Positions 1-64,000 of a stretch of 64,000 bases of DNA are shown here, in pieces; position 1 is the first letter of the stretch, and every line of letters starts with the position of its first letter. The stretch is from Caballeronia sp. SBC1 (GTDB lineage: Bacteria; Pseudomonadota; Gammaproteobacteria; Burkholderiales; Burkholderiaceae): assembly GCF_011493005.1 (NCBI RefSeq), contig NZ_CP049159.1:186001-250000 (forward strand), in the 5' to 3' direction. The notes beneath the pieces are model-generated. The model saw only the letters and a list, made by a program, of their open reading frames with translations. It was not told the DNA's origin and did no database searches. Both the position numbers and the translations under genes were made by a program.

Positions 1-402
1 CGCCCTGGATTTCTCCAAAAAGCTTTGTCGAGCCGACCGGTAGGCCACAGTATTTGCCTTGTCAGCCTCCAGGAACTTGCGATCTGTGTCGTCCGCGATA
101 TCCTCCCGCTCGTACGTCGCAAGATGCCGGTCCACACTCTTGTCCAGGTCAGCGATATCTTTCTCGACCAAGGCTTTGGCACCGCTATCGGTACTAAGCA
201 GGTGTCGATAAGATAACCGTCGGAGGTTGCTGACATCATTCTTGGCGTCGTCAAGCTCTTTGATGCTGGGGATAATATTGACTTGGACAAAATCGAAGCG
301 CTGCTGCGCCTGACTGAGCCGCCAAAGACCGAAGCCCCCCACCACAATCAAAGCGAGCAGCGCGACACCCAGCGTGAAGATGAGCCGTTTTCTGATAGTC
401 AT
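1..402 (-). CDS. Methyl-accepting chemotaxis protein, N-terminal part (cut by window edge)
   Basis: The reverse strand reads open from an ATG at 402 to the window edge, giving the first 134 residues. Residues 1-7 are basic (MTIRKRL) and are followed by one membrane segment at about 8-27. The rest is a charged helical stretch with the look of a four-helix-bundle ligand-binding region (4HB_MCP type), for example SIKELDDAKNDVSNLRRLS. That is the usual start of a transmembrane chemoreceptor acting with CheW/CheA; the HAMP and signalling parts would lie outside the window. A histidine kinase with the same sensor fold is the main alternative. An IS4-family element sits about 100 bp upstream of the start and may affect its promoter. 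Confidence 0.75.
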   Translation of the reverse strand, partial: MTIRKRLIFTLGVALLALIVVGGFGLWRLSQAQQRFDFVQVNIIPSIKELDDAKNDVSNLRRLSYRHLLSTDSGAKALVEKDIADLDKSVDRHLATYEREDIADDTDRKFLEADKANTVAYRSARQSFLEKSRA

Positions 403-508
403 AAGTAATCCGAAATTGTGAATATTTTAATAGTAGCCATCATCTGAACATGTTTTCTAGCCAGTGGCGGCTGCAATGGCCCTGGACGCAAGCGACGCAA
501 TTAAGTGA

Positions 509-539
509 CCCCCGGCAAAGCCCTCAGGATTACCCACAA
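509..539 (+). repeat. Left terminal inverted repeat of the IS4-family element
   Basis: CCCCCGGC, three unmatched bases, then G plus the 19-bp core ending in ACCCACAA. It pairs with 2018-2048. Confidence 0.8.
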
Positions 540-626
540 ATCTGCGTTGAAGCGCAGGGAATTCGCTTGTAAACGAGGAACAGCAATGTTAACTTTGGTG
601 CGTCCTGTTTGTAACGACATTCGACA

Positions 627-2003
627 TTGGCGAGCGAAGACGATATCGACGATTGGGCAAGCACCGAGTTCAGCGGAGCCAATCTGGGTGACGCGCGCTT
701 GGTGCGGCGTCTTGTAGCCTTGGCGCGTCGGCTCGCCTGCAGCCCGCAGGGCTCGTTTCCGCAATCGCTCAAATCCGCTGAACTCAAGGCTGCGTATCGA
801 TTCTTCGACAATACGCGGATCGATACGGACGGAGTCCTGGCGCCACACATTGAACAAACGTTGGATCGCATGAGGCAGGTACCTGTTGTGCTGGCTGTGC
901 AGGACACGACCGAATTCAACCTGTCGCATCTGCTTGCGACCACAGGCTTGGGTTACGGTTCGGGCCGCCACGAGCGCGGTTTCCTGATGCACAGTTTGCT
1001 GGCCGTTACGCCTGAAGGTTTGCCATTGGGTGTGCTGGGCATGAAGACCTGGGCGCGTCCGGTGGAGGCATTCGGCAAGAAGCATCAACGCAAAGCTCGC
1101 CCGATCACCGAGAAAGAAAGCATCAAATGGATTGAAGGCATCGAGCATCTTGGCGCACTGAAGGCACGTTGTGCCGAAACCCGACTTGTAGGCGTGGGCG
1201 ACCGTGAGAGCGACCTCTACGAACTGTTTGCCACCGAACGCCCTGATGGCGTGGATTGGCTGATTCGTGCGGCTCGCAATCGCTGTGTCCGTCATCCTCA
1301 GGAGTACCTTTGGGAAACTGTGCAAGCCACCGCACCTCTGGGCAATACTGACCTGCTGGTGCCCGCCAGAGGTAACATGCCGCAGCGTACGGCACGCCTG
1401 ACATTGCGTTGCTCGGCGGTGCGACTGCGGCCACCGAGGGCGCGCGCGAGCCGCCTGACCGAAATCGACGTGTTTGCGGTTCACGCAATCGAAGATGCGC
1501 CCCCGGACGGGGTTGAACCTCTCGAGTGGATGCTGCTGAGTTCCGTGCCAACGACTACGCTTGAAGAGGTCCTTGAGCGACTGGCCTGGTATGCACGACG
1601 ATGGACGATTGAATCGTGGCATCGGGTCCTGAAGAGCGGTTGCCAGATCGAGGCACGCCAGTTCGGCACACTCGAACGCTTCGTGAGGGCCACAGCCCTG
1701 TTTGCAGTCATCGCCTGGCGGATTCTGTACGCGACCTTGCTGGCACGAATCGACACGGATCTCTCCTGCGAAGTATTGCTGCAACCCGTCGAATGGCAAG
1801 CGCTGTATTGCCACACGCACCGCACCACCCAGTTGCCAAAGCACACACCCTCGCTCCAGCAGACGGTATTGTGGATCGCGATGCTGGGCGGCTATCTGAA
1901 TCGCAAGCATGACCGGCCACCGGGCCCAACCGTCATGTGGCGTGGGTTCCTTGTATTGCACGAAGTCACAAAGATGTATCGGCTCTTCAGGCAGAACGAA
2001 TAG
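627..2003 (+). CDS. IS4-family DDE transposase (Tn5-like group)
   Basis: This 458-residue protein would cut and join the ends of the surrounding insertion sequence. It shows the catalytic pattern of the IS4 family: D in QDTTEFN (about residue 93), D in GDRESDLYEL (about 192), and E329 inside WTIESWHRVLKSG, which corresponds to the YREK region of Tn5 transposase. The N-terminal AAYRFFDN block is also typical of the Tn5-like group. The ATG at 627 gives the normal family length. The frame is unbroken and the flanking inverted repeats are intact, so the element may still be active. Long open frames on the opposite strand here are shadows. Confidence 0.85.
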   Translation: MASEDDIDDWASTEFSGANLGDARLVRRLVALARRLACSPQGSFPQSLKSAELKAAYRFFDNTRIDTDGVLAPHIEQTLDRMRQVPVVLAVQDTTEFNLSHLLATTGLGYGSGRHERGFLMHSLLAVTPEGLPLGVLGMKTWARPVEAFGKKHQRKARPITEKESIKWIEGIEHLGALKARCAETRLVGVGDRESDLYELFATERPDGVDWLIRAARNRCVRHPQEYLWETVQATAPLGNTDLLVPARGNMPQRTARLTLRCSAVRLRPPRARASRLTEIDVFAVHAIEDAPPDGVEPLEWMLLSSVPTTTLEEVLERLAWYARRWTIESWHRVLKSGCQIEARQFGTLERFVRATALFAVIAWRILYATLLARIDTDLSCEVLLQPVEWQALYCHTHRTTQLPKHTPSLQQTVLWIAMLGGYLNRKHDRPPGPTVMWRGFLVLHEVTKMYRLFRQNE

Positions 2004-2017
2004 CATGATCAGTCAAC

Positions 2018-2048
2018 TTGTGGGTAATCCTGAGGGCAGAGCCGGGGG
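2018..2048 (-). repeat. Right terminal inverted repeat of the IS4-family element
   Basis: Reverse complement of the left end, with the 19-bp core perfect and three mismatches before the outer GCCGGGGG block. Confidence 0.8.
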
Positions 2049-2052
2049 CTTA

Positions 2053-2645
2053 CCTCACTGAGTTAAAATTCGAAAAATGCAAGTAATCGTTGAATTTGTC
2101 CTTGAAAAAAACGTAGGCTTTTACTTCCCAGACAAGGTTTCATCTCAACTTGATAGATATTAGCTTGCTGTTCTCGTGAGTGCCGAGTTCTCGCTTGTTT
2201 TTCTTGGACCCGGGCTTGCTCTGGTCTCGGTGCTCCCCATCCTGAACGCTGATCCATTTTCCGGTGATGCGATCCGGCATGGCCGGTTCCCTTCGTGCAC
2301 CAGATTCATCGTCAGGCGGAGTGATCACACTCACGTCGCTCCACTCCTCACTCAATGCCTTGATGCTCTCGTAGTTGACTATCTGGGGCTCACATCGCTC
2401 AGCACGTCGCTCGCGATGGACTCAGTTCGGATCTTCCTGTCCCGCGTATCGCTCATCGGTCAGTATGCCTTGAACTGGTTCGTGGGGCCCTGTACTGGCG
2501 AGTGAGTGAACCCACGCGCATTTCATCTATCGCGGCGAGCATCACGTTGATCGTCTTGATTGGTCTTTCAATTTGAAGAAGCCGTTTGTGCCTTCAAACC
2601 GCATATTTATGCAATACTTTGGAGTACAAAGTAATATAAGGGATA
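2053..2645. other. 593-bp stretch with no recognisable gene
   Basis: It lies between the IS4-family element and the second transposase. Short open frames occur on both strands, the best being a 71-codon minus-strand frame at 2140-2355, but none has a convincing ribosome binding site or recognisable protein sequence. The left terminus of the second insertion sequence must lie here, but I could not pair it with the right end near 4127. Confidence 0.5.
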
Positions 2646-4049
2646 ATGATGACGCTCTGGACGGCCTGGTGGGACGCGATCTGGCTGCTGCGCCCCGCGT
2701 TCTCTCGCCTGCGCAGCTTCATGTGGTTCGCAACTGTCGTGGCTGGCTTGACGGTACGCACCGAGTTGCTGGGCGTGACCAGCATCGTGCGTGCGCTCAA
2801 ACTGCGACCGGCTCTGTACAACAAGCTGCGTGACAGCCTGCACAGCGACGCCGTGCAGCTCGATCGGCTCTCGGTGCTGTGGACTCAGGCGGTGCTGCGC
2901 CTGTTCCCCGACCCGCTACGCGTCAATGGCCGGCGTGTCCTGGTCGGAGACGGCATCAAGGTGGCCAAGAGCGGCAGGAAGATGCCCGGCGTCAAGCTGC
3001 TCCATCAACAGTCGGACTCCAACACCAAGCCCGAGTACATCATGGGACACTCCATGCAGGCCGTCAGCATACTCGTACGGGCTGCTCAGAGCGTCTTCGC
3101 CGTCCCGCTGGCCGTGCGCATTCACGAAGGCCTGGTGTGGTCGAACCGCGATCGGCGTACCTTGCTCGACAAGATGATCTCGTTGCTGGGGATCGTCTCG
3201 GTCAACGAGCGGTTCTACTTCGTCGCCGATGCCTACTACGCTGCTGGCAAAATCGTCAAAGGCCTGCGGGATCAGGACAACCACCTGGTCACACGCGTGA
3301 AGTCCAATGCAGTCGCCTATGCCCCGTACGTGCAGCAAGGAGCCCGCAAACGGGGCCGCCCCAGGCTCTACGGTGCCAAGATCAAACTCAAATCGCTGCT
3401 GTCTGATCCACAGTCCTCACAATCAGCTCCCAGTCCAGTCTATGGTGAGCATAACGTCACCATCCAATACCGTGTCTGCGATCTACTGTGGCTGGCGGGT
3501 GGACGGCTCGTTCGCTTCGTGGCAGTGACTCACCCCAGCAGGGGTTCGTGCCTGCTCATGTGCACCGACCTCGGTCTGGATGCCGTCGAGATCATTCGCC
3601 TGTATGGATTGCGCTTCAAGATCGAGTACAGCTTCAAACAGGCGGTGCATCGGATCGGCACATTCGCGTACCACTTCTGGATGCAGGACATGAAGCCGCT
3701 CGCCCGCCGAAATGGCGATCAATACCTTCATCGCGAGTCACTCGAGTACCGTAACGCCGTCAAGCGCAAGATCCACGCCTACCACGTTTTTATGCATGCT
3801 GGCATCGTCTGTCAGGGACTGCTTCACTACCTGGCAGCGGTGTTCCCGTCTCAGGTCTGGAGTTCCTTTGGATCCTGGCTGCGCACCATCCGCCCCGGCA
3901 TCCCGCCATCGGAGTTGGTCGTCGCCAACGCATTACGCCAATGCTTGCCCGAATTTCTCGTGAATAGCGCCAAAACCCATTTCTTCGCAAAATTCATCGC
4001 AGAAAGGCAGGACCCCGACACCTTCGAGATGTTCCGCCTCGGCACATAG
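2646..4049 (+). CDS. DDE transposase, IS4/IS701-like
   Basis: A 467-residue transposase. Candidate catalytic acids are D in VGDGIKVAKSG (about residue 99), D in FVADAYYAAGK (about 197) and E in LRFKIEYSFKQA (about 325). The last motif, with F.IE..FK.., is the usual C-terminal signature of IS4-like enzymes. The frame is complete and of normal length. Its right end appears to fall near 4127, where homology to the older transposase remnant begins abruptly, so this element probably inserted into or beside that copy. I could not match clear terminal inverted repeats. The exact family is from memory and not firmly assigned. Confidence 0.7.
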   Translation: MMTLWTAWWDAIWLLRPAFSRLRSFMWFATVVAGLTVRTELLGVTSIVRALKLRPALYNKLRDSLHSDAVQLDRLSVLWTQAVLRLFPDPLRVNGRRVLVGDGIKVAKSGRKMPGVKLLHQQSDSNTKPEYIMGHSMQAVSILVRAAQSVFAVPLAVRIHEGLVWSNRDRRTLLDKMISLLGIVSVNERFYFVADAYYAAGKIVKGLRDQDNHLVTRVKSNAVAYAPYVQQGARKRGRPRLYGAKIKLKSLLSDPQSSQSAPSPVYGEHNVTIQYRVCDLLWLAGGRLVRFVAVTHPSRGSCLLMCTDLGLDAVEIIRLYGLRFKIEYSFKQAVHRIGTFAYHFWMQDMKPLARRNGDQYLHRESLEYRNAVKRKIHAYHVFMHAGIVCQGLLHYLAAVFPSQVWSSFGSWLRTIRPGIPPSELVVANALRQCLPEFLVNSAKTHFFAKFIAERQDPDTFEMFRLGT

Positions 4050-4127
4050 CCGAAAAACCGCGCCTGAAGTCGGCACTCTCGAGAATTCAATTTCTTCATT
4101 GTTTTTTCAAGCCGATAGCTCAGATGA

Positions 4128-4610
4128 GAGCTTTTGGAAGTACTTGAGCGGATTGCCTGGTATGCGCGTCGATGGACCATCGTATCGTGGCATCGCGTTC
4201 TGAAAGGCGGTTGCCGTATCGACGCTCGTCAGTTTGGAAACCTCAATCGGTTCGAGTGCGCCACAGCCCTGTTTGCCGTCATCAGTTGGCGCATCCTGTG
4301 CGTGACCCTTCTGGCTCGAATTTACATGGATTTGCCTTGCGACGTCCTGTTGCAGCCGCTCGAATGGCAGGCGTTGCATCGCCACGCGAACAAAACGACC
4401 AAACTGCCGAAGCGTACGCCGTCGTTGCAACGATCTGTCTTGTGGATCGCAATGCTAGGCGGATACCAGAATCGCAAGCACGACTGGCCACCTGGTCTAA
4501 CAGTCATCTGGCGCAGATTTCTTCTTTTGCACGATATTGTGACGATATATCGACTCTGCAGGCAAACGAATAGCTTGACCGGGCAATTAGTTTGTAATCC
4601 TACGTATTAC
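4128..4610 (+). pseudogene. C-terminal remnant of a second copy of the Tn5-like IS4 transposase
   Basis: The frame from about 4134 is colinear with the last 140 or so residues of the intact transposase at 627-2003 (for example ARRWTI.SWHRVLK, LLQPLEWQALHRH and LWIAMLGGYQNRKHD). The catalytic glutamate of WTIESWHR is a valine here (WTIVSWHR). The stop codon of the intact copy has slipped out of frame, and the terminal repeat after 4590 is degenerate (GTAATCCTACG for GTAATCCTGAG). The N-terminal two thirds are absent. It is an inactive fossil, cut at its left by the preceding insertion sequence. Confidence 0.8.
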
Positions 4611-4652
4611 GTGATAGGACAGCCCACATCTCAAGGTATTTCAGAGATCTAA

Positions 4653-5114
4653 CGAAGACCCACACGCACGTGAACAATGCGCGGAGGCAAATCCGGCACG
4701 TTTGCGCAGCAACGCTCAGGCAACATCCCCAACCATGGACTGGCGGCAGCCTGTCGCACCGCAGCGGCAGGCATGCAACCGGTGGTCGTTCAGCAGCCCC
4801 GATACATTGATGCCGCAGCGACCTGCACTAATAATGCGTGCGGCGCCGTGAACGTTCATGCCGCCTTCTTCCGCGCAAGTGTGCGGGGCGGAGATCGGCC
4901 GTATGTCGAAGGTGTGCCTCAGCGCCGCCGTCGGTACTTGAAGACATGACCTTCCCGGCGTCGTTTCGGTCCGGGAAATTACCGCCCGGATTGATCCCAA
5001 TTATTACGGACAGAAGCTTCTTCATCATGGCATTGATTACTCCCCATTCAGAGCTTGGCAAGATCAATCGGGCGTTGTGTCGCGTTCGTACGATGCTGCA
5101 GGTTTGTGGTCGAT
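4653..5114. other. 460-bp stretch with no recognisable gene
   Basis: It lies downstream of nasA and beyond the transposase remnant. Open frames on both strands lack recognisable sequence or start signals. I saw no terminator with a T-run at the nasA 3' end. Confidence 0.4.
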
Positions 5115-7922
5115 TCAGACGCTGCTTAACCGCGCCAGTTCGGTGTCGACCAGCAGCTTCTTCAGTTCCGGCACGCAGGACCCGCAGTTTCCGCCGGCTT
5201 TCACGCACGCGGTAATCTCCGCAGCGGTCTTTAGCCCCTGCTCGCGAATCGCCGCGCAGATCGTGTTGCGCCCGACACCGAAGCACGAGCAGACTATGGG
5301 TCCCGTATCGGCGCCCTTGCCGATCGGCTGGCCGAGCAACAGACCGACGCGGTCCTCCTCGTCGAGCTTGTACTTTGCAAACAGGCTCGCGAGCCACGCA
5401 CGCGCCGGCAACTCTGGACGCGCTGATACGAAGACGCAGTTTTCGATACGATCGCCGACCAAGTGCACGGCGCGATAGATACCCGCCGTGCGGTCCTCAT
5501 ACTCGAGCCAGTCGGCGTGCGGATCATCAATGCTGAACAGCGCGCGCGCCCAACTGCCATGATCCTCGTCTGCGTTGAGCGGGTTGCGACCCGCGAGCTC
5601 GTAGCGCACGAACTGCGCGCCATAAACACGGGTCCAGTACGTGACACCGTCCAGTACCGGGGCGTGGCGGCTCAGCGAGAACCCGTGCCAGGAGACGTGA
5701 AACTTGTCAACGCGAACCGGCGTATGTTTGAACTCGGGCTCCCCGGAGACCGGATCGACCGCCGGATTCACCACTGCACCGACGCGAGCGTCGGAGGCGA
5801 CCTGATCGTTCCAGTGAATCGGCACAAACACGCTGCCGCGCGACATGCCGCCACCATGCTGCACGCGTGCGACCATCGCACCCCAGCGGCTCGATACGCA
5901 TGCCAGTTCACCTTCACGCACACCGCACGACAGTGCATCCTGTGGATGCATGTCGACAAACGCTTCCGTCACATGACCTGCCAGCTTTTCCGACTTACCC
6001 GTGCGGGTCATTGTGTGCCATTGGTCACGTATCCGGCCAGTGTTCAACGTCAGCGGATATTCGTCATCCGGTGCGTTGGCCGGAGTGCGTGGCGGCGTCG
6101 CGACGAAACGCGCCTTGCCATCAGCGTGGCTATAGCGGCGATCGCCGAACAGCCGCGCTGTGCCATGCACGGCCGCGTCTTTCGTCGCGAGAACTGGCCA
6201 CTGGACGGGCTGCAACGCGTCGTAACGTTCGCGACCGAGGCCGACGAGGCCAGCCAAGTTGAACGCGCGGCGCACGCTGCCCTCGATCAGCTCGTCGCCA
6301 ATTCCGTTAGCGATCTGGCCACCCTCGTTGCGCCAGGCGCTCAGCCGCGCGTGCTCATCGAAAATCTCGTGCGGGCCAGAGAAATCGAAGCCCGCATAGC
6401 CCATCCGCTGCGCAACGTCGCAGATGATCCTCCAGTCAGCGCGTGCTTCTCCGGGCGCCGGAAGGAACGAACGCTGGCGCGAGATCCTGCGCTCGGAGTT
6501 GGTGACGGTGCCGTCCTTTTCTCCCCAGCCGAGCGCCGGCAGCAGGATATGGGCAAACGCATTGGTGTCGGTGTTCTCAACAATGTCGGAACTGACAACG
6601 AGTTCGCAGCGCGCGAGCGCGCGCTTTGCCTGGTCGCCGTCGGGCAGGCTCACGACTGGGTTCGTGCCCATGATCCAGACCGCCTTGATCCTGCCTTGCT
6701 CGATCGCCTCGAAGAGTTCGACTGCCTTGAGTCCCGGCCGCGAGGCGATGGCAGGTGCTCCCCAGAATATCTGGACCAGTTCGCGATGCCCAGGGTTGTC
6801 GAGTTCCAGATGTGCGGCCAGCATGTTCGCGAGACCGCCAACCTCACGCCCACCCATCGCGTTTGGCTGTCCGGTGACCGAGAACGGCCCCATCCCTGGT
6901 TTGCCGATACGGCCGGTCAGCAGATGGCAATTGATAATGCTGTTGACCTTGTCTGTGCCAGAGGTGGACTGGTTCACGCCTTGTGAATACACCGTCACCA
7001 CCCGCTCGGTCCGCGCGAAGAGTCGATAGAACTCGAGGAGATCGTGCGTGTCGACTTTGCAGGCCTTGGCGCACTGCCCAAGGTCAAAGCCATTCGCTGC
7101 GCCGGCTGACGCGGCATCGAGCGCCTGCGCATAGCCGGTCGTGTGTGCGTCGACGAAACCGGCAGCGCTCGCGCCATGTTCCGCGAGAAAACTGAGCAAG
7201 CCGTTGAACAGCCAGACGTCGGTGCCCGCCTTCAGCGGCAGGTGCAGGTCAGCCATTTCACAGGTCGCGGTATAGCGCGGGTCGATCACGACCACCTTCA
7301 TATTGGGCCGCGTTTCCTTCATCTTGATGATTCGCTGGAAGAGGATCGGATGGCACCACGCCGTATTCGACCCGACCAGCACAACGAGGTCCGCCAGTTC
7401 GAGGTCCTCGTAGCACACCGGCACCAGGTCCTCACCGAACGCTCGCTTGTGCCCAGCGACCGACGATGACATGCACAAGCGCGAATTGGTATCGATGTTC
7501 GCGCTGCCGACATAGCCCTTCATCAGCTTGTTTGCGACGTAGTAGTCCTCGGTCAACAACTGCCCTGAGACGTAGAGCGCGACGGCATCCGGGCCGTGCT
7601 GATCGATGACCCGGCGAAAGCCGCCAGCGACCGCATCGAGCGCATCGCTCCAAGACACGTCGCGCAATGCGCCGCTGGCCGGCTCGCGCAGCTTCGGATG
7701 CAGCAGGCGTCCGTCGAGCCCGATTGTTTCGCCGAGCGCCGAGCCTTTCACACACAGCCGGCCGTAGTTCGCTGGGTGGAGTTCGTCGCCGGCAATGTCA
7801 AGCTGGCCATCCGGGCGCGCAGTCGCGCGAACGCCGCAGCCGACGCCGCAGTACGGACAGGTGGTGCGCACAGCGTCGCGGTTCCCTTCTGGCGCCCTGG
7901 AAATGACAATGGGGAAATTCAC
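5115..7922 (-). CDS. nasA: Assimilatory nitrate reductase catalytic subunit
   Basis: This cytoplasmic molybdenum enzyme reduces nitrate to nitrite for assimilation. The 935 residues hold an N-terminal [4Fe-4S] site (C22, C25, C29, C57), a Mo-bis-MGD core with the molybdenum cysteine C150 in NSRLCMSSSV, and the family motifs GTNPVVSLPDG and GRIRDQWHTMTRTG. The C-terminal 60 residues form a BFD-type [2Fe-2S] domain (CSCFGVGRNTIC and GNCGSC), typical of the NADH-linked NasA type. It is the last gene of nirB-nirD-reductase-nasA, starting 13 bp after its neighbour, which is its likely electron donor. Length and motifs are normal. Control is presumably from the nirB promoter and leader. Confidence 0.95.
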   Translation of the reverse strand: MNFPIVISRAPEGNRDAVRTTCPYCGVGCGVRATARPDGQLDIAGDELHPANYGRLCVKGSALGETIGLDGRLLHPKLREPASGALRDVSWSDALDAVAGGFRRVIDQHGPDAVALYVSGQLLTEDYYVANKLMKGYVGSANIDTNSRLCMSSSVAGHKRAFGEDLVPVCYEDLELADLVVLVGSNTAWCHPILFQRIIKMKETRPNMKVVVIDPRYTATCEMADLHLPLKAGTDVWLFNGLLSFLAEHGASAAGFVDAHTTGYAQALDAASAGAANGFDLGQCAKACKVDTHDLLEFYRLFARTERVVTVYSQGVNQSTSGTDKVNSIINCHLLTGRIGKPGMGPFSVTGQPNAMGGREVGGLANMLAAHLELDNPGHRELVQIFWGAPAIASRPGLKAVELFEAIEQGRIKAVWIMGTNPVVSLPDGDQAKRALARCELVVSSDIVENTDTNAFAHILLPALGWGEKDGTVTNSERRISRQRSFLPAPGEARADWRIICDVAQRMGYAGFDFSGPHEIFDEHARLSAWRNEGGQIANGIGDELIEGSVRRAFNLAGLVGLGRERYDALQPVQWPVLATKDAAVHGTARLFGDRRYSHADGKARFVATPPRTPANAPDDEYPLTLNTGRIRDQWHTMTRTGKSEKLAGHVTEAFVDMHPQDALSCGVREGELACVSSRWGAMVARVQHGGGMSRGSVFVPIHWNDQVASDARVGAVVNPAVDPVSGEPEFKHTPVRVDKFHVSWHGFSLSRHAPVLDGVTYWTRVYGAQFVRYELAGRNPLNADEDHGSWARALFSIDDPHADWLEYEDRTAGIYRAVHLVGDRIENCVFVSARPELPARAWLASLFAKYKLDEEDRVGLLLGQPIGKGADTGPIVCSCFGVGRNTICAAIREQGLKTAAEITACVKAGGNCGSCVPELKKLLVDTELARLSSV

Positions 7923-7935
7923 GTTCGGTTCCGGT

Positions 7936-9213
7936 TCATGCGGGCTGAGCCTCGCATAGTGCCTTGCCGAACAGCAGCTGGCTGCGCAGTGCAGAAATGT
8001 CGGTCCGGTTCTGGATCAGCTCGAAGTACCATGCTCCGTCCTTGACATCCCCGTAAAGGACTGCGCCGATCACGCGGCTACCCTCGATCACCAGACGCTT
8101 GTAGACGCCGCGGCGCGGATCTCGCAGCACCAGGTCTTCACTACCTGGGCCACCGATGAAGTCGCCAGCGGAGTACAGGTCGACCCCGGTGACCTTCAGC
8201 TTGGTCGCGGTAGCGCTCTGCACGAAACGGCGGTGGCCCGCGCCCGCCAAGTGCGCCCCGCACACGCGTGCCTGGTCCCAGATCGGTGCTACCAGGCCGA
8301 AAGTCGCCATCCGGTGTTGCACGCATTCGCCGACAGCGTAGATGCGCGGATCGTAGGTCTGCATCGTGTCATCGACGACAACCGCACGCTCGCAGTGCAG
8401 ACCAGCCTGTTGAGCGAGCTCAATGTTCGGGCGCACCCCGGCCGTCATCACAACGAGGTCAGCAGGAATCTCAGTGCCATCGTCAAAGCGCACCGCGGTG
8501 ACGCGATCCGACCCGACGATCTCCGTCGTGCGGGCGCTCAGCAGGAAACGTAGCCCCTTGCGCTCCAGCGCCTGTTGCAGCAGGGCCGAAGCGCTCCTGT
8601 CGAGCTGCCGCTCCATCAGGCTGTCCATGACGTGTACAACGGTCACTGACATGCCTTGGCGCAGGAGTCCGTTCGCCGCCTCCAGGCCGAGCAGGCCGCC
8701 GCCGATGATCACCGCATGACGATGATGACGCGCCGCGGTGAGCATCGTTTCGACATCCTGGATATCGCGAAAGGCGATCACCCCGGGCAATTCATGACCC
8801 GGCACCGGAATCAGGAACGGCTTCGAGCCGGTCGCGAGCAGCAGCCGGTCATAGCCCACCTCGACGCCGCCTCGCGAGCGTACGACTCGGCGCGTGCGGT
8901 CGATCGCGACCACAGGATCGCCCGCATGCAGTCGGATACCGTTATCTTCGTACCAGTCACGCGTGTTGAGGATAATGTCATCGACACTCTTCTCGCCCGC
9001 GAGCACTGGCGAAAGCAGGATGCGGTTGTAGTTGCCGTACGGCTCGGCGCCGAATACGGTGATGTCATAGAGGTCCGGCGCAAGCTCGAGCAGTTCCTCG
9101 ACAGTGCGCATGCCAGCCATGCCATTGCCGACGACAACGAGACGCGGGCGCGGGTGGGAAGGCGCGGTGAACGATGCGCCTCCTGAGGTCTGCGCGGCGT
9201 ATTCGCGCCTCAT
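7936..9213 (-). CDS. FAD/NAD(P)-dependent reductase, NirB-like N-terminal type (NasB-like electron donor)
   Basis: A 425-residue flavoprotein that probably passes NAD(P)H electrons to NasA. It has two Rossmann motifs (VVVGNGMAG near 26 and VIIGGGLLGLE near 165) and the second FAD motif IYAVGECVQH. It matches the N-terminal half of NirB throughout, including YGNYNRILLSPVLAG, but lacks the BFD, sirohaem and FeS parts. The start at 9213 is chosen because its ATG overlaps the nirD stop as ATGA; a longer frame to 9288 runs into nirD. It is co-directional with nirBD and nasA with minimal gaps, so one operon is very likely. Confidence 0.85.
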   Translation of the reverse strand: MRREYAAQTSGGASFTAPSHPRPRLVVVGNGMAGMRTVEELLELAPDLYDITVFGAEPYGNYNRILLSPVLAGEKSVDDIILNTRDWYEDNGIRLHAGDPVVAIDRTRRVVRSRGGVEVGYDRLLLATGSKPFLIPVPGHELPGVIAFRDIQDVETMLTAARHHRHAVIIGGGLLGLEAANGLLRQGMSVTVVHVMDSLMERQLDRSASALLQQALERKGLRFLLSARTTEIVGSDRVTAVRFDDGTEIPADLVVMTAGVRPNIELAQQAGLHCERAVVVDDTMQTYDPRIYAVGECVQHRMATFGLVAPIWDQARVCGAHLAGAGHRRFVQSATATKLKVTGVDLYSAGDFIGGPGSEDLVLRDPRRGVYKRLVIEGSRVIGAVLYGDVKDGAWYFELIQNRTDISALRSQLLFGKALCEAQPA

Positions 9214-9557
9214 GCAGCGACCCATACCTTGCCGCTCTCGACGCGCACCGGATAGGCGCTGACCGAATGCTCGGGCGCCTCGAGGCACTCGCCGGTGCGC
9301 AGATCGAAATGTTGCTTGTAGATTGGCGAGGCAACCACGATGCGCTCACCGAGGTTGCCGATCAACCCGCGCGAAAGCACCGCTGCCTGCGAACACGGAT
9401 CGTAGTTCTGGATCGCGTACACGCTGCCCTCGCCGCCCGCGACATGGAACACCGCCACCTGTGCGCCGTTCACGAGCGCGCACACGCCGGTATTGGGCAC
9501 GATGTCGCCGAGCGCGCACACCTTCACCCAGGATTGCGTGATTCGATCGTTGTTCAT
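9210..9557 (-). CDS. nirD: Nitrite reductase (NADH) small subunit
   Basis: A 115-residue Rieske-fold subunit of the cytoplasmic siroheme nitrite reductase, partner of NirB. Typical features are WVKVCALGDIVPNTG at the N terminus and IYKQHFDLRTGECLEAPE. The metal-binding Cys/His pairs of true Rieske proteins are absent, as is normal for NirD. The start at 9557 (MNNDRITQ) is preferred over the upstream in-frame ATG at 9680, which would overlap nirB. The gene begins 31 bp after nirB and its stop overlaps the next start. Confidence 0.93.
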   Translation of the reverse strand: MNNDRITQSWVKVCALGDIVPNTGVCALVNGAQVAVFHVAGGEGSVYAIQNYDPCSQAAVLSRGLIGNLGERIVVASPIYKQHFDLRTGECLEAPEHSVSAYPVRVESGKVWVAA

Positions 9558-9588
9558 GATGAGTTCCTCGAGGTAAGTGGCTGGATGT

Positions 9589-12168
9589 TCAAACGGTCTC
9601 GACGACCACGGGAACGGGGAACTGTTTCGCTTGCCGCTCGGAAGGCGTGGCGGGACGGATCTGGCCGCGCTCCTCGACAAAGGTCACGTTCTCGTCGACC
9701 TTGTCGCTGTTGACGAAATGGCGGAAGCGCTTGCGGGTCTCGGGATCGGTCACGGCTTTCTTCCACTCGCACTCGTAGGTACTGACCACGTGCTGCATCT
9801 CCACTTCCAACTCCGCGGCGAGTCCCAGCTTGTCGTGCACCACGACGTCGATCAGATATTCGAGGCCGCCCTCGAGATTGTCGCGCCAGACGCTCGTGCG
9901 CTGCAGACGGTCGGCCGTGCGTACATAGAACATCAGAAAGCGGTCGATGTAGCGCACCAGCGTCTCGCGATCAAGATCCGCTGCGAGCATTTCGGCGTGG
10001 CGCGGCTTCATCCCGCCGTTGCCGCACACATAAAGATTCCAGCCCTTTTCGGTGGCGATGATGCCGACGTCCTTGCCTTGGGCTTCAGCGCATTCGCGGG
10101 TGCAGCCTGACACGCCGAACTTGAGCTTGTGCGGCGAACGCAGGCCCTTGTAGCGGTTTTCCAGGACCACGGCGAGCCCAACCGAGTCACCGACGCCGTA
10201 GCGGCACCACGTCGAGCCTACACACGACTTCACGGTGCGCAGCGATTTGCCGTACGCATGACCCGATTCGAAGCCGGCCGCGATCAGTTCTTCCCAGATC
10301 AGCGGCAACTGATCCACCCGCGCGCCGAACAGGTCGACGCGCTGGCCGCCGGTGATCTTTGTATAGAGCCCGTATTTCTTCGCCACCTGGCCGACTGCGA
10401 TGAGGCCTTCGGGCGTGACCTCGCCGCCGGGCATGCGTGGCACGACCGAGTAGGTGCCGTCGCGCTGGATGTTGGCGAGGTAGTAGTCGTTCGAGTCCTG
10501 CAAGCCTGCATGTTCCTTCTTCAGCACGAACTCGTTCCAGCACGAAGCGAGAATCCCGGCGACGGCGGGCTTGCAGACGTCGCAGCCCAGGCCGTGCCCA
10601 TGCTTTTCCAGAAGCGCGCTAAAGGCCTTGATACGCTCGACGCGCACAATGTGATACAGCTCCTGGCGCGAGTACGGAAAGTGCTCGCACAGGTGGTTGT
10701 TGACCGCGAGCCCCTGCTTCTTCATCTCGGCCTTCATCACCTGCGTGACGAGCGGCACGCAGCCGCCGCACGAAGTGCCGGCGCACGTCGCGCTCTTCAC
10801 TGCACCGATACTGGTCGCGCCCGTACATACCGCTGCGCAGATTTCGCCTTTGGAGACGTTGTTGCATGAGCAGATCTGCGCGGTCTCGGGCAGCGCATCG
10901 ACCCCGAGCCCCGGCTTGGCCTTGCCGTCGCTTTGCGGCAGGATCAGGAATTCAGGCGCGTCGGGCAACTCGATGCGGTTGAGCATCATCTGCAGCAGCG
11001 TGCCGTATTCGGCCGCGTCGCCCACCATCACGGCGCCGAGCAGTTGCTTGCCGCACTCCGACACCACCAGCTTCTTGTAGACCTGTTTGCGCTCGTCACT
11101 GAACTGGTATGTGCGGCTGCCCGGCGTCTTGCCGTGCGCATCACCGATGCTCGCGACATCCACGCCCATCAGCTTGAGCTTGGTGCTCATGTCCGCACCG
11201 CCAAAACCGGCCTGATCGCCCAGCAAGTGCTTCGCTGTGACGCGGGCCATCTCATAGCCAGGCGCGACGAGCCCATACACCATGCCGTTCCAGGCCGCGC
11301 ATTCGCCGATTGCGTAGATGTCGGAGTCGCTCGTGCGGCAGGTATCGTCGATCGCGATGCCGCCGCGCGGACCCAGTTCGAGGCCGCAGGTGCGCGCGAT
11401 CTCATCGCGTGGACGAATGCCCGCGGAGAACACGATCATGTCGGTGTCGAGGTGCGTGCCGTCGGCGAACTGCATGCGGTGCGTGCCCGACTCGCCGTCG
11501 ACAATCTCGAGCGTCTGCTTGCTGGTGTGGACCTGCACACCCAGTTCCTCGATCTTGCCGCGCAGCACCCGTGCGCCGCCATCGTCGACCTGCACCGCCA
11601 TCAGGCGCGGCGCAAACTCGACGACGTGCGCCGTGAGTCCCATGTCGTGCAGCGCCTTCGCGCATTCGAGCCCAAGCAAGCCGCCGCCCACCACCACGCC
11701 CGTCTTGGCCCGCACACCGCAAGCCTGCATCGCTTCGAGATCTTCGATGGTACGGTAGACGAAGCAGTCCTTACGGTCGTTGCCCGTGATGGGCGGCACG
11801 AATGGCGAGGAGCCGGTGGCGAGTACCAGTTTGTCGTAGGAAAGCGTCTCGCCGCTTGAGATCCTCACGGTGCGAGCCGCGCGGTCGATCGACACGGCCT
11901 TCGCGTTGAGCTTGAGCAGCACGTTCTCGCGCTCGAAGAAGCCGGGCTTGACGAGCGACAGATCCTGCGCAGACTTGCCCGCGAAGAATTCGGACAGGTG
12001 CACGCGGTCATACGCGGGTCGGGGCTCCTCGCACAGCACAGTAACGTGCAGCGTCGACCTCGCGTCGTCGACAAGGCATTCAAGAAGCTTGTGACCCACC
12101 ATCCCGTGGCCAATGACGACAACGTTCACGAGAGGGGTTTCATTCATTTCCAACGCGGTTCGCGACAT
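9589..12168 (-). CDS. nirB: Nitrite reductase (NADH) large subunit
   Basis: This enzyme reduces nitrite to ammonium in the cytoplasm using NADH, FAD, FeS and siroheme. Domains in order: FAD/NAD-binding half (VVIGHGMVG, then VVVGGGLLGLE, then IYAIGECAAWN); a BFD-type [2Fe-2S] domain (CSCNNVSKGEIC and CAGTSCGGC); and a siroheme/[4Fe-4S] half with C-x5-C in CVGSTWC and C-x3-C in GCTREC. The start at 12168 (MSRTALEMNE) has GGACG a few bases upstream; 12147 is an alternative. The frame extends to 12309 but that part would overlap the leader and terminator. First gene of the assimilation operon. cobA, which serves siroheme synthesis, diverges from it. Confidence 0.95.
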   Translation of the reverse strand: MSRTALEMNETPLVNVVVIGHGMVGHKLLECLVDDARSTLHVTVLCEEPRPAYDRVHLSEFFAGKSAQDLSLVKPGFFERENVLLKLNAKAVSIDRAARTVRISSGETLSYDKLVLATGSSPFVPPITGNDRKDCFVYRTIEDLEAMQACGVRAKTGVVVGGGLLGLECAKALHDMGLTAHVVEFAPRLMAVQVDDGGARVLRGKIEELGVQVHTSKQTLEIVDGESGTHRMQFADGTHLDTDMIVFSAGIRPRDEIARTCGLELGPRGGIAIDDTCRTSDSDIYAIGECAAWNGMVYGLVAPGYEMARVTAKHLLGDQAGFGGADMSTKLKLMGVDVASIGDAHGKTPGSRTYQFSDERKQVYKKLVVSECGKQLLGAVMVGDAAEYGTLLQMMLNRIELPDAPEFLILPQSDGKAKPGLGVDALPETAQICSCNNVSKGEICAAVCTGATSIGAVKSATCAGTSCGGCVPLVTQVMKAEMKKQGLAVNNHLCEHFPYSRQELYHIVRVERIKAFSALLEKHGHGLGCDVCKPAVAGILASCWNEFVLKKEHAGLQDSNDYYLANIQRDGTYSVVPRMPGGEVTPEGLIAVGQVAKKYGLYTKITGGQRVDLFGARVDQLPLIWEELIAAGFESGHAYGKSLRTVKSCVGSTWCRYGVGDSVGLAVVLENRYKGLRSPHKLKFGVSGCTRECAEAQGKDVGIIATEKGWNLYVCGNGGMKPRHAEMLAADLDRETLVRYIDRFLMFYVRTADRLQRTSVWRDNLEGGLEYLIDVVVHDKLGLAAELEVEMQHVVSTYECEWKKAVTDPETRKRFRHFVNSDKVDENVTFVEERGQIRPATPSERQAKQFPVPVVVETV

Positions 12169-12182
12169 GATTTTCGTCCGGC

Positions 12183-12236
12183 AAATAAAAAACGTCCCGC
12201 GGATCCAGTCGTCAAGCGACTGAATTCGGGGGACGT
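12183..12236 (-). terminator. Intrinsic terminator inside the nirB leader
   Basis: On the minus strand ACGTCCC (12230-12236) pairs with GGGACGT (12192-12198), enclosing a second small hairpin CAGTCG/CGACTG, and is followed at once by a run of six T then ATTT. It ends only about 15 bases before the nirB start codon, where a simple terminator would block the operon. It therefore reads as a conditional attenuator. Confidence 0.85.
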
Positions 12237-12308
12237 CATTGTCCAAAAGCCCGTTAGCTAAAGAGGTGACTTTTGCTGCATGCTGGCCGGACCGTCGTTG
12301 GTCTGCCA
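12183..12308 (-). promoter_or_regulatory. Nitrate-responsive antitermination leader of nirB (ANTAR target type)
   Basis: Two short hairpins with six-base loops precede the terminator. P1 is GACC-AACGAC-GGTC (12290-12303), P2 is GGAC-AATGAC-GTCC (12231-12244). Both loops have A at position 1 and G at position 4, the known ANTAR-protein recognition pattern. The 3' arm of P2 is the 5' arm of the terminator, so holding P2 folded would prevent termination. NasR of Klebsiella and NasT proteins work this way. No ANTAR protein is encoded in the window; the regulator is inferred. Confidence 0.85.
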
Positions 12309-12318
12309 CGCATAATTA

Positions 12319-12334
12319 TGCAAAGGGCGTGCCA
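12319..12334 (-). promoter_or_regulatory. Sigma-54 promoter of the nirB operon
   Basis: The minus strand reads TGGCAC-GCCCT-TTGCA, a perfect -24/-12 element. The predicted transcription start is near 12308, five bases before the P1 hairpin, which fits the leader exactly. Confidence 0.88.
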
Positions 12335-12363
12335 TGCGGCTCAGCGGCCCTAACCACGGGCGT

Positions 12364-12380
12364 TGCACGATATTGGCGCA
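12364..12380. promoter_or_regulatory. NtrC-like site 1 upstream of nirB
   Basis: TGCACGATATTGGCGCA fits the NtrC pattern GCAC-N7-GTGC with one mismatch (GCGC). It lies about 30 bp beyond the sigma-54 promoter. Confidence 0.6.
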
Positions 12381-12419
12381 CGTTAGGACGCTGCAGGACG
12401 ATGCATTTTGATGCGGCCG

Positions 12420-12436
12420 GGCACAAGGGCGGTGCA
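12420..12436. promoter_or_regulatory. NtrC-like site 2 upstream of nirB
   Basis: GCAC-AAGGGCG-GTGC matches the NtrC dyad core perfectly. It is centred two helical turns (21 bp) from site 3. Confidence 0.65.
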
Positions 12437-12440
12437 GTGC

Positions 12441-12457
12441 AGCACATGATCCGTGCA
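12441..12457. promoter_or_regulatory. NtrC-like site 3 upstream of nirB
   Basis: GCAC-ATGATCC-GTGC matches the NtrC dyad core perfectly. The pair with site 2 resembles an NtrC enhancer. Confidence 0.65.
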
Positions 12458-12856
12458 ACATGTCCAATGAAGGTGGCTGGTTTTGGCCGTGATCCTGAGC
12501 AAACCTTAGTGAGCGGCCTGGAGTCTTCTTGCATGAGGCGTCGCGGGTCGTTGTGGCGACTTCCTCGCAAGTGCGCGGTCTGGTGGAGACCGCCGCGCCC
12601 TGCGCGCGTTCGTGCCGTCGTGTCGAGTCATTGCATTACGTCCTGGTCAGACGCAATCTGGCGTGGATATTGCCTCCGTCTGCATGCGCGGCAACGATGC
12701 CGGCGCACAGAAGCAAGCTGCATGTGGCGCGTGATTCGCCCACGCGCAGCACAAGCAGACAAGTTCAGGACAACGGCGTCCCCTCGTTCAACGCGACGAG
12801 CGGACGCCTTTTTCATTGGGCGGTGCGCTCGTCTAACAAGCCGCATCAGGACGTAT
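12458..12856. other. Non-coding upstream region of cobA
   Basis: About 400 bp between the NtrC-like sites and cobA. An open frame continues upstream of cobA to 12239 but crosses the nirB control region and has no protein-like sequence before the ATG at 12857. No other gene is seen. Confidence 0.4.
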
Positions 12857-13681
12857 ATGGACATCACCACAGCCACGGGCAAGGTCACTTTACTTAGCGC
12901 GGGTCCGGGCGACCTCGATTTGCTCACGATCCGGGCAGCGAAGCTGCTGGCAACCGCCGATGTGGTGCTGCTCGACGATCTCGTCAATCCCGAGATCGTT
13001 TCGCTGGCACCGCAGGCACGCGTCATCAAGGTCGGCAAGCGCGGCGGATGCAAGTCGACCCCGCAGGCGTTCATTCAGCGCCTGATGTTGCGCTACGCGC
13101 GCGCGGGCCGTCACGTGGTGCGTGTGAAAGGCGGAGACGCCCTGCTGTTTGGACGCGCTGGCGAAGAGCTGGCGGAATTGCGGCGCGCACAGATTCCGTA
13201 CGAAATCGTCAATGGAATTTCGTCTGGGTTTGCCGCGGCGGCAGGCCTCGGTATTTCGCTGACGCATCGCGATCACTGTCAGGGTGTGACGTTCATCACC
13301 GCGCATCTGCGCGACGGCAGCGAACCCGACTGGGCCGTGCTTGCCGCCGCCGGCACGACGCTCGCAATTTATATGGGCATGAGCCGCATCGAGAGCCTGT
13401 GTGCTTCACTCATGTCGACCCTGCCGGGCAGCACGCCCGCTGCGGTGGTTCAATCGGCGGGCGGCACCGCCGAGCGGCGCGCGCTCGCGACACTCGACTC
13501 TCTTGCCGCGAGCGCGCGTGCCGCCGGTCTTGGCAGCCCGGCCGTTATCCTTGTTGGCAACGCGATCGGCGCGGCGATGGCGTGCACTCTACACGAGTCA
13601 AGCGCGGGCCAGATCGATGCATTGCCGCTCTCTTCCCATGCGCGGTGCGGCGCGCACGATGCGGCTTTGCGCAGCGCCTGA
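12857..13681 (+). CDS. cobA: Uroporphyrinogen-III C-methyltransferase
   Basis: A 274-residue SAM-dependent enzyme that methylates uroporphyrinogen III to precorrin-2, the first step toward siroheme, the cofactor of NirB. Family motifs are GPGDLDLLTIRAAKLL near the N terminus, VVRVKGGDALLFGRAGEE near residue 90, NGISSGFAAAAGLGI, and GTTLAIYMGM. It lacks the oxidase/ferrochelatase part of CysG, so siroheme must be finished by another enzyme. The ATG at 12857 follows AGGA by a few bases; the longer frame is not coding. The gene diverges from the nirB operon across about 690 bp. Residues after about 245 are poorly conserved, as usual. Confidence 0.9.
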   Translation: MDITTATGKVTLLSAGPGDLDLLTIRAAKLLATADVVLLDDLVNPEIVSLAPQARVIKVGKRGGCKSTPQAFIQRLMLRYARAGRHVVRVKGGDALLFGRAGEELAELRRAQIPYEIVNGISSGFAAAAGLGISLTHRDHCQGVTFITAHLRDGSEPDWAVLAAAGTTLAIYMGMSRIESLCASLMSTLPGSTPAAVVQSAGGTAERRALATLDSLAASARAAGLGSPAVILVGNAIGAAMACTLHESSAGQIDALPLSSHARCGAHDAALRSA

Positions 13682-13875
13682 TCTAAACGCTAAAAGCACC
13701 AAACGTTAGACGGCTTTGGCCCGCGTCGTCTGACGCGCGCCATTGTTCATTCAACCTGTGCGGTCCTTCTTGCAAATGCAGGTGCAGAGGATTCCGACCA
13801 AGCCTGTTCGAAGTGCGCGCTGAATGCACGCGCCGGCCTGAAACCAGCGCGCACGACCACACACCTCCCTCCAGA
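13682..13875. other. Convergent intergenic region cobA / nitrate transporter
   Basis: Less than 200 bp between converging genes. I saw no hairpin with a T-run on either strand. Confidence 0.3.
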
Positions 13876-15276
13876 TCACGCACCGCTATCAGCGCGCGCC
13901 CCCGCAGCCTGAATCGGGTTCGCAACGACCAGGCTCTCTGCAGGCAACGCCCACGTGAGCCAGCGTGCGCGATGCAAGGCGACCAGCGCGAAGGCAAGCG
14001 CCGAGATGACGCCAAAGGTCGCAAAACCCATCTGATAGCTGCCGGTGCTTTCCTTGGCCATCCCCATGACGACTGGCAGATAGAATCCCCCGATCCCGCC
14101 TGCTGCGCCGATGATGCCGGACATCAACCCGGTCTTACCCTTCCAGCGTTGCGGCACCAGTTGGAACGTCGCACCATTGCCGAGCCCGAAACACAGGTAG
14201 GTGACCACCAGCAGCACAATCCCGGCCGGCAGCGGTGGCATCCACGCGGCGAACGTAAAGTCGCACGCAGAGATTCCGGCGAGCAGCAGGACAAGCGCGC
14301 GCACACCCGAAATCCGGTCCGCGATTAGACCGCCGATCGGGCGCACGAGCGCACCAGTGAAAGCGAGCAGCGACATGAACAGACCCGCCTCCAGCTTCGG
14401 CAATTGATACAGCGACACCAGCAGCGTGGTCACGTAGGACGACATGCCGACGAAGCCGCCAAACGTGATGCTATAGACCAGCATCACCACCCACGTATCC
14501 CCTTCTACCAGCACGCTGCGGTAATGCTTCGGCAATACCCCGATGGCCAGTAGCGCACCCAGCACCGGCAGCAGCAACACGCCCGTTTTGCCCGCGCCGA
14601 AGACACCCGCGTGTACAGCCAGCACGAGCGCGATCAGTCCGGCGAGCGTAATGCAGAAACTGCCGAACGCGCGCGACGCGCTACCCGACTTGGGTCCCAG
14701 ATCCTTCGCCCAAACGAATAGCGCTGACGCTGCCAATGCCAACAACGGCAACGCAGCGCCCGTCGCTTTCGCCCAGCCGAAATGCTCTGCGAGGTCCGGG
14801 AACATGAATCCGTCGAGCACCGCGCCGATGTTGCCCGCGGCGGCGAGCCCGAGCACGAGGCCCTGCACCTTGGGTGGATAGTTGCTTCCGGCCATCGGCA
14901 GCGCGACGGCGAAGCTTGCACCACCGACGCCGAGAAACACGCCGAGCACGAGCAGCAACGTATAGGACGGAGCAGACGGCGACAGCAGCAGGATGACAGA
15001 AGGCAAAGCCGACAGCGCGATACCCATCAACGCAATGCGCCGGCCGTTGTGGGCCTGATACAGGTTGCCGAGCGTCACTCGCAGGATGGCCGCGCCAAGC
15101 ACCGGAACCGCAACCAGGAAGCCCAGTTCGGCGGGAGACATCGCTATATCTTTGTGGATGAACGGCGCGAGTGGCCCGAACATCACCCACACGGTGAAAC
15201 CGGTATCGAAGTAGAGGAAACACGCAAGCAACGCGCGCCAGTTACCGCTCGATAGCGAATTCAGCAGGTTTTTCAT
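13876..15276 (-). CDS. Nitrate/nitrite MFS transporter (assimilatory NarK/NrtP type)
   Basis: A 466-residue inner-membrane transporter with about 12 hydrophobic segments. It carries the nitrate-porter signatures GVGGASFAVALPMAG, YPPKVQGLVLGLAAAGN and GFVGMSSYVTTLL. It should import nitrate for NasA. It starts 24 bp after the PilJ-domain gene, so the two share one transcript and the sigma-54/antitermination control found upstream of that gene. It is clearly distinct from the respiratory NarK at 32249-33484. The last 20 residues (AGARADSGA) are low-complexity tail. Confidence 0.9.
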   Translation of the reverse strand: MKNLLNSLSSGNWRALLACFLYFDTGFTVWVMFGPLAPFIHKDIAMSPAELGFLVAVPVLGAAILRVTLGNLYQAHNGRRIALMGIALSALPSVILLLSPSAPSYTLLLVLGVFLGVGGASFAVALPMAGSNYPPKVQGLVLGLAAAGNIGAVLDGFMFPDLAEHFGWAKATGAALPLLALAASALFVWAKDLGPKSGSASRAFGSFCITLAGLIALVLAVHAGVFGAGKTGVLLLPVLGALLAIGVLPKHYRSVLVEGDTWVVMLVYSITFGGFVGMSSYVTTLLVSLYQLPKLEAGLFMSLLAFTGALVRPIGGLIADRISGVRALVLLLAGISACDFTFAAWMPPLPAGIVLLVVTYLCFGLGNGATFQLVPQRWKGKTGLMSGIIGAAGGIGGFYLPVVMGMAKESTGSYQMGFATFGVISALAFALVALHRARWLTWALPAESLVVANPIQAAGARADSGA

Positions 15277-15299
15277 GGGTCTCTCTCTGGGGGCGAAGG

Positions 15300-16025
15300 C
15301 TATTGAAAAGCGCGATCAGCACGGATGTGCTGATCTTGCGGACGAACGCTGCTTCGAGGCGACGCCTCGTCGGCGCTATGCGTGTTGACGACGCTATGGA
15401 TCAACTGGTCCATCTCCTTGATGATGTCGGCGAGTACCGTGGTGATCACCGCGAATTCCCGGCCGAATTGCCCCGCACGCGCGGCGGCGATGCGCGCATT
15501 GAGGGCCACGATATTGGACTGCGTGGAGATGTTTCCGAGCCGCTCTGCGATGTCGCTCTGACGCTTGAGCGAAGCGGTCTCGACGCTGCGCATCTTCTGT
15601 TGATAGGCGAGCGTTATTTCCTGCAGGAGTTCGAGCAGCGGCGTCGCTTGAACAACGAGTGCATCAGTCTTCTCGCGACCGTCGGTCGTGCCCGACTCGA
15701 GACACGACACAGCGTGATGCGCTTGCGCGATAAATCGCTGGATCCTTTCGTCTGCGCCTTGAGTGCCGAAATAGAGCTGATGCAGGGCTTCCGAAAATAC
15801 GCCCGTCAACGGACCATCGCCGCTTACGAGGTCGGCGTGCGTTTGCGCAAACGTGGTCAGGCAGTCCTTGACCACTGTCAGTGCGGCGCCATCGCCGTGT
15901 GATGCGAGCAGCACATGCAGAACGATGCGCTGCGAGAGCATCCGCTGCCTTCCTGACAGATTGATGAGCTGTCCGATGGTCCGCGCTGAGATTTCTTCGC
16001 GGCTTGATTTTGTCCACTGCTTCAT
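15300..16025 (-). CDS. Soluble PilJ-domain (NarX-like sensor) protein with truncated chemoreceptor tail
   Basis: A 241-residue protein with no membrane segment. Residues 10-120 match the PilJ/NarX sensor family; INLSGRQRMLSQRI resembles the nitrate-binding P-box of NarX. About residues 160-215 resemble the signalling helix of chemoreceptors (NISTQSNIVALNARIAAARAGQFGREFAV) but the downstream half is missing. In McpN and NarX such domains bind nitrate. Here it probably senses cytoplasmic nitrate for uptake control or relays to chemotaxis; the role is inferred. The start at 16025 (MKQWTKSS) places it after the leader. The frame to 16157 would overlap the terminator. First gene of a two-gene operon with the nitrate transporter. 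Confidence 0.75.
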   Translation of the reverse strand: MKQWTKSSREEISARTIGQLINLSGRQRMLSQRIVLHVLLASHGDGAALTVVKDCLTTFAQTHADLVSGDGPLTGVFSEALHQLYFGTQGADERIQRFIAQAHHAVSCLESGTTDGREKTDALVVQATPLLELLQEITLAYQQKMRSVETASLKRQSDIAERLGNISTQSNIVALNARIAAARAGQFGREFAVITTVLADIIKEMDQLIHSVVNTHSADEASPRSSVRPQDQHIRADRAFQ

Positions 16026-16108
16026 GAGTGAGGCCGATATTCCGAGACCGTTGACCCGATCACAAAGCGTGAACCAGGACGAGACTCGTGATGGTTGATC
16101 GAGCGCAC

Positions 16109-16175
16109 AAAAAAAAGCGTCCCGAGCAGCAACCGCGCCCCGATTGCTCGGTCGCACAGTTGACGCTCGGGACGC
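16109..16175 (-). terminator. Intrinsic terminator in the leader of the PilJ-transporter operon
   Basis: On the minus strand GCGTCCCGAGC (16165-16175) pairs with GCTCGGGACGC (16117-16127) and is followed by eight T (16109-16116). It stands between the sigma-54 promoter and the first gene, so it must be conditional. Confidence 0.88.
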
Positions 16176-16248
16176 CGTTGTCCCTGGTGGCCGCTCTACA
16201 TGAGCGGCCGGAGAAGATTCGATACGCTGAGGCCTCCGTTGGCCCCGG
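16109..16248 (-). promoter_or_regulatory. Second ANTAR-type antitermination leader, PilJ-transporter operon
   Basis: P1 is GGCC-AACGGA-GGCC (16231-16244). P2 is GGGAC-AACGGC-GTCCC (16169-16184). Both have six-base loops with A1 and G4. The 3' arm of P2 is the start of the terminator stem. The arrangement copies the nirB leader, including P1 lying about four bases after the predicted transcript start. The leader is about 220 bases to the start codon. Confidence 0.87.
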
Positions 16249-16258
16249 TCCGAATCAA

Positions 16259-16274
16259 TGCAATAGCCGTGCCA
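16259..16274 (-). promoter_or_regulatory. Sigma-54 promoter of the PilJ-transporter operon
   Basis: The minus strand reads TGGCAC-GGCTA-TTGCA, a perfect -24/-12 element. Predicted start near 16248. Confidence 0.88.
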
Positions 16275-16494
16275 AAATCCGCGTGGCGCGGATCATCCGT
16301 ACTCTCATCGGCACGTTCCAACGTTGCGCCAATCGGCTATTGGTAAGCCCAGCGGGGCTCGGCAATTCAATGATGTATCACCCGATCGTCGAATTTAATG
16401 AAAATCGGCAGGTTCATCGCACTGCACGTGATAGTTTGTCGCTCACTGCGAAACACGGATTTGCGACCTGAGTTGGTGCGATGCGATGATGCAC

Positions 16495-16511
16495 CGCACT
16501 ATGACTGTGCG
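16495..16511. promoter_or_regulatory. NtrC-like dyad upstream of the PilJ-transporter operon
   Basis: GCAC-TATGACT-GTGC matches the NtrC core. It lies about 220 bp upstream of the sigma-54 promoter, plausible for an enhancer. Confidence 0.5.
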
Positions 16512-16713
16512 CCACGTGGACCCAGGCTGCAACGTCACAGTCAGCCGGTGGACCATCGAGCAGCGTGACGACGTGCAGTCGCACACCACTAGCGCATCGC
16601 GCTCCAGTCACGGCCCATCATCCGGACCGATAGCGCTGTCGGCAGTGAACGCGACGCCTGAGGTTCGCCTCATGTTCTTGGCTCGGGGGGATGCATCGAC
16701 CTAGTCGGCACAC

Positions 16714-16737
16714 AAAAAAAAGCACCCCGAGGGTGCC
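16714..16737 (-). terminator. Strong intrinsic terminator without a cognate gene
   Basis: On the minus strand GGCACCC-TCG-GGGTGC is followed by eight T. No open frame ends just upstream of it on that strand. The AT-rich stretch before it (CAACAACAATAATAAGG) and the six-base dyad ACCACT-N2-AGTGGT at 16818-16831 suggest a small RNA or leader transcript, but no promoter is certain. Confidence 0.7.
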
Positions 16738-17056
16738 TTAAATGAACCTTATTATTGTTGTTGGTCTCTCTCGCACGGATCCCAAATGCCGAAGGCGCCT
16801 CAGTAAGTGAATTGAAACCACTACAGTGGTGACTTGGAGATGCTCCGATACGTGAGGGTACTAACGGCACGAATCGGTCAAACTTGAGGGATTTGGGAAA
16901 TCTACTAATCGCAACGAAATAGGCAAAAATCGAAATTAACCCCTCCCATCCGTGAGTAGTGCGAGAAACATGAAGGGCGAACCCTCACATACCGGCGATA
17001 TTAATGTGTCTGGACAAAGCAGTCCTGATCATCGATCAATGGAGCCAACAATCTCT
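16738..17056. other. Non-coding region upstream of the lone terminator
   Basis: Relatively AT-rich for the window, without a supported open frame. If the terminator at 16714 ends a small RNA, its 5' end would be here. Confidence 0.4.
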
Positions 17057-17491
17057 TCAGGCCACCTCGAAGAGAACCCCGCACGACACGCGGTCCAGCA
17101 GCAAGGCATGGTTTTCCCCGGTCCACCAGCGCGCAAAAAAACCTTCCGGATGATGCCCGATGACAATCAAGTCGATCTTCAAAGAATTGGCGAGGCGCGG
17201 AATCTGATCGACGGGATTGCCCGTCGCAAAATGGCCCGTTGCAATGACGTCCCACTCGCGGAGCTTGTCCACGCCCTCCTGGAGAATCTCACGGGCAGCC
17301 TGTTCGTCGAGGTCGAAGTCGACCGCGGACAAGACATCAAACCCGCGTGACCAATACGAGCAGTCGAGAATCGAAAGCAGGTGGGTCTCGGCGTGCAGTT
17401 GCTTCGCAAGCATTGCGCCGTAGCGTAACGCAGTCCTGCCCTCCGGCGATGCGTCGTAACACAGCAGAATCCGATTGAACGGGGACATCAT
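17057..17491 (-). CDS. Universal stress protein, UspA family
   Basis: A 144-residue single-domain Usp. It opens with FNRILLCYDASPEGRTALRYGAMLAK, the usual first strand and helix, and ends with DLIVIGHHPEGFFARWWTGENHALLLDRVSCGVLFEV, close to the ATP-binding G-x2-G-x9-G-(S/T) loop although the pattern is modified. Usp proteins of this kind accumulate under respiratory or energy stress. It is transcribed alone, away from the nitronate monooxygenase. A second ATG one codon on is possible. Confidence 0.88.
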   Translation of the reverse strand: MMSPFNRILLCYDASPEGRTALRYGAMLAKQLHAETHLLSILDCSYWSRGFDVLSAVDFDLDEQAAREILQEGVDKLREWDVIATGHFATGNPVDQIPRLANSLKIDLIVIGHHPEGFFARWWTGENHALLLDRVSCGVLFEVA

Positions 17492-17596
17492 CGTTTCCTT
17501 TACGGAAGCGCCGGCAGGTATCCAGCCAAAGCTTGCCCGTCTCGACGGCGATGTTGATCAGCCCCGGCCGGGCGTCCAGCGTGGTTCCGTGTGACT

Positions 17597-17672
17597 CTCC
17601 GGAAGCTCTCCTCCGGAAGCTCTCCTCCGGAAGCTCTCCTCCGGAAGCTCTCCTCCGGAAGCTCTCCTCCGG
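17597..17672. repeat. 14-bp tandem repeat, about 5.4 copies
   Basis: The unit CTCCGGAAGCTCTC is repeated five times exactly (17597-17666) and then partly. The repeat contains TCCGGA, a palindrome. No spacers, so it is not a CRISPR. Confidence 0.95.
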
Positions 17673-17709
17673 CAACCACCCCTCCGGATCCTGCCTTCCT
17701 CAGTTTAAT

Positions 17710-17732
17710 TATATGTCATACTGTGAGATATA
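17710..17732. promoter_or_regulatory. 23-bp dyad, copy A (upstream of nitronate monooxygenase)
   Basis: Half-sites TATATGTCA and TGAGATATA flank TACTG; eight of nine positions pair. It lies about 70 bp before the start codon at 17801. Related dyads occur at 23317, 48348 and 55891. Confidence 0.6.
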
Positions 17733-17800
17733 AAAAGCGGCAATTTACGCGGTAACCTGGGAGGCGCGTTCCAGCCTTGCACCGAGCATAGGAGAGTGCC

Positions 17801-19339
17801 ATGTCGATTCAACACAAAATGCTGTACTCCGACAATAGCGTTGTGAGCGCTTTGTGGCGACCCGTTTGCGATCTCCTGGGTTGCACGTGGCCGATCGTGC
17901 TGGCTGGGATGGGTGGGGTTGCGCGCGCAGACCTTGTGACCGCAGTCACGCTGGCCGGAGGCTTTGGCTTTCTTGGGATGGTGCGTGAACCGACAGAATT
18001 GATCCGCGACGAGGTCCGGCAAATACGCACACGCACCGATCGCAAGTTCGGCGTCAACTTGATCCCGGCCGCCACTGCCGCCGACCTGCTAGACGCGCAA
18101 ATCACCACCTGCATTGAACTCGGCGTCCCAGTCGTCGGGTTGTTCTGGGACGTCGTACCTGCTGTCATCCGGCGGCTACGCGATGCGGGGATCCTGGTGA
18201 TCTACCAGGTCGGTTCGATCGAGGACGCGCGGGCCGCTGAAGCGGCCGGCGCGCAGGTACTGATTGCCCAAGGACAAGAGGCTGGCGGCCATGTCCGCGG
18301 CGACCGACCGCTCGGACTGCTGCTGCGCGAGATCGTGGCGGCCACGAGCCTTCCCGTCCTCGCGGCAGGCGGCATCGCAGACGGGGTCGATGTTGCGACC
18401 GCCCTCTCCTTCGGTGCCCAGGGAGTCGTGCTCGGCACCGCATTCATCGCCACCGACGAATCCTTCGCTCATACGTATCACAAACAACGCATCGTCGATG
18501 CCGCCGAAGATGAAACGCTTCTGACGAACGCGTTCCACATCAACTGGCCGGAAGGCGCACGGGTACGCGTGCTCCCCAACAGCGTCACGCGTGGTCATCG
18601 GGGCAATCCATTCTGCACTGTCAAAACCGTAATCGGAGAAGAACAAGGTCGGCCGATCTATCTGTTCAGCACCGACTCACCGCTGTGTTCGATGACGGGC
18701 GATTTCGAGGCGATGGCCCTCTACGCCGGTACAGGAGCAGGAAGAGTCAACGCGATTACCGGAGCGGCTGAGCGTCTGCATCGCATCGTGACGGATGCAG
18801 CCGCGCTGGTTGGAAGCGGCTCCGAACCTGCGCACGAATCTGTGGCACTGGCCTCCCCCGTGTGCTTTGCCGACGAGATGGACGAGGTACAGATGGGATA
18901 CGCGAGCCGGGATGAGCTACTCGCGGCCCTGAACGAATTGTTGGAGGCCGAGCGCGCGGGCGCGCAGGTGACGTCGCAAACGGCGGCGGCGATGACCGAT
19001 TCGCCTGTCAAAGCACTCGTGACGAGCATTTGCCGAGACGAAGCGCGTTGGTGCAATGTACTGACAAGAGCAATTCTGTCGCTACATGGCACGCCCACCC
19101 GGCGTACCGGCGCGTTCTATGAAAAGGCGATGGCCATCGGAGATTTGCCGCAACGCATGGCGTTTCTTAATCGCGGGCAGGAGTGGGTGGTGCGCAAGCT
19201 ACAAACGCTGCTGCCGGGAATCCGCGACGAACATATCCAGAACGATTTTGCCGCCATGCTTGCTTCGCATGAGGCGAACATCAGGCGCGTCCAATCGAAT
19301 CTTTCCGCACCGGGCGACCGTGAACCGCCGAAGGGCTGA
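17801..19339 (+). CDS. Nitronate monooxygenase with C-terminal helical domain
   Basis: A 512-residue FMN-dependent enzyme. Residues 20-340 form the TIM-barrel of the nitronate monooxygenase family (LAGMGGVARADLVTAVTLAGGFGFLGM, then AQGQEAGGHVRG with the catalytic-type histidine, then LAAGGIADG and FGAQGVVLGTAF). It would oxidise nitronates such as propionate 3-nitronate, protecting the cell. Residues about 375-505 are a helical extra domain (LNELLEAERAGAQV, ICRDEARWCNVLTRA), which I recall as DUF6306, possibly ferritin-like. The start at 17801 follows AGGAGAGTGCC. Its setting among NO and nitrate genes fits nitro-compound stress. A dyad upstream suggests specific control. Confidence 0.82.
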   Translation: MSIQHKMLYSDNSVVSALWRPVCDLLGCTWPIVLAGMGGVARADLVTAVTLAGGFGFLGMVREPTELIRDEVRQIRTRTDRKFGVNLIPAATAADLLDAQITTCIELGVPVVGLFWDVVPAVIRRLRDAGILVIYQVGSIEDARAAEAAGAQVLIAQGQEAGGHVRGDRPLGLLLREIVAATSLPVLAAGGIADGVDVATALSFGAQGVVLGTAFIATDESFAHTYHKQRIVDAAEDETLLTNAFHINWPEGARVRVLPNSVTRGHRGNPFCTVKTVIGEEQGRPIYLFSTDSPLCSMTGDFEAMALYAGTGAGRVNAITGAAERLHRIVTDAAALVGSGSEPAHESVALASPVCFADEMDEVQMGYASRDELLAALNELLEAERAGAQVTSQTAAAMTDSPVKALVTSICRDEARWCNVLTRAILSLHGTPTRRTGAFYEKAMAIGDLPQRMAFLNRGQEWVVRKLQTLLPGIRDEHIQNDFAAMLASHEANIRRVQSNLSAPGDREPPKG

Positions 19340-19379
19340 CAATCACAATAAGAAAACAACCCTATTCTTCACCCACCGA

Positions 19380-19690
19380 CCTGGACATATCGATGCGCTG
19401 GGAAAAAAACTGGCGCAGTGGGCCGCCAACATACGTGCACGTGCGGACACGCCTGCACGCCTCGCCCTGTGGGACTGACATTCTATGAGCTTGGAACGTT
19501 CGAACAGCCCGCTGTCATGCTCCGCGTGAAATAGGTCGCAGCCAATCGGCTGTTGCTGGACCCAAGCCTCGACAATCTCGGCAAGGCCTGCGTCCAGGAA
19601 TCGATCTGGAAGGCGAGCCGACCGATATCATCGATATCGGCTACGCCCTCCCTCGCGCGTCAATGGGCGCCTCGACAACTGTAATTGAGT
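19380..19690 (+). pseudogene. Remnant of a cyclopropane-fatty-acid synthase-like methyltransferase, N-terminal part
   Basis: Read across frames, the stretch gives LAQWAANIRARADTPARLALWDG, then a shifted ELGTFEQPAVMLRVK, a stop, NRLLLDPSLDNLGKA, and later GIDLEGEPTDIIDIGYA. This is the N-terminal order of Cfa-type lipid methyltransferases. At least two frameshifts and one stop are present, and the catalytic part is gone. The assignment is from remembered family sequence. Confidence 0.55.
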
Positions 19691-19764
19691 AATTCTTATC
19701 AAGTCGCCGCTCCACGAAACTGGCAAGACGGCGACGATGTGATCATCCGGTTCGCGTTTGATGG

Positions 19765-20967
19765 TCAATCGAGCATACCCGAACCAAACACTTCCGTATG
19801 AACGCGCGGCGCATCGACCTCAAGACGCTCGAGCGCTTGCTTCTGCGCAAGCATGAACGGCATCGGTCCGCATACATAAAAGTCCGCGGTCGCGACAAGT
19901 TCATCGTCGACAAGCAAGGACAGGTCGACCCTCCCTGCTGCATCGTAGTCGACGTCGCGAACATCGCCTTCGCCAACCGCTTCGTAATAGATATGCTTCG
20001 TTAGATTGCCGTGCGTCGCAACGCGTTGATTGACCCAATCCTTGAACGCATGAACGCTGGCGTCGCGGCACGCGTGTACGAAGACAATTCGGCGCGCTTG
20101 CTGGTTCTGGGTGAGCGAGGCTAGCATCGAAATCATCGGCGTGATCCCGACACCGCCGCTGACCAATACCACGGGCGTGCGTTTATCCATTTCGAGCGTA
20201 AACACCCCCGCCGGTGCACTGACCTCGACTAGATCGCCGACGCTGACACCGTCATGCAGTACGTTGGAGATGACACCGGGCGAAGCGTCCGCGTTGCCTG
20301 ATTCGCGTTTCACCGAGATGCGCAGATAGTCGCCGTGCGGCGCATCCGACATGCTGTATTGGCGCGGTTGATCGTAGCCGAGTGCATCAATGTAACGCTT
20401 CACACTCACATACTGACCCGGTTTGAAGCTGCCAAGCGGCTCGCCGTCGGCCGGCTGTAGGTAAAACGATGTGATCTCGTCGCTCTCGTGAACCTTGCGG
20501 GCGACGTTGAAACGACGAAACCCTTTCCAGTCGGCGCCGTCGTACAGTTTCTTTTCAGCACCGATCATCAGACCTGCCAATTGTGCATACGCAGCCGTCC
20601 AGGCATCGACAGTCTCGGTATCCAACGCATCGCCGAGCACTTCGACGATCGACGCCAGCAGATGCTCGCCAACGATGTCATATTGAGCTGGCTCAATATT
20701 CAGGCTGACATGCTTGTTCGTGATGTGTGCGACAGCGGGCCCGAGCGCGCCGAGGTCGTCGATATGCGCCGCATAGGCCCATACGGCGCGCGCCAGCGTT
20801 TCGGCCTGGTTACCGCTTTTTTGATTCGTTTGATTGAAAACATTCTTCAATTCAGGATGATGCTTAAACATCCGCTGATAGAAATGTCTTGTGATCGTCG
20901 CGCCGTGCTGAGCCAGGACGGGAGCCGTGGATTTAACCTTCTGTACCTGTGTCGGGGTGAGTTGCAT
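19765..20967 (-). CDS. hmp: Flavohaemoprotein, nitric oxide dioxygenase
   Basis: A 400-residue cytoplasmic enzyme that oxidises NO to nitrate with O2 and NAD(P)H. The globin domain (1-140) has the B10 tyrosine in RHFYQRMF and the proximal histidine in ITNKHVSL. The FAD domain has RQYSMSDAPHGDYLRISVK. The NAD domain has VLVSGGVGITPM and FYVCGPMPFM. Length is normal. The gene diverges from nsrR, and an NsrR-type box lies just upstream of its start, so NO-induced derepression is expected. No defect seen. Confidence 0.96.
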   Translation of the reverse strand: MQLTPTQVQKVKSTAPVLAQHGATITRHFYQRMFKHHPELKNVFNQTNQKSGNQAETLARAVWAYAAHIDDLGALGPAVAHITNKHVSLNIEPAQYDIVGEHLLASIVEVLGDALDTETVDAWTAAYAQLAGLMIGAEKKLYDGADWKGFRRFNVARKVHESDEITSFYLQPADGEPLGSFKPGQYVSVKRYIDALGYDQPRQYSMSDAPHGDYLRISVKRESGNADASPGVISNVLHDGVSVGDLVEVSAPAGVFTLEMDKRTPVVLVSGGVGITPMISMLASLTQNQQARRIVFVHACRDASVHAFKDWVNQRVATHGNLTKHIYYEAVGEGDVRDVDYDAAGRVDLSLLVDDELVATADFYVCGPMPFMLAQKQALERLEVDAPRVHTEVFGSGMLD

Positions 20968-20985
20968 TAGAAATCCTGTTGTTTA

Positions 20986-21008
20986 AAGATTCATTTATAG
21001 TACATCAA
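20986..21008. promoter_or_regulatory. NsrR-type box between hmp and nsrR
   Basis: AAGATTCATTTATAG followed by TACATCAA matches the proteobacterial NsrR dyad (AAGATGYATTT-N-AAATRCATCTT) at 17 of 22 scored positions. It sits about 20 bp upstream of hmp and could serve both divergent genes. Confidence 0.75.
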
Positions 21009-21175
21009 TAAGTCTGAAAACGAGGCAGGCGATTTGTCGCAGTAGATGGAAACGGTTGATCAATCAGCGAGCAAACGCCATGAGATCAATGATCGTAGAG
21101 CGTGGATCACTACCGTTTTGGGAACAACGATTGATCGCACAAAGATATAATCTGCAGACAAGTTATTGGATCCCC

Positions 21176-21646
21176 ATGCGCCTCACAGACTTTACAGACT
21201 ACAGCTTGCGGGTGTTGATCTACGCCGCAGTGCACACGGACGAACTCGTCACGATTCAGGAAATCTCGGACGCATTCGGTATTCCGCGCAACCATTTAAT
21301 GAAGATCGTTCACTTGCTCGGACGGGCTGGATATCTCACCACGTCGAGAGGTCGTAGAGGCGGCCTGCGACTAGGCCGGCCTGCGACGAAGATCATCATC
21401 GGTGAAGTGGTGCGCACGATGGAGCCCGACTTTCAGATGGTTGAATGCTTCAATACCGAGGGCAACGGCTGCGTGATCACCGCGGCGTGCGGGCTGCGAG
21501 GCGTGCTTGGCAGTGCGCTGCGTGCGTACTTCGACGTGCTCGACAAGTACACGTTGGCAGACCTCGTAGCCGAACGAAGCATGTTGACGCGGTTGCTCAA
21601 AGGCGGCCCCGCGGTTCACCCGCTCGTGCACCACCACCGTAAATGA
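21176..21646 (+). CDS. nsrR: Rrf2-family NO-sensing repressor
   Basis: A 156-residue FeS transcription repressor of NO-defence genes. The N-terminal winged helix (MRLTDFTDYSLRVLIYAAVH, then IPRNHLMKIVHLLGRAGYLTTSRGRRGG) carries the DNA-contact residues of NsrR. Cysteines C91, C99 and C105 (ECFNTEGNGCVITAAC) are placed as in known NsrR cluster ligands. The start at 21176 gives the family N terminus; an upstream frame extension to 21056 has no support. It faces hmp across a shared NsrR box, suggesting autoregulation. A broken paralogue lies at 44235. Confidence 0.93.
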   Translation: MRLTDFTDYSLRVLIYAAVHTDELVTIQEISDAFGIPRNHLMKIVHLLGRAGYLTTSRGRRGGLRLGRPATKIIIGEVVRTMEPDFQMVECFNTEGNGCVITAACGLRGVLGSALRAYFDVLDKYTLADLVAERSMLTRLLKGGPAVHPLVHHHRK

Positions 21647-22047
21647 ACCGCGATCGTGCATGCGGGTGCATGCACCACCCGATACCAGTGCCGCAACGCC
21701 ATATCAGACGGCATGACGCGGCCCAGGGAGGGCATTACGACCTAGCGCTTACGAAACCATCGATAAGCGGAGATCGGCGAAAACTCAACGATGTGGTCCA
21801 GAATGTTTTGCGCTTAACGACGGATTCCTTGGCGCAAACTTGGCGCAAACCTGTCACCAACGCCAGCGAGCGCAACCGACCCATATACGGTCCAAAACGT
21901 TTGTCGAACGGTCAACGCTGCCGGCTTGCATTGTCGCTCGACGAGCGAAAACGATTGACGATCGTCATCAAGTGTTGCCGACGCCATCTGGCACCAATCG
22001 AACCTGAAGCGCGAAGGATTTTTCCCCTTCGCAATCAAATACACACT
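21647..22047. other. 400-bp non-coding stretch between nsrR and nnrS
   Basis: An open frame crosses it but has no recognisable sequence. The part near 21830 holds a short tandem repeat (TTGGCGCAAAC twice, 21830-21850). Confidence 0.4.
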
Positions 22048-22070
22048 AAGATGTATTATCAAAGAATGTT
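22048..22070. promoter_or_regulatory. NsrR-type box upstream of nnrS
   Basis: AAGATGTATTATCAAAGAAT plus GTT matches the NsrR dyad at about 17 of 22 positions, with a perfect left half-site. It is centred 25 bp before the nnrS start. Confidence 0.72.
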
Positions 22071-22084
22071 TTACAGGGGCTTCA

Positions 22085-23284
22085 ATGAAAGTCACCGAAC
22101 CGGTCGCCGATCCACCACGCCAAGAAGCATCTGACTTGCCAGTCCTTCGACTCGGATTTCGACCATTCTATCTTGGCGGTGCCTTCTTCGGCTCGCTTGC
22201 TATCGCGTTCTGGCTGTTCGCCCTTCAGGGCTATCCCGTCGCAGGTCGCTCTGCAGCCCTGAGTGGTCTCCTCTGGCATGCTCACGAAATGATCTTCGGC
22301 TTTGTCGCCGCGATCGTGGTGGGTTTTCTGCTCACAGCCGTGCGCGCGTGGACTTTGCTCGACACTCCACGAGGCTTATCGCTCGCGTGGCTCTGGCTCC
22401 TTTGGGCGGCTGGGCGTGTACTTGTCTGGACCGGCCCGGAGCCCGTCGCAGCAGTCGTGGATTCCGCCTTCCTGCCGATTGTTGCCGTCGTGTTGTTGCG
22501 GGTGCTGATCGCCGCGAACAATCGTCGCAACTTATTCTTGCCTGTAGCGTTGGCGCTCTTCGGGGCACTAAACGCGCTTTTCCATTGGTGGGCGTGGCAA
22601 GGCCATGGCGACCTCGCATTGCGCGACGCATACGCCGCGATCGGACTCGTAGTTATGTTCGTGACGGTGATCGCGGGGCGCGTGGTACCGATGTTCACGG
22701 TGAATGCCATTCCCGGTTTTTCAATAAAACGCTGGAAACTGATCGAGACCCTCTCCGCACCGGTTGTCATAGTCACCTTTCTCGCGGATGCGCTCCAGAC
22801 GCCACCCTTGCTGATCGCGGCATGCGCTTGCGCTGCGGCGGTGGTTCATGGCGTCAGGGTTGCGGGATGGCGCTCGTGGCGAGTCGGAATGCGGCCCATT
22901 CTCTTGATTCTGCATGTCGCCTATGCGTGGATCCCGGCAGGATTCGTCATGCTCGCGCTGGCAGCCATGGGCGCCGTGCCGCACACGCTTGCGCTCCACG
23001 CGTTCAGCGTCGGTGCAATTGGCTGCGCCATCATCGCGATGATCACCCGCACCGCGCTCGGACATACCGGCCGTCCGCTTGTTGCGGGCTGGATGGAGAT
23101 CGGGAGCTACGGATTAATCATCGCGGCAGGTCTTCTGCGCGTCTTCGGACCGTGGCTAGGGGGCGGTGCGTCGCAAGTCTGGCTCGATGCAGCGGGGCTA
23201 TGCTGGTTCGCGGCACTGGTTATTTATTTGCTGAAATATGCGCCCTATCTAACTGCGCCAAGGGCAGACGGCAAGCCTGGTTAG
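22085..23284 (+). CDS. nnrS: NnrS family haem-copper membrane protein
   Basis: A 399-residue inner-membrane protein with about 12 hydrophobic segments, of the NnrS family that relieves NO stress. Conserved pieces include LRLGFRPFYLGGAFFG, LWHAHEMIFGF (paired histidines as metal ligands), AGRVVPMFTVNAIPGF and MITRTALGHTGRPL. NnrS genes are classic NsrR targets and an NsrR box lies directly upstream. The ATG at 22085 follows AGGGGC. A decayed copy fused to an nsrR fragment exists at 44235-45168. Confidence 0.92.
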   Translation: MKVTEPVADPPRQEASDLPVLRLGFRPFYLGGAFFGSLAIAFWLFALQGYPVAGRSAALSGLLWHAHEMIFGFVAAIVVGFLLTAVRAWTLLDTPRGLSLAWLWLLWAAGRVLVWTGPEPVAAVVDSAFLPIVAVVLLRVLIAANNRRNLFLPVALALFGALNALFHWWAWQGHGDLALRDAYAAIGLVVMFVTVIAGRVVPMFTVNAIPGFSIKRWKLIETLSAPVVIVTFLADALQTPPLLIAACACAAAVVHGVRVAGWRSWRVGMRPILLILHVAYAWIPAGFVMLALAAMGAVPHTLALHAFSVGAIGCAIIAMITRTALGHTGRPLVAGWMEIGSYGLIIAAGLLRVFGPWLGGGASQVWLDAAGLCWFAALVIYLLKYAPYLTAPRADGKPG

Positions 23285-23316
23285 CAAAAACCACTAGCCA
23301 GAAAGAACTATTTTAC

Positions 23317-23339
23317 GTTGAATCACGTTGTGACATATT
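23317..23339. promoter_or_regulatory. 23-bp dyad, copy D (upstream of the coxI fragment)
   Basis: GTTGAATCA-CGTTG-TGACATATT; weaker than the other copies. The right half TGACATA matches copy B. It precedes a coxI fragment whose intact homologue has copy B. Confidence 0.45.
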
Positions 23340-23508
23340 CTAATCTATAGTAGATTTCCGGCATTTTCGGCGCATAGACGAGCCAGTCCTGTTCGCCCGG
23401 GACGATTGACGACAGCGTGTCCGCCAAACGCTGACGGGTTTCGGTGACGTTTGTTTAAAACCACCAGCCAAGGGAGGCATCGTCCTCACCGACCGGAACG
23501 TCAGCACC

Positions 23509-23730
23509 ATGAGCGTATCCATCCCGATGCCGTATGACCACCACGGCTGGCGTCGCTGGCAGCTTGCGACCCATCACAGGGATATCGGCACGCTGCACAT
23601 ATTGGTCGCATTCATCAGTTTCCTTTTCAAGGGCGTTACGCGGATGATGCTCAGAGCAGAACTGTTTGAACCGGGACTGCAGATAATGCGGTCCGAGTTT
23701 TTCAATCAACACTTGTCGTTGAACACACCT
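23509..23730 (+). pseudogene. 5' fragment of cytochrome c oxidase subunit I
   Basis: The frame aligns with the first 75 residues of the intact subunit I at 56146-57732: HGWRRW.LAT.H.DIGTL, MLRAELFEPGLQIMR, EFFNQ. Changes include loss of the conserved NHKDIG asparagine (THHRDIG) and a short deletion. Beyond about 23725 the homology stops and the frame runs into unrelated sequence. It cannot make an oxidase. Confidence 0.85.
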
Positions 23731-23844
23731 TCGACAACGGATCAGCACCGACTTGACTTAGGTCAAACGAACATGCCCGGTGTGGCGCGAAGCTACGACC
23801 ATCGATGAGACACAACCCGCTTCGCGAGGCAAGGAGACACATCC

Positions 23845-24348
23845 ATGGAAGCGAAGCAGAGGCAACTCATATTGGAGATCATCGAATCAGGCCGTGATCT
23901 CTCTCTGGCAACACTGCGTGAGGACGGCTACCCTCAAGCCAACGCGATAGGCTACGCCAGCGATGGGCTGACTCTCTTCTTCGGCACGGCACGCACCAGT
24001 CAAAAAATCAAAAATATTCTGCGATGCAGCAAAGTATCGCTGACCATCAACATGGCATACAACGATTGGGAACAGATCAGAGGTCTTTCCATGGCTGCGA
24101 CCGCACACGTGCTGGCAGATGATTCGCCAGAACGTGCGCATGCGATGGACCGGTTGCTCGTGCGTTTCCCAACAGCATGGGACATGTCACCTCCCGCCGA
24201 GCCAGGCCAGGTTGTCTTCGTCAAGCTCGTGCCAATCGTCGTCAGTGTGATCGACTACGCGCGAGGTTTTGGTTACAGCGAACTTGTCGAAATATGCGCA
24301 GGTGACCTGCCTGGCAAAGCGCCCGAATCTGGAGCGTGCGTGAACTGA
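23845..24348 (+). CDS. Pyridoxamine 5'-phosphate oxidase-fold flavin-binding protein
   Basis: A 167-residue protein of the split-barrel FMN-binding fold. The order LSLATLREDGYPQANAIGYASDG, LFFGTARTSQKIKNI, VSLTINMAYNDWEQIRGLSMAATAHV is typical of general-stress proteins of this superfamily rather than true PdxH, which is longer. It may bind FMN or haem/F420 and reduce a small substrate; the substrate is unknown. The ATG follows AAGGAGACACATCC. It lies 190 bp upstream of narG, same strand, but probably has its own transcript. Confidence 0.75.
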   Translation: MEAKQRQLILEIIESGRDLSLATLREDGYPQANAIGYASDGLTLFFGTARTSQKIKNILRCSKVSLTINMAYNDWEQIRGLSMAATAHVLADDSPERAHAMDRLLVRFPTAWDMSPPAEPGQVVFVKLVPIVVSVIDYARGFGYSELVEICAGDLPGKAPESGACVN

Positions 24349-24480
24349 AGCAGGATCCTTTTCGCAATACGAACCAAAAATGCATTACTGAAGAAGCACA
24401 AAACGTCACCCTCCTTTTTAGGCACCTTTTCCCGTAGTCCCTTCAAACGGGGCTATTGGCACCATAAAGATTCACAAGAT

Positions 24481-24497
24481 ATGCATATTTTCTGCAT
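24481..24497. promoter_or_regulatory. NsrR-like dyad upstream of narG
   Basis: ATGCATATTTTCTGCAT has perfect ATGCA/TGCAT arms and matches the NsrR core at about 12 of 16 positions. It is centred 45 bp upstream of narG. Weaker than the hmp and nnrS boxes. I saw no clear FNR box (TTGAT-N4-ATCAA) here. Confidence 0.45.
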
Positions 24498-24533
24498 AAA
24501 CGTCACGCAAATCGAACGTTAGGAGTAGATCGG

Positions 24534-27500
24534 ATGAGCCATTTTGTTGATCGCCTGAAATACTTCTCCACGTCGAGGCCGACCTTCTCAGAAGGTCATG
24601 GAATGACGACCCAGGAAGATCGCGGGTGGGAAGACGCCTACCGGCAGCGCTGGCAGCATGACAAGATCGTTCGCTCCACCCACGGCGTTAATTGCACAGG
24701 TTCGTGTTCCTGGAAGATCTATGTCAAAAGCGGGATCGTCACCTGGGAAACCCAGCAAACCGATTATCCGCGCACCCGCCCTGATATGCCGAATCACGAA
24801 CCGCGTGGCTGTGCGCGCGGCGCGTCGTATTCCTGGTACCTCTACAGCGCGAACCGCCTTAAATATCCGCTGATTCGCAGCGCACTGCTCAGGCAGTGGC
24901 GCGAAAAACGACTAACGCTAGAACCGGTACAAGCATGGAGCGCCATTGTCGATGACCAGCAAGCCCGTGCCTCGTATACACGTCGCCGTGGCCTGGGTGG
25001 CTTCGTCCGTTCAAACTGGGATGAAGTCAACGAGATCATCGCGGCGGCGAACATCCACACGATTAAACGGCATGGTCCGGACCGGATAGTTGGCTTTTCG
25101 CCGATACCGGCCATGTCGATGGTGTCCTACGCCGCAGGCAGTCGCTATCTCTCACTGATTGGGGGCGTCAACCTGAGCTTCTACGATTGGTACTGCGACT
25201 TGCCGCCCGCCTCGCCGCAAACCTGGGGCGAGCAGACCGACGTTCCCGAATCAGCCGACTGGTACAACTCGACCTTCATCATGATGTGGGGGTCCAACGT
25301 ACCGCAAACACGTACCCCCGACGCGCACTTCATGACCGAAGTGCGGTATCGCGGCACCAAAGTGGTGTCGATCTTCCCGGACTATGCCGAAGGCGCCAAG
25401 TTTGGCGACATCTGGCTGCACCCGAAGCAAGGCACCGATGCCGCGCTTGGTCTTGCCATGGGCCATGTCGTGCTCACCGAGTTCCACGTTGCGGGCAAGA
25501 GTGCCTATTTCGCGGACTACTGCCGACGCTTTACCGACATGCCGCTCCTCGTGCGCATCGTTAAACAGGGCGAGCACTTTGTGCCGGAGCGCCTGCTGAG
25601 ATCAGACGAGTTCGAAGACGCATTGGGTCAAGATAGCAACGCCGCATGGAAAACAGTGGCCATCGACGAATTGAGCGGAAAGCTCGTGACACCAGTGGGA
25701 TCGATCGGGTTTCGCTGGGGCCAAAAGGAAGGTGGCGATGCCGGCAAATGGAATCTGAAAGAAGAGGACGCACAAGGCGCACCAATTCGCCCGGTGATGT
25801 CGTTTGTCGAGGATCACCATGAGGTGATCGAGGTCGCCTTCCCGTATTTCGGCAATGTAGAACATACGCACTTTACGCATACAGGCCATGCCAGCGTATT
25901 GCCGCGCCGCGTCGGTGTACGTAAGGTTGCGACCCGCGACGGCGACGTGCTCGTCGCCACGGTATATGACCTGTTCATCGCCAACTATGGTGTGGACCAG
26001 GGCCTGGGCGGCGCCAATGTGGCGGCCAGTTTCGACGACGACGTACCCTATACCCCAGCCTGGCAGGAGAAAATTACGGGCGTCAAGCGCAATGAGGTCA
26101 TCGCCGTTGCGCGCGAATTCGCCGACAACGCCCACAAGACCGAGGGCAAATCGATGGTGATCCTCGGCGCTGGCTTGAACCACTGGTTCAACATGGACAT
26201 GAGCTACCGTTCGATCATTAACCTGCTCGTCATGTGCGGGTGCGTCGGCAAATCGGGTGGTGGCTGGTCTCACTATGTTGGCCAGGAAAAGCTTCGTCCG
26301 CAAACGGGATGGTTGCCGCTTGCGTTCGCCACCGACTGGCACCGACCGCCGCGCTTTATGAACGGGACCTCATTTTTCTACGCGCATACGGACCAGTGGC
26401 GCTATGAAACCATGAGGGTTACCGAGTTGCTGTCGCCGCTGGTCGATGGCAGCCAGTTTGCCGAGAGTCCGATCGATTACAACGTCCGTGCCGAGCGCAT
26501 GGGCTGGTTGCCTTCCGCGCCGCAGTTCAAGACCAATCCGCTTAAAGTCGGCCGGGCGGCAGCCGGATCGGATGCCGCTGCCTACGTCGCGAAGGGACTC
26601 AAGGACGGCTCGCTTGAGATGTCATGCGTGGACCCCGACGCACCGGAAAACTTCCCGAGAAACCTGTTTGTCTGGCGCTCGAACCTGCTCGGCTCGTCGG
26701 GTAAAGGGCACGAGTATTTCCTCAAACATTTGCTCGGCGCCGAGCACGGCGTGCAGGGAAAAGACCTGGGAGCCACCGCCGGCATCTTGCCCAAAGAAGT
26801 GAAATGGCACGATCAAGCGCCGCAGGGCAAGCTTGACCTGGTCGTGACACTCGATTTCAGAATGTCGACCACGTGCCTCTATTCGGACATCGTTCTGCCG
26901 ACTGCGACCTGGTACGAAAAGGACGACATGAACACGTCAGACATGCATCCGTTCATCCATCCGCTGTCCGCTGCCGTCGATCCTGCGTGGCAGTCCAAGA
27001 GCGATTGGGAAATCTACAAGGGCATCGCGCAGAAATTCTCTGAATTGACCGTTGGTCATCTGGGCATAGAACACGATGTGGTGCTCTCGCCGCTTCAGCA
27101 TGACAGCCCTGGGGAAATCGCACAAACCGATGGGGTCGCCGACTGGGGTCACAACGAATGCGAGCCCATTCCAGGCAAGACCATGGCGAGCGTCGTGACC
27201 GTCGAGCGGGATTATCCCAATACCTATCGAAAATTCACGTCGGTCGGGCCGCTGCTTGATTCACTCGGCAACGGCGGCAAGGGCATCACATGGCAAACCG
27301 GCGAAGAGATCGAACAGCTTCGCGCACTGAATTATCCTGTCACTGACGAAGGCGTGTCACACGGACGTCCCCAGATTCTTTCGGCCATCAATGCTGCTGA
27401 GGTGATCCTGTCGCTCGCTCCCGAAACCAATGGCGCGGTCGCGGTCAAGGCCTGGCAGGCTCTGTCGGCACTCACCGGCACCGACCACACTCATCTCGCG

Positions 27501-28358
27501 CGCGCACGCGAAGACGAGAAAATTCGCTTTCGTGATATTCAGGCGCAGCCGCGCAAAATCATTTCGTCGCCGACGTGGAGCGGGATCGAATCCGAGCATG
27601 TCTCATACAGCGCAAGCTATACGAACGTGCATGAACTGATTCCTTGGCGCACCCTTTCGGGACGTCAACAGCTCTATCAGGATCACGTGTGGATGCGCGA
27701 TTTTGGTGAGTCGCTGTGCGTGTACAAACCACCGATCGATACACGCAGTACGGTGGGGATGGAGGGTAGCCGATCGAACGGGAACCTCGAAATTGCACTC
27801 AACTTTCTGACACCTCATCAGAAATGGGGCATTCATAGCACCTACACCGACAATCTGTTGATGCTGACGCTCTCGCGCGGTGGCCCCATCGTCTGGATCT
27901 CCGAGATCGATGCCAGAAAAATTGGCGTGGTCGATAACGACTGGATCGAAGCCTTCAATTTGAACGGAGCGCTGACAGCCCGCGCAGTCGTGAGCCAGCG
28001 TATTCCCGTGGGCGCCGTCATGATGTATCACGCGCAGGAAAAGATCATCAACACGCCTGGGTCCGAAGTCACCGGCGTACGCGGGATTCACAATTCGGTC
28101 ACGCGCATCATGCCGAAGCCGACCCATATGATCGGCGGTTATGCGCAGCTTTCCTACGGTTTCAATTATTACGGCACGGTCGGCTCCAATCGCGACGAAT
28201 TTGTGATCGTACGCAAAATGAACACAGTCGACTGGAAGGATGAGTCGACGCCGTCGTCGGTGCTGTCGTCGGCAGAGGCTGCCCGTCACCAACACACGCT
28301 CGCCCATGGCGCCCCCACGCTTGCGATGGCCGACGATGAGTCAGGAGATAAAAAATGA
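24534..28358 (+). CDS. narG: Respiratory nitrate reductase alpha subunit
   Basis: The 1274-residue Mo-bis-MGD catalytic subunit of membrane-bound NarGHI, reducing nitrate with quinol electrons on the cytoplasmic face. The FS0 cluster ligands H50, C54, C58 and C93 and the molybdenum ligand D222 (in FYDWYCDLPPASPQTWGEQ) fall at the same positions as in E. coli NarG. Further signatures are GLNHWFNMDMSYRSI and GGYAQLSYGFNYYG. The ATG follows TAGGAGTAGATCGG. The stop overlaps the narH start (ATGA), so translation is coupled. Full length, no defects seen. Confidence 0.97.
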   Translation: MSHFVDRLKYFSTSRPTFSEGHGMTTQEDRGWEDAYRQRWQHDKIVRSTHGVNCTGSCSWKIYVKSGIVTWETQQTDYPRTRPDMPNHEPRGCARGASYSWYLYSANRLKYPLIRSALLRQWREKRLTLEPVQAWSAIVDDQQARASYTRRRGLGGFVRSNWDEVNEIIAAANIHTIKRHGPDRIVGFSPIPAMSMVSYAAGSRYLSLIGGVNLSFYDWYCDLPPASPQTWGEQTDVPESADWYNSTFIMMWGSNVPQTRTPDAHFMTEVRYRGTKVVSIFPDYAEGAKFGDIWLHPKQGTDAALGLAMGHVVLTEFHVAGKSAYFADYCRRFTDMPLLVRIVKQGEHFVPERLLRSDEFEDALGQDSNAAWKTVAIDELSGKLVTPVGSIGFRWGQKEGGDAGKWNLKEEDAQGAPIRPVMSFVEDHHEVIEVAFPYFGNVEHTHFTHTGHASVLPRRVGVRKVATRDGDVLVATVYDLFIANYGVDQGLGGANVAASFDDDVPYTPAWQEKITGVKRNEVIAVAREFADNAHKTEGKSMVILGAGLNHWFNMDMSYRSIINLLVMCGCVGKSGGGWSHYVGQEKLRPQTGWLPLAFATDWHRPPRFMNGTSFFYAHTDQWRYETMRVTELLSPLVDGSQFAESPIDYNVRAERMGWLPSAPQFKTNPLKVGRAAAGSDAAAYVAKGLKDGSLEMSCVDPDAPENFPRNLFVWRSNLLGSSGKGHEYFLKHLLGAEHGVQGKDLGATAGILPKEVKWHDQAPQGKLDLVVTLDFRMSTTCLYSDIVLPTATWYEKDDMNTSDMHPFIHPLSAAVDPAWQSKSDWEIYKGIAQKFSELTVGHLGIEHDVVLSPLQHDSPGEIAQTDGVADWGHNECEPIPGKTMASVVTVERDYPNTYRKFTSVGPLLDSLGNGGKGITWQTGEEIEQLRALNYPVTDEGVSHGRPQILSAINAAEVILSLAPETNGAVAVKAWQALSALTGTDHTHLARAREDEKIRFRDIQAQPRKIISSPTWSGIESEHVSYSASYTNVHELIPWRTLSGRQQLYQDHVWMRDFGESLCVYKPPIDTRSTVGMEGSRSNGNLEIALNFLTPHQKWGIHSTYTDNLLMLTLSRGGPIVWISEIDARKIGVVDNDWIEAFNLNGALTARAVVSQRIPVGAVMMYHAQEKIINTPGSEVTGVRGIHNSVTRIMPKPTHMIGGYAQLSYGFNYYGTVGSNRDEFVIVRKMNTVDWKDESTPSSVLSSAEAARHQHTLAHGAPTLAMADDESGDKK

Positions 28359-29896
28359 AAATCCGCGCTCAGATCGGCATGGTCATGAATCTGGACAAAT
28401 GCATCGGCTGCCATACGTGTTCGGTCACTTGCAAAAACGTCTGGACCTCGCGCGAGGGGATGGAATATGCCTGGTTCAACAATGTCGAGACCAAGCCCGG
28501 CATTGGTTACCCCAAGGATTGGGAAAACCAGGATCGCTGGAACGGTGGATGGAAGCGCAAGACGAACGGCAAGATCGAGCTTCGCGCCGGTAGCAAGTGG
28601 CGTGTGCTCGCGACTATTTTCGGCAACCCGAACCTGCCGGAAATAGACGACTACTATGAGCCGTTCACCTTCGACTACGCGCATTTGCACGACGCGCCGG
28701 ACGTCAAGGTTGGACCGGTTGCCCGGCCCCGATCGCTGATCACCGGCGAGCGGATGGAGAAAATCGAGTGGGGCCCGAACTGGGAAGAAATCCTCGGTGG
28801 TGAATTCGAAAAGCGTAAGCAGGACTACAACTTTGACCAGGTGCAAACGGACATCTACGGGGAGTTCGAGAACACCTTCATGATGTATCTGCCGCGACTC
28901 TGCGAGCACTGCCTGAACCCTGCCTGCGTCGCGTCCTGCCCTTCCGGCGCGATTTACAAGCGCGAGGAAGACGGCATCGTCCTGATCGATCAGGACAAGT
29001 GCCGAGGCTGGCGCATGTGCGTGTCGGGATGTCCATACAAGAAAATCTACTACAACTGGCAAAGCGGCAAGTCAGAGAAGTGCATCTTCTGCTATCCGCG
29101 CATTGAGGCAGGCCAGCCAACGGTATGCTCGGAAACCTGCGTCGGGCGAATTCGCTATCTTGGCGTCTTGCTGTACGACGCCGACCGGATCCAGGAAGCT
29201 GCGTCGGTCGAAGACCCACAGGATCTGTACGAAGCACAGCTTTCCATCTTCCTCGATCCAAACGATCCGGCAGTGCGTGAGCAGGCCGCTCGGGATGGCG
29301 TGCCGGACAACTGGCTTGAAGCAGCGCGTCATTCACCGGTGTACAAAATGGCGATGGAGTGGAAGATCGCCTTCCCGCTGCACCCCGAATACCGGACCTT
29401 GCCGATGGTCTGGTATGTCCCTCCCCTGTCGCCCATCAACTCAGCGACCAACGACGGCCGCCTCGGCATGAAGGGACTGCTCCCCGATGTCGATTCGTTG
29501 CGCATCCCCCTGCGTTACCTGGCCAACTTGCTGACGGCGGGACGCGAAGCGCCCGTGCGCCTCGCACTCAAGCGAATGCTCGCCATGCGCGCATTCATGC
29601 GCGAGCGCCACGTAGAGCGTCGTGAAAGTCCGGAACTGCTCGCTGAGGTCGATCTGAGCACCGCGCAAGTTGACGAGATGTATCGCTATCTTGCGATCGC
29701 CAATTACGAGGACCGCTTTGTCATTCCGACGGCACATCGTGAATATGCTGAAGATGCTTTCGACCTGCGCGCATCGTGCGGTTTCTCGTTCGGCAATGGG
29801 TGTTCAGATGGCACGACTGAAACCAGCCTGTTTGGCGGCCGCAAGGGCATCGGCAAGGACCGAAAGACGATTCCGATCCGCGCGGCGGGTGAGTAA
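28355..29896 (+). CDS. narH: Respiratory nitrate reductase beta subunit
   Basis: The 513-residue electron-transfer subunit carrying three [4Fe-4S] and one [3Fe-4S] cluster. Cysteine groups in order: CIGCHTCSVTC at about 16-26; CEHCLNPACVASCP at about 184; CRGWRMCVSGCP at about 217, where tryptophan replaces one cysteine, giving the [3Fe-4S] cluster as in E. coli; and CIFCYPR...CSETC at about 244-263. It links NarI to NarG. The start overlaps narG, and the stop overlaps narJ as TAATG. Normal length. Confidence 0.97.
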   Translation: MKIRAQIGMVMNLDKCIGCHTCSVTCKNVWTSREGMEYAWFNNVETKPGIGYPKDWENQDRWNGGWKRKTNGKIELRAGSKWRVLATIFGNPNLPEIDDYYEPFTFDYAHLHDAPDVKVGPVARPRSLITGERMEKIEWGPNWEEILGGEFEKRKQDYNFDQVQTDIYGEFENTFMMYLPRLCEHCLNPACVASCPSGAIYKREEDGIVLIDQDKCRGWRMCVSGCPYKKIYYNWQSGKSEKCIFCYPRIEAGQPTVCSETCVGRIRYLGVLLYDADRIQEAASVEDPQDLYEAQLSIFLDPNDPAVREQAARDGVPDNWLEAARHSPVYKMAMEWKIAFPLHPEYRTLPMVWYVPPLSPINSATNDGRLGMKGLLPDVDSLRIPLRYLANLLTAGREAPVRLALKRMLAMRAFMRERHVERRESPELLAEVDLSTAQVDEMYRYLAIANYEDRFVIPTAHREYAEDAFDLRASCGFSFGNGCSDGTTETSLFGGRKGIGKDRKTIPIRAAGE

Positions 29897-30576
29897 TGGA
29901 CAACAACGGACCGATTTTTAGCATGTTGAGCGCGCTGCTCGACTATCCGGATGAATCTCTCGTTGAGGGACTGGCCGAGATTCGTACGTCAATGGCACGG
30001 CATCGGGCCTTTGCACCCGCCACACGTGACGCTTTGATCGCGCTGGTCGACCAGTTGGCGTCGCGACCCCTGCTGGACCTGCAGGAAGACTATGTTGAAA
30101 CGTTTGATCGAGGCCGGGCAATGTCCCTTTACTTGTTCGAGCATGTCCATGGCGAGTCACGCGAGCGGGGACAAGCCATGGTCGATTTGCTTGCGATGTA
30201 CGAAGCAAAAGGGCTGTTTCTCGGCGGAGGCGAGTTGCCTGACTATCTGCCCGTCTTCCTGGAATTTCTCGCACACGAAACACCCGCAAAGGCGCGGTCG
30301 CTGCTAGCTGAAATCGCCGACATCAACCGGCAAATTGCGACGAAGCTCGCCGAGCGCGGTAGCGCTTACTTCGCGGTAGTGGCCGCCTTGCTGCCGCTGG
30401 CAGGCGAGGCGCCGCTGGACGTCACGGCGCCCGCGCACGTAGCGGACTCGGAGATCGATGGCGAAGCGCTCGATCGCGAGTGGCAGGACACACCCGTCAG
30501 TTTCCTGGGCGCGCAAGCCCCTGTTTCAACGCAACCTCAGCCTATCCAGTTTCATGAAAAACGACCACCGCGGTAG
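29896..30576 (+). CDS. narJ: Nitrate reductase molybdenum cofactor assembly chaperone
   Basis: A 226-residue helical chaperone of the NarJ/TorD family. It binds apo-NarGH in the cytoplasm and lets the cofactor insert before membrane docking. Typical stretches are LSALLDYPDE near the N terminus and DYVETFDRGRAMSLYLFEHVHGESRERGQAMVDLL in the centre. It is not part of the mature enzyme. Its start overlaps the narH stop, showing tight coupling in the operon. The C-terminal 50 residues are variable and proline-rich, as expected. Confidence 0.94.
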   Translation: MDNNGPIFSMLSALLDYPDESLVEGLAEIRTSMARHRAFAPATRDALIALVDQLASRPLLDLQEDYVETFDRGRAMSLYLFEHVHGESRERGQAMVDLLAMYEAKGLFLGGGELPDYLPVFLEFLAHETPAKARSLLAEIADINRQIATKLAERGSAYFAVVAALLPLAGEAPLDVTAPAHVADSEIDGEALDREWQDTPVSFLGAQAPVSTQPQPIQFHEKRPPR

Positions 30577-30630
30577 TCCCGCAAAGCGGGACACCGTGTT
30601 CAAAAGCATGTTTCTCGTTGGAGATGCCTC

Positions 30631-31314
30631 ATGAGTCAGCACTTCATCAATTCGCTTTTGTTTGGCATTTATCCCTATGTCTGTCTCGCGATCTGGCTGC
30701 TTGGCAGCCTGATCCGCTTCGATCGGGAACAGTACACCTGGAAGAGCGATTCCTCGCAACTGCTCAGACGCCGGCAACTACGCCTGGGGAGCAATCTGTT
30801 TCACATCGGTGTACTGATCGTCATTGCCGGCCACTTCGCAGGCTTTCTGGCGCCGCACTGGATGGTGTCGCCATTTCTGAACGCCTCACAACATCAATTC
30901 ATTGCAATGGCTGGAGGCGGTAGTGCCGGCATTGTTGCAATCATCGGCTTAACGATTCTGCTGTATCGACGGCTATCGGACCCGCGAATTCGCATCAATA
31001 GCGCGCACGCGGATATTCTGGTCCTGGTCATATTGTGGTTGCAGCTTGCGCTCGGACTTTCCACCGTCCCGCTTTCATTGGCCCACATGGACGGGGTCAT
31101 GTTCGAAACGCTGAGCACCTATGTCAAGGGAATCGTCACGTTCCAATCCGTCGCCGATCTCATTGCCCCGGTGCCGCTCGTCTACAAAATTCATATTGTG
31201 CTGGGCTTCACGATCTTCCTCATTTCTCCATTCACGCGTCTTGTTCATATATGGAGTGGCATGGCAACCGTAGCCTATTTGTTTCGGCCGCACCAGATCG
31301 TGCGTAAGCGCTAA
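30631..31314 (+). CDS. narI: Respiratory nitrate reductase gamma subunit (cytochrome b)
   Basis: A 227-residue membrane subunit with five hydrophobic segments that oxidises quinol and anchors NarGH. Haem-binding histidines are visible in FHIGVLIVIAGHFAGF (helix 2) and KIHIVLGFTIFLISPFTRLVHIW (helix 5), matching the paired b-haem ligands of the family. The first residues (MSQHFINSLLFGIYPY) are the usual start. It follows narJ by 54 bp. Complete. Confidence 0.96.
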   Translation: MSQHFINSLLFGIYPYVCLAIWLLGSLIRFDREQYTWKSDSSQLLRRRQLRLGSNLFHIGVLIVIAGHFAGFLAPHWMVSPFLNASQHQFIAMAGGGSAGIVAIIGLTILLYRRLSDPRIRINSAHADILVLVILWLQLALGLSTVPLSLAHMDGVMFETLSTYVKGIVTFQSVADLIAPVPLVYKIHIVLGFTIFLISPFTRLVHIWSGMATVAYLFRPHQIVRKR

Positions 31315-31329
31315 CGCGAGGAAAATCAC

Positions 31330-32127
31330 ATGTCTTCAAACACGATTGACACATCGGCGGTATCAGACCTGGTTGAGCTCAGTGTCAACGGCGTCCTGAT
31401 CGATGCAGCCGCAATTGATACCGAATCTGCGTCCCACCTGAATGAAGCCGATCCAGACAGGGCCGCACGTCTGGCATTGGTGGTGCGTGAGTTGCTCACA
31501 CAGCGAGCCGTGACGATGGGTTTGCTTGTGGCGCACGCCGAACTCGATGATCAGGTCACTGACCGCCTGCTGGAACTGGAATGTGCGACTCCCGTGCCAT
31601 CCGATGAGGAATGTCTGCGCTACTACGCGGCAAATTCGCAGAAGTTTCGCAGTCCCGACCTGGTCTTTGCGCGCCACATCCTCTTTGCGCTGACAGACAA
31701 GTCCGCCATGACCCAGGTTCGCGCCCGCGCGGAAGAGGCGCATCGAGAACTCGTTCAGCATCCCGATCGGTTCGAGGCGCTCGCCAACACCCTGTCAAAC
31801 TGCCCGTCCGGTCAGGTCGGTGGAAATCTCGGCCAGTTGACCCGCGGTGAGAGCGTGCCCGAATTCGAGAAGGCAATTTTCGACAGCAAACAGGTCGGCC
31901 TGCTGACGGGGCTCGTCAACACGCGCTATGGCTTTCATATCGTGTTGGTGGAGCGCCGGATCGAGGGACTCGCGCTGCCATACGAAGCAGTACGAGAAAC
32001 CATCGGACGCTATCTTCTTGAGCATGTTCGGCATAAGTCGATTCAGCAATATTTGACGCTGCTGGCCGCAAACGCCGATCTGCGTGGCATCACATTGGAT
32101 GTACGCCCCGGTTTGTTGTTGCAATAG
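31330..32127 (+). CDS. Parvulin-type peptidyl-prolyl isomerase linked to nar
   Basis: A 265-residue protein without a signal peptide. Residues about 110-220 form a rotamase domain (FARHILFAL, FEALANTLSNCPSGQVGGNLGQLTRGESVPEFEKAIF, TRYGFHIVLVERR). The N-terminal 100 residues are helical, as in NifM/PpiC-like cytoplasmic foldases. It lies 15 bp after narI, and such genes follow narI in many betaproteobacteria, so it probably helps fold or assemble the nitrate reductase. The exact target is inferred from context. Confidence 0.88.
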   Translation: MSSNTIDTSAVSDLVELSVNGVLIDAAAIDTESASHLNEADPDRAARLALVVRELLTQRAVTMGLLVAHAELDDQVTDRLLELECATPVPSDEECLRYYAANSQKFRSPDLVFARHILFALTDKSAMTQVRARAEEAHRELVQHPDRFEALANTLSNCPSGQVGGNLGQLTRGESVPEFEKAIFDSKQVGLLTGLVNTRYGFHIVLVERRIEGLALPYEAVRETIGRYLLEHVRHKSIQQYLTLLAANADLRGITLDVRPGLLLQ

Positions 32128-32248
32128 TGATTTGCGGTGGGGTTTACAGCGAATCAGCATCCGCATTTGATACGCGCCCATCGCCCCTACCTTGATCGAT
32201 GACGTCCACTTGTAGCCATCATCGTTATCGTCCTGCTCTGGAGCAGTT

Positions 32249-33484
32249 ATGAGTTCACGAAAAAGTCCAATGTTGGTGTTAAGTGTCACGACTTTGGCAT
32301 TTTTGGTCTGCTTCGTCGTCTGGATGATGTTCGGCGTGCTCGGCATCGAGCTACGAACCGAGCTTGAGCTGAACAGCACGGAGTTCGGATTGCTCACGGC
32401 CACGCCGGTTCTGACCGGCGCACTATTGCGCGTGCCGTTGGGGATTTGGACGGACCGTTTTGGCGGTCGCGTGGTGATGACGCTATTGCTGGTCCTCTGC
32501 GCCGTCCCTGTGTTCCTGATCGCATACGCGACGGCGTTCTGGCAATTCCTTGCAATCGGCCTGTGTCTTGGCGCGGTCGGCGCATCGTTTGCGGTAGGGA
32601 CGCCCTATGTCGCGCGGTTCTTCCCGCCCGAAAAACGTGGCTTTGCGATGGGATTCTTTGGCGCCGGCACGGCCGGCGCCGCGGTAAATTTATTCATCAC
32701 GCCTTCGCTGCAGGCGGCCTACGGCTGGCGCGCTGTCCCGAAGATCTATGCGCTCGCGCTCCTCGTCACGGCGCTGATCTTCTGGCTGGGCTCCGCGACC
32801 GACCCGGGCGCAGGGAAATCGTCCGGGCCATGGTACAAGCAGTTCGAGGTTCTGAAGAATCCAAAGATATGGAAGTACTGCCAGTACTACTCGATCTGCT
32901 TCGGTGGGTTCACCGCGCTGTCACTGTGGGTCCCGCAATATCTGAAGGGTGAATTCGGCTTTTCGGTTGTCACCGCCGCGGCGTTAGCCGCCGGTTTTTC
33001 GCTGCCGGGATCGGTATTGCGCGCGCTGGGTGGCACCTTGTCCGACCGCTTTGGTGCGCATCAGGTGACGTGGTGGGGCTTGTGGGTCGCGTGGGTATGT
33101 CTGTTCCTGTTGTCGTACCCGGATACCTCTTTCGTGGTGAGCACGCTCGGCGGCCCGCGCAGCTTTCATATCCATCTGGGTGTCCCGGTCTTCATCGGAC
33201 TTCTTTTCATTCTTGGCGCGGTCTTCGCGTTCGGTATGGCCTCGACGTTCAAGTACGTCGCCGACGACTTTCCGGAGCAAATGGGTGTCGTCACCGGCAT
33301 CGTTGGACTGGCTGGTGGATTGGGTGGCTTCCTGCTGCCAATCCTTTTCGGTGTGGTTCTTGATTGGCTCGGCGTTCGCTCGAGTTGCTTCATGTTTCTG
33401 TACGGCATCGTCTGGGTGTCGCTGATTCTGCTGTATCAATCCAGCGTCCGACAGGTCCGCATCGACGGAACAGTTCCGCAGTGA
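32249..33484 (+). CDS. narK: Nitrate/nitrite transporter, respiratory NarK type
   Basis: A 411-residue major-facilitator protein with 12 predicted membrane helices. It carries GAVGASFAVGTPYVARFFPPEKRGFA and GFFGAGTAGAAVN near helix 5, and GLAGGLGGFLLPILFG near helix 11, the two glycine-rich nitrate signatures. It should import nitrate and/or exchange nitrite for NarGHI. It starts 120 bp after the isomerase, in the same direction. A fragment of a paralogue's last 38 codons lies at 61310-61426, again followed by a homologue of the next gene. Confidence 0.93.
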   Translation: MSSRKSPMLVLSVTTLAFLVCFVVWMMFGVLGIELRTELELNSTEFGLLTATPVLTGALLRVPLGIWTDRFGGRVVMTLLLVLCAVPVFLIAYATAFWQFLAIGLCLGAVGASFAVGTPYVARFFPPEKRGFAMGFFGAGTAGAAVNLFITPSLQAAYGWRAVPKIYALALLVTALIFWLGSATDPGAGKSSGPWYKQFEVLKNPKIWKYCQYYSICFGGFTALSLWVPQYLKGEFGFSVVTAAALAAGFSLPGSVLRALGGTLSDRFGAHQVTWWGLWVAWVCLFLLSYPDTSFVVSTLGGPRSFHIHLGVPVFIGLLFILGAVFAFGMASTFKYVADDFPEQMGVVTGIVGLAGGLGGFLLPILFGVVLDWLGVRSSCFMFLYGIVWVSLILLYQSSVRQVRIDGTVPQ

Positions 33485-33539
33485 CTGTAAAAGAGCCAAC
33501 GTACTGCGCCCTACCGACACGACACCACATGGACCACTG

Positions 33540-33953
33540 ATGATGAGTATTTCAAGTTTTGATGAGCTGATTCGCGTCGCGCGGCAACAACCTGAACCTC
33601 AGCGTTTGCTATTCGTATTTACCACAGCTGAGTTGCCTGGGGACTCTACGCCCGAACAGCGGGCCCGCTTCGAAGCTGGTGAGGGTGGCGCGCTGACGCC
33701 ACTGATGTGCGTGGACAAAACGCTCGAAGAACTCGGCACGTTTAGCGACCTGGTCGAAGAATCGCGACAGGTTCTCCAGGAATGGGCAATCGTCTTCGTC
33801 GCCGCTCTCTCCGGTAAAAACGGGCGTGTGCCGCAGGCTGAGGATGCCGAAGCGCCGTTGAACAGGATGGTGGAATCTATCAAAGCGGGAACTGTCGGCA
33901 TGTTTATTCCATTCGATACACATGGTCAGGCAGTGCTACTTGCTCCACCCTGA
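33540..33953 (+). CDS. Conserved small protein of unknown function, copy 1
   Basis: A 137-residue soluble protein; the start may be either of two adjacent ATGs (33540 or 33543). It shares about 70% identity by eye with the protein at 61483-61899, including QRLLFVFT, TPEQRARFEAG.GGALTPL, FVAALSGKNG and MVESIKAGTVGMF. Databases often label this family 'ribonucleotide reductase subunit alpha', but there is nothing here of a real NrdA and I would not use that name. In both places it follows a narK 3' end, so a link to nitrate metabolism is likely. It has two cysteines at most and no metal motif that I recognise. Confidence 0.75.
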   Translation: MMSISSFDELIRVARQQPEPQRLLFVFTTAELPGDSTPEQRARFEAGEGGALTPLMCVDKTLEELGTFSDLVEESRQVLQEWAIVFVAALSGKNGRVPQAEDAEAPLNRMVESIKAGTVGMFIPFDTHGQAVLLAPP

Positions 33954-34143
33954 ACAGATCTCTCATTGACTGCAATGGCCTCGACGATGACACGTTCCCC
34001 ATGAAGAGGATCAGAACGCAAAGAAACGATTGCTTGAGCTACACGGTGACGGAATCGCGCGACACCCGGCAAACTGACAGGCATCAAGCCGTGCCCGAGA
34101 AGTCACGAAACAGCCGGCTTTCGATGCCAGGAGCAGGTAAGGA

Positions 34144-35304
34144 ATGAGCATGAACGAGAAGCCGACTAACGATTGGGACCCGAGGTCCGAGGCCGTCACG
34201 CACGATCAGGTTGCGGCGTATGATGAAATGCGGCACCGTTGTCCCGTCGCGCACAGTGACTACCTGAACTTATCCCTATTCCGCCATGACGATGTCATGC
34301 GCGTGCTCAACGATCCTGAAACGTTCAGTAGTGCGGTCTCGAGCTATCTCTCCGTGCCCAATGGCATGGATCCTCCTGAGCACACCCAGTACAGAACCAT
34401 TGTCGAGCCTTATTTCAGCCCGCAGCGGATGGCGGTCTTTGAGCCGGTGTGCCGGGACATTGCCGCCACTCTGGTAAATGGACTTTCGAGAGGCCGCGAG
34501 CTCGAATTTAACGCTCAGTTTGCACAAGACTTTGCGATGAACATCCAGTGCGCTTTTCTGGGTTGGCCACAGGAACTACGCGCGCCACTGCTTCACTGGA
34601 TTCGCAAAAATCGTGAAGCCACACTAACGGGTGACAGAATCGCTCTCGACCGGGTGGCCGTCGAATTTGACACCTACATCAAGGGCTTGCTTGCGCAACG
34701 GCGGCAATCGGGCGCGGAAGCACAAGACGACATCACGACCAGCCTGCTACGTGAGCGGATCGGGGACCGGCTGCTGCACGACGACGAAATTGTCAGCGTC
34801 CTGCGCAACTGGACCGTCGGCGAACTTGGGACGATTGCGGCGTGTATCGGAATTCTCGCTCATTACCTTGCCGAACATCCCGATGTCCAGCAGCGGTTGC
34901 GGGAGCAGCCATCGGTATTGCCAAAGGCCATCGACGAAATACTCCGGATCCGGGCACCACTCATCGCCAACCGCCGCATCAGTACCAAGTCGGTGAAAAT
35001 CGGCGGTCACGAGGTACCCGTCGGCCAGCGAATCACGCTCATCTGGGCATCATCGAACCGGGACGAGACGGTTTTTGGTGACCCCGACGAGTTCCGGCTT
35101 GACCGCGATCCGGCCAGTAACCTCCTATACGGATCCGGCATCCATGTTTGTCCGGGTGCGCCGCTCGCGCGGCTAGAACTGCGTGTTGGCATGGAAGAAC
35201 TGCTTGAGCGCACCAACTGGATTGCGCTCGTGCCGGGCAGCCCCCTCACGAAAGCCGTGTATCCGGCTGCTGGTTTTTCTGCATTGCCATTGCGCATCGA
35301 GTGA
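34144..35304 (+). CDS. Cytochrome P450 with unusual I-helix
   Basis: A 386-residue soluble P450. The haem-thiolate loop YGSGIHVCPGAPLAR (about 332-346) and the ExxR motif in IDEILRIRAPL are clear. The I-helix reads WTVGELGTIAACIG, so the usual acid before the threonine in (A/G)Gx(D/E)T is glycine. Classical oxygen activation relies on that acid; fungal NO-reducing P450nor also lacks it. The gene lies in the nar cluster with no ferredoxin or reductase nearby. Substrate is unknown; an NO- or nitrite-related role is only a hypothesis. ATG 34144 has a crowded ribosome site; ATG 34150 is spaced better from AAGGA. Confidence 0.88.
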   Translation: MSMNEKPTNDWDPRSEAVTHDQVAAYDEMRHRCPVAHSDYLNLSLFRHDDVMRVLNDPETFSSAVSSYLSVPNGMDPPEHTQYRTIVEPYFSPQRMAVFEPVCRDIAATLVNGLSRGRELEFNAQFAQDFAMNIQCAFLGWPQELRAPLLHWIRKNREATLTGDRIALDRVAVEFDTYIKGLLAQRRQSGAEAQDDITTSLLRERIGDRLLHDDEIVSVLRNWTVGELGTIAACIGILAHYLAEHPDVQQRLREQPSVLPKAIDEILRIRAPLIANRRISTKSVKIGGHEVPVGQRITLIWASSNRDETVFGDPDEFRLDRDPASNLLYGSGIHVCPGAPLARLELRVGMEELLERTNWIALVPGSPLTKAVYPAAGFSALPLRIE

Positions 35305-35374
35305 GTACCCTAGTGCTCGACCACGCGGGCACTCAAAGTCCCATCGCCCCCTTGAAACGATCAGGAGTGACATC

Positions 35375-35791
35375 ATGGAAGAAACGCCCGCGCTTGCTGA
35401 ATGGATAATCGAACAGACGGCTGACGCCGTTATCTATGCCGACCCTGCCGGTACCATCGTGCGCTGGAACCGTGCTGCCACGGCGCTGTTCGGCTACAGT
35501 GCCGCGGAGGCGCTAGGCCAGAACCTTGATCTGATCATCCCGGAACATCTGCGGGCCGCACACTGGCGCGGCTTCGAAGCGGCGATGACAAGTGGTCGTA
35601 CAAGGCTGCATGGTCGCGCGACGTTGACCCGTGCGATCAGCAAGACAGGTCAGAAGCTTTACGTCGAAATGACGTTCGCGATGGTGAACAATCAGGAGGG
35701 TGAAGTGCTTGGCTCGGTTGCAATCGCCCGGGACGTCACCGCGCGGGTTGAACATGAAAAATCTGTCTCTAGCCACAACGGCGTAATGTAG
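35375..35791 (+). CDS. Single PAS-domain protein
   Basis: A 138-residue protein that is almost entirely one PAS domain: IIEQTADAVIYADPAGTIVRWNRAATALFGYSAAEALGQNLDLIIPEHLRAAHWRGF and the PAC part EVLGSVAIARDVTARVEHEK. There is no output domain, so it would act as a stand-alone sensor or partner, perhaps binding haem or flavin. The start at 35375 follows AGGAGTGACATC; the frame upstream overlaps the P450 gene and is not coding. Downstream of P450 by 70 bp, possibly co-transcribed. Confidence 0.85.
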   Translation: MEETPALAEWIIEQTADAVIYADPAGTIVRWNRAATALFGYSAAEALGQNLDLIIPEHLRAAHWRGFEAAMTSGRTRLHGRATLTRAISKTGQKLYVEMTFAMVNNQEGEVLGSVAIARDVTARVEHEKSVSSHNGVM

Positions 35792-35947
35792 TACGGCATG
35801 ACTTCATTGCGCCGGTCACTTCGGATGCGGTCGCTATATCAAGCGGTAGCCGACCCTTTATGAGCATTCTCAAGAAGCCGCGATATTTGCCAATTTTGGC
35901 GGCCCCAGTCACATGTTACGTTACCGCGCACGTCCGTTTTGACAGGT

Positions 35948-36154
35948 TCAGATGCGCTCGAGTCCGCCCCGGTCGACAATGTTTATCTGCTTGCCGCGCA
36001 CCTCGATCAAGCTCGCCTTCAGGAACTTTGAAAAAGAGCGGCTAACCGTTTCAAGCTGTAAGCCCAGGTAGCTGCCCATTTCGTCACGTGTCATACGAAG
36101 ATGGAATTTCGCCGGCGAATAGCCGACGCGCTGCAGCCGCGCAGAGATGTTCAG
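35948..36154 (-). pseudogene. 3' fragment of an FNR/CRP-family regulator gene
   Basis: The last 68 codons of the open frame read LNISARLQRVGYSPAKFHLRM, TRDEMGSYLGLQLETVSRSFSKF and IEVRGKQINIVD, the helix-turn-helix end of an Fnr-type oxygen regulator. The FeS-binding and cyclic-nucleotide-fold parts are missing; a glycosyltransferase fragment is joined upstream instead. The loss of a local fnr-type gene beside nar is notable. Confidence 0.82.
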
Positions 36155-36769
36155 GCGCGCACGCCCTGGTTGACGAGCGCACGGGAAAAAGCGTCCCCAG
36201 TCGATGGCCGGATTGCGGTGCGGCTGGTCGGCGGCGAGCAGGTATTTGTCTTCGATGAAGAGCAGCGAGTCGCGCACGAGCGGCGGCACGGCTTCGAAGC
36301 TCTCGTAGGCGCGCTGCGGGTAGCGCGTATGGAACAGCGTCGCACCGTTCGCGCCGCGCAGCACGATGCCCGTCTGGGCCTTTTCCTCATAAGGGAGGAA
36401 AAGGCCGTCATCGGCGAGTGAAATCATGCGCGCCGAATCGCGCGCCTGCGCAGCAATGGCAAAGCGCGCTTTTCGAGCCGCTCGGTGAACGCAGGGAGCT
36501 CCGCATAGCCGAGCCGCACGTCGTAAGGACCATTCGTCGCGGGAAAGCGGTACTGTGGCTCGCCCCGGCTCGACCGCGAAGCCGATATCGCGCGTGAGCT
36601 CGGAGAGATAGCGCGCCTGCAGTCGCAAGGTGTCGATTTCGATCTGGACGATGCGCACCACGATGGCGATGGCCGCCAGAATCACGACGACGAAACTCCA
36701 CTTGATCCACCGCCAGACTGAACCGGCATGGGTGGCAGGAAGATGAGAGCTGACCGACGGGCGGTTCAT
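36155..36769 (-). pseudogene. 5' fragment of a family-51 glycosyltransferase gene, frameshifted
   Basis: N-terminal cytoplasmic tail and one membrane helix (WIKWSFVVVILAAIAIVVRIV) followed by pieces of a penicillin-binding-protein-type transglycosylase: ESFEAVPPLVRDSLLFIEDKYLL and NPAIDWGRF. Between about 36465 and 36540 the correct frame shifts (GPYDVRLGYAELPAFTERLEKR in another frame) and shifts back. A further extra T near 36198 changes frame again, after which RALVNQGVRA is read elsewhere. The catalytic part is lost at the junction with the fnr fragment. Confidence 0.75.
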
Positions 36770-36988
36770 GGTTATTCTGCCTGAGATCGCGTCAGAATCG
36801 CGAAGTACACGTCGGAGATAGTCTATCTCGCCTGGTCGGTTCGTGCGGGGCCGTGTCGTACGACGGCGGTGACCGGGGCGATGCAGTTGCGCTCACCGGC
36901 GCACGCAGGCGGCACCGAATCGCCGATCACCAGTTCGTCAAATGCGCGGTTGTGCGGGAGTTTATCGCCGATGCACTTCCCTTCACTT
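36770..36988. other. Short region without a recognised gene
   Basis: Between the glycosyltransferase fragment and the IS5-type remnant. Nothing recognised. Confidence 0.3.
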
Positions 36989-37269
36989 TTAAAAGAAGGA
37001 GGTGCCAGGCGTATCGGTGAGCGTGGTGTTGTGGAGATCGGAGAAGCCAAAGGACGGCGACACCGCGCGCCTTGCGGGGGAATGCCCGTCAAGCCATTCG
37101 TTCCATGCGCGCCACAACGAGCCTTCGCGCTGCCGGACGGGCGCGGCCCACTCGTCGGGGCCGATGCTTATACCGCCTTTGCGGCCCTGCGTGACCCTGA
37201 CGACCAAATGCAGGCCGTTCAGCACGACCTCGATACAGCCCTCATGAATCCAGCGTTGCGTATACCGGT
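36989..37269 (-). pseudogene. IS5-type transposase remnant, downstream piece
   Basis: The minus-strand frame reads YTQRWIHEGCIEVVLNGLHLVVRVTQGRKG, which continues the IS5-family sequence interrupted on the other side of the IS21 element (FPPWEPGYR). After GRKG the frame diverges from the family. The two pieces join in frame if the IS21 element and one target copy are removed. Confidence 0.6.
37264..37269. repeat. Target-site duplication of the IS21 element, left copy
   Basis: ACCGGT, identical to 39904-39909. Confidence 0.8.
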
Positions 37270-37395
37270 TGCGTATTCCACGCAAAGTGAACAGCCATTC
37301 CAGGGCAAAGTGAATCGTGATTCCACGGCAAAGTGAACAAGGATTCCACGCCATCGCGAACAAGCGGAGCGTAGCGACGCGGGACCTTTACCTTT

Positions 37396-38154
37396 TTACT
37401 CGGACTGCGGCTTTGCGGTCAATCGACTGCGCGTCTTGCGTAGCGATTCGCCCGCGAGCGTGATGCGATGAGCGTTGTGCACGAGTCGGTCAAGGATCGC
37501 GTCGGCGACGGTGGGTTCGCCGATTGCCTCATGCCAGTGCTCCACTGGAATTTGGCTGGTGGCCAGCGTGGATCGGTGTCCGTGCCGGTCATCGAGCACC
37601 TCCAGCAGGTCGCGCCGCGCGGAATCGGTCAGCGGCGCCATTGCCAGATCGTCGAGAATCACGAGATCCGTCTTGGCAAGTTGTGCGAGCCATCGCGCAT
37701 AGCGCCCGCTGCCGTGTGCAATCGCCAGTTCGTCGTTTAGTTTCGGCACGCGCAGATAGCAGGCGGAGAACCCCTGGCGGCACGCCTGGATGGCGAAGGC
37801 GCAGCCCAACCAACTCTTGCCGAGACCAGTCGGACCAACCAGGATAAGGTTCTGCCTCTCCCGAAGCCACTCACCGGTCAGCAGCCGGGCGGTGAGCGCC
37901 CGGTCCAGGCCGCGAGGGGTGCGATAGTCGATGTCCTCGGGCGACGCGTCGGGGACCTTCAGTCTGGCCCGACGCAGCCGGGCCGCCGTTTGTCGCGAGT
38001 CACGTTCACTGGATTCACGCTCGACCAGCAGCCCCAGACGTTCTTCAAAGCCCAGCCGGTCAATGCCGTCCTGGGACTGTTGCTCGGCAAGCGCCGCCGC
38101 CATGCCGGGCAGGCGCAGCGCGTGTAGTTTGTCGACAGTGGGATGATGCAGCAT
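37396..38154 (-). CDS. istB: IS21 helper ATPase IstB
   Basis: A 252-residue AAA+ helper for IS21 transposition. It has Walker A GPTGLGKS (about residue 106) and Walker B VILDDL (about 170), and the N-terminal helical part HPTVDKLHALRLPGMAAALAEQ that begins most IstB proteins. It binds DNA and stimulates IstA. It follows istA by 18 bp. Complete and of normal length. Confidence 0.95.
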   Translation of the reverse strand: MLHHPTVDKLHALRLPGMAAALAEQQSQDGIDRLGFEERLGLLVERESSERDSRQTAARLRRARLKVPDASPEDIDYRTPRGLDRALTARLLTGEWLRERQNLILVGPTGLGKSWLGCAFAIQACRQGFSACYLRVPKLNDELAIAHGSGRYARWLAQLAKTDLVILDDLAMAPLTDSARRDLLEVLDDRHGHRSTLATSQIPVEHWHEAIGEPTVADAILDRLVHNAHRITLAGESLRKTRSRLTAKPQSE

Positions 38155-38172
38155 ATAGACTCCCTTTCAGCT

Positions 38173-39720
38173 TCAGTGATAGTACGAAGGCCCGCGCACA
38201 TTGGCATGCACAAGCGGCAGGTCGGCCTGCACGGTAGTGGGTTCGGGCTCCCGGTCCAGGCCGTTCTTTAGCGTCGAGTCAATGAACTTGTAGTTCGGCG
38301 CTTTCAGATCGATGGCGCGGCGGCAAGCAGCTTCGAGCCGGTCGCGCCCGTAGTCCTTGCCCATGCGCAGCACACCCAGGCAGGTGCGATACGACTGCTG
38401 GGGATGCTTGCGGGCACCCAGCAGGTGCTGGATGACGGCTGCCGTATGCGGGCCGATGTCGGCGGCCCAGTTGCGCAGCCGCTCCGGATCCCAGCCCTTG
38501 GCAACAGCCAAGTGCTCCGGCGGCATGTGCGCGTCGATCGTGGTGTGGTAACGACGGCGAGCGCTTTTGCCGTGAGCGGCAATGCGTTGGCCGCGATGGA
38601 AGATCTCGACGGTGTTGATCGTGTGGCGCACGTCAACCTGTTCGCGCGCGTAGCGATACGGCACCGAGTAATAGTGCTGATTTAGCTCGACGTGATAGTC
38701 CGGGCCGATACGCGCGACCTTCCACTCCGCGTACTGATAGGGCTGCTCGGGCAACGGCCTGAGTGCCGGGCGATCGATTTCGTCGAAGACGCTACGGCGT
38801 GAGCCAGGCAGCTTCTTGAAGGGCCGGTTGTTCAGATCACTCAGCAACGCGGCGATCGCCCGGTTAGCCTCGCCCAGGCTGAAGAAGCGCTGGTTGCGCA
38901 GGCGGGCGAGGACCCATCTCTGCACCAGGAGGACGGACAGCTCCGCTTTCGGCTTGTCCCTCGGTTTTTTACTGCGAGCCGGGATGACGGCCACGGAGTA
39001 ATGCCTAGCCATTTCCTGGTAGGTTGGATTGATGTCCGGATCGTAAAACCCCGGCTTGTGCACGCCCGATTTTAGATTGTCAGGGACCAGTATCTCGACC
39101 AGACCGTTATAGAACGCGAAGGCGCGCACGTGCGAGCCGATCCAGTCTGGCAACTGCTGGGTCCACGTGAGTTCCGCGAAGGTGAAGCCGGACACGCCGA
39201 GCGCAGCGACAAACAACTCGGCCTCGCGGATTTCACCGGTGTCCGGGTTGATGATGCCCAGCTTCTTGCCCGAGTAGTCGACGAACAGCTTCTGGCCCGG
39301 CACGTGCGTTTGCCGCATCGTGACCGGAAGCCGCTGTGCCCATTCCTGGTAAGCCTTGCAGAACCAACTGTAGCCGCAGCCGTCCGGATGCTGCGCCTTG
39401 TATTCCTGCCACAGCAGATCGAGCGTGACGCCTTTCCTGCCGATCTCGCGATGCACCGTCGGCCAGTCCGGCATGCCGCGCGTTGGCTCGCGCCGCGCCG
39501 GCGGCGGATACAGCCTTGCCTCGAGCGCCGCGTCGTCTGTCAGCAGTTCCGGTGGCAGCGGCCAGCTCAGCCCTGCCAGCCGCGTGCGGCGCAGGTAATG
39601 CCACACCGTCGTCGTCGAGGCACCCACCGCGTCGGCGATTTCCCTCTGATTGCGGTCACACTCGAAATGCAACCGCAGCACTTCCCTGATTTTGCGCATG
39701 GTCAACCTGACATTTGCCAT
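38173..39720 (-). CDS. istA: IS21 transposase IstA
   Basis: A 515-residue integrase-fold transposase. The N-terminal helix-turn-helix (MRKIREVLRLHFECDRNQREIADAVGAS) binds the terminal repeats. The catalytic core shows D in LFVDYSGKKLG (about 148), D in LVPDNLKSGV (about 207) and E in KPKAELSVLL (about 247), in the order of a DDE enzyme. Frame intact and length typical, so with istB and the ends the element looks functional. Confidence 0.95.
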   Translation of the reverse strand: MANVRLTMRKIREVLRLHFECDRNQREIADAVGASTTTVWHYLRRTRLAGLSWPLPPELLTDDAALEARLYPPPARREPTRGMPDWPTVHREIGRKGVTLDLLWQEYKAQHPDGCGYSWFCKAYQEWAQRLPVTMRQTHVPGQKLFVDYSGKKLGIINPDTGEIREAELFVAALGVSGFTFAELTWTQQLPDWIGSHVRAFAFYNGLVEILVPDNLKSGVHKPGFYDPDINPTYQEMARHYSVAVIPARSKKPRDKPKAELSVLLVQRWVLARLRNQRFFSLGEANRAIAALLSDLNNRPFKKLPGSRRSVFDEIDRPALRPLPEQPYQYAEWKVARIGPDYHVELNQHYYSVPYRYAREQVDVRHTINTVEIFHRGQRIAAHGKSARRRYHTTIDAHMPPEHLAVAKGWDPERLRNWAADIGPHTAAVIQHLLGARKHPQQSYRTCLGVLRMGKDYGRDRLEAACRRAIDLKAPNYKFIDSTLKNGLDREPEPTTVQADLPLVHANVRGPSYYH

Positions 39721-39903
39721 TCGGCACTCCCGACAAAACTGTCGATCGTGCCACCGTTGACCCGCGTCGCCGCCACCTCAAATTCCTGTTCGCGATGGCG
39801 TGGAAACCCTGTTCTTTTTGCCGTGGAATCGGCATTAACTTTGCCGTGGAATTCGTGTTCTTTTTGCCGTGGAATCCCTGTTCACTTTGGCGTGGAATAT
39901 TCA

Positions 39904-39909
39904 ACCGGT
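39904..39909. repeat. Target-site duplication of the IS21 element, right copy
   Basis: ACCGGT, identical to 37264-37269. Confidence 0.8.
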
Positions 39910-40020
39910 AACCCGGCTCCCACGGCGGAAACTCATACGGCATCAAATACAAGGAGGTGCACCCGCGCACGCGATCCAGCGCAACGCATTGGCGACCGAC
40001 TCACCGGCTATCTGTCCAGC
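39904..40020 (-). pseudogene. IS5-type transposase remnant, upstream piece
   Basis: On the minus strand ANALRWIACAGAPPLYLMPYEFPPWEPGYR resembles the N-terminal block of IS5-family transposases (ALRWI..GAPWR.LP..FPPW), with a frameshift before LYLMP. It is cut by the IS21 insertion and continues at 37269. Confidence 0.6.
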
Positions 40021-40091
40021 GCGCCGGTGCTGAGCACCCCGTGCGGCTCGCGTGCTGGCGACAACCGCCGCGCCCCCGATGAGCAGCACTT

Positions 40092-40128
40092 CCTTGAGGG
40101 CCTCAAGCGCAAGCGCAGGCCCTCAAGG
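40092..40128. repeat. Perfect 12-bp inverted repeat
   Basis: CCTTGAGGGCCT and AGGCCCTCAAGG separated by 13 bp, at the edge of an IstA remnant. No T-run follows, so it is not a typical terminator. Confidence 0.9.
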
Positions 40129-40422
40129 AACTCGCGTTCCACGACGAGCTGTTTCCGCGTGAGGCCTTTCTCTGGAGGCGAAAGCAGCTCGAGGCACGAC
40201 TGACGCAGCACCATGCCTGCAAGGCGATTATTGGGTTGCTTGAGCTCGCCGCGGTCGATGACGTCCTGGCCGCGCATTTGAGAGCGTTGTTGATGGACGG
40301 CAGGTTGCCCGATCTGAAGGCGCCGCGAGGAATTTGCGCCGCGCCAGGTCGATCGCCCCGTGGTCAATGTGGAGACTCCCCCGGCCAGACAGCGGAGTCG
40401 GCAACCGTCAACGAAGATTTGA
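40122..40422 (+). pseudogene. C-terminal remnant of another IS21-family IstA
   Basis: The frame LKELAFHDELFPREAFLWRRKQLEARLTQHHACKAIIGLLELAA resembles the C-terminal region of a different IstA lineage (FHDELFPR, QAC..I..LL.LA). A frameshift near 40345 moves the end (VVNVETPPARQ) into another frame. It is unrelated in detail to the neighbouring complete IstA. Confidence 0.6.
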
Positions 40423-40900
40423 TCTATCTCAATGCCTCGCCAGGCAGCGAAACTACCCTAAATAGAAGCGGCGCGCTGCCGTTAGCGACCCGATGAACAC
40501 GGACGAGCACAGGGTCACACGATCCGCGTGATTCGAGAATGAATGTGAGCGAGACCTGCGGCAAACGGACTGTCCTTGTCCCGACGTCTGCCGGCGCGTC
40601 TATTGCATTGCCGTTAAGTCAACAAAAATTGATTGTGCCTGGCATCGCATTGACGCTACGTTGCGATGGTTGCATTTTTGCCATGTTCGGGGCACGCGAG
40701 GCTCCGGCGCCGTGCATGATGAACCGTTCTAAGCGACAGACGTTGCAGTGAACAGGAGTGACGGCCGGGCGACGTCGTATCAGTCCCACTTGTGCCGCAC
40801 CGCCCAGTTGCACATTTCGCGTTTGGCCGCTCAGTGCCATGACGTGCAAGAAGTTACGGGCAAACGCTTTATCGTCCGTGATTCAATCTCAACGGAGCTG
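40423..40900. other. 480-bp non-coding stretch before the hemerythrin gene
   Basis: The hemerythrin frame is open upstream to 40748 but the extra residues are not family-like. No promoter element could be assigned with confidence. Confidence 0.4.
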
Positions 40901-41473
40901 ATGATGGCAGCCTCACTCGCCGTATGGCATGCAGAGCACGTCAATTTCGCGCGCCTCCTCGATGTCCTGGAAGAACAGGTCGCTGAATTCCATCAGGGAG
41001 AGCGCCCGGACTACGCGCTTATGTCCGATATCCTCTACTACATGCAGAATTTTGCCGATCGCGTTCACCATCCCCCCGAGGATGTTGCTTACGCGCGGCT
41101 GGCCGAACGGGATCCGGGGGTCCAATTGCTGGTGAACCGGCTTCTCCAGGAGCATCGCGTTATCGCGACGGCTGGCGAGGAGCTACTGAATTGCCTTAAG
41201 GAAATTGCGGAAGATGTGTTGGCCCCACGGTCGCATCTGGAGGCCGCCACAGCGACGTACCTTGTGTACTATCGTCACCATCTTGCCACCGAGGAGCGCG
41301 TTGTAATGCCTCGTGCGGCACAGGTGTTGACGGAAGAGGACTGGACTGCGGTAGCTGCCGCAGTGCCGGTCTATCCCGATCCGCTATTCGGCGACAACAC
41401 GCTGGAGCGCTTCGAGGTACTGCGCAGGCAGATCGATCGTGTGGCGCAGGCTTCCAGCCAGGACGGGACATGA
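40901..41473 (+). CDS. Hemerythrin-like (HHE) domain protein 1
   Basis: A 190-residue helical protein of the hemerythrin/HHE type: WHAEHVNFARLL, ILYYMQNFADRVHHPPEDVAYARL, QEHRVIATAGEELL and YRHHLATEERVVMPRA supply the His/Glu/Asp ligands of a di-iron site. Such proteins bind O2 or NO or repair FeS clusters. The start at 40901 follows ACGGAGCTG; the longer frame to 40748 is unlikely. It is similar to the protein at 58601-59206 in order and spacing of motifs. Confidence 0.82.
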   Translation: MMAASLAVWHAEHVNFARLLDVLEEQVAEFHQGERPDYALMSDILYYMQNFADRVHHPPEDVAYARLAERDPGVQLLVNRLLQEHRVIATAGEELLNCLKEIAEDVLAPRSHLEAATATYLVYYRHHLATEERVVMPRAAQVLTEEDWTAVAAAVPVYPDPLFGDNTLERFEVLRRQIDRVAQASSQDGT

Positions 41474-42036
41474 TAAAGGTCCGTACTTTGCATCCTGGTC
41501 CCGGATACTCTCCAGGACTACCTTTTCATGCGCGAAACGGGGTACTTTCTGACTAACCGTGGCCGTGAAGTCTTCGAGGGGCAACCCTCATCGTTGTGAA
41601 TTGTCCAAACCAGCGAGATGCCCGTTGGGGCCATTCATGCTGGCGTCGTCGATGGTGCGGCGCAAACCGGTTAGACGGCGCGGAGAACATGCGTCTCCTG
41701 CTTCCAGATGAAATCGTGCGCTTCGAGCAGTGCTCCAGTTGTGAACGCCACGTCGACAGCGAAGCGCCGCCACCTTCAAAGTCCTGCCCTGCCCGAGGGC
41801 TCAGGGCTCTGGCGCACGGGTTAGCCCACCATTCGCAGACGGCATTGCGCTGCGCCCAGCCATCCGCATAGCATTTCAACTCGATCCGGAGGACCTGTCA
41901 GGCGTCACATAGCGCGAAAGCCCGCAAACCGGGCTTCGCCGCTGCTTACCTGGGCCAGAAATTCTGCTCGATGCCTCCACAAGCGCGGGCGTGGCGATCG
42001 ATTCCGCGGCACCCGGGCGGCTGCCATGACATCACG
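41474..42036. other. 560-bp stretch with no recognisable gene
   Basis: Short frames on both strands, none with family sequence or start signals that I can defend. May contain degraded mobile DNA. Confidence 0.35.
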
Positions 42037-43140
42037 CTACCGGCTCGATATGACGCTGGAAGTACTTCGTCGCCAGGTACGATACGCACCGGTCAGGAAC
42101 GTGAACGCGAAGAGCGCAAGCGCCCCCGCGCTCGCGAGTCCGCCCGCCTGGCGCAACCCGAACGCTCCGTTCAAGCCACCGGCCACTCGCACCAGGAGTG
42201 CGACGTGCAGCGCTGCGAGGGGCACATAGAAGCTTGGTGGTACGCCAGGCGCGCCCGCCACGAGGGCCGGCTGGATGAGAGGCGCGTGGCCGAGGAGCAT
42301 CGAGAACACGACGCCCAGTGTGATCGTGCGCAGCGCAGTGTCCCGCCATGCATGCCCGGGCGCCAAGGCGCCGCTGAGACCCAACAGCGCGCCGACGGCC
42401 GGCCATAGCCCGACAAAAGACACACGGCGATGAAGCGCACCAATCCTGTCTGTCGCACGGTGTGGCGGCCGACGTCATGGCGTGCGAGCCACGCGGCCAG
42501 CGCCAGCAGCCCGCCGGCGAAAACGCACAGGGAGCCCTCGGGCCGCCACAGTGCACAGGCCGCGCTGGCAAGGATGACCACTACTATGATCCCGAATTGC
42601 CAGGTGCCCATCGTGGCGCGGGCAGCAGACGCGTCAGTTCGAGGCGTTCGCCTGCAATGGTCAGGATCAGGAACGACCGCCACCACGGCACCGCGGCCGA
42701 TACATCGCCGACGATCAGTCACACGCCATTGCCGACCGCCCAGCAAACTGCAGCGCCCGTCAGGACGACCAGGAACAGCATGGTTTGACGCCACGCCAGC
42801 TTGATGCTGGCAGTTACCAGGATACCGGCAGCGATCACAAGCAATGCCTGCACGAGCGGCACTGGCGCACCGGCCAGCAGCGCAAAGCTAGCAACCACCG
42901 TGCGCTTCGACGCGAGATAAGGCGCCACCCGCTGCATGGCCACCGCCCGCTCCAGGCTGATAACGGTGCCGAAAAACACCGGAATCATCAGCACGCCGTG
43001 CCAAGCTGCGCGTGTCAGCGCGGACGCCGACACCATCACGCCCAGGCGCGCCAAACCGGGTAGGCACCGCGCAGACGAGCAGCGGGACTGCGACGATGCC
43101 TGTGGCGGCCGCTGCGAATCGCAGAAAAAGCAGTGGTACG
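42037..43140 (-). pseudogene. Decayed multi-pass membrane protein gene
   Basis: Hydrophobic protein sequence continues across several frames on the minus strand: RFAAAATGIVAVPLLVCAVP, then AAWHGVLMIPVFFGTVISLERAVAMQ, an in-frame TGA where tryptophan is expected (about 42719), VPWWRSFLILTIAGERLELTRLLP, then frame changes near 42615 and 42415, and finally LLGHAPLIQPALVAG and LLVRVAGGLNGAF. The HGVLM..FFGT.ISLERAV motif recalls membrane proteins often found beside nnrS, but I cannot name it. At least one stop and three frameshifts make it non-functional. Confidence 0.75.
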
Positions 43141-43154
43141 CACGGTCGCTGCAG

Positions 43155-43418
43155 TCAATCGAGCGCCGTCGCTGGCTTGCCAATCAGCACGCGCCACAGG
43201 TTGAGGTGGCCCTTTTCGCGCCGCCACCAGAACCCGTCCGGCAGTTCGGCAACAAACTCTTCGAGCAACGGTTCGGGATTGTGATCCGACACGAGTTCGA
43301 GTGCCTGGCCGGGAGCCAGTCCCGCAAACGTGTCGAAAACCATTGAATGGCGCTCGCGCGGATCAACAGTACCAACGTCGACGACGATCACAGCGGGAGA
43401 GATTGCGATGGTAGACAT
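43155..43418 (-). CDS. DUF2249 domain protein 1
   Basis: An 87-residue protein: VVDVGTVDPRERHSMVFDTFAGLAPGQALELVSDHNPEPLLEEF and FWWRREKGHLNLWRVLI match the DUF2249/TusA-like fold (D.R...RH..IF..F..L..G....V.DH.P.PL). The start at 43418 follows GGAGTACGAAT. These proteins accompany NO and denitrification genes, and the HN.P...L motif may bind a metal or haem; function is unknown. Another family member lies at 45769-46038. Confidence 0.82.
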   Translation of the reverse strand: MSTIAISPAVIVVDVGTVDPRERHSMVFDTFAGLAPGQALELVSDHNPEPLLEEFVAELPDGFWWRREKGHLNLWRVLIGKPATALD

Positions 43419-43630
43419 ATTCGTACTCCAGAATGAAACAACAAACACAATGAGATGGACAAAAAGCGTCAATGTCCAGGCCGATGAAGCACCTCGCGAG
43501 CGGCCTCGGCGCGACTCCCCGAGCCAGGGCCAGAACTTCATCGCCGGCTGATGCGATCCTGCGGACGACTATCGCCCGCTGAAAGCGTTTTCGTATTCAT
43601 GGTGGTCTTCCAACCTGTGGAAAGTCACGT
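43419..43630. other. Short region between two minus-strand genes
   Basis: Contains a 20-codon frame only. Nothing else recognised. Confidence 0.3.
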
Positions 43631-43882
43631 TCATCGACCCAGATGAAGGACGGCGCTAGCTCCCGACGAATGAGCCGTCTTCACGGAGGCGAAGCGGTCG
43701 TAAATGCACTTGCGGGCCCGGACGGGGCAGCCTGCCCAGGACGGTGCTGCTACGCGCAACTGCTCGCGAATTGGGCGCATCATCGAGCGCACGCTCCAAA
43801 ACAGACAGGGCAGCGCGGGAAGCCTCGACAGATAGGCATGTGGCATGAGCCATTGACATGCACGTTGGGTCGTCAATCGCAT
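43631..43882 (-). CDS. Small open frame with strong ribosome site, unknown or degraded
   Basis: An 83-codon frame starting MRLTTQRACQWLMPHAYLSR, preceded by AAGGAG at ideal distance, with an NsrR-type box about 60 bp upstream of its start. The protein does not match a family I know, and its composition (many Arg, Ser and Cys in the second half) suggests that a frameshift may have changed the reading. The start signals are better evidence than the coding sequence itself. Confidence 0.4.
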   Translation of the reverse strand: MRLTTQRACQWLMPHAYLSRLPALPCLFWSVRSMMRPIREQLRVAAPSWAGCPVRARKCIYDRFASVKTAHSSGASAVLHLGR

Positions 43883-43942
43883 GACACGCTCCTTTCGAGG
43901 CCGTCGAGAAGCTCGGCCCGACGCTACGCCTGCCGGGCGAAT

Positions 43943-43965
43943 AAAATGTATTTTCAATATATCTT
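43943..43965. promoter_or_regulatory. Strong NsrR-type box in the 43.9-kb intergenic region
   Basis: AAAATGTATTTTCAATATAT plus CTT matches the NsrR dyad at about 20 of 22 positions, the best match in the window. Placed for the minus-strand small frame at 43882. Confidence 0.75.
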
Positions 43966-44145
43966 TTAGCACAGAGCCGAGCTCACGAGTTCAATCTGGG
44001 TCAATTGGTCGCACTATGAGAAACACTAACCGTCGACGGTCTGGAGCGTTCTGCACAGGCGCTTAAAATTGTTCTGACACCCAGGTTTATTTCTCAATGG
44101 CCAATCGAACCAATCTGTCGATGACATTGTGAATCCAGTGCAAAT
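43966..44145. other. Divergent spacer between two NsrR-type boxes
   Basis: No gene. Likely promoters of the small minus-strand frame and of the broken nsrR copy. Confidence 0.4.
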
Positions 44146-44164
44146 GATGTACTGTAAATATATG
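44146..44164. promoter_or_regulatory. NsrR-type box upstream of the broken nsrR-nnrS
   Basis: GATGTACTGTAAATATATG matches the NsrR core at about 14 of 18 positions, 70 bp before the pseudogene start. Confidence 0.6.
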
Positions 44165-44234
44165 TTAAGTGCTGGCCCATGTTGAACGGGCTCGCACTCG
44201 GGCTCAACCGGGCCGCTTCAAGGAAGGATCCACC

Positions 44235-45168
44235 ATGCACCTCATCGTCTACACCGATTACACGATTCCGGTGATGATGTATCTCGCTCTGAAGTACCCG
44301 GATGGTGGCGTTGCGACGATCGACGAAATCGCGGGGGCCTATGGGATCTCGCGCAATCACCTGACGAAAATCATTCACGAGCTCAGCCAGGTCGGCCTCA
44401 TCGAGACGACGCGCGGCCGAGCCGGAGGCACCCATCTGGCGCAGTTCGGCCATCTGAACGTCCTGTTTTACGCATGGGTGTTGTAGGGACGAGCCGATCT
44501 GGCATTGCGCTCTGCTGACGCAGCCGTCGGACTGCTGGTGACGCTCGTCACCATCATCGCGGGTCGCGTCACACCGATGTTCACGGCTAACGCTGTACCC
44601 GGCTATGCATTCAGGCGCTGGTCGGCAATCAAAGCGCTGGCCGTGCCGTTGCCGCTGCTAGCGTTTGCATACAATGCGCTGGGCGCGAGCGCGTGGCTTG
44701 TCGGCAGCGCGGCAGGCGCTACGGCCGTGGTCCATGGCATCCGGCTCGCGGAATGGCGCTCGTGGCAGGTCGGCCGCCGACCGATTCTCGCTATCCTTCA
44801 CGCGGCCTACGCTTGGGTTCCACTCAGCTTCGCCCCGCTGGCGCTGAGCGCGCTCGGATTTGTGCCGCATTCCATCGCGCTTCATGCCCTTGCCGTCGGT
44901 TTGCTCGGAGGCGGGATCATCGCCATGATCACGCGTACCGCGCTCGGCCATACCAGCCGCAGGCTCGTCGCCGGGTCAACTTATTGCCTGTTACTGCCTC
45001 GTGATCGCCGCCGCTATTCTGCGCGTTTTCGGCCCGTTGCTCGCGAGTAGCGGGAGCATCTGGTGGATCGACGCTGCCGGCCTGTGCTACGGCGTGGCGT
45101 TCGCTCTGTACGCGCGCCAATACTGGCTCTACCTGACACGTCCGCGAACTGACGGCAAGGCTGGCTGA
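44235..45168 (+). pseudogene. nsrR'-'nnrS deletion fusion, decayed
   Basis: The first 70 codons are the DNA-binding half of an Rrf2 repressor (YTDYTIPVMMYLALK, ISRNHLTKIIHELSQVGLIETTRGRAGG). They then run in frame, after LAQFG, into the middle of an NnrS protein (LNVLFYAWVL, stop at 44484-44486, then LALRSADAAVGLL, AGRVTPMFTANAVPGYAF, MITRTALGHTSRRLV). A second frameshift near 44970 throws out the end, which continues in another frame as AILRVFGPLL and YLTRPRTDGKAG. A single deletion joining nsrR to nnrS, then point decay, explains it. The intact pair is at 21176-23284. Confidence 0.9.
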
Positions 45169-45190
45169 AGCGAAACGATGTGAGTGCAAA

Positions 45191-45733
45191 ATGAAGCCGG
45201 ACAACTTTTTGATTAAACCCGCGCCCTCTTTCGACGAACCGGTCGAAATGCTCAGGGCGTGCCATGAGCGCATTGCAGCGCAGTGCACGACGCTCGAGAA
45301 GCTTGTGGTGCACCTGCCTTTGCATGGCCCAAATATGCAGGCGCAGCAGGCAGCCAGAAACGTCATGCGCTATTTCGACGTGGCGGGCCTGCATCACCAT
45401 GCTGACGAGGAACAGAATCTCTTTCCGATGCTGATCGAGATCAGTCAACGCCAGTGCTCATCGGTGGGCGAACGGATCGCATCCCTGCTTGACGAGCATC
45501 GAGTCCTGGAGGCCGCGTGGGCGCAATTGCGCACTGTGCTCGCCGACATCGTCGAAGGAAAAACAAGGCTGCTCGAACAGGTCTGGGTGGCTGACTTTGT
45601 CGGAGCTTACCGTGGCCACATTGTCCTGGAGGAGAGTCAGATTTTTCCATTTGCTGAAGCGTGCCTTGATCGACAGCAACTGGCCAGGTTAAGCGCGACC
45701 ATGGTCGCCCGACGCACCATCACGACGCAGTGA
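45191..45733 (+). CDS. Hemerythrin-like (HHE) domain protein 2
   Basis: A 180-residue helical protein with ACHERIAAQCTTLEKL, LHHHADEEQNLFPML, LLDEHRVLEAAW and YRGHIVLEESQIFPFAE, which give the H...HxxxE...H...HxxxE ligand order of a di-iron HHE domain. It probably handles NO, O2 or iron; the exact role is unknown. It starts 23 bp after the broken nnrS copy and is followed closely by a DUF2249 gene, a pairing seen in denitrifiers. Confidence 0.85.
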   Translation: MKPDNFLIKPAPSFDEPVEMLRACHERIAAQCTTLEKLVVHLPLHGPNMQAQQAARNVMRYFDVAGLHHHADEEQNLFPMLIEISQRQCSSVGERIASLLDEHRVLEAAWAQLRTVLADIVEGKTRLLEQVWVADFVGAYRGHIVLEESQIFPFAEACLDRQQLARLSATMVARRTITTQ

Positions 45734-45768
45734 CGGCCACGATCAACCGCCTTTCCGGAGAAACAGCG

Positions 45769-46038
45769 ATGCAAAATCCAGGAGACGTCCTTCCTATTCT
45801 TTCCCAGCAGTACGCTTTCGATGCACGCGGCGTTGCCAGACGTTTTCGCCACGCGGCCATTTTCGGTGCGCTCGATGCGCTGGAGCCAGGCGAGGTGATG
45901 CGCTTTGTCAATGATCACGACCCGCTGCCGCTCCTGGCCCAGATCGAGCGTCATTTCGGGCCGCGCGTGGACATAGGATATGTCGCTCGTGAGCCGGGCA
46001 ATATCGTGATTGACTTCACGGTGAAGGCGGTGGATTGA
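45769..46038 (+). CDS. DUF2249 domain protein 2
   Basis: An 89-residue protein with RHAAIFGALDALEPGEVMRFVNDHDPLPLLAQIERHFG, the RH..IF..L..L..GE.....NDHDP.PL motif of DUF2249. The start at 45769 follows GGAGAAACAGCG and comes 36 bp after the hemerythrin gene, so they are probably co-transcribed. The upstream frame to 45730 is less likely. Function unknown; DUF2249 proteins recur with hemerythrin and denitrification genes. Confidence 0.83.
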   Translation: MQNPGDVLPILSQQYAFDARGVARRFRHAAIFGALDALEPGEVMRFVNDHDPLPLLAQIERHFGPRVDIGYVAREPGNIVIDFTVKAVD

Positions 46039-46363
46039 AATGCCCACAAAGCTTACGCATCGGTCGTCTGGATATTCATGGCCAGAGGAAAGCATGTTGA
46101 CCACAACCGTACCCCAGAGAAGCCCCACTGCCGTCCCATATCGTGAATCGCTCGCGCGGCCGGGCGCCATCGCAACTTGCCGCCGCCGTGCGACTTTTTC
46201 AGCGAGGTTGAGCGGGTTTCTTGACGGGAGTTGATTTGGCACTTCGTCGAAGATACTGATATACCTCCGCTTGCGCGCACATTCGAGCTCAGAGAAAAGG
46301 ATGCTGCTCCCGTATTTGACAGGCCTTCTGACCCGTCGCCTTTCCTGCTATGAGGATAACGTG
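46039..46363. other. 325-bp spacer without a recognised gene
   Basis: No supported frame. Confidence 0.35.
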
Positions 46364-46528
46364 ATGAAAATTTCCCATGGAGTGGCCGTCCCAATTGGGG
46401 GCGAGAGCGTTGAATCGCGAGCAAATCATGTCGAAGAATTACTCGACGAAGCGGGCGATGAAAGCTTTCCGGCGAGCGATCCACCGGCTGTACACCCGGA
46501 GCACCCGGAGGCAAAATTGCTCGCATAA
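46364..46528 (+). CDS. Small acidic protein with DESFPASDPPA motif
   Basis: A 54-residue protein, MKISHGVAVPIGGESVESRANHV and LLDEAGDESFPASDPPAVH. The motif (D/E)ESFPASDP recurs in small proteins of proteobacteria without a known function. The start at 46364 follows GAGGATAACG; the longer frame to 46271 is less likely. No partner is evident from context. Confidence 0.55.
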   Translation: MKISHGVAVPIGGESVESRANHVEELLDEAGDESFPASDPPAVHPEHPEAKLLA

Positions 46529-47061
46529 ATCTGCTATGCAAATCGTCAGAGCGACGGCATCTGCCGTACGGGTTGTCCAGGGCGAAATCTGTCGAAAGAG
46601 TTCGAGTGCTGGCATGCGCTGTACCTGCGGTTCTCCCGATGGCAGCGTAAAGGAGTCGGGGAACGCGTAGCCGGCGCTAGCAGGCGAAACAGAAATCGGG
46701 CAACTGATGCCCAACTCGGCCGTCGTGCCGGCACACCCGCATTCGGCCAGTGCGTCGATAATCGATGGTCAGCGCGATTTTTACAGGTCGGTGTTGACGT
46801 AAATTGGACTTGCGAGGATCTATCAGGGGTCAATGTGAGAGCAGAAAGCCTCAAAGGCAGCACGTTGTGTGAGTGCGAGAAGTCGGCGTCGGGTGACGAT
46901 CTCGGCATTCGGCAACGGATATATTGAATCGTTGATCATTCACCACTCAGAGAAAGTGCCAGGTAAGATGAGTCCCATCGAGAGTGCTTAGCTCGGTATC
47001 CTGAAACGTGTTCGCCGTGGATCGCGCTTCGACAGCATTAAGGCCCCTGTCAATGCGCTCG
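46529..47061. other. 530-bp stretch with no recognisable gene
   Basis: Frames present have shadow-like composition. Nothing identified. Confidence 0.35.
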
Positions 47062-47298
47062 TCAGAGTATGGAAGGTGATCGCAACCACTGCTTGAACTC
47101 AAGATACGCGACAATAAAGCGAGATCGATAGGGTTCGGAATGCGCGAAATGTCGATTCGAAAGCACTGCTTTTCGATAGATCCTCACCGTGGTGTGAACC
47201 CATTCAACAGTTGCCGGCAATCCGTCACGCGCGATGAGAAACTCGATACGTAAACGTTCTTTAATCGGTTCACCTCGTGATGCACGTTGAATTGCCAT
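47062..47298 (-). CDS. Small protein downstream of the orphan sdhB
   Basis: A 78-residue basic protein with a strong ribosome site (AGGGAGGCTGGC before the ATG), 32 bp after the sdhB stop. Recognisable stretches are EPIKERLRIEFLIARDGLPATVEWVHTTVRIYRKAVL and RSRFIVAYLEFKQWL. There is no signal peptide or membrane segment. I do not recognise a family with certainty. The spacing suggests co-transcription with sdhB. Confidence 0.6.
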   Translation of the reverse strand: MAIQRASRGEPIKERLRIEFLIARDGLPATVEWVHTTVRIYRKAVLSNRHFAHSEPYRSRFIVAYLEFKQWLRSPSIL

Positions 47299-47330
47299 GC
47301 CAGCCTCCCTGTACGATCACAATGCATTAA

Positions 47331-48038
47331 TCAGATAATTCTGCGTGCGAGCATGGTGCGGATCTCCCCGATTGCTTTTGCCGGATTCAATCCTTTGGGG
47401 CAAACATCCGTGCAGTTCAGAATCGTGCGACATCGGAACAGACGGTACGGGTCATCGAGATTATCCAGCCGTGCGGCAGTTCCTTCGTCGCGGGAATCGA
47501 CCAGAAAGCGATAAGCCTGTAGCAACCCTGCTGGACCGACGTATTTATCCGGGTTCCACCAGTATGAAGGGCACGCGCTCGAGCAACACGCGCACAGGAT
47601 GCATTCATAGAGACCGTCGAGTTGATCACGTTCCTCCGGCGACTGGAGCCGCTCTCGCTCGGGGGGCGGGGTATCGTTGATCAGGTACGGCATGATCGAA
47701 TCATACTGCTTGAAAAATGCAGTCATATCGACGATCAGATCGCGTACGACTGGTAAACCGGGTAACGGTCGCAACACCGTGTGGCGAGGTAGATCGTTGA
47801 GATTGGTCGTGCAGGCGAGTCCGTTCTTGCCGTTGATGTTCATAGCGTCAGAGCCGCATACCCCCTCACGACAGGAACGCCGGAAGCTGAGCGTCTCGTC
47901 CTGTGCTTTGAGGCGAATTAGTACATCCAGTAACATTCGATCATTCACCGTCACCTCTAGCTTAAAGACCTGCGAATGAGGCGGGGCATCCTTGTCTGGA
48001 TCGTATCGGTAAATCTCGAAGGTTCTTGTCTCACTCAC
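47331..48038 (-). CDS. sdhB: Succinate dehydrogenase/fumarate reductase iron-sulfur subunit, orphan
   Basis: A 235-residue SdhB. The [2Fe-2S] site is CREGVCGSDAMNINGKNGLAC, the [4Fe-4S] site CILCACCSSACPSYW, and the [3Fe-4S] site CRTILNC with CTDVCPKGLNPAKAI. Succinate oxidation would need SdhA, C and D, none of which are nearby, so this is an extra copy that could serve an existing complex under special conditions. I chose the GTG start at 48038 (VSETRTFEIYRYDPDKD), which follows GGAGAG; an ATG at 48074 gives a longer, less family-like N terminus. Confidence 0.9.
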   Translation of the reverse strand: MSETRTFEIYRYDPDKDAPPHSQVFKLEVTVNDRMLLDVLIRLKAQDETLSFRRSCREGVCGSDAMNINGKNGLACTTNLNDLPRHTVLRPLPGLPVVRDLIVDMTAFFKQYDSIMPYLINDTPPPERERLQSPEERDQLDGLYECILCACCSSACPSYWWNPDKYVGPAGLLQAYRFLVDSRDEGTAARLDNLDDPYRLFRCRTILNCTDVCPKGLNPAKAIGEIRTMLARRII

Positions 48039-48347
48039 AACGTCTCTCCAATCAGGTGGCAGGCTGCGCAACACCGGACGGTTGGCCGCCGTTGCTGTTA
48101 CGTCGATCTGCTACTCGCCATAGCATGCTTAGACGGCTATCAGACATGGAGCGAACACCTCGCAGAAGTCATCGCATGCATCGTAATCCAGTTGCTGCCA
48201 TCATCAGCCCACACTACGTGTCGACTACCGCCTGAAAAAAGCGCGATACCGAAGCGCGCCGTGCTGTGATCGAAGTGGTCCGCCTCGCTGCCGGCTCCCG
48301 TTTGACCGCTACCCAGATGAAGGTAGCTGCTGTGCGCGATCTAGTAC

Positions 48348-48370
48348 TGTATATCATGCTGTGATATTGT
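48348..48370. promoter_or_regulatory. 23-bp dyad, copy C (upstream of sdhB)
   Basis: TGTATATCA-TGCTG-TGATATTGT; the inner ATATCA and TGATAT are perfect complements. It lies about 310 bp before the sdhB start, between sdhB and the DUF488 gene. Confidence 0.55.
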
Positions 48371-48483
48371 CAGTGAATTTTTTGGTAGCGATGCCATCAA
48401 TTGCTGGCATGACCGAAAGAAATGACGCTGCTCGCCGCCCGGACAGCCATGCAAGGGCAATCGTATGAAAGCAGTCACTGGTT

Positions 48484-48870
48484 TCATTCTTCAGACAGGC
48501 ACGAAAGGACATCCCGCAAGACAACGGCCTGGTTATGGTTCTCGTCCTTTGCGCCATAGATGAGTGAGATCGGACGGCCACGCGAATCGCTCAAAAGGCG
48601 TCGCATTCGCTCTTGCTGCTCCTCAGAAGCAAGTTCGCTTTGGTAGCGCTGCTCGAATGCTTCCCATCGCTTCGGATCGTGGCCGAACCATTTGCGCAAT
48701 GTCGTACTGGGTGCGAGGTCGGACTCCCACTGATCGAGGGCAAGCGCGGCCTTGCTGCGACCTCGAGGCCAAACGCGGTCTACAAGGACACAATAGCCAT
48801 CCTCCGGTGTCGGGTTCTCGTATGCACGTTTGATGAATATCTGCAATTTCTTGCGATCCGCCTGCGGCAT
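48484..48870 (-). CDS. DUF488 family protein, copy 1
   Basis: A 128-residue protein of the DUF488/YeaO family: IFIKRAYENPTPEDGYCVLVDRVWPRGRSK, LAPSTTLRKWFGHDPKRWEAFEQRY and ISLIYGAKDENHNQAVVLRDVL. It is close to the copy at 60588-60974, which also adjoins a uracil-DNA glycosylase gene. Function is unknown. Here the neighbouring glycosylase copy is broken while this gene is intact. The start has a modest ribosome site (AAGGAGCACGAT). Confidence 0.85.
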   Translation of the reverse strand: MPQADRKKLQIFIKRAYENPTPEDGYCVLVDRVWPRGRSKAALALDQWESDLAPSTTLRKWFGHDPKRWEAFEQRYQSELASEEQQERMRRLLSDSRGRPISLIYGAKDENHNQAVVLRDVLSCLSEE

Positions 48871-48899
48871 ATCGTGCTCCTTGCGGGTTAGCTTGCCGG

Positions 48900-49251
48900 C
48901 TCCGCATCAGGCGCCAGGATCGCTTCAATTCTTGCGCGCAACACCGGAAGCAATCCTTTTCGAACCATAGATGCCGTGGAAACCAGGCCTAGTTGCGTGG
49001 TGACGGATGAGGCAATGGCATCACGGTCGGCTCATATTCTGCCCACGCGCCAACTGTTTCGGTCAGGGCCCGCTTGCGGCAGCCACCGAGAAAATGGCGT
49101 TGCGCATACTGGCCGATCAACAGCGTGAGCTGGACGTGCTCCAGCTTTTCCAGAGGCTGTCTAGCCAGAGCTGCGCACATTCGCGGCGTGGCGGTTTATC
49201 GCCACCGTTGCCCCGCCCCGGATAACAAAATCCCATCGGGATGATTGCGAA
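48900..49251 (-). pseudogene. Uracil-DNA glycosylase remnant
   Basis: On the minus strand FAIIPMGFCYPGRGNGGDKPPRRECAQLWLDSL aligns with the intact gene at 59926-60552. The rest is frameshifted (QYAQRHFLG and VMPLPHPSPRN in other frames) and has a stop where glutamine is expected. The N-terminal third is replaced by an IS110 fragment. Confidence 0.88.
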
Positions 49252-49458
49252 CCGCAGCACCGCTCGCGCGCCGTGAATGAGCAAGGTGCGCAGGTAGGTG
49301 TCACCGCGCCGGCTGATGTGATACAGGCACGACTTGCCGCCGGAAGAATACTGCCGCGGCACCAGGCCCAATCAAGCAGCCAGATGCCGGCCGTTGCGGA
49401 ACTGTCGGGCGTCGCCGACGGCCGCAACGATGGCCGTGTTTGGGCCACTAAAATACGT
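49252..49458 (-). pseudogene. IS110-family transposase fragment
   Basis: Read across one TGA, the minus strand gives AAVGDARQFRNGRHLAA, stop, LGLVPRQYSSGGKSCLYHISRRGDTYLRTLLIHGARAVLR. This is the C-terminal signature of IS110/IS116/IS902 transposases. It joins in frame onto the glycosylase remnant at 49251/49252. Confidence 0.85.
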
Positions 49459-49468
49459 TGCCTGACGA

Positions 49469-50278
49469 TTAGGGCTGGGTAGGTTGCGCCCCCGCGTAAT
49501 ATGCCGCCGCTGCGTCAATTTCATCGGACGTCATGTTGCGCGCGATATTACGCATCTGCTCGTTGATATCGTTGTGGCGCGTGTCGTTGACGAATGCCGT
49601 CAACTGATCCCGCGTGTAGGCGGCCGGCAGCCCTTCGAGCCATGGGCTGCCCGCCTTGTGATCGACACCACCATGACATGACGCGCACGAAGCAATATTG
49701 CGCATCGGCGAACCATGCGACACGATTGCCGGCATCGGAACCGGCGCGGGCAGGCCAGGAATCCTCGGCTTGGGCAAGTATGCGTAGTACGCCGCCAGGT
49801 CACGCATGTCCTGATCGCTGAGCGAGGCGACCATTGGCGACATTACAGCGTTACGACGAGCGCCTGAAGCGAAGTCAAGCAACTGCTTGTAAATAACAGC
49901 CGGATATTGTCCAGCAAGATTTGGCGAGTTTGCCTCACTCATGCCACGCGCGCCGTGACACATGGTGCATCGCAATGCGAGGGTAGCGCCCCGCCCGACT
50001 GCCGAACTACTCGATACAGCCAGCAACTGCGGCGTCATAACCACGTTACTGGTTTGCACCGTCGGCACGGGAGGAGCGGACGAAATACGCAACCATTGCT
50101 GCGGCACGCCGGCCGCGCTGCAGATCGCATTCCAGACGCCCTGGAAAGGCTCGTCTTTCTGAACCGACGGCAACCACACAAAGCCGATCAACGCAGATAC
50201 GACGGCGAGCGCGATCGTTCCACCAACGGTCACTGCAAACCAGCGGTTGCGGAACGTGAAGAGACGGTCTTCGTTCAT
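49469..50278 (-). CDS. Membrane-anchored dihaem cytochrome c
   Basis: A 269-residue protein with one membrane helix (residues about 11-34) and two c-haem motifs, CTMCH (about 101) and CASCH (about 197). Each lies in a cytochrome c4-like unit (NLAGQYPAVIYKQLLDF...MSPMVASLSDQDMRDLAAYYAYL). It is probably the electron donor or fused cytochrome subunit for the oxidase just upstream. The start at 50278 overlaps the oxidase stop as ATGA; the longer frame to 50392 would lie inside that gene. Last gene of the operon. Confidence 0.88.
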   Translation of the reverse strand: MNEDRLFTFRNRWFAVTVGGTIALAVVSALIGFVWLPSVQKDEPFQGVWNAICSAAGVPQQWLRISSAPPVPTVQTSNVVMTPQLLAVSSSSAVGRGATLALRCTMCHGARGMSEANSPNLAGQYPAVIYKQLLDFASGARRNAVMSPMVASLSDQDMRDLAAYYAYLPKPRIPGLPAPVPMPAIVSHGSPMRNIASCASCHGGVDHKAGSPWLEGLPAAYTRDQLTAFVNDTRHNDINEQMRNIARNMTSDEIDAAAAYYAGAQPTQP

Positions 50279-51903
50279 CGTTGCGGCCCTCCGATTGGAA
50301 TGGCCGGTACGGAAGTCTCGGAGCGCGATAACAAGGACGCGATCGGATAGCCGTAGTTGAAGAGCGTCAAACCAACCATCAGCGCGAGCCACAACCCGAA
50401 GCTATTAAGCGCCACGGGCACCGTCTTTGGTTGGTGCACGGCGACGCTGAAGCGGAATTCTTCGACCACGATTTTTGGAGCGCGATGTGCCCGGATCAGC
50501 ACAGTAAAGAATAATGCCGCCGATACCACCAGAATGAAGCCGCCGATCACCGAGACAATCACGGACACAGCTTGCGCCGCGATTTCAGGATCCGTGTAAT
50601 CGTAGAACGCCATGCGTCGCGGCATGCCGAGTATGCCGACGAAATGCCACGGAAAAGTCAGCACTATCATGCCGATGAACCACAGCCACAATTGCGTGCG
50701 CATGAGGCGAAGATCCTTCATGGCGCGGCCGGTGAGATGCGGCCAGAGGTCATAGGCAATCGCGAAATACATGATAACGATCGCGCCCGCGAAAATCAGG
50801 TGGAAGTGGCCCGTGATCCATTGGGTGTTATGGATCGTGGAGTCCATCTGGTAGCTCATGTTGATGATGCCGCCCGCGCCTCCAAAGCCGAGCATCACGA
50901 ACGAGAACGCTACCGCAAGCATCTGCGGGTTATCCCACGGCAACGCCTTGATCCATCCGAAGTTGCCCTTCCCGCCGCGCAATCGTGCAGCAATTTCAAC
51001 CGATGCACAGATCGTGAACACCGTCAGCAAGGTCGGCACGGCGACCAGGGCAGTGAACACTGAGTGCATGAACTTGAAGCCCGAACCCACGGTAGGATCG
51101 GCGAAGAGATGATGGATCCCGATGGGCATGGACACAACGAGGAACAGGATGAACGAGATACGCGCCATCGAATCGCTATAGAGACGTCCGCCAATGGCCC
51201 GCGGAATGATCGTGTAATACGCTATATACGCTGGCATCAGCCAGAAATAGACAATGGCGTGCAGCGTCCATGAGAAGAACACCCGAGCGAGGCCGGCGTC
51301 TATCGTCGTCTTGAAGCCGAGTGCTACGGGCAAGATCTGGAAAAGTATTTCGATGGCGGCACCGACTGCTGTCCAGCCCCACAGATACGCGCCCGCGACG
51401 CTCGCGAACATGACGAGCGGCACCGCCTGACCCGGATGCTCGCGCTTCCAGACCGTCATGTTAACCGACATCAGTCCGACCCAAATCCACGATCCGACCA
51501 CTACCAACACAATGCCAATGTAATAGAACGCGTTGCCGATCATCGGCGGATAAAAAGTATAGAGAACGGACGCGAGGCCCATGGCGACGGGAACCATCGC
51601 GGTGACGGTGCCGAGCGCGACAAGGATGAACCCTGCCCACGCCCAACGCACGCCGATCATCGTTTTCTTAAGCGACAACTCGGTCACCGCATAGCCGAAC
51701 CCCATCGCGATCAACGTGGGAAAAACGTAGCCCATGGCCGATCCATGCGCCGTGACGGATCGGTAGTACAGCTCTGGGTTCTGTATCCACGGATGCAGCG
51801 GGCTGCGCACGTACATCTGCCACGCGCCGAGTAGCAAAGCGCCGCCGAAGCTAATAAATGCGAGCCAGAAATGGGCGAGGACGAGTCGTTTGCTATTTAA
51901 CAC
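50275..51903 (-). CDS. Haem-copper oxidase subunit I, B-type
   Basis: A 542-residue membrane oxidase core with 12 or more helices. WTLHAIVYFWLMPAYIAYY supplies a CuB histidine and the H-x3-Y tyrosine; IHHLFADP gives the two other CuB histidines; TGHFHLIFAGA gives haem ligands. The HAIVYFWLMPAY form is typical of B-type (ba3-like) oxidases, not A-type. It reduces O2 to water; NO reduction is conceivable but the tyrosine argues for an oxidase. A GTG at 51903 with GGAG upstream is chosen; in-frame ATGs at 51924 and 51930 would overlap the subunit II gene further. Confidence 0.88.
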   Translation of the reverse strand: MLNSKRLVLAHFWLAFISFGGALLLGAWQMYVRSPLHPWIQNPELYYRSVTAHGSAMGYVFPTLIAMGFGYAVTELSLKKTMIGVRWAWAGFILVALGTVTAMVPVAMGLASVLYTFYPPMIGNAFYYIGIVLVVVGSWIWVGLMSVNMTVWKREHPGQAVPLVMFASVAGAYLWGWTAVGAAIEILFQILPVALGFKTTIDAGLARVFFSWTLHAIVYFWLMPAYIAYYTIIPRAIGGRLYSDSMARISFILFLVVSMPIGIHHLFADPTVGSGFKFMHSVFTALVAVPTLLTVFTICASVEIAARLRGGKGNFGWIKALPWDNPQMLAVAFSFVMLGFGGAGGIINMSYQMDSTIHNTQWITGHFHLIFAGAIVIMYFAIAYDLWPHLTGRAMKDLRLMRTQLWLWFIGMIVLTFPWHFVGILGMPRRMAFYDYTDPEIAAQAVSVIVSVIGGFILVVSAALFFTVLIRAHRAPKIVVEEFRFSVAVHQPKTVPVALNSFGLWLALMVGLTLFNYGYPIASLLSRSETSVPAIPIGGPQR

Positions 51904-52459
51904 AGCTGAGTCTCCGCGAGCCATTGGCATGCGCCATTTGTAGGAAAGTTGTCTTGTCGATGACCTGCACGTGCGCCCACATCGCCTGATGACCCGTGCC
52001 GCAGTACTCGTGGCATGGCATCAAGTGATCGGCCGGCTTAGTGAAGTTTGTTTTGAAGGTGGAGATATAGCCAGGCTCGACCATTGAATTAATATTGGTG
52101 TTGGTCACAAGGAAACCGTGGACCACGTCGGCGCTTGTCGCGCGAAAGGTGAGCGGGGTGTCAGTGGGAACGAGCAGGCACTGCGGCGTGAATGAATATT
52201 GCTGCGCGACGATCCGTACGGTGACGGAGCCGTCGGCTTCCACCGCACTGCCCAGATTGCTCTCGATGAATTCGCCGCTCACGTTCAATGTGTCGGGACG
52301 AATGGTTTCGACGCGCGACGGTGGCATCATCGCCCAGTGAAGGCCGGTGAAGATCACCATGCCGACCAGCACGACCATAATGCTCAGCACGAGGACTGCC
52401 CACTTACGCTCGATCCGCGCAGCAATATCCTCTGAAGAGGGTCTGTTTTCAGTGCTCAT
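51893..52459 (-). CDS. Haem-copper oxidase subunit II (CuA), B-type
   Basis: A 188-residue subunit with one N-terminal membrane helix (about 23-46) and a periplasmic cupredoxin domain. The CuA site is CHEYCGTGHQAMW (about 149-161), with the upstream histidine in VVHGFLV. It takes electrons from cytochrome c and passes them to subunit I. There is a single membrane helix instead of two, as in ba3-type oxidases. Its stop overlaps the start of subunit I. Confidence 0.92.
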   Translation of the reverse strand: MSTENRPSSEDIAARIERKWAVLVLSIMVVLVGMVIFTGLHWAMMPPSRVETIRPDTLNVSGEFIESNLGSAVEADGSVTVRIVAQQYSFTPQCLLVPTDTPLTFRATSADVVHGFLVTNTNINSMVEPGYISTFKTNFTKPADHLMPCHEYCGTGHQAMWAHVQVIDKTTFLQMAHANGSRRLSCVK

Positions 52460-52490
52460 TGAGAGGTCTCATTGCAAGTGTCACTTAGGG

Positions 52491-52655
52491 TCACTGAATG
52501 ACGCCACGAGGCAGAAATACAAGAAAATAAAACGCGAACCACAAGCCGATCACAATTGCCGTCGCCGTCCCCGCAAGGGCGATTGCGCCACGCGGACCCT
52601 CACGGACGATTTCATCCACAGCTGCGTCCACCTCGTCGTGATCCGAATCTGTCAT
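52491..52655 (-). CDS. 54-residue single-helix membrane protein in the oxidase operon
   Basis: A short gene (54 codons) with an acidic N terminus (MTDSDHDEVDAAVDEIVREGP) and one membrane helix (AIALAGTATAIVIGLWFAFYFLVFL). It starts with ATG at 52655, with GGGATACTCC just before, and lies between the trihaem cytochrome and subunit II with gaps under 35 bp. Its size, topology and place match the small extra subunit (IIa type) of ba3 oxidases, which supplies a missing helix of subunit II. The role is inferred. Confidence 0.75.
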   Translation of the reverse strand: MTDSDHDEVDAAVDEIVREGPRGAIALAGTATAIVIGLWFAFYFLVFLPRGVIQ

Positions 52656-52670
52656 GGAGTATCCCTGTCT

Positions 52671-53918
52671 CTAATAAAGCGGCGACGAGCGCAGCGCATT
52701 CACATCGTGCCCGTTGACTGGCGCCCCGTGGTTGCCCCATGCCGTGCGGATAAATGTGACCACAGCTGCGACTTCTTCGTCGGAGAGAGATTGCGCGAAG
52801 GGTGGCATGCCATAGGGCCTCGGATTCTTCATCGTGCCGGGCGCATATCCGCCATTCAGAACCATGCGAATAGGATTCACCGATGACGTCATCTGTATGG
52901 ATTGGTTGTTCGCGAGCGGCGGGAAATCCGGCAACTTGCCCTGGCCTTGCGCCGCGTGACAAATCGCGCATTCGGCGTCGTAGATCTTGTTGCCAAGCGG
53001 ATACAGGCGGTTCTTTTCCTCGGCAACCGCCGCCGTCTGCGCTTCGAGTTTTTCGCCCGCGCGCGCCGGCAGCGTCTTCAGGTAGACCGCGACCGAGCGA
53101 ATGTCCTGGTCGCTGAGATACTGGAAGCTGTCGTAGACGACCTCGGCCATTGGTCCATAAACCGCGCCGCGATTCGATACGCCCGATTGCAGCAAGTCCG
53201 AAATGTCCTTGATTGTCCAATCGCCCAGACCGGCTTCCTTATTCGATGTCAGCGAAGGCGCATACCAGTTCTGCACTGGGATCAAGCCGCCTTCAAACCG
53301 CTTCGAAGGTGAGTTGCCCCCGAGCGCGTTGATGGCGGTATGACACATCGTGCAATGACCGAGACCTTCAACCAGGTACGCGCCGCGGTTCCATTCGACC
53401 GATTGCGTCGGGTCGGGTTGATACTCACCCTCGCGCAGGAACAACGTGCGCCAGCCGTACAACAAGGCCCGCTGGTTGAACGGAAAACGCAGTTCGTGCG
53501 CACGGTTGGGCTGGCGTATCGGCGGCGTGGATTGAAGATACGCAAAGATGGCGTCGGAATCGTCGCGCGTGACCTTGGTATACGAAGCGAACGGCATGGC
53601 CGGGTACAGCAACGTATCGTCGCGCGACTTGCCGGTATGCATCATTTTGTAGAATTCGGCCGGGCTCCACTTGCCGATACCCGTCTCCTTGTCCGATGAA
53701 ATGTTGGGCGTAAACAGCGTGCCGAACGGCGTATCCATCGGGCGGCCGCCGCCGAACAGTTTGCCCGCTGGCACCGTGTGACACGCGATGCAATCGCCGG
53801 CACGAGCCAGATATTCACCACGTTTAATCGTTTCTGCGGGGGTGACGCCATGAGCTTGGGTGGCCGTCAGAGCCAGTAAAGTCAGGAAGGCCCCGAGGAG
53901 GTTGCGAATCTTGAGCAT
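52671..53918 (-). CDS. Trihaem cytochrome c (alcohol/gluconate dehydrogenase cytochrome type)
   Basis: A 415-residue exported protein with a signal peptide (MLKIRNLLGAFLTLLALTATQAHG) and three c-haem motifs: CIACH (43-47), CTMCH (about 191) and CAICH (about 318). The layout KRGEYLARAGDCIACHT, FGTLFTPNISSDKETGIGKWS and RRGAYLVEGLGHC resembles the cytochrome subunits of periplasmic dehydrogenases. Here, with oxidase genes and no dehydrogenase, it probably delivers electrons to the oxidase. Its stop is 16 bp from the small membrane protein's start. Confidence 0.92.
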   Translation of the reverse strand: MLKIRNLLGAFLTLLALTATQAHGVTPAETIKRGEYLARAGDCIACHTVPAGKLFGGGRPMDTPFGTLFTPNISSDKETGIGKWSPAEFYKMMHTGKSRDDTLLYPAMPFASYTKVTRDDSDAIFAYLQSTPPIRQPNRAHELRFPFNQRALLYGWRTLFLREGEYQPDPTQSVEWNRGAYLVEGLGHCTMCHTAINALGGNSPSKRFEGGLIPVQNWYAPSLTSNKEAGLGDWTIKDISDLLQSGVSNRGAVYGPMAEVVYDSFQYLSDQDIRSVAVYLKTLPARAGEKLEAQTAAVAEEKNRLYPLGNKIYDAECAICHAAQGQGKLPDFPPLANNQSIQMTSSVNPIRMVLNGGYAPGTMKNPRPYGMPPFAQSLSDEEVAAVVTFIRTAWGNHGAPVNGHDVNALRSSPLY

Positions 53919-53933
53919 GTCGATTCCCCCCCT

Positions 53934-54650
53934 TTAATTGTTAGGTTCGGTGCCACAAGCAAGCGGCATCTTGAGGGAGCCAACGGCCACCGGCACCGGA
54001 TTTTCTGGCGCCGGCAACGAAGCGAGATAGGCTGCGATCGCAGTGATACCGCGCTCGTCGAGCCGCGTGGCAATCTCGTGCATGCAATCGGGCGCGAAGG
54101 TCTTGCGCGTGCCGTAACGCCACGCGCCCAACTGCGCGGTGATGTAGTCGGAGTGAAGGCCGAGCAATCCTGGAATAGCCGGCTCCATGCCGGTCAGCGC
54201 AGCGCCGTGACAAGCCGCGCACGCCGGAATTTTGCGAGATGCATCGCCATTGCTCACCAGCGATTTACCCAGCGCCAGCGTGACCGGATTCGCCGTCACC
54301 GGCGCGGGCGCGGGGAATGGCGGCCTTTCGGCGGCAAAATGGTCGGCGATCTGCTTAAGGTATGCAGCGGGCAGGTATGCCAGCAAGTAATTCATCGGGG
54401 GATAGTTGCGGCGACCGTCACGAAATGCAAGCAACTGGTTGTACAGATACCCGGCGGGTTTCCCAGCGAGCCGCGGATAGTAATCGTTCCCCGTACCTTC
54501 GCCTTTACCCCCGTGACACGCGGCGCAACCCATCACGCGCGCCTGCATGGTATCGGGCGCTTTCTCGGCGGCTGCGTTGTCCGCGGCATAGGCCCCAACG
54601 CTATTACACGCAAGCAGCACCAGTATCACTACAACCCAGCGTTTGCCCAC
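53934..54650 (-). CDS. Cytochrome c4-like dihaem protein
   Basis: A 238-residue periplasmic protein with a signal peptide (MGKRWVVVILVLLACNSVGAYA) and two c-haem motifs, both CAACH (42-46 and about 146). It has YPRLAGKPAGYLYNQLLAFRDGRRN and IPGLLGLHSDYITAQLGAWRYGTRK, the two c4 half-units. It is the first gene of the oxidase operon, followed after 15 bp by the trihaem cytochrome. Cytochrome c4 is a known donor to terminal oxidases. Confidence 0.92.
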   Translation of the reverse strand: MGKRWVVVILVLLACNSVGAYAADNAAAEKAPDTMQARVMGCAACHGGKGEGTGNDYYPRLAGKPAGYLYNQLLAFRDGRRNYPPMNYLLAYLPAAYLKQIADHFAAERPPFPAPAPVTANPVTLALGKSLVSNGDASRKIPACAACHGAALTGMEPAIPGLLGLHSDYITAQLGAWRYGTRKTFAPDCMHEIATRLDERGITAIAAYLASLPAPENPVPVAVGSLKMPLACGTEPNN

Positions 54651-55006
54651 CGTCGTGCCTCTTGTCTTCGTTATTGTTTGTAGCGCCGGACAATTATTCG
54701 AGCCTGCGCTGAATTTATTCCTGAACTAAGCGATGGCGACGGCCACTCTGCTTAGTTTGCACGTCTCCTATCGCCCGAAACGGACATGCGCCAAGCAGAG
54801 AGCATAAAGCATTGCAACGACGTTGCGAAAATTTGCCAAATGCGCCCGCATCACGTCTACGGCGAAACACTCGCTGAACGCGAAAATTGTAGGAGACCAG
54901 TCGATCTCAGAACCGTGCATGGGTCTTTCGATCCACACGGCTCAAGCCTCTGAAGGCATCTTTCGTCACCCGGGTTCACGACTGTATTTCGGGCAGTGCA
55001 CATGCG
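54651..55006. other. Promoter-side region of the oxidase operon
   Basis: No gene is supported. Contains the likely promoter of the minus-strand oxidase operon; no named site is evident. Confidence 0.35.
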
Positions 55007-55189
55007 GAGGGTGCCACCCGGCACTATCAGCCGCACCGGCTCGGCAGCAATAGCGAGCAGCAGGACATCATAAGCGACGCGACTACCGTCCACGAGTTGC
55101 AGATGCCGGCTCGTTGTGTCGAGGAGAATGACGGACGCGTCCAGCTTCAGATCGATGCGATGCTTCTGGCAGAACTCGAGCGGACGGAG
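55007..55189 (-). pseudogene. Fragment of a ferredoxin-reductase-type FAD oxidoreductase
   Basis: Within a long minus-strand frame (54857-55810), residues LRPLEFCQKHRIDLKLDASV, LLDTTSRHLQLVDGSRVAYD and LLLAIAAEPVRLIVPGG match the FAD-binding region of rubredoxin/ferredoxin reductases (REF...H.IDL....V..LD...R...L.DG....YD.LL.A.GAEP.RL..PG). An upstream frameshift leaves GEYPC only partly in register. The N-terminal FAD motif and the rest of the domain are absent, so this is a relic. Confidence 0.7.
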
Positions 55190-55890
55190 CGGATTCGACT
55201 CCGCGGACGCAGTGCCCGGAAGTACGCATGGGTATTCTCCCTTGATTGCCAGACGATGTTCGCGACAGGGCGAACGTGCTGCGGCATCCGGTGTCCTGTC
55301 ACAACCAGCGCTTGGTGCGTTGCGTCCGTTCCTTGCTGTCCGCGCGTGCACGCTCTCACGGGAGCGATCCTGAAATGACTGGGGTGCGCAGCGTGCAACA
55401 AACAGGTTTTCATATCTGCCTCGCCTGGACAGTGGCGGTCGACGCTCACAGACATCCGTGGATTTTAGCGCTTCTCCTTTGTGCATTGCACTATGGTCGG
55501 TTTTGTCGCTCTCGGTCTCGTACCGTGGGTCATTCAGGCTGGCGTGATGGGTATGCCGCTTGTAATCGGCATCTTTCGTATGCACCTTGATCATCTTACC
55601 GCAGACATGGCCGGCCTCAGAGTTCCAGGGTAAGTGACCGCCAACCATGAATTTTGCAGCCATGATAGGTATCCTCAGTTCAATGCTTCGTGTTGCGGCG
55701 CCCGGACGTAAGCACACCTTGTCGACGGCGAAGCCAAGCTCGTCCAACGCGACATCGCCTGGAACCGAATCGCCGAAAGGTTCCATGCCAAGTACCCGCG
55801 AAACGCGCACCTATCGATGGCGGGGGCACTGCGGCGAGGCATACCGCGTACTCGACAGCAAATTCAGGTGGTGGTTCGACGCACTTCACT
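55190..55890. other. 700-bp stretch with no intact gene
   Basis: Frames here are continuations of the relic on the minus strand or short plus-strand frames without start signals. Confidence 0.35.
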
Positions 55891-55913
55891 ATAGATCATA
55901 CTGTGACATAGTT
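55891..55913. promoter_or_regulatory. 23-bp dyad, copy B (upstream of coxI)
   Basis: TATAGATCA-TACTG-TGACATAGT, with the same five-base centre as copy A. It lies about 240 bp before the coxI start. Confidence 0.55.
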
Positions 55914-56145
55914 TAAATTCAATTGAATTTCCGAAGATTCTGACGCACAAGAGAAGGGCGACATGCAGCCATCGAGACCGCGCGGATCCGTCTGGGAAAT
56001 AGTGCGGCGCTTCACGTCTTACACACGCATCGTTCCGTGTGGCTCACGACGATGTGATACGCAAACGACATTGGAACGATGGGCGATTCCTTGAGACGCC
56101 ATCAACTATTTAGGTGCGGTTCTCACCGACTGGAGCGTTGATACG
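55914..56145. other. Upstream region of coxI
   Basis: Non-coding, with the likely coxI promoter. No further named element. Confidence 0.35.
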
Positions 56146-57732
56146 ATGAGTACAATCATCCCGATTCCGCATGACCACGCGCACGCACGGCCGCACGGCT
56201 GGCGCCGCTGGCTGCTCGCGACCAATCACAAGGACATCGGCACGCTGTACATGCTGTTCGCGTTCACCATGTTCCTCTCAGGCGGTGTCATGGCGCTGAT
56301 GATCCGGGCGGAACTATTCGAACCGGGCCTGCAACTGATGCGGCCCGAGTTTTTCAACCAGCTATCCTCGTTGCACGGTCTCGTGATGATCTTCGGCGCG
56401 ATCATGCCGGCGTTCGTCGGTTTCGCGAACTGGATGATTCCACTCCAGATCGGCGCACCCGATATGGCCTTCGCGCGCATGAATAACTTCAGCTTCTGGC
56501 TCCTGCCACCCGCAGCGATATTGCTGGTTGGCTCCTTCTTCGCGCCGGGCGGCGCAGAAGCGGCCGGCTGGACGATGTACGCACCTCTGTCGGTCCAGAT
56601 GGGTCCCGGCATGGACATGACCATTTTTGCGGTGCACTTGATGGGCGCGTCTTCGATCATGGGCGGGATCAATATCATCGTCACGATCCTCAACATGCGC
56701 GCACCCGGCATGACAATGATGAAGCTACCAATGTTTGTATGGACCTGGCTCATCACCGCCTATCTGCTGATCGCCGTGATGCCGGTGCTGGCGGGTGCCA
56801 TCACGATGCTGCTGTTCGACCGCCATTTCGGCACGTCATTTTTCAATGCGAGTGGCGGCGGCGATCCCGTGATGTACCAGCATATTTTCTGGTTCTTCGG
56901 GCATCCCGAGGTGTACATCATGATCCTGCCGGCGTTCGGCATCATCTCGCAGGTCATCCCGGCATTTTCGCGCAAGCCGCTCTTTGGCTACAGCTCGATG
57001 GTCTATGCCGTGGCGTCGATTGCGATCCTGTCGTTCATGGTGTGGGCGCACCATATGTTCGCCACCGGCATGCCGGTCACCGGCCAGTTGTTTTTCATGT
57101 ATGCGTCGATGCTCATTTCCGTGCCGACCGGCGTGAAGGTGTTCAACTGGGTCGCAACGATGTGGCGCGGTTCCCTGACGTTCGAAACGCCGATGCTGTT
57201 CGCGGTGGGATTCATCTTCGTGTTCACGATCGGTGGCTTCAGCGGCCTGATTCTTGCCATGGCACCTCTGGACATCGCGCTGCACGGTACGTACTACGTC
57301 GTCGCCCACTTCCACTATGTGCTGGTTGCCGGATCGCTGTTTGCGATGTTCGCGGGCTGGTATTACTGGTCTCCGAAATGGACCGGGCATATGTACAACG
57401 AACTACGCGGCAAGATCCATTTCTGGGGCACGATGATCACATTCAACGTCGCGTTCTTGCCAATGCATTTTCTGGGTCTCGCGGGCATGCCGCGCCGCTA
57501 TGCCGACTACCCGGCCCAGTTCACCGACTGGAACCAGGTGGTCACGATCGGCGCATTCGGTTTCGGCTTGATGCAGGTGTATTTCCTGTTCTGTGTCGCG
57601 CTGCCGGCCTACCGAGGCGTTGGGCTGGAGCGAGCAGCCGATAATCCGTGGGACGGGGCTGAGGGGCTCGAATGGACGGTCCCGAGCCCGGCGCCCTTCC
57701 ATACGTTCGAGAAGCCTCCGCTGGTTGAATAA
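56146..57732 (+). CDS. ctaD: Cytochrome c oxidase subunit I, A-type (aa3), solitary
   Basis: A 528-residue oxidase core with 12 helices. Haem a ligand H in LSSLHGLVM, CuB ligands in FFGHPEVYIMILPAFG (with the H-x3-Y tyrosine) and WAHHMF, and haem ligands in YYVVAHFHYVL. The K-channel and D-channel motifs of A-type oxidases are in place (AFVGFANWMIPLQIGAPDMAFARMNNFSFW). No subunit II, III or assembly gene is nearby, so it would need partners encoded elsewhere or replace another subunit I. The start at 56146 gives MSTIIPIPHDH, preceded by GGAGCG. A fragment of a paralogue is at 23509. Confidence 0.95.
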   Translation: MSTIIPIPHDHAHARPHGWRRWLLATNHKDIGTLYMLFAFTMFLSGGVMALMIRAELFEPGLQLMRPEFFNQLSSLHGLVMIFGAIMPAFVGFANWMIPLQIGAPDMAFARMNNFSFWLLPPAAILLVGSFFAPGGAEAAGWTMYAPLSVQMGPGMDMTIFAVHLMGASSIMGGINIIVTILNMRAPGMTMMKLPMFVWTWLITAYLLIAVMPVLAGAITMLLFDRHFGTSFFNASGGGDPVMYQHIFWFFGHPEVYIMILPAFGIISQVIPAFSRKPLFGYSSMVYAVASIAILSFMVWAHHMFATGMPVTGQLFFMYASMLISVPTGVKVFNWVATMWRGSLTFETPMLFAVGFIFVFTIGGFSGLILAMAPLDIALHGTYYVVAHFHYVLVAGSLFAMFAGWYYWSPKWTGHMYNELRGKIHFWGTMITFNVAFLPMHFLGLAGMPRRYADYPAQFTDWNQVVTIGAFGFGLMQVYFLFCVALPAYRGVGLERAADNPWDGAEGLEWTVPSPAPFHTFEKPPLVE

Positions 57733-57906
57733 ACGACATGGCGGGAAGGGCAAACCGGATGGGTCGCATCTGGACGCCAACGGCGGCACATGGTGCTACG
57801 AGTGTTCGATCTGTCCGGCGTCGGCGCAATGTTGATCCCTGTGGCCTGCCAGCGGATGGCCGTTCGAGTCCGAAGTATTCATCAGCATAGATCGAAGGAG
57901 CCACAC

Positions 57907-58122
57907 ATGGAAATCGAACACATGGAATTCGAAGTGGAGCACATGACCGGCGACAACGACTTGTCTACCCTCGTGGGGGCCATGCGCACGGTGGACCCGG
58001 ATGCGAAAGTCGACGTGAACGTCAATGCCAGGATTGTAATGGTTGACTCGTGGCTGTTACCCGAGGAATTCCTGGTTGCGTTCGACGAGGCAGGATACAA
58101 GGTCAAAATAAGCAAAGGTTAA
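57907..58122 (+). CDS. Small HMA-fold-like protein without CxxC
   Basis: A 71-residue protein with the beta-alpha-beta pattern of heavy-metal-associated domains (MEFEVEHMTGDNDLSTLVGAMRTVDPDAKVDVNVNARIVMVDS and EFLVAFDEAGYKVKI). The metal-binding CxxC is replaced by MTGDND, so classic copper binding is not expected. The start at 57907 follows GAAGGAGCCAC; the longer frame to 57790 is unlikely. It sits between coxI and the AhpD-like gene in the same direction. Confidence 0.7.
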   Translation: MEIEHMEFEVEHMTGDNDLSTLVGAMRTVDPDAKVDVNVNARIVMVDSWLLPEEFLVAFDEAGYKVKISKG

Positions 58123-58198
58123 GTTGACATATTGGTAGCCGCTTTCCTGAATTTTCTCACCAGTCGTTTCTCCGTCCGATCCGGGCTCGGACACGGCG

Positions 58199-58218
58199 TG
58201 CACGGCCCTAGCCGTGCA
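58199..58218 (+). repeat. Perfect hairpin in the leader of the AhpD-like gene
   Basis: TGCACGGC-CCTA-GCCGTGCA, with an outer GACAC/GTGTC stem and a four-base bulge. No T-run follows. About 35 bp before the GTG start at 58252. Confidence 0.7.
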
Positions 58219-58251
58219 GTGTCGCATCTAAACTATCTTCGGAGTTGAACC

Positions 58252-58617
58252 GTGGACAAACCAATGTACCCGCCGTCGAGTTCAGAAGTCGCAAGCAAAC
58301 GCAAGGAGCTCGCGCCCGAACCCCTCGCTGCCTTCAAGGCGTTCAGCCGAGCCGTCTTCGCTGATGGTGCGCTGAACGGAAAGACGAAACAGCTGATCGC
58401 CGTAGCCGTCGCCCATGTCACTCAGTGCCCTTATTGCATAAAGGGGCACACGGCTGCCGCGCTGAAAAGTGGTGCTACCGAGCAGGAGATTATGGAGGCC
58501 ATTTGGGTTGCGGCCGAAATGCGCGCGGGCGCCGCTTATGCGCACTCGACGTTGGCGCTCGAAACGATGACGGCGCAAACGGACGCGAACGAGGCGCCAG
58601 ATGGGCACGATCATTGA
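58252..58617 (+). CDS. AhpD-like carboxymuconolactone decarboxylase-family protein
   Basis: A 121-residue protein of the CMD/AhpD fold. KQLIAVAVAHVTQCPYCIKGHTAAALKSGAT contains the CxxC with a following histidine that gives peroxidase/disulfide chemistry in AhpD. It therefore looks like a redox enzyme protecting against peroxide or nitrosative stress; its partner is unknown. It starts with GTG at 58252 after GGAGTTGAACC. Its end overlaps the hemerythrin gene by 17 bp. Confidence 0.85.
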   Translation: MDKPMYPPSSSEVASKRKELAPEPLAAFKAFSRAVFADGALNGKTKQLIAVAVAHVTQCPYCIKGHTAAALKSGATEQEIMEAIWVAAEMRAGAAYAHSTLALETMTAQTDANEAPDGHDH

Positions 58618-59206
58618 AAGGCTACATGCGGAGCATGTAACGCTTGAACGATTGGTGCGCCTGCTCAGCGATCAATCGTCACTTCGCACCGATCCGGGTG
58701 CGCCGAAGATCGCGCTATTCGTGGATGCACTATACTATTTGACGCGCTTTCCCGACGTGACCCACCATGCGATCGAGGACCGTATCGTCGAAAAGTTGCT
58801 GGGAAAGAACGCTCTACCGGTGGCGCTCGGCCACGAAATCGAGGTCCAACATGCGACGTTAATTCTTCAGGGCCATGAACTCTTGCAGGAGCTTGAAGCG
58901 GCGGCCCGTGAAGAAAACATGTCACCGGAACTCGTCGACATCCATGTCCGGCTTTACGCGGAGCGACTGCGGCACAATATGGTCGTCGAGGAGTTGACGC
59001 TGTTTCCTGCGGCGGTGCGTCATCTCGACGATGACGACTGGCGCACGATCGAACTTTCGGACACGCTCGGGCACTTAGATCCACTGGTCTATGGACTGGG
59101 AGATGAGCGGTTCGTGCAGCTCCGTCATGTGATTACAGCGGAGGCGGCGGCAGCGCAACGTGAAGGTGAGACCGAACGACAGGTGGTTCATCGACTGCCA
59201 TATTGA
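58601..59206 (+). CDS. Hemerythrin-like (HHE) domain protein 3
   Basis: A 201-residue helical protein with RLHAEHVTLERLVRLL, ALYYLTRFPDVTHHAIEDRIVEKLL, LQGHELLQELEAAA and RHNMVVEELTLFPAA, giving the His/Glu ligand order of a di-iron site. It parallels the protein at 40901-41473 in length and motif spacing (EH..E..L...F, YY...F.....HH.ED). It starts inside the end of the AhpD-like gene, so translation is probably coupled. O2 or NO handling is likely but not shown. Confidence 0.85.
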   Translation: MGTIIERLHAEHVTLERLVRLLSDQSSLRTDPGAPKIALFVDALYYLTRFPDVTHHAIEDRIVEKLLGKNALPVALGHEIEVQHATLILQGHELLQELEAAAREENMSPELVDIHVRLYAERLRHNMVVEELTLFPAAVRHLDDDDWRTIELSDTLGHLDPLVYGLGDERFVQLRHVITAEAAAAQREGETERQVVHRLPY

Positions 59207-59522
59207 GACGTGCCGCTCACCGCGGGCAGCCAAGCCCGTGCCGAATTGTAAAAACGAGTGAGCGGCGAGCCTTTCTTCTCGAACGACCCATTGACGCCCG
59301 CGATACGTCGCTCAAGCGAGCTGCCTTAAGAATCTTAAGAACATGTGACTTTGATTCTAAGGGTCGTCCGCTGCCTTCAGCCGCTTTGGCGGGCTGGCCG
59401 CACTGGATTCAGCCGGAATGGCCCATCGCCGGGAAGCGCAGTGATCTCACGAGTGACAACATGGGCGTCTCGAGGCGACGCTCACCTGTTGACCCAACCG
59501 TCTCGTATCAAGGAGAAATCCG
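59207..59522. other. Spacer between hemerythrin and cupin genes
   Basis: About 315 bp, no supported gene. A small dyad CTTAAGAATCTTAAG at 59324-59338 is visible. Confidence 0.4.
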
Positions 59523-59933
59523 GTGGCAATATCTCATCTTTCGTCCGGCGAAGTTGCATGCCTTCTTCCGTTGGGCGATGAGCTTGAACAGACTCCGACC
59601 ACGGCATTGTTCAAGCATGACCGCCTTGAAGTCATGCGAATCGTTCTGTTGGCAGGCAAGGGAATGCACGCGCACGCGGTGGACGGGCCGATTACGGTGC
59701 AATGCATTGAGGGCGAGGTGGACTTCAGCGTGGAAAACGCGCATCGAATTCTTCGTACCGGTGACCTCCTTTACTTGGAGGCGGGTATTGAGCATGAACT
59801 GGCGGCCATTCAAAACTCGTCGCTACTTGTCACCATCGCTCTCCTGAGTCCGTCAGATACGCCGAGAAGTGCCAATGAGAGACGAATACGTCATGACGAC
59901 GGTTTGGAAATGAGATGGCCGAAAAGTGAGTGA
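59523..59933 (+). CDS. Cupin-domain protein
   Basis: A 136-residue single-cupin protein. The first motif region reads VMRIVLLAGKGMHAHAVDGPITVQCIEGEVDFSV and the second GDLLYLEAGIEHELAAIQNSSLLVTIAL, with possible metal ligands HAHA and EHE. The substrate is unknown; such small cupins often bind a metal in stress-type operons. It starts with GTG at 59523 after AAGGAGAAATCCG, and the next gene's GTG overlaps its stop. Confidence 0.78.
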   Translation: MAISHLSSGEVACLLPLGDELEQTPTTALFKHDRLEVMRIVLLAGKGMHAHAVDGPITVQCIEGEVDFSVENAHRILRTGDLLYLEAGIEHELAAIQNSSLLVTIALLSPSDTPRSANERRIRHDDGLEMRWPKSE

Positions 59934-60552
59934 ACGTCAATATCCCTCTCTCAACGCGCTTTTGAGCGAAGTGCGTGCTTGTCGCGCGTGCGAGCAGCAT
60001 CTGCCGCTCGGCCCTCGCCCGATTGTGCGGGCGGGAGCCGACGCATGCATCCTCATCGTCGGACACGCGCCAGGTGCACGCGTGCATGCATCAGGCATAC
60101 CGTGGGATGACGCAAGCGGCGATCGCCTACGGAAATGGCTTGGGGTCGATGTCGCCTCGTTTCATGACGAATCGCGGTTCGCGATTGTTCCGATGGGATT
60201 CTGTTATCCCGGGCGGGGCAAGGGCGGCGACAACCCCCCGCGTCGGGAGTGCTCGCAACTATGGCTAGACAGCCTGTTGGACAAGCTGCCGCAGATTCAA
60301 CTGACGTTGCTGATCGGTCAATATGCGCAGCGTCACTTTCTTGGCACCCGGCGCGAGCCGTCGCTCACCGAGACCGTCAGGGCATGGCAGGACTACGCGC
60401 CAACCTTCATCCCGTTGCCACACCCATCCCCGCGTAACCAGCCGTGGTTTCAACGACACCCGTGGTTCGAAAGCGAAGTCCTTCCCATGCTACGCGGGCG
60501 AGTCGGTTCACTCCTCGCATACGACGGTGCACGTCGGGCGACGGCTACATAA
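59926..60552 (+). CDS. Uracil-DNA glycosylase family protein
   Basis: A 208-residue protein of the UDG superfamily. ILIVGHAPGARVHASGIPWDDASGDRLRKWLGV resembles motif 1 (G.APG......G.PF.G..G..L) and PLPHPSPRN is the C-terminal HPSP motif 2. Cysteines at ACRACEQ and RRECSQLW could hold an FeS cluster as in families 4 and 5, but I cannot confirm it. It would remove uracil or deaminated bases, useful under nitrosative stress. It starts with GTG overlapping the cupin stop. A broken copy is at 48900-49251, again beside a DUF488 gene. Confidence 0.85.
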   Translation: MSERQYPSLNALLSEVRACRACEQHLPLGPRPIVRAGADACILIVGHAPGARVHASGIPWDDASGDRLRKWLGVDVASFHDESRFAIVPMGFCYPGRGKGGDNPPRRECSQLWLDSLLDKLPQIQLTLLIGQYAQRHFLGTRREPSLTETVRAWQDYAPTFIPLPHPSPRNQPWFQRHPWFESEVLPMLRGRVGSLLAYDGARRATAT

Positions 60553-60587
60553 CACCCACTGATGCGTTTTCTCGATCGGAGCAAAGC

Positions 60588-60974
60588 ATGCCACATGCGA
60601 AGCGCACGAAGTCGACGATTTTGATTAAGCGGGCGTACGAAGATCCATCAAAGGACGACGGCTATCGTGTGCTTGTCGACCGCGTCTGGCCCCGCGGACG
60701 CAGCAAACAGACACTCGCACTCGATCAATGGGCGCGCGACCTCGCGCCAAGCGCACAATTGCGTAAATGGTTTGGACACGTCCCGAAGCGATGGGAGGTC
60801 TTTCAGCAACGCTACCGGGCGGAGCTTGACACTGAAGAAGCGCAGGAGCAGATCCGACGTCTTTTAACCGATGCGAATGGTCAGTTAATTACGCTCATCT
60901 ATGGGGCGAAGGACGAGGAACATAATCAGGCAATCGTTTTGCGCGACGTGTTGTCGCACCGACATGAAGGGTGA
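60588..60974 (+). CDS. DUF488 family protein, copy 2
   Basis: A 128-residue protein about 70% identical by eye to copy 1 at 48484-48870: ILIKRAYEDPSKDDGYRVLVDRVWPRGRSKQTLALDQWARDLAPS, RKWFGHVPKRWEVFQQRY, LITLIYGAKDEEHNQAIVLRDVL. The start at 60588 follows CGGAGCAAAGC; the frame upstream overlaps the glycosylase gene. It follows the glycosylase gene by 35 bp, the same order as the degenerate pair at 48-49 kb. Confidence 0.86.
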   Translation: MPHAKRTKSTILIKRAYEDPSKDDGYRVLVDRVWPRGRSKQTLALDQWARDLAPSAQLRKWFGHVPKRWEVFQQRYRAELDTEEAQEQIRRLLTDANGQLITLIYGAKDEEHNQAIVLRDVLSHRHEG

Positions 60975-61309
60975 ATTCAATGCTCTGCGCCTTTACCAGG
61001 TGGGCAATGGGAAAGTTCTAACCTGTGAGTCCTACGCGCGACGGGTATCTTACAAAGCAAGTTTAGCGCGTAGGCCAAAGGTGATTGTTCGTCCAGAAGA
61101 CCTATCGCTACGCTGAGTACGACGTAGAACTTCAGAGTGCGACCAAAGGGTTGACACGTGTCCGTGGTAGATCAACAGGGGCGACGTTGCTTTGCTACTG
61201 GGAAAACTTTGCGTGTCGCGAGAGGATCAATCGACAACTTAGCGCAACCAGGCGTCTCGAACGCCTTGTGATCGCGCCGTGTCCATGAGGTTCTGATAAT
61301 CATATAGCC
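60975..61309. other. Spacer with no recognised gene
   Basis: About 335 bp between the DUF488 gene and the narK fragment. Nothing identified. Confidence 0.35.
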
Positions 61310-61426
61310 GGCCTGCGCTCAAGTTGCTTCATGTTGCTCTATGGAATTGTCTGGTTGTCCCTCGTCCTGCTTTATCAATCGAGCGTGCGGCAGACCCGGT
61401 TAGATGGACAACTCAACCGAGGATGA
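61310..61426 (+). pseudogene. 3' fragment of a narK paralogue
   Basis: GLRSSCFMLLYGIVWLSLVL and LYQSSVRQTRLDG are the last 38 codons of a NarK transporter, nearly identical to the end of the narK at 32249-33484, and end in TGA at 61424. The rest of the gene is absent. The same unknown-function gene follows both. Confidence 0.92.
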
Positions 61427-61482
61427 GCGGCTGATCACCGCGTGGGGCCGGTGCCGGCGCCACGCCATAAGGATGCGTAAAA

Positions 61483-61899
61483 ATGAGCGCGAGCATTTCG
61501 AGTTTTGATGACCTGGTCGCTGTCGCTCGGCAACAAGCCGAGCCTCAGCGGTTGCTGTTCGTCTTCACCCGAGTGGAGTTGCCCGAGGACTGCACGCCAG
61601 AGCAGCGAACCCGTTTCGAAGCGGGTGTTGGCGGTGCCCTGACGCCGTTGGCATGCCTCGACAAAACTCCAGAGGAACTAGGCGCATTTGACGAATTGCT
61701 CGACGAATCCCGGCAATTCCTTCAGGATTGGACGATCGTCTTCGTCGCAGCGCTCTCGGGAAAAAACGGACACGCACCCAGTTCCGAAGACGCCGAAGCG
61801 CCTTTGAACAAAATGGTGGAATCGATCAAGGCGGGAACCGTTGGCATGTTCGTTTCATTCGACGTCGACGGTCACCCGGTCATATTGAGTGCCTCTTGA
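61483..61899 (+). CDS. Conserved small protein of unknown function, copy 2
   Basis: A 138-residue intact homologue of the protein at 33540-33953, sharing VARQQAEPQRLLFVFT, GGALTPL, FVAALSGKNGH and PLNKMVESIKAGTVGMF. It has survived the deletion of its upstream narK, so its own promoter probably exists. Function is unknown; no catalytic motif is visible. The family is often mislabelled as a ribonucleotide reductase subunit. Confidence 0.8.
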   Translation: MSASISSFDDLVAVARQQAEPQRLLFVFTRVELPEDCTPEQRTRFEAGVGGALTPLACLDKTPEELGAFDELLDESRQFLQDWTIVFVAALSGKNGHAPSSEDAEAPLNKMVESIKAGTVGMFVSFDVDGHPVILSAS

Positions 61900-62025
61900 C
61901 CAGCAGAATTCCAAGTAGAGGTTTTTCCATTTGGCCGGGTCGATAGGCGTGAATCAGTCAGTGTGCGTAAGGAGTTTCTGCATGTGCGACAGCATGCATC
62001 GGCGGGCTGACTAAAACATCCATCG

Positions 62026-62481
62026 CTATTTTCCCGCGCCCGTCTGTCGGACACAACTCAGCACCAGCGTGCTGCCTGCCCCGGCCTCCGGGCTGAGCAT
62101 GGCGGTATGAAACTCGGTTTTGCCGCAGCGCCACTCCGCGAGAAAATCCTTTGGGCAACCCGCGTCGGGGTCAGGGACCCTTCTCCGGTCAACGCGATAT
62201 TCGCACGTGTCTTTCCCGTCGCACCGAATCGCGAGTTCGGATGTTGCGTTGCCGCGTTGCGCTCCGCAGTTCTGCCCGTAGGTACCGGATACCACCTTGA
62301 TCGCAATTGCCTGCGCACCTGAACTCGCCAACAGGGCCACAACCCCGAAGATTATCCAGATGAGGTGGACTACGATCGCCCGCTTTCCAGTCGGACCAAG
62401 GGTAGTCTGTTCATAGGTTTCCGGAGCAAGCCAATAACGCTCGATTGTCCGCGAAGGCAACATCCGGTCAAGGTGATTCAT
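62026..62481 (-). CDS. Hypothetical exported or membrane-anchored cysteine-rich protein
   Basis: About 151 residues, with a hydrophobic segment (AIVVHLIWIIFGVVALLASSGAQA) about 30 residues in, then a cysteine-containing domain: VSGTYGQNCGAQRGN, AIRCDGKDTCEYRVD and WRCGKTEF. The cysteine spacing recalls small sugar-binding (SUEL-like) folds, but I cannot assign it. The ATG at 62481 overlaps the sigma factor's end; starts at 62508 and 62463 are alternatives. It is co-directional with the sigma gene, so perhaps its anti-sigma or target, though no such motif is seen. Confidence 0.6.
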   Translation of the reverse strand: MNHLDRMLPSRTIERYWLAPETYEQTTLGPTGKRAIVVHLIWIIFGVVALLASSGAQAIAIKVVSGTYGQNCGAQRGNATSELAIRCDGKDTCEYRVDRRRVPDPDAGCPKDFLAEWRCGKTEFHTAMLSPEAGAGSTLVLSCVRQTGAGK

Positions 62482-63193
62482 TCCCATTGCCGCCCCGGCG
62501 ATCCTCATCCGTCAAGCGCGCCAGTACATTCGCAACCACGCGGTTACAGTGAGCGCCGCCGAACTCGAATACATCGCGCTCGGCAAGATCGATCGCTTGT
62601 GCCAACGATTCGCGCAGCAAACTCCTTGCGCGGAAATGTCGGGTGCGAACGGTTGCTTCGGAAATTTGCAGGCACTGCGCTGTTTCCTCGATGCTGAGTT
62701 CCTCGACTGAGCGCATCACGAATACACTGCGAAAGACTTCGGGCAGTTCGTCCAGTTTGCGCTCTATCAGCGCACGCATCTCGGCGCGCGCCGCGGCCTT
62801 GTCTGGTGGGTCGGACTCGTTTGTGCTCATGGCATCGATGTCAGCTTCAGCGAGGGTGTTTGCGTTGACCATCGGGATCACGTTCTGGCGACGAGCCTCC
62901 TTTCGCAAGCGGCCGAAGCATTCATTGAGGACCAGCCGCGATAACCACGTCGGGAGAGCGGCGTCGCCGCGGAACTGACCAATCCTTTTGTAGGCCGACA
63001 GATAGGCTTCCTGCAGCGCGTCCTCCGCCTCCGCGTCGTTGCCCAACGTGGCACGCGCAAGCCGATACAGGCGCCGGTTGTGCGTGCGCATCAGCAATTC
63101 GAACGCTACGCGATCTCCCGCACCAATGCGGCGTGCAAGCTTCAGTTCGTCGCTTGCGACCAATACCGGATATGTTTCAGCTGTTTCCGTCAT
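62468..63193 (-). CDS. ECF-type RNA polymerase sigma factor
   Basis: A 241-residue sigma-70-family factor of the extracytoplasmic-function class. Region 2 includes FELLMRTHNRRLYRLARATLGNDAEAEDALQEAYLSAYKRIGQF, and region 4 includes LPEVFRSVFVMRSVEELSIEETAQCLQISEATVRTRHFRARSLLRE. The start at 63193 follows GAGGG; the frame extends to 63301 but that part overlaps the cupredoxin gene. It shares the direction of the flanking DUF4142 and cupredoxin genes, so this could be an envelope- or copper-stress regulon. Target unknown. Confidence 0.9.
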   Translation of the reverse strand: MTETAETYPVLVASDELKLARRIGAGDRVAFELLMRTHNRRLYRLARATLGNDAEAEDALQEAYLSAYKRIGQFRGDAALPTWLSRLVLNECFGRLRKEARRQNVIPMVNANTLAEADIDAMSTNESDPPDKAAARAEMRALIERKLDELPEVFRSVFVMRSVEELSIEETAQCLQISEATVRTRHFRARSLLRESLAQAIDLAERDVFEFGGAHCNRVVANVLARLTDEDRRGGNGNESP

Positions 63194-63213
63194 GGAACCC
63201 TCTTTCGCCCGGT

Positions 63214-63602
63214 TCATCGGACGGTCAGTATTCCACCCATCGCCGGGTGAAAGCTGCAACGATATGCATAACTGCCTGGCTGACCGGCCACATAAGTCCA
63301 CGAAGCATCCGGCGCGATGCTGCGCGAATCGAATGCCTTCGAGTTTGCGCTCGCGGTGTGGGGAAACAGATCCTTGTTAACCCATGTCACGTGATCGCCG
63401 CGCCGCACCGTCAGCTCCGGAGGTTGAAACGCATCTGTTCGATCACGACCGTGTATGTCGTGGGTGAAGCGCCGGCCCCGCTGGAGAACGCCAGAACGAG
63501 GGAAGCCACCACACCCAGGTTAAGCCCGGATGTGCCCCGCCGCGGGTTGCCGCCGAGGTTGACACGGCGGTTGCCGGCGGCATCAGGCAAGGAATCATGC
63601 AC
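63214..63602 (-). pseudogene. Cupredoxin gene with a single-base frameshift
   Basis: The first frame gives a signal-like segment (LNLGVVASLVLAFSSGAGA) and SPTTYTVVIEQMRF. The second frame gives FQPPELTVRRGDHVTWVNKDLFPHTASA and YAYRCSFHPAMGGILTVR, the H...C-x2-H-x4-M-like copper site of amicyanin/plastocyanin-type proteins. One T lost from a T-run near 63428 breaks the reading. A sequencing error is possible. A GTG at 63602 overlaps the stop of the DUF4142 gene, after GGGGAAG. Confidence 0.75.
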
Positions 63603-64000
63603 CGCTCTTCCCCAGTTCCGCCTGTAGGTGCTTCGCATGCTCGAGGTGCGCGACAAAAGCCGGCCGCACCTTGACGAGAAGCGCTTTAAGCTCCACGTTC
63701 TGTGCGCTCGGGATCAGCGTCTTGTCGAGCGCGTCCAGCACGCTCTCGTGGTAGGTCACTTCATGGTCAATGTATGCCCGATCGAAGTTCTTGCCGCCAA
63801 GCCCCTTAAGCTTGGTCAGATTGTCGTCGCCGCCTTGTTTGAGGCTCTGGCTGGTCGGGTTTTCCTGTGGCGTCACACCTAGCTTGTGCACCAGGTCGAC
63901 AGCCGCCCGGTTGACGCCGCTATGGTCGGTGACCATTCGCTGCGCGAACGCCTTGACGCCAGCCGACTTCGTCTTGGACTCCGCAAGCTTGCCGGCGTCG
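63595..64000 (-). CDS. DUF4142 domain protein, C-terminal part (cut by window edge)
   Basis: The minus-strand frame is open to the window end. DAGKLAESKTKSAGVKAFAQRMVTDHSGVNRAAVDLVHKLGVTPQ and YIDHEVTYHESVLDALDKTLIPSAQNVELKALL are typical of DUF4142 (formerly ferritin-like helical proteins of the periplasm). The N-terminal signal would lie beyond the edge; the ATG at 63936 is internal. It precedes the cupredoxin gene with an overlap and probably shares its operon with the ECF sigma gene. Confidence 0.85.
   Translation of the reverse strand, partial: DAGKLAESKTKSAGVKAFAQRMVTDHSGVNRAAVDLVHKLGVTPQENPTSQSLKQGGDDNLTKLKGLGGKNFDRAYIDHEVTYHESVLDALDKTLIPSAQNVELKALLVKVRPAFVAHLEHAKHLQAELGKSGA

Follow-up and report, generated by a model that had tools for sequence, protein, structure and literature searches.

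Two-hairpin RNA elements of the ANTAR type, with A1/G4 loops and a second hairpin (P2) that overlaps a terminator, have already been described by Ramesh et al. 2012 (PMC3369931), whose article reports matches in Burkholderia as well as targets that include nitrate/nitrite transporters and nitrite reductase. Studies of Paracoccus report that NasT binds the nasA leader RNA and that nitrate dissociates NasS–NasT (PMC3795266), and that a chromosomal hairpin-I mutant does not grow on nitrate, hairpin I being needed for induction (PMC5424462). Other published observations count against such a mechanism. Mutation of Paracoccus HII (which may not equal P2) hardly altered nitrate induction (PMC5424462); in Bradyrhizobium the hairpins are reported missing from most NasT-dependent genes, and narK, which has a predicted hairpin, goes up rather than down without NasT (PMC6759348).

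The window analysed here is a 64,000-nt stretch of DNA from Caballeronia sp. SBC1, in which a leader of this architecture precedes an operon of a pilJ-like gene and a NarK-type transporter gene (narK). We conclude that it is very probably a NasT-responsive transcription-antitermination leader of the NasS–NasT/ANTAR kind.

Leader architecture

The original prediction drew a sigma-54 box, hairpins P1 and P2, an overlapping terminator and eight T from this locus, and the minus strand at 16274–16109 contains all of them; the prediction did not name the system as a known ANTAR/NasT antiterminator. The box (TGGCACGGCTATTGC, 16260–16274, minus strand) has the −24/−12 form of a sigma-54 promoter, its TGGC and TTG columns invariant in 30/30 aligned leaders. 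On the same strand follow hairpin P1 (loop AACGGA, 16229–16246), a linker hairpin in the P1–P2 interval (GGCCGCTC-ATGTA-GAGCGGCC, 16189–16209) whose sequence varies across relatives, hairpin P2 (loop AACGGC, 16169–16184) and an intrinsic terminator (16109–16175). The terminator pairs 16175–16165 with 16127–16117 in an 11-bp stem and ends in T8 at 16116–16109; the 3′ arm of P2 is common to both structures, which by sequence and predicted fold are mutually exclusive, as in known ANTAR RNAs. The leader likewise has the two short stems with A1/G4 hexaloops that define ANTAR two-hairpin elements. In the minimum-energy fold of the 142-nt leader P1 and the terminator are formed and P2 is not, which matches the expected default-off state.

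P1 had been placed four bases after the predicted start. It does lie just past the start, and with +1 set 12 nt past the −12 GC, a convention that we assume here, it begins about 2–3 nt into the transcript. The range first assigned to the control architecture (16109..16511) is too long for the RNA, which is confined to 16274–16109; the remainder is upstream DNA ending at a GCAC-N7-GTGC site. An Rfam scan of the whole window gave zero matches at the gathering cut-off.

Conservation and covariation

Loop conservation was measured in 30 leaders, the pilJ-like/narK leader and 29 loci retrieved through PilJ-like protein similarity rather than through the RNA; because the loci were chosen in this way, the invariance of A1 and G4 in both hairpins (30/30 leaders) is not circular. 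Two loci, L038 and L039 (Comamonadaceae and Rhodoferax), in which the sigma-54 box is present and the hairpins are absent, were left out of this set. The consensus AAYGRM proposed originally fits the four hairpins that it was drawn from and is too narrow for the 30 leaders, where invariance in both loops is limited to A1 and G4. The C–G pair closing P1 is kept in all 30 leaders.

The stems covary, as the original prediction had proposed to check, both in the pilJ-locus leaders and in a mixed set of 38. Both P1 and the terminator stem show strong covariation across the 38 leaders, which serve targets of several kinds. In this mixed set 57 cells carry changes on both sides of a pair against 21.6 in shuffles, and the covariation score is 0.434 against 0.210, values that 0/500 shuffles reach in either case. 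For the terminator stem in the mixed leaders the count is 46 cells against 12.8. Two other measures lie at chance, namely the count of base pairs with changes on both sides, in the mixed set (7 against 6.1, reached by 138/500 shuffles) and in the terminator of the pilJ-locus leaders (1, spread over 12 cells, against 0.9, reached by 439/500). Within the pilJ-locus leaders P1 shows both-side changes at 5/6 pairs. P2, which is constrained by two alternative pairings, shows little variation; in 21/38 rows its outermost bases do not pair, so P2 is a 4-bp stem in many leaders. Controls slid along the alignment fall far below the true structure in cells paired and covariation score (P1, terminator and mixed sets), although a +3 slide of the mixed set of 38 equals it in changed-pair number and pair types. 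In alignment A2, row L144 is misaligned at P1.

These data bear on whether the locus is no more than a promoter with a constitutive terminator or attenuator behind it, P1 and P2 playing no role. The minimum-energy fold favours the terminator, which is strong, but P1 lies outside it and yet covaries and keeps A1 and G4, and the P2 loop is invariant at five of its six positions across the 30 leaders; we regard such an arrangement as very unlikely.

Covariance models and chance

Model R1 was trained on pilJ leaders only; its search of the own genome does not list the nirB leader, and it yields false matches that are plain terminators or lone sigma-54 boxes. A second terminator-like hairpin with a T8 run (window 16712–16740, minus strand) is a weak false match of this kind. 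Model R2 includes own-genome leaders and is therefore circular in that genome, so R3 was built from 32 leaders of other genomes. Searching the 8.85-Mb genome with R3 (150 of 7807 first-look candidates scored) returns the pilJ-like/narK leader at E=8.5e-19 and five leaders altogether at E 8.5e-19 to 8.7e-5, the next match among those scored standing at 0.32.

Chance had been called very unlikely. This is right for the whole architecture, which lies far beyond chance by the R3 value, but not for its pieces taken singly, which are not rare: a loose rule finds 15 A1/G4 hexaloop hairpin pairs on both strands of the window, and the sigma-54 box with at most one mismatch occurs three times against 1.6 expected, the two exact copies being those of the pilJ and nirB leaders.

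Other leaders in the genome

The locus had been described as the second of two instances. The repeat is real (the other copy presumably meant being the nirB leader) and the number an undercount, for R3 finds five leaders in the genome, three of them inside the window, before pilJ-like/narK, nirB and cobA. The nirB leader (12183–12334, minus strand) has its box at 12334–12320, P1 at 12303–12290 (AACGAC), P2 at 12244–12231 (AATGAC) and a terminator. It precedes nirB (9589–12168, start codon inferred), a FAD reductase gene (7936–9288) and the gene for a nitrate reductase catalytic subunit (5115–7922), all on the minus strand. Divergent from it is the cobA leader, absent from the original prediction and found by the models (12659–12819, plus strand; P1 loop AACGAT at 12693–12698, P2 loop AACGGC at 12772–12777, and a terminator), which precedes a cobA/SUMT-like tetrapyrrole methylase gene (12857–13681, plus strand). 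The cobA product would supply siroheme for NirB. R3 places the remaining two leaders on another contig, upstream of an MFS transporter gene and a second nirB (C3:1511511-1511661, minus strand) and upstream of cobA-nasT-nasS (C3:1511940-1512066, plus strand).

Beside the nitrate cluster, window 17801–20967 holds a nitronate monooxygenase-type gene with DUF6306 (plus strand) and a flavohaemoglobin gene (minus strand). A further nitrate ABC-type cluster (L082, C2:1868500-1882500) has a sigma-54 box at C2:1873183 with no ANTAR hairpin pair beside it; this cluster contains an NMT1_2 binding protein and a rubredoxin reductase and neighbours a sigma-54 activator gene with a GAF domain.

Promoter control

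Sequence matches to GCAC-N7-GTGC, which we take to be an NtrC-like site, occur upstream of the pilJ-like/narK box (16496–16510) and twice between the divergent nirB and cobA promoters (12421–12456). By this assumed consensus a site begins 101–238 nt upstream of 5/5 own sigma-54 boxes; since divergent pairs share theirs, these sites fall into three separate regions. The window contains six such sites against 2.56 expected (5/100 shuffles reach six), three of them in promoter regions, and an exact site lies upstream in 13/29 relatives against 0/29 control stretches. A Burkholderia cenocepacia ntrC mutant is reported with fold changes of −8.1 for nasT, −6.5 for nirB and −6.6 for a nitrate/nitrite transporter (PMC5491218).

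A single ANTAR protein

A single trans regulator of uptake and reduction had been suggested from the shared loops, and the genome supports this with one ANTAR protein in 8.85 Mb (83/83 candidates scored), which combines a response-regulator (REC) domain with ANTAR. It adjoins a NasS-like protein whose best solved relative is NrtA, on a contig other than the window's. An REC-like plus ANTAR protein beside an NrtA-like NasS is the arrangement of NasS–NasT.

Leader and protein also occur together across genomes. Among 200 genomes of the family, R2 matches (E<=0.001) occur in 138 and an ANTAR protein in 143; ANTAR is found in 138/138 R2-positive genomes (106/106 without the 32 training genomes), and five ANTAR-bearing genomes have no R2 match. 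With R1, 118 of the 119 family genomes matched have ANTAR, the odd one (G085) being a weak match (E 0.0014). Among 200 genomes of the order, 50 of the 51 with an R3 match have ANTAR, and 48/98 ANTAR-bearing genomes lack an R3 match at the threshold used. Genomes with ANTAR and no model match may reflect missed leaders or other ANTAR systems. The order-level genome G356, which is 67% complete, has a leader and no ANTAR match. These results support coordination of nitrate uptake and reduction by one NasT.

Since loops by themselves do not name a protein, and binding by NasT is here an analogy, another trans-acting factor, either an RNA-binding protein or a small RNA, might read both hairpins instead. 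That seems highly improbable given the ANTAR protein in every one of the R2-positive family genomes and the position of nasT beside or behind a leader in some relatives (L147; G098); moreover, the loop positions reported to define ANTAR targets are A1 and G4 (PMC3369931).

Genes behind the leaders

The 92 leaders examined comprise four from the own genome (two of which, L045 and L048, have weak R1 E-values and were included on inspection), 29 automatic loci and 59 regions taken mostly in rank order among the R1 matches listed. By tblastn matches to 11 reference proteins of the own genome, their first genes are PilJ-like (29), MFS2 (23), NarK (18), NasS/NrtA-like (16; a 'NasS-like' assignment at about 49% may be NrtA-type), cobA (3) and NirB (2), plus one scored as FAD reductase that is more likely nirB. 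A nitrate gene stands first behind 63/92 leaders, and a PilJ-like first gene has one behind it in 10/29; the other 19/29 have no reference nitrate gene in the next 1.5–2.7 kb. A known nitrate gene is thus found behind 73/92, the other 19 preceding a pilJ-like gene without one. With A1/G4 fixed beforehand, an automatic search detects paired hairpins of 4 bp or longer in 87/92, a count that is therefore no proof of invariance.

Outside the family, 49/53 matches have a reference nitrate gene within 1.3–3 kb downstream, the matched gene not always being first (in L203 it starts 1.8 kb behind the leader) and the NarK matches of L200 and L205 being weak (E 7e-19 and 7e-15). Two more have a formate/nitrite transporter gene with a PP2C-kinase protein and one has MobA and MoaA-type molybdenum-cofactor genes, so that nitrate, nitrite or molybdenum-cofactor genes lie behind 52/53. 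The last (L173/L209; L209 at 5294–5398, genome G296) has an EAL gene followed by MCP/HAMP and NIT proteins, a possible link from nitrate to c-di-GMP and chemotaxis under antitermination. In 11/58 order-level loci the automatic search detects no paired hairpins of 4 bp or longer, so these loci rest on model score.

The target counts inside and outside the family reject a random scatter of matches. The original prediction expected hits before uptake and reductase operons only, which is too strict: cobA, moa/mob, nasT-nasS and pilJ-like genes without narK also follow leaders. That the hairpins chiefly affect how the pilJ-like mRNA is translated or how stable it is, we consider extremely unlikely. 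Published ANTAR targets do include some that lie close to ribosome-binding sites or cover them (PMC3369931), but this leader ends in a T8 terminator 83 nt upstream of the inferred start codon, and different first genes share the same leader layout.

The PilJ-like first gene

The operon opens with the pilJ-like gene (15300–16025, minus strand; ATG start at 16025 inferred from relatives) and continues after a 23-nt gap with the gene for a NarK-type MFS nitrate transporter (13876–15276, minus strand; best family TIGR00886 at 260 bits, under the curated cut-off of 312). The 241-aa product of the first gene has a PilJ-domain match and a segment of the MCP tip, the partial MCP signalling match covering only positions 22–75 of the 172 of MCPsignal. 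Neither a periplasmic domain between transmembrane segments nor a full MCP signalling domain is apparent in it. Its aligned relatives share (I/V)N(L/V)x(G/A)RQRMLSQR, to be compared with the N-box [IVL][ND]xAGxQRML[ST]Q proposed for nitrate-binding PilJ domains (PMC6381276). The N-box is exact in 10/22 aligned proteins and present in 20/22 with A/G/S allowed at position 4, where the window protein has S; in two Comamonadaceae-type proteins A replaces G after position 4.

The AlphaFold model is helical and consists of a long hairpin and a bundle of roughly 110 residues (mean pLDDT 75, pTM 0.57). The highest 19-residue hydropathy (1.56, residues 34–52, inside the modelled sensor bundle) lies just below the usual transmembrane threshold of 1.6, so the protein is likely to be soluble and cytoplasmic. 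Against the PDB, the family profile matches MCP tips (E 1e-10), the 'Chemotaxis transducer' chain 6gcv (6e-4) and PilJ (4e-3). Foldseek with the model gave weak matches, none at E<=0.001; its top five include a four-helix sensor domain, NarQ and PilJ, and also unrelated axonemal coiled-coil chains. Function of the PilJ-like protein we infer from such similarities.

narK follows the pilJ-like gene in 22/31 loci and is missing from 7/29 leader-bearing loci (flanks up to 6 kb). Six of these seven (L014, L016, L018, L034, L035 and L037) have no clear nitrate gene nearby in the same flanks, L035 having a weak 27% flavohaemoglobin match. Because the leader is kept even without narK, the pilJ-like gene is probably a NasT target in its own right, and the idea that it is a mere passenger of narK is weakened. 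In L066 the pilJ-like gene is immediately followed by one for a second PilJ-domain protein (2353–3174), which shares its leader.

We see an even chance that the NasT antiterminator controls small soluble nitrate-sensor-like proteins, each a PilJ N-box bundle with a chemoreceptor-tip segment, so that the switch for assimilation governs nitrate-dependent signalling as well. The 19/29 PilJ-like leaders without a nitrate gene, the seven leader-bearing loci that lack narK and the distant leader before EAL, MCP and NIT genes count towards this reading. If it holds, the output of the PilJ-like protein could be feedback on uptake or on NasS–NasT, or input to a chemosensory array. A link between a PilJ protein and NasT appears in none of the titles and abstract openings among the literature matches listed.

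Proposed mechanism

By analogy with the described systems, NasS–NasT would use the ANTAR element in Caballeronia sp. SBC1 as follows. Nitrogen limitation would lead NtrC and sigma-54 to initiate transcription. While nitrate is absent, NasS would hold NasT and the terminator would form, taking the 3′ arm of P2. Once nitrate is present, NasS would free NasT, whose ANTAR domain would bind the A1/G4 hexaloops of the emerging P1 and P2 and hold P2; the terminator would then be blocked and polymerase would enter the pilJ-like gene and narK. Four further leaders would answer to this NasT, those of the nirB operon, cobA, the second MFS–nirB operon and its own cobA-nasT-nasS operon, and with one NasT on five leaders, uptake, reduction and siroheme supply would be switched together. 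The leader on cobA-nasT-nasS would provide positive feedback on nasT. RNA binding by NasT, its release from NasS by nitrate, NtrC dependence and antitermination in the cell are taken over from the systems cited above. Counted against NasT antitermination are the ANTAR genomes without a leader, the shuffle measures at chance, the EAL-first leader, G356 and the 11/58 loci without an automatic hairpin pair.

The analysis yields a well-supported NasT regulon for Burkholderiaceae, with targets predictable genome-wide from sequence, and covarying alignments for an RNA element that has no Rfam match in the window. Whether assimilation control also reaches a soluble nitrate sensor carrying a chemoreceptor-tip segment can be tested on those pilJ-like genes that retain the switch in the absence of narK.

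Comparison with known systems

The ANTAR two-hairpin RNAs that Ramesh et al. 2012 found by covariance search are the same motif as the leaders reported here; in the main text these leaders do not appear to be described singly, nor does the PilJ-like gene (PMC3369931). The Klebsiella nasF leader read by NasR is similar: it stands before a nitrate-assimilation operon and has a pair of A1/G4 hexaloop hairpins, of which the second overlaps the terminator (PMC3369931). NasR, however, is a single protein with NIT and ANTAR, whereas here the NasS-like sensor is separate, and nasF is a single locus against five leaders here. The NasS–NasT pair is common to this genome and to Paracoccus, where it acts with the nasA leader (and is proposed to do so in Azotobacter and Pseudomonas); the present system differs in its five leaders, one of them before cobA-nasT-nasS, and in having a PilJ-like gene among its targets. 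In Bradyrhizobium, NasT is likewise reported to have several targets in nitrogen metabolism; some of them have leader hairpins, but most NasT-dependent genes there are without a clear one (PMC6759348). With the PilJ nitrate chemoreceptors of McpN type, the PilJ-like protein shares a PilJ-domain match, an N-box-like segment and the MCP tip, but it is without apparent flanking transmembrane segments and has only part of the MCP domain. The type of switch and its mechanism are already known; what is more unusual is that it controls a small nitrate-sensor-like gene.
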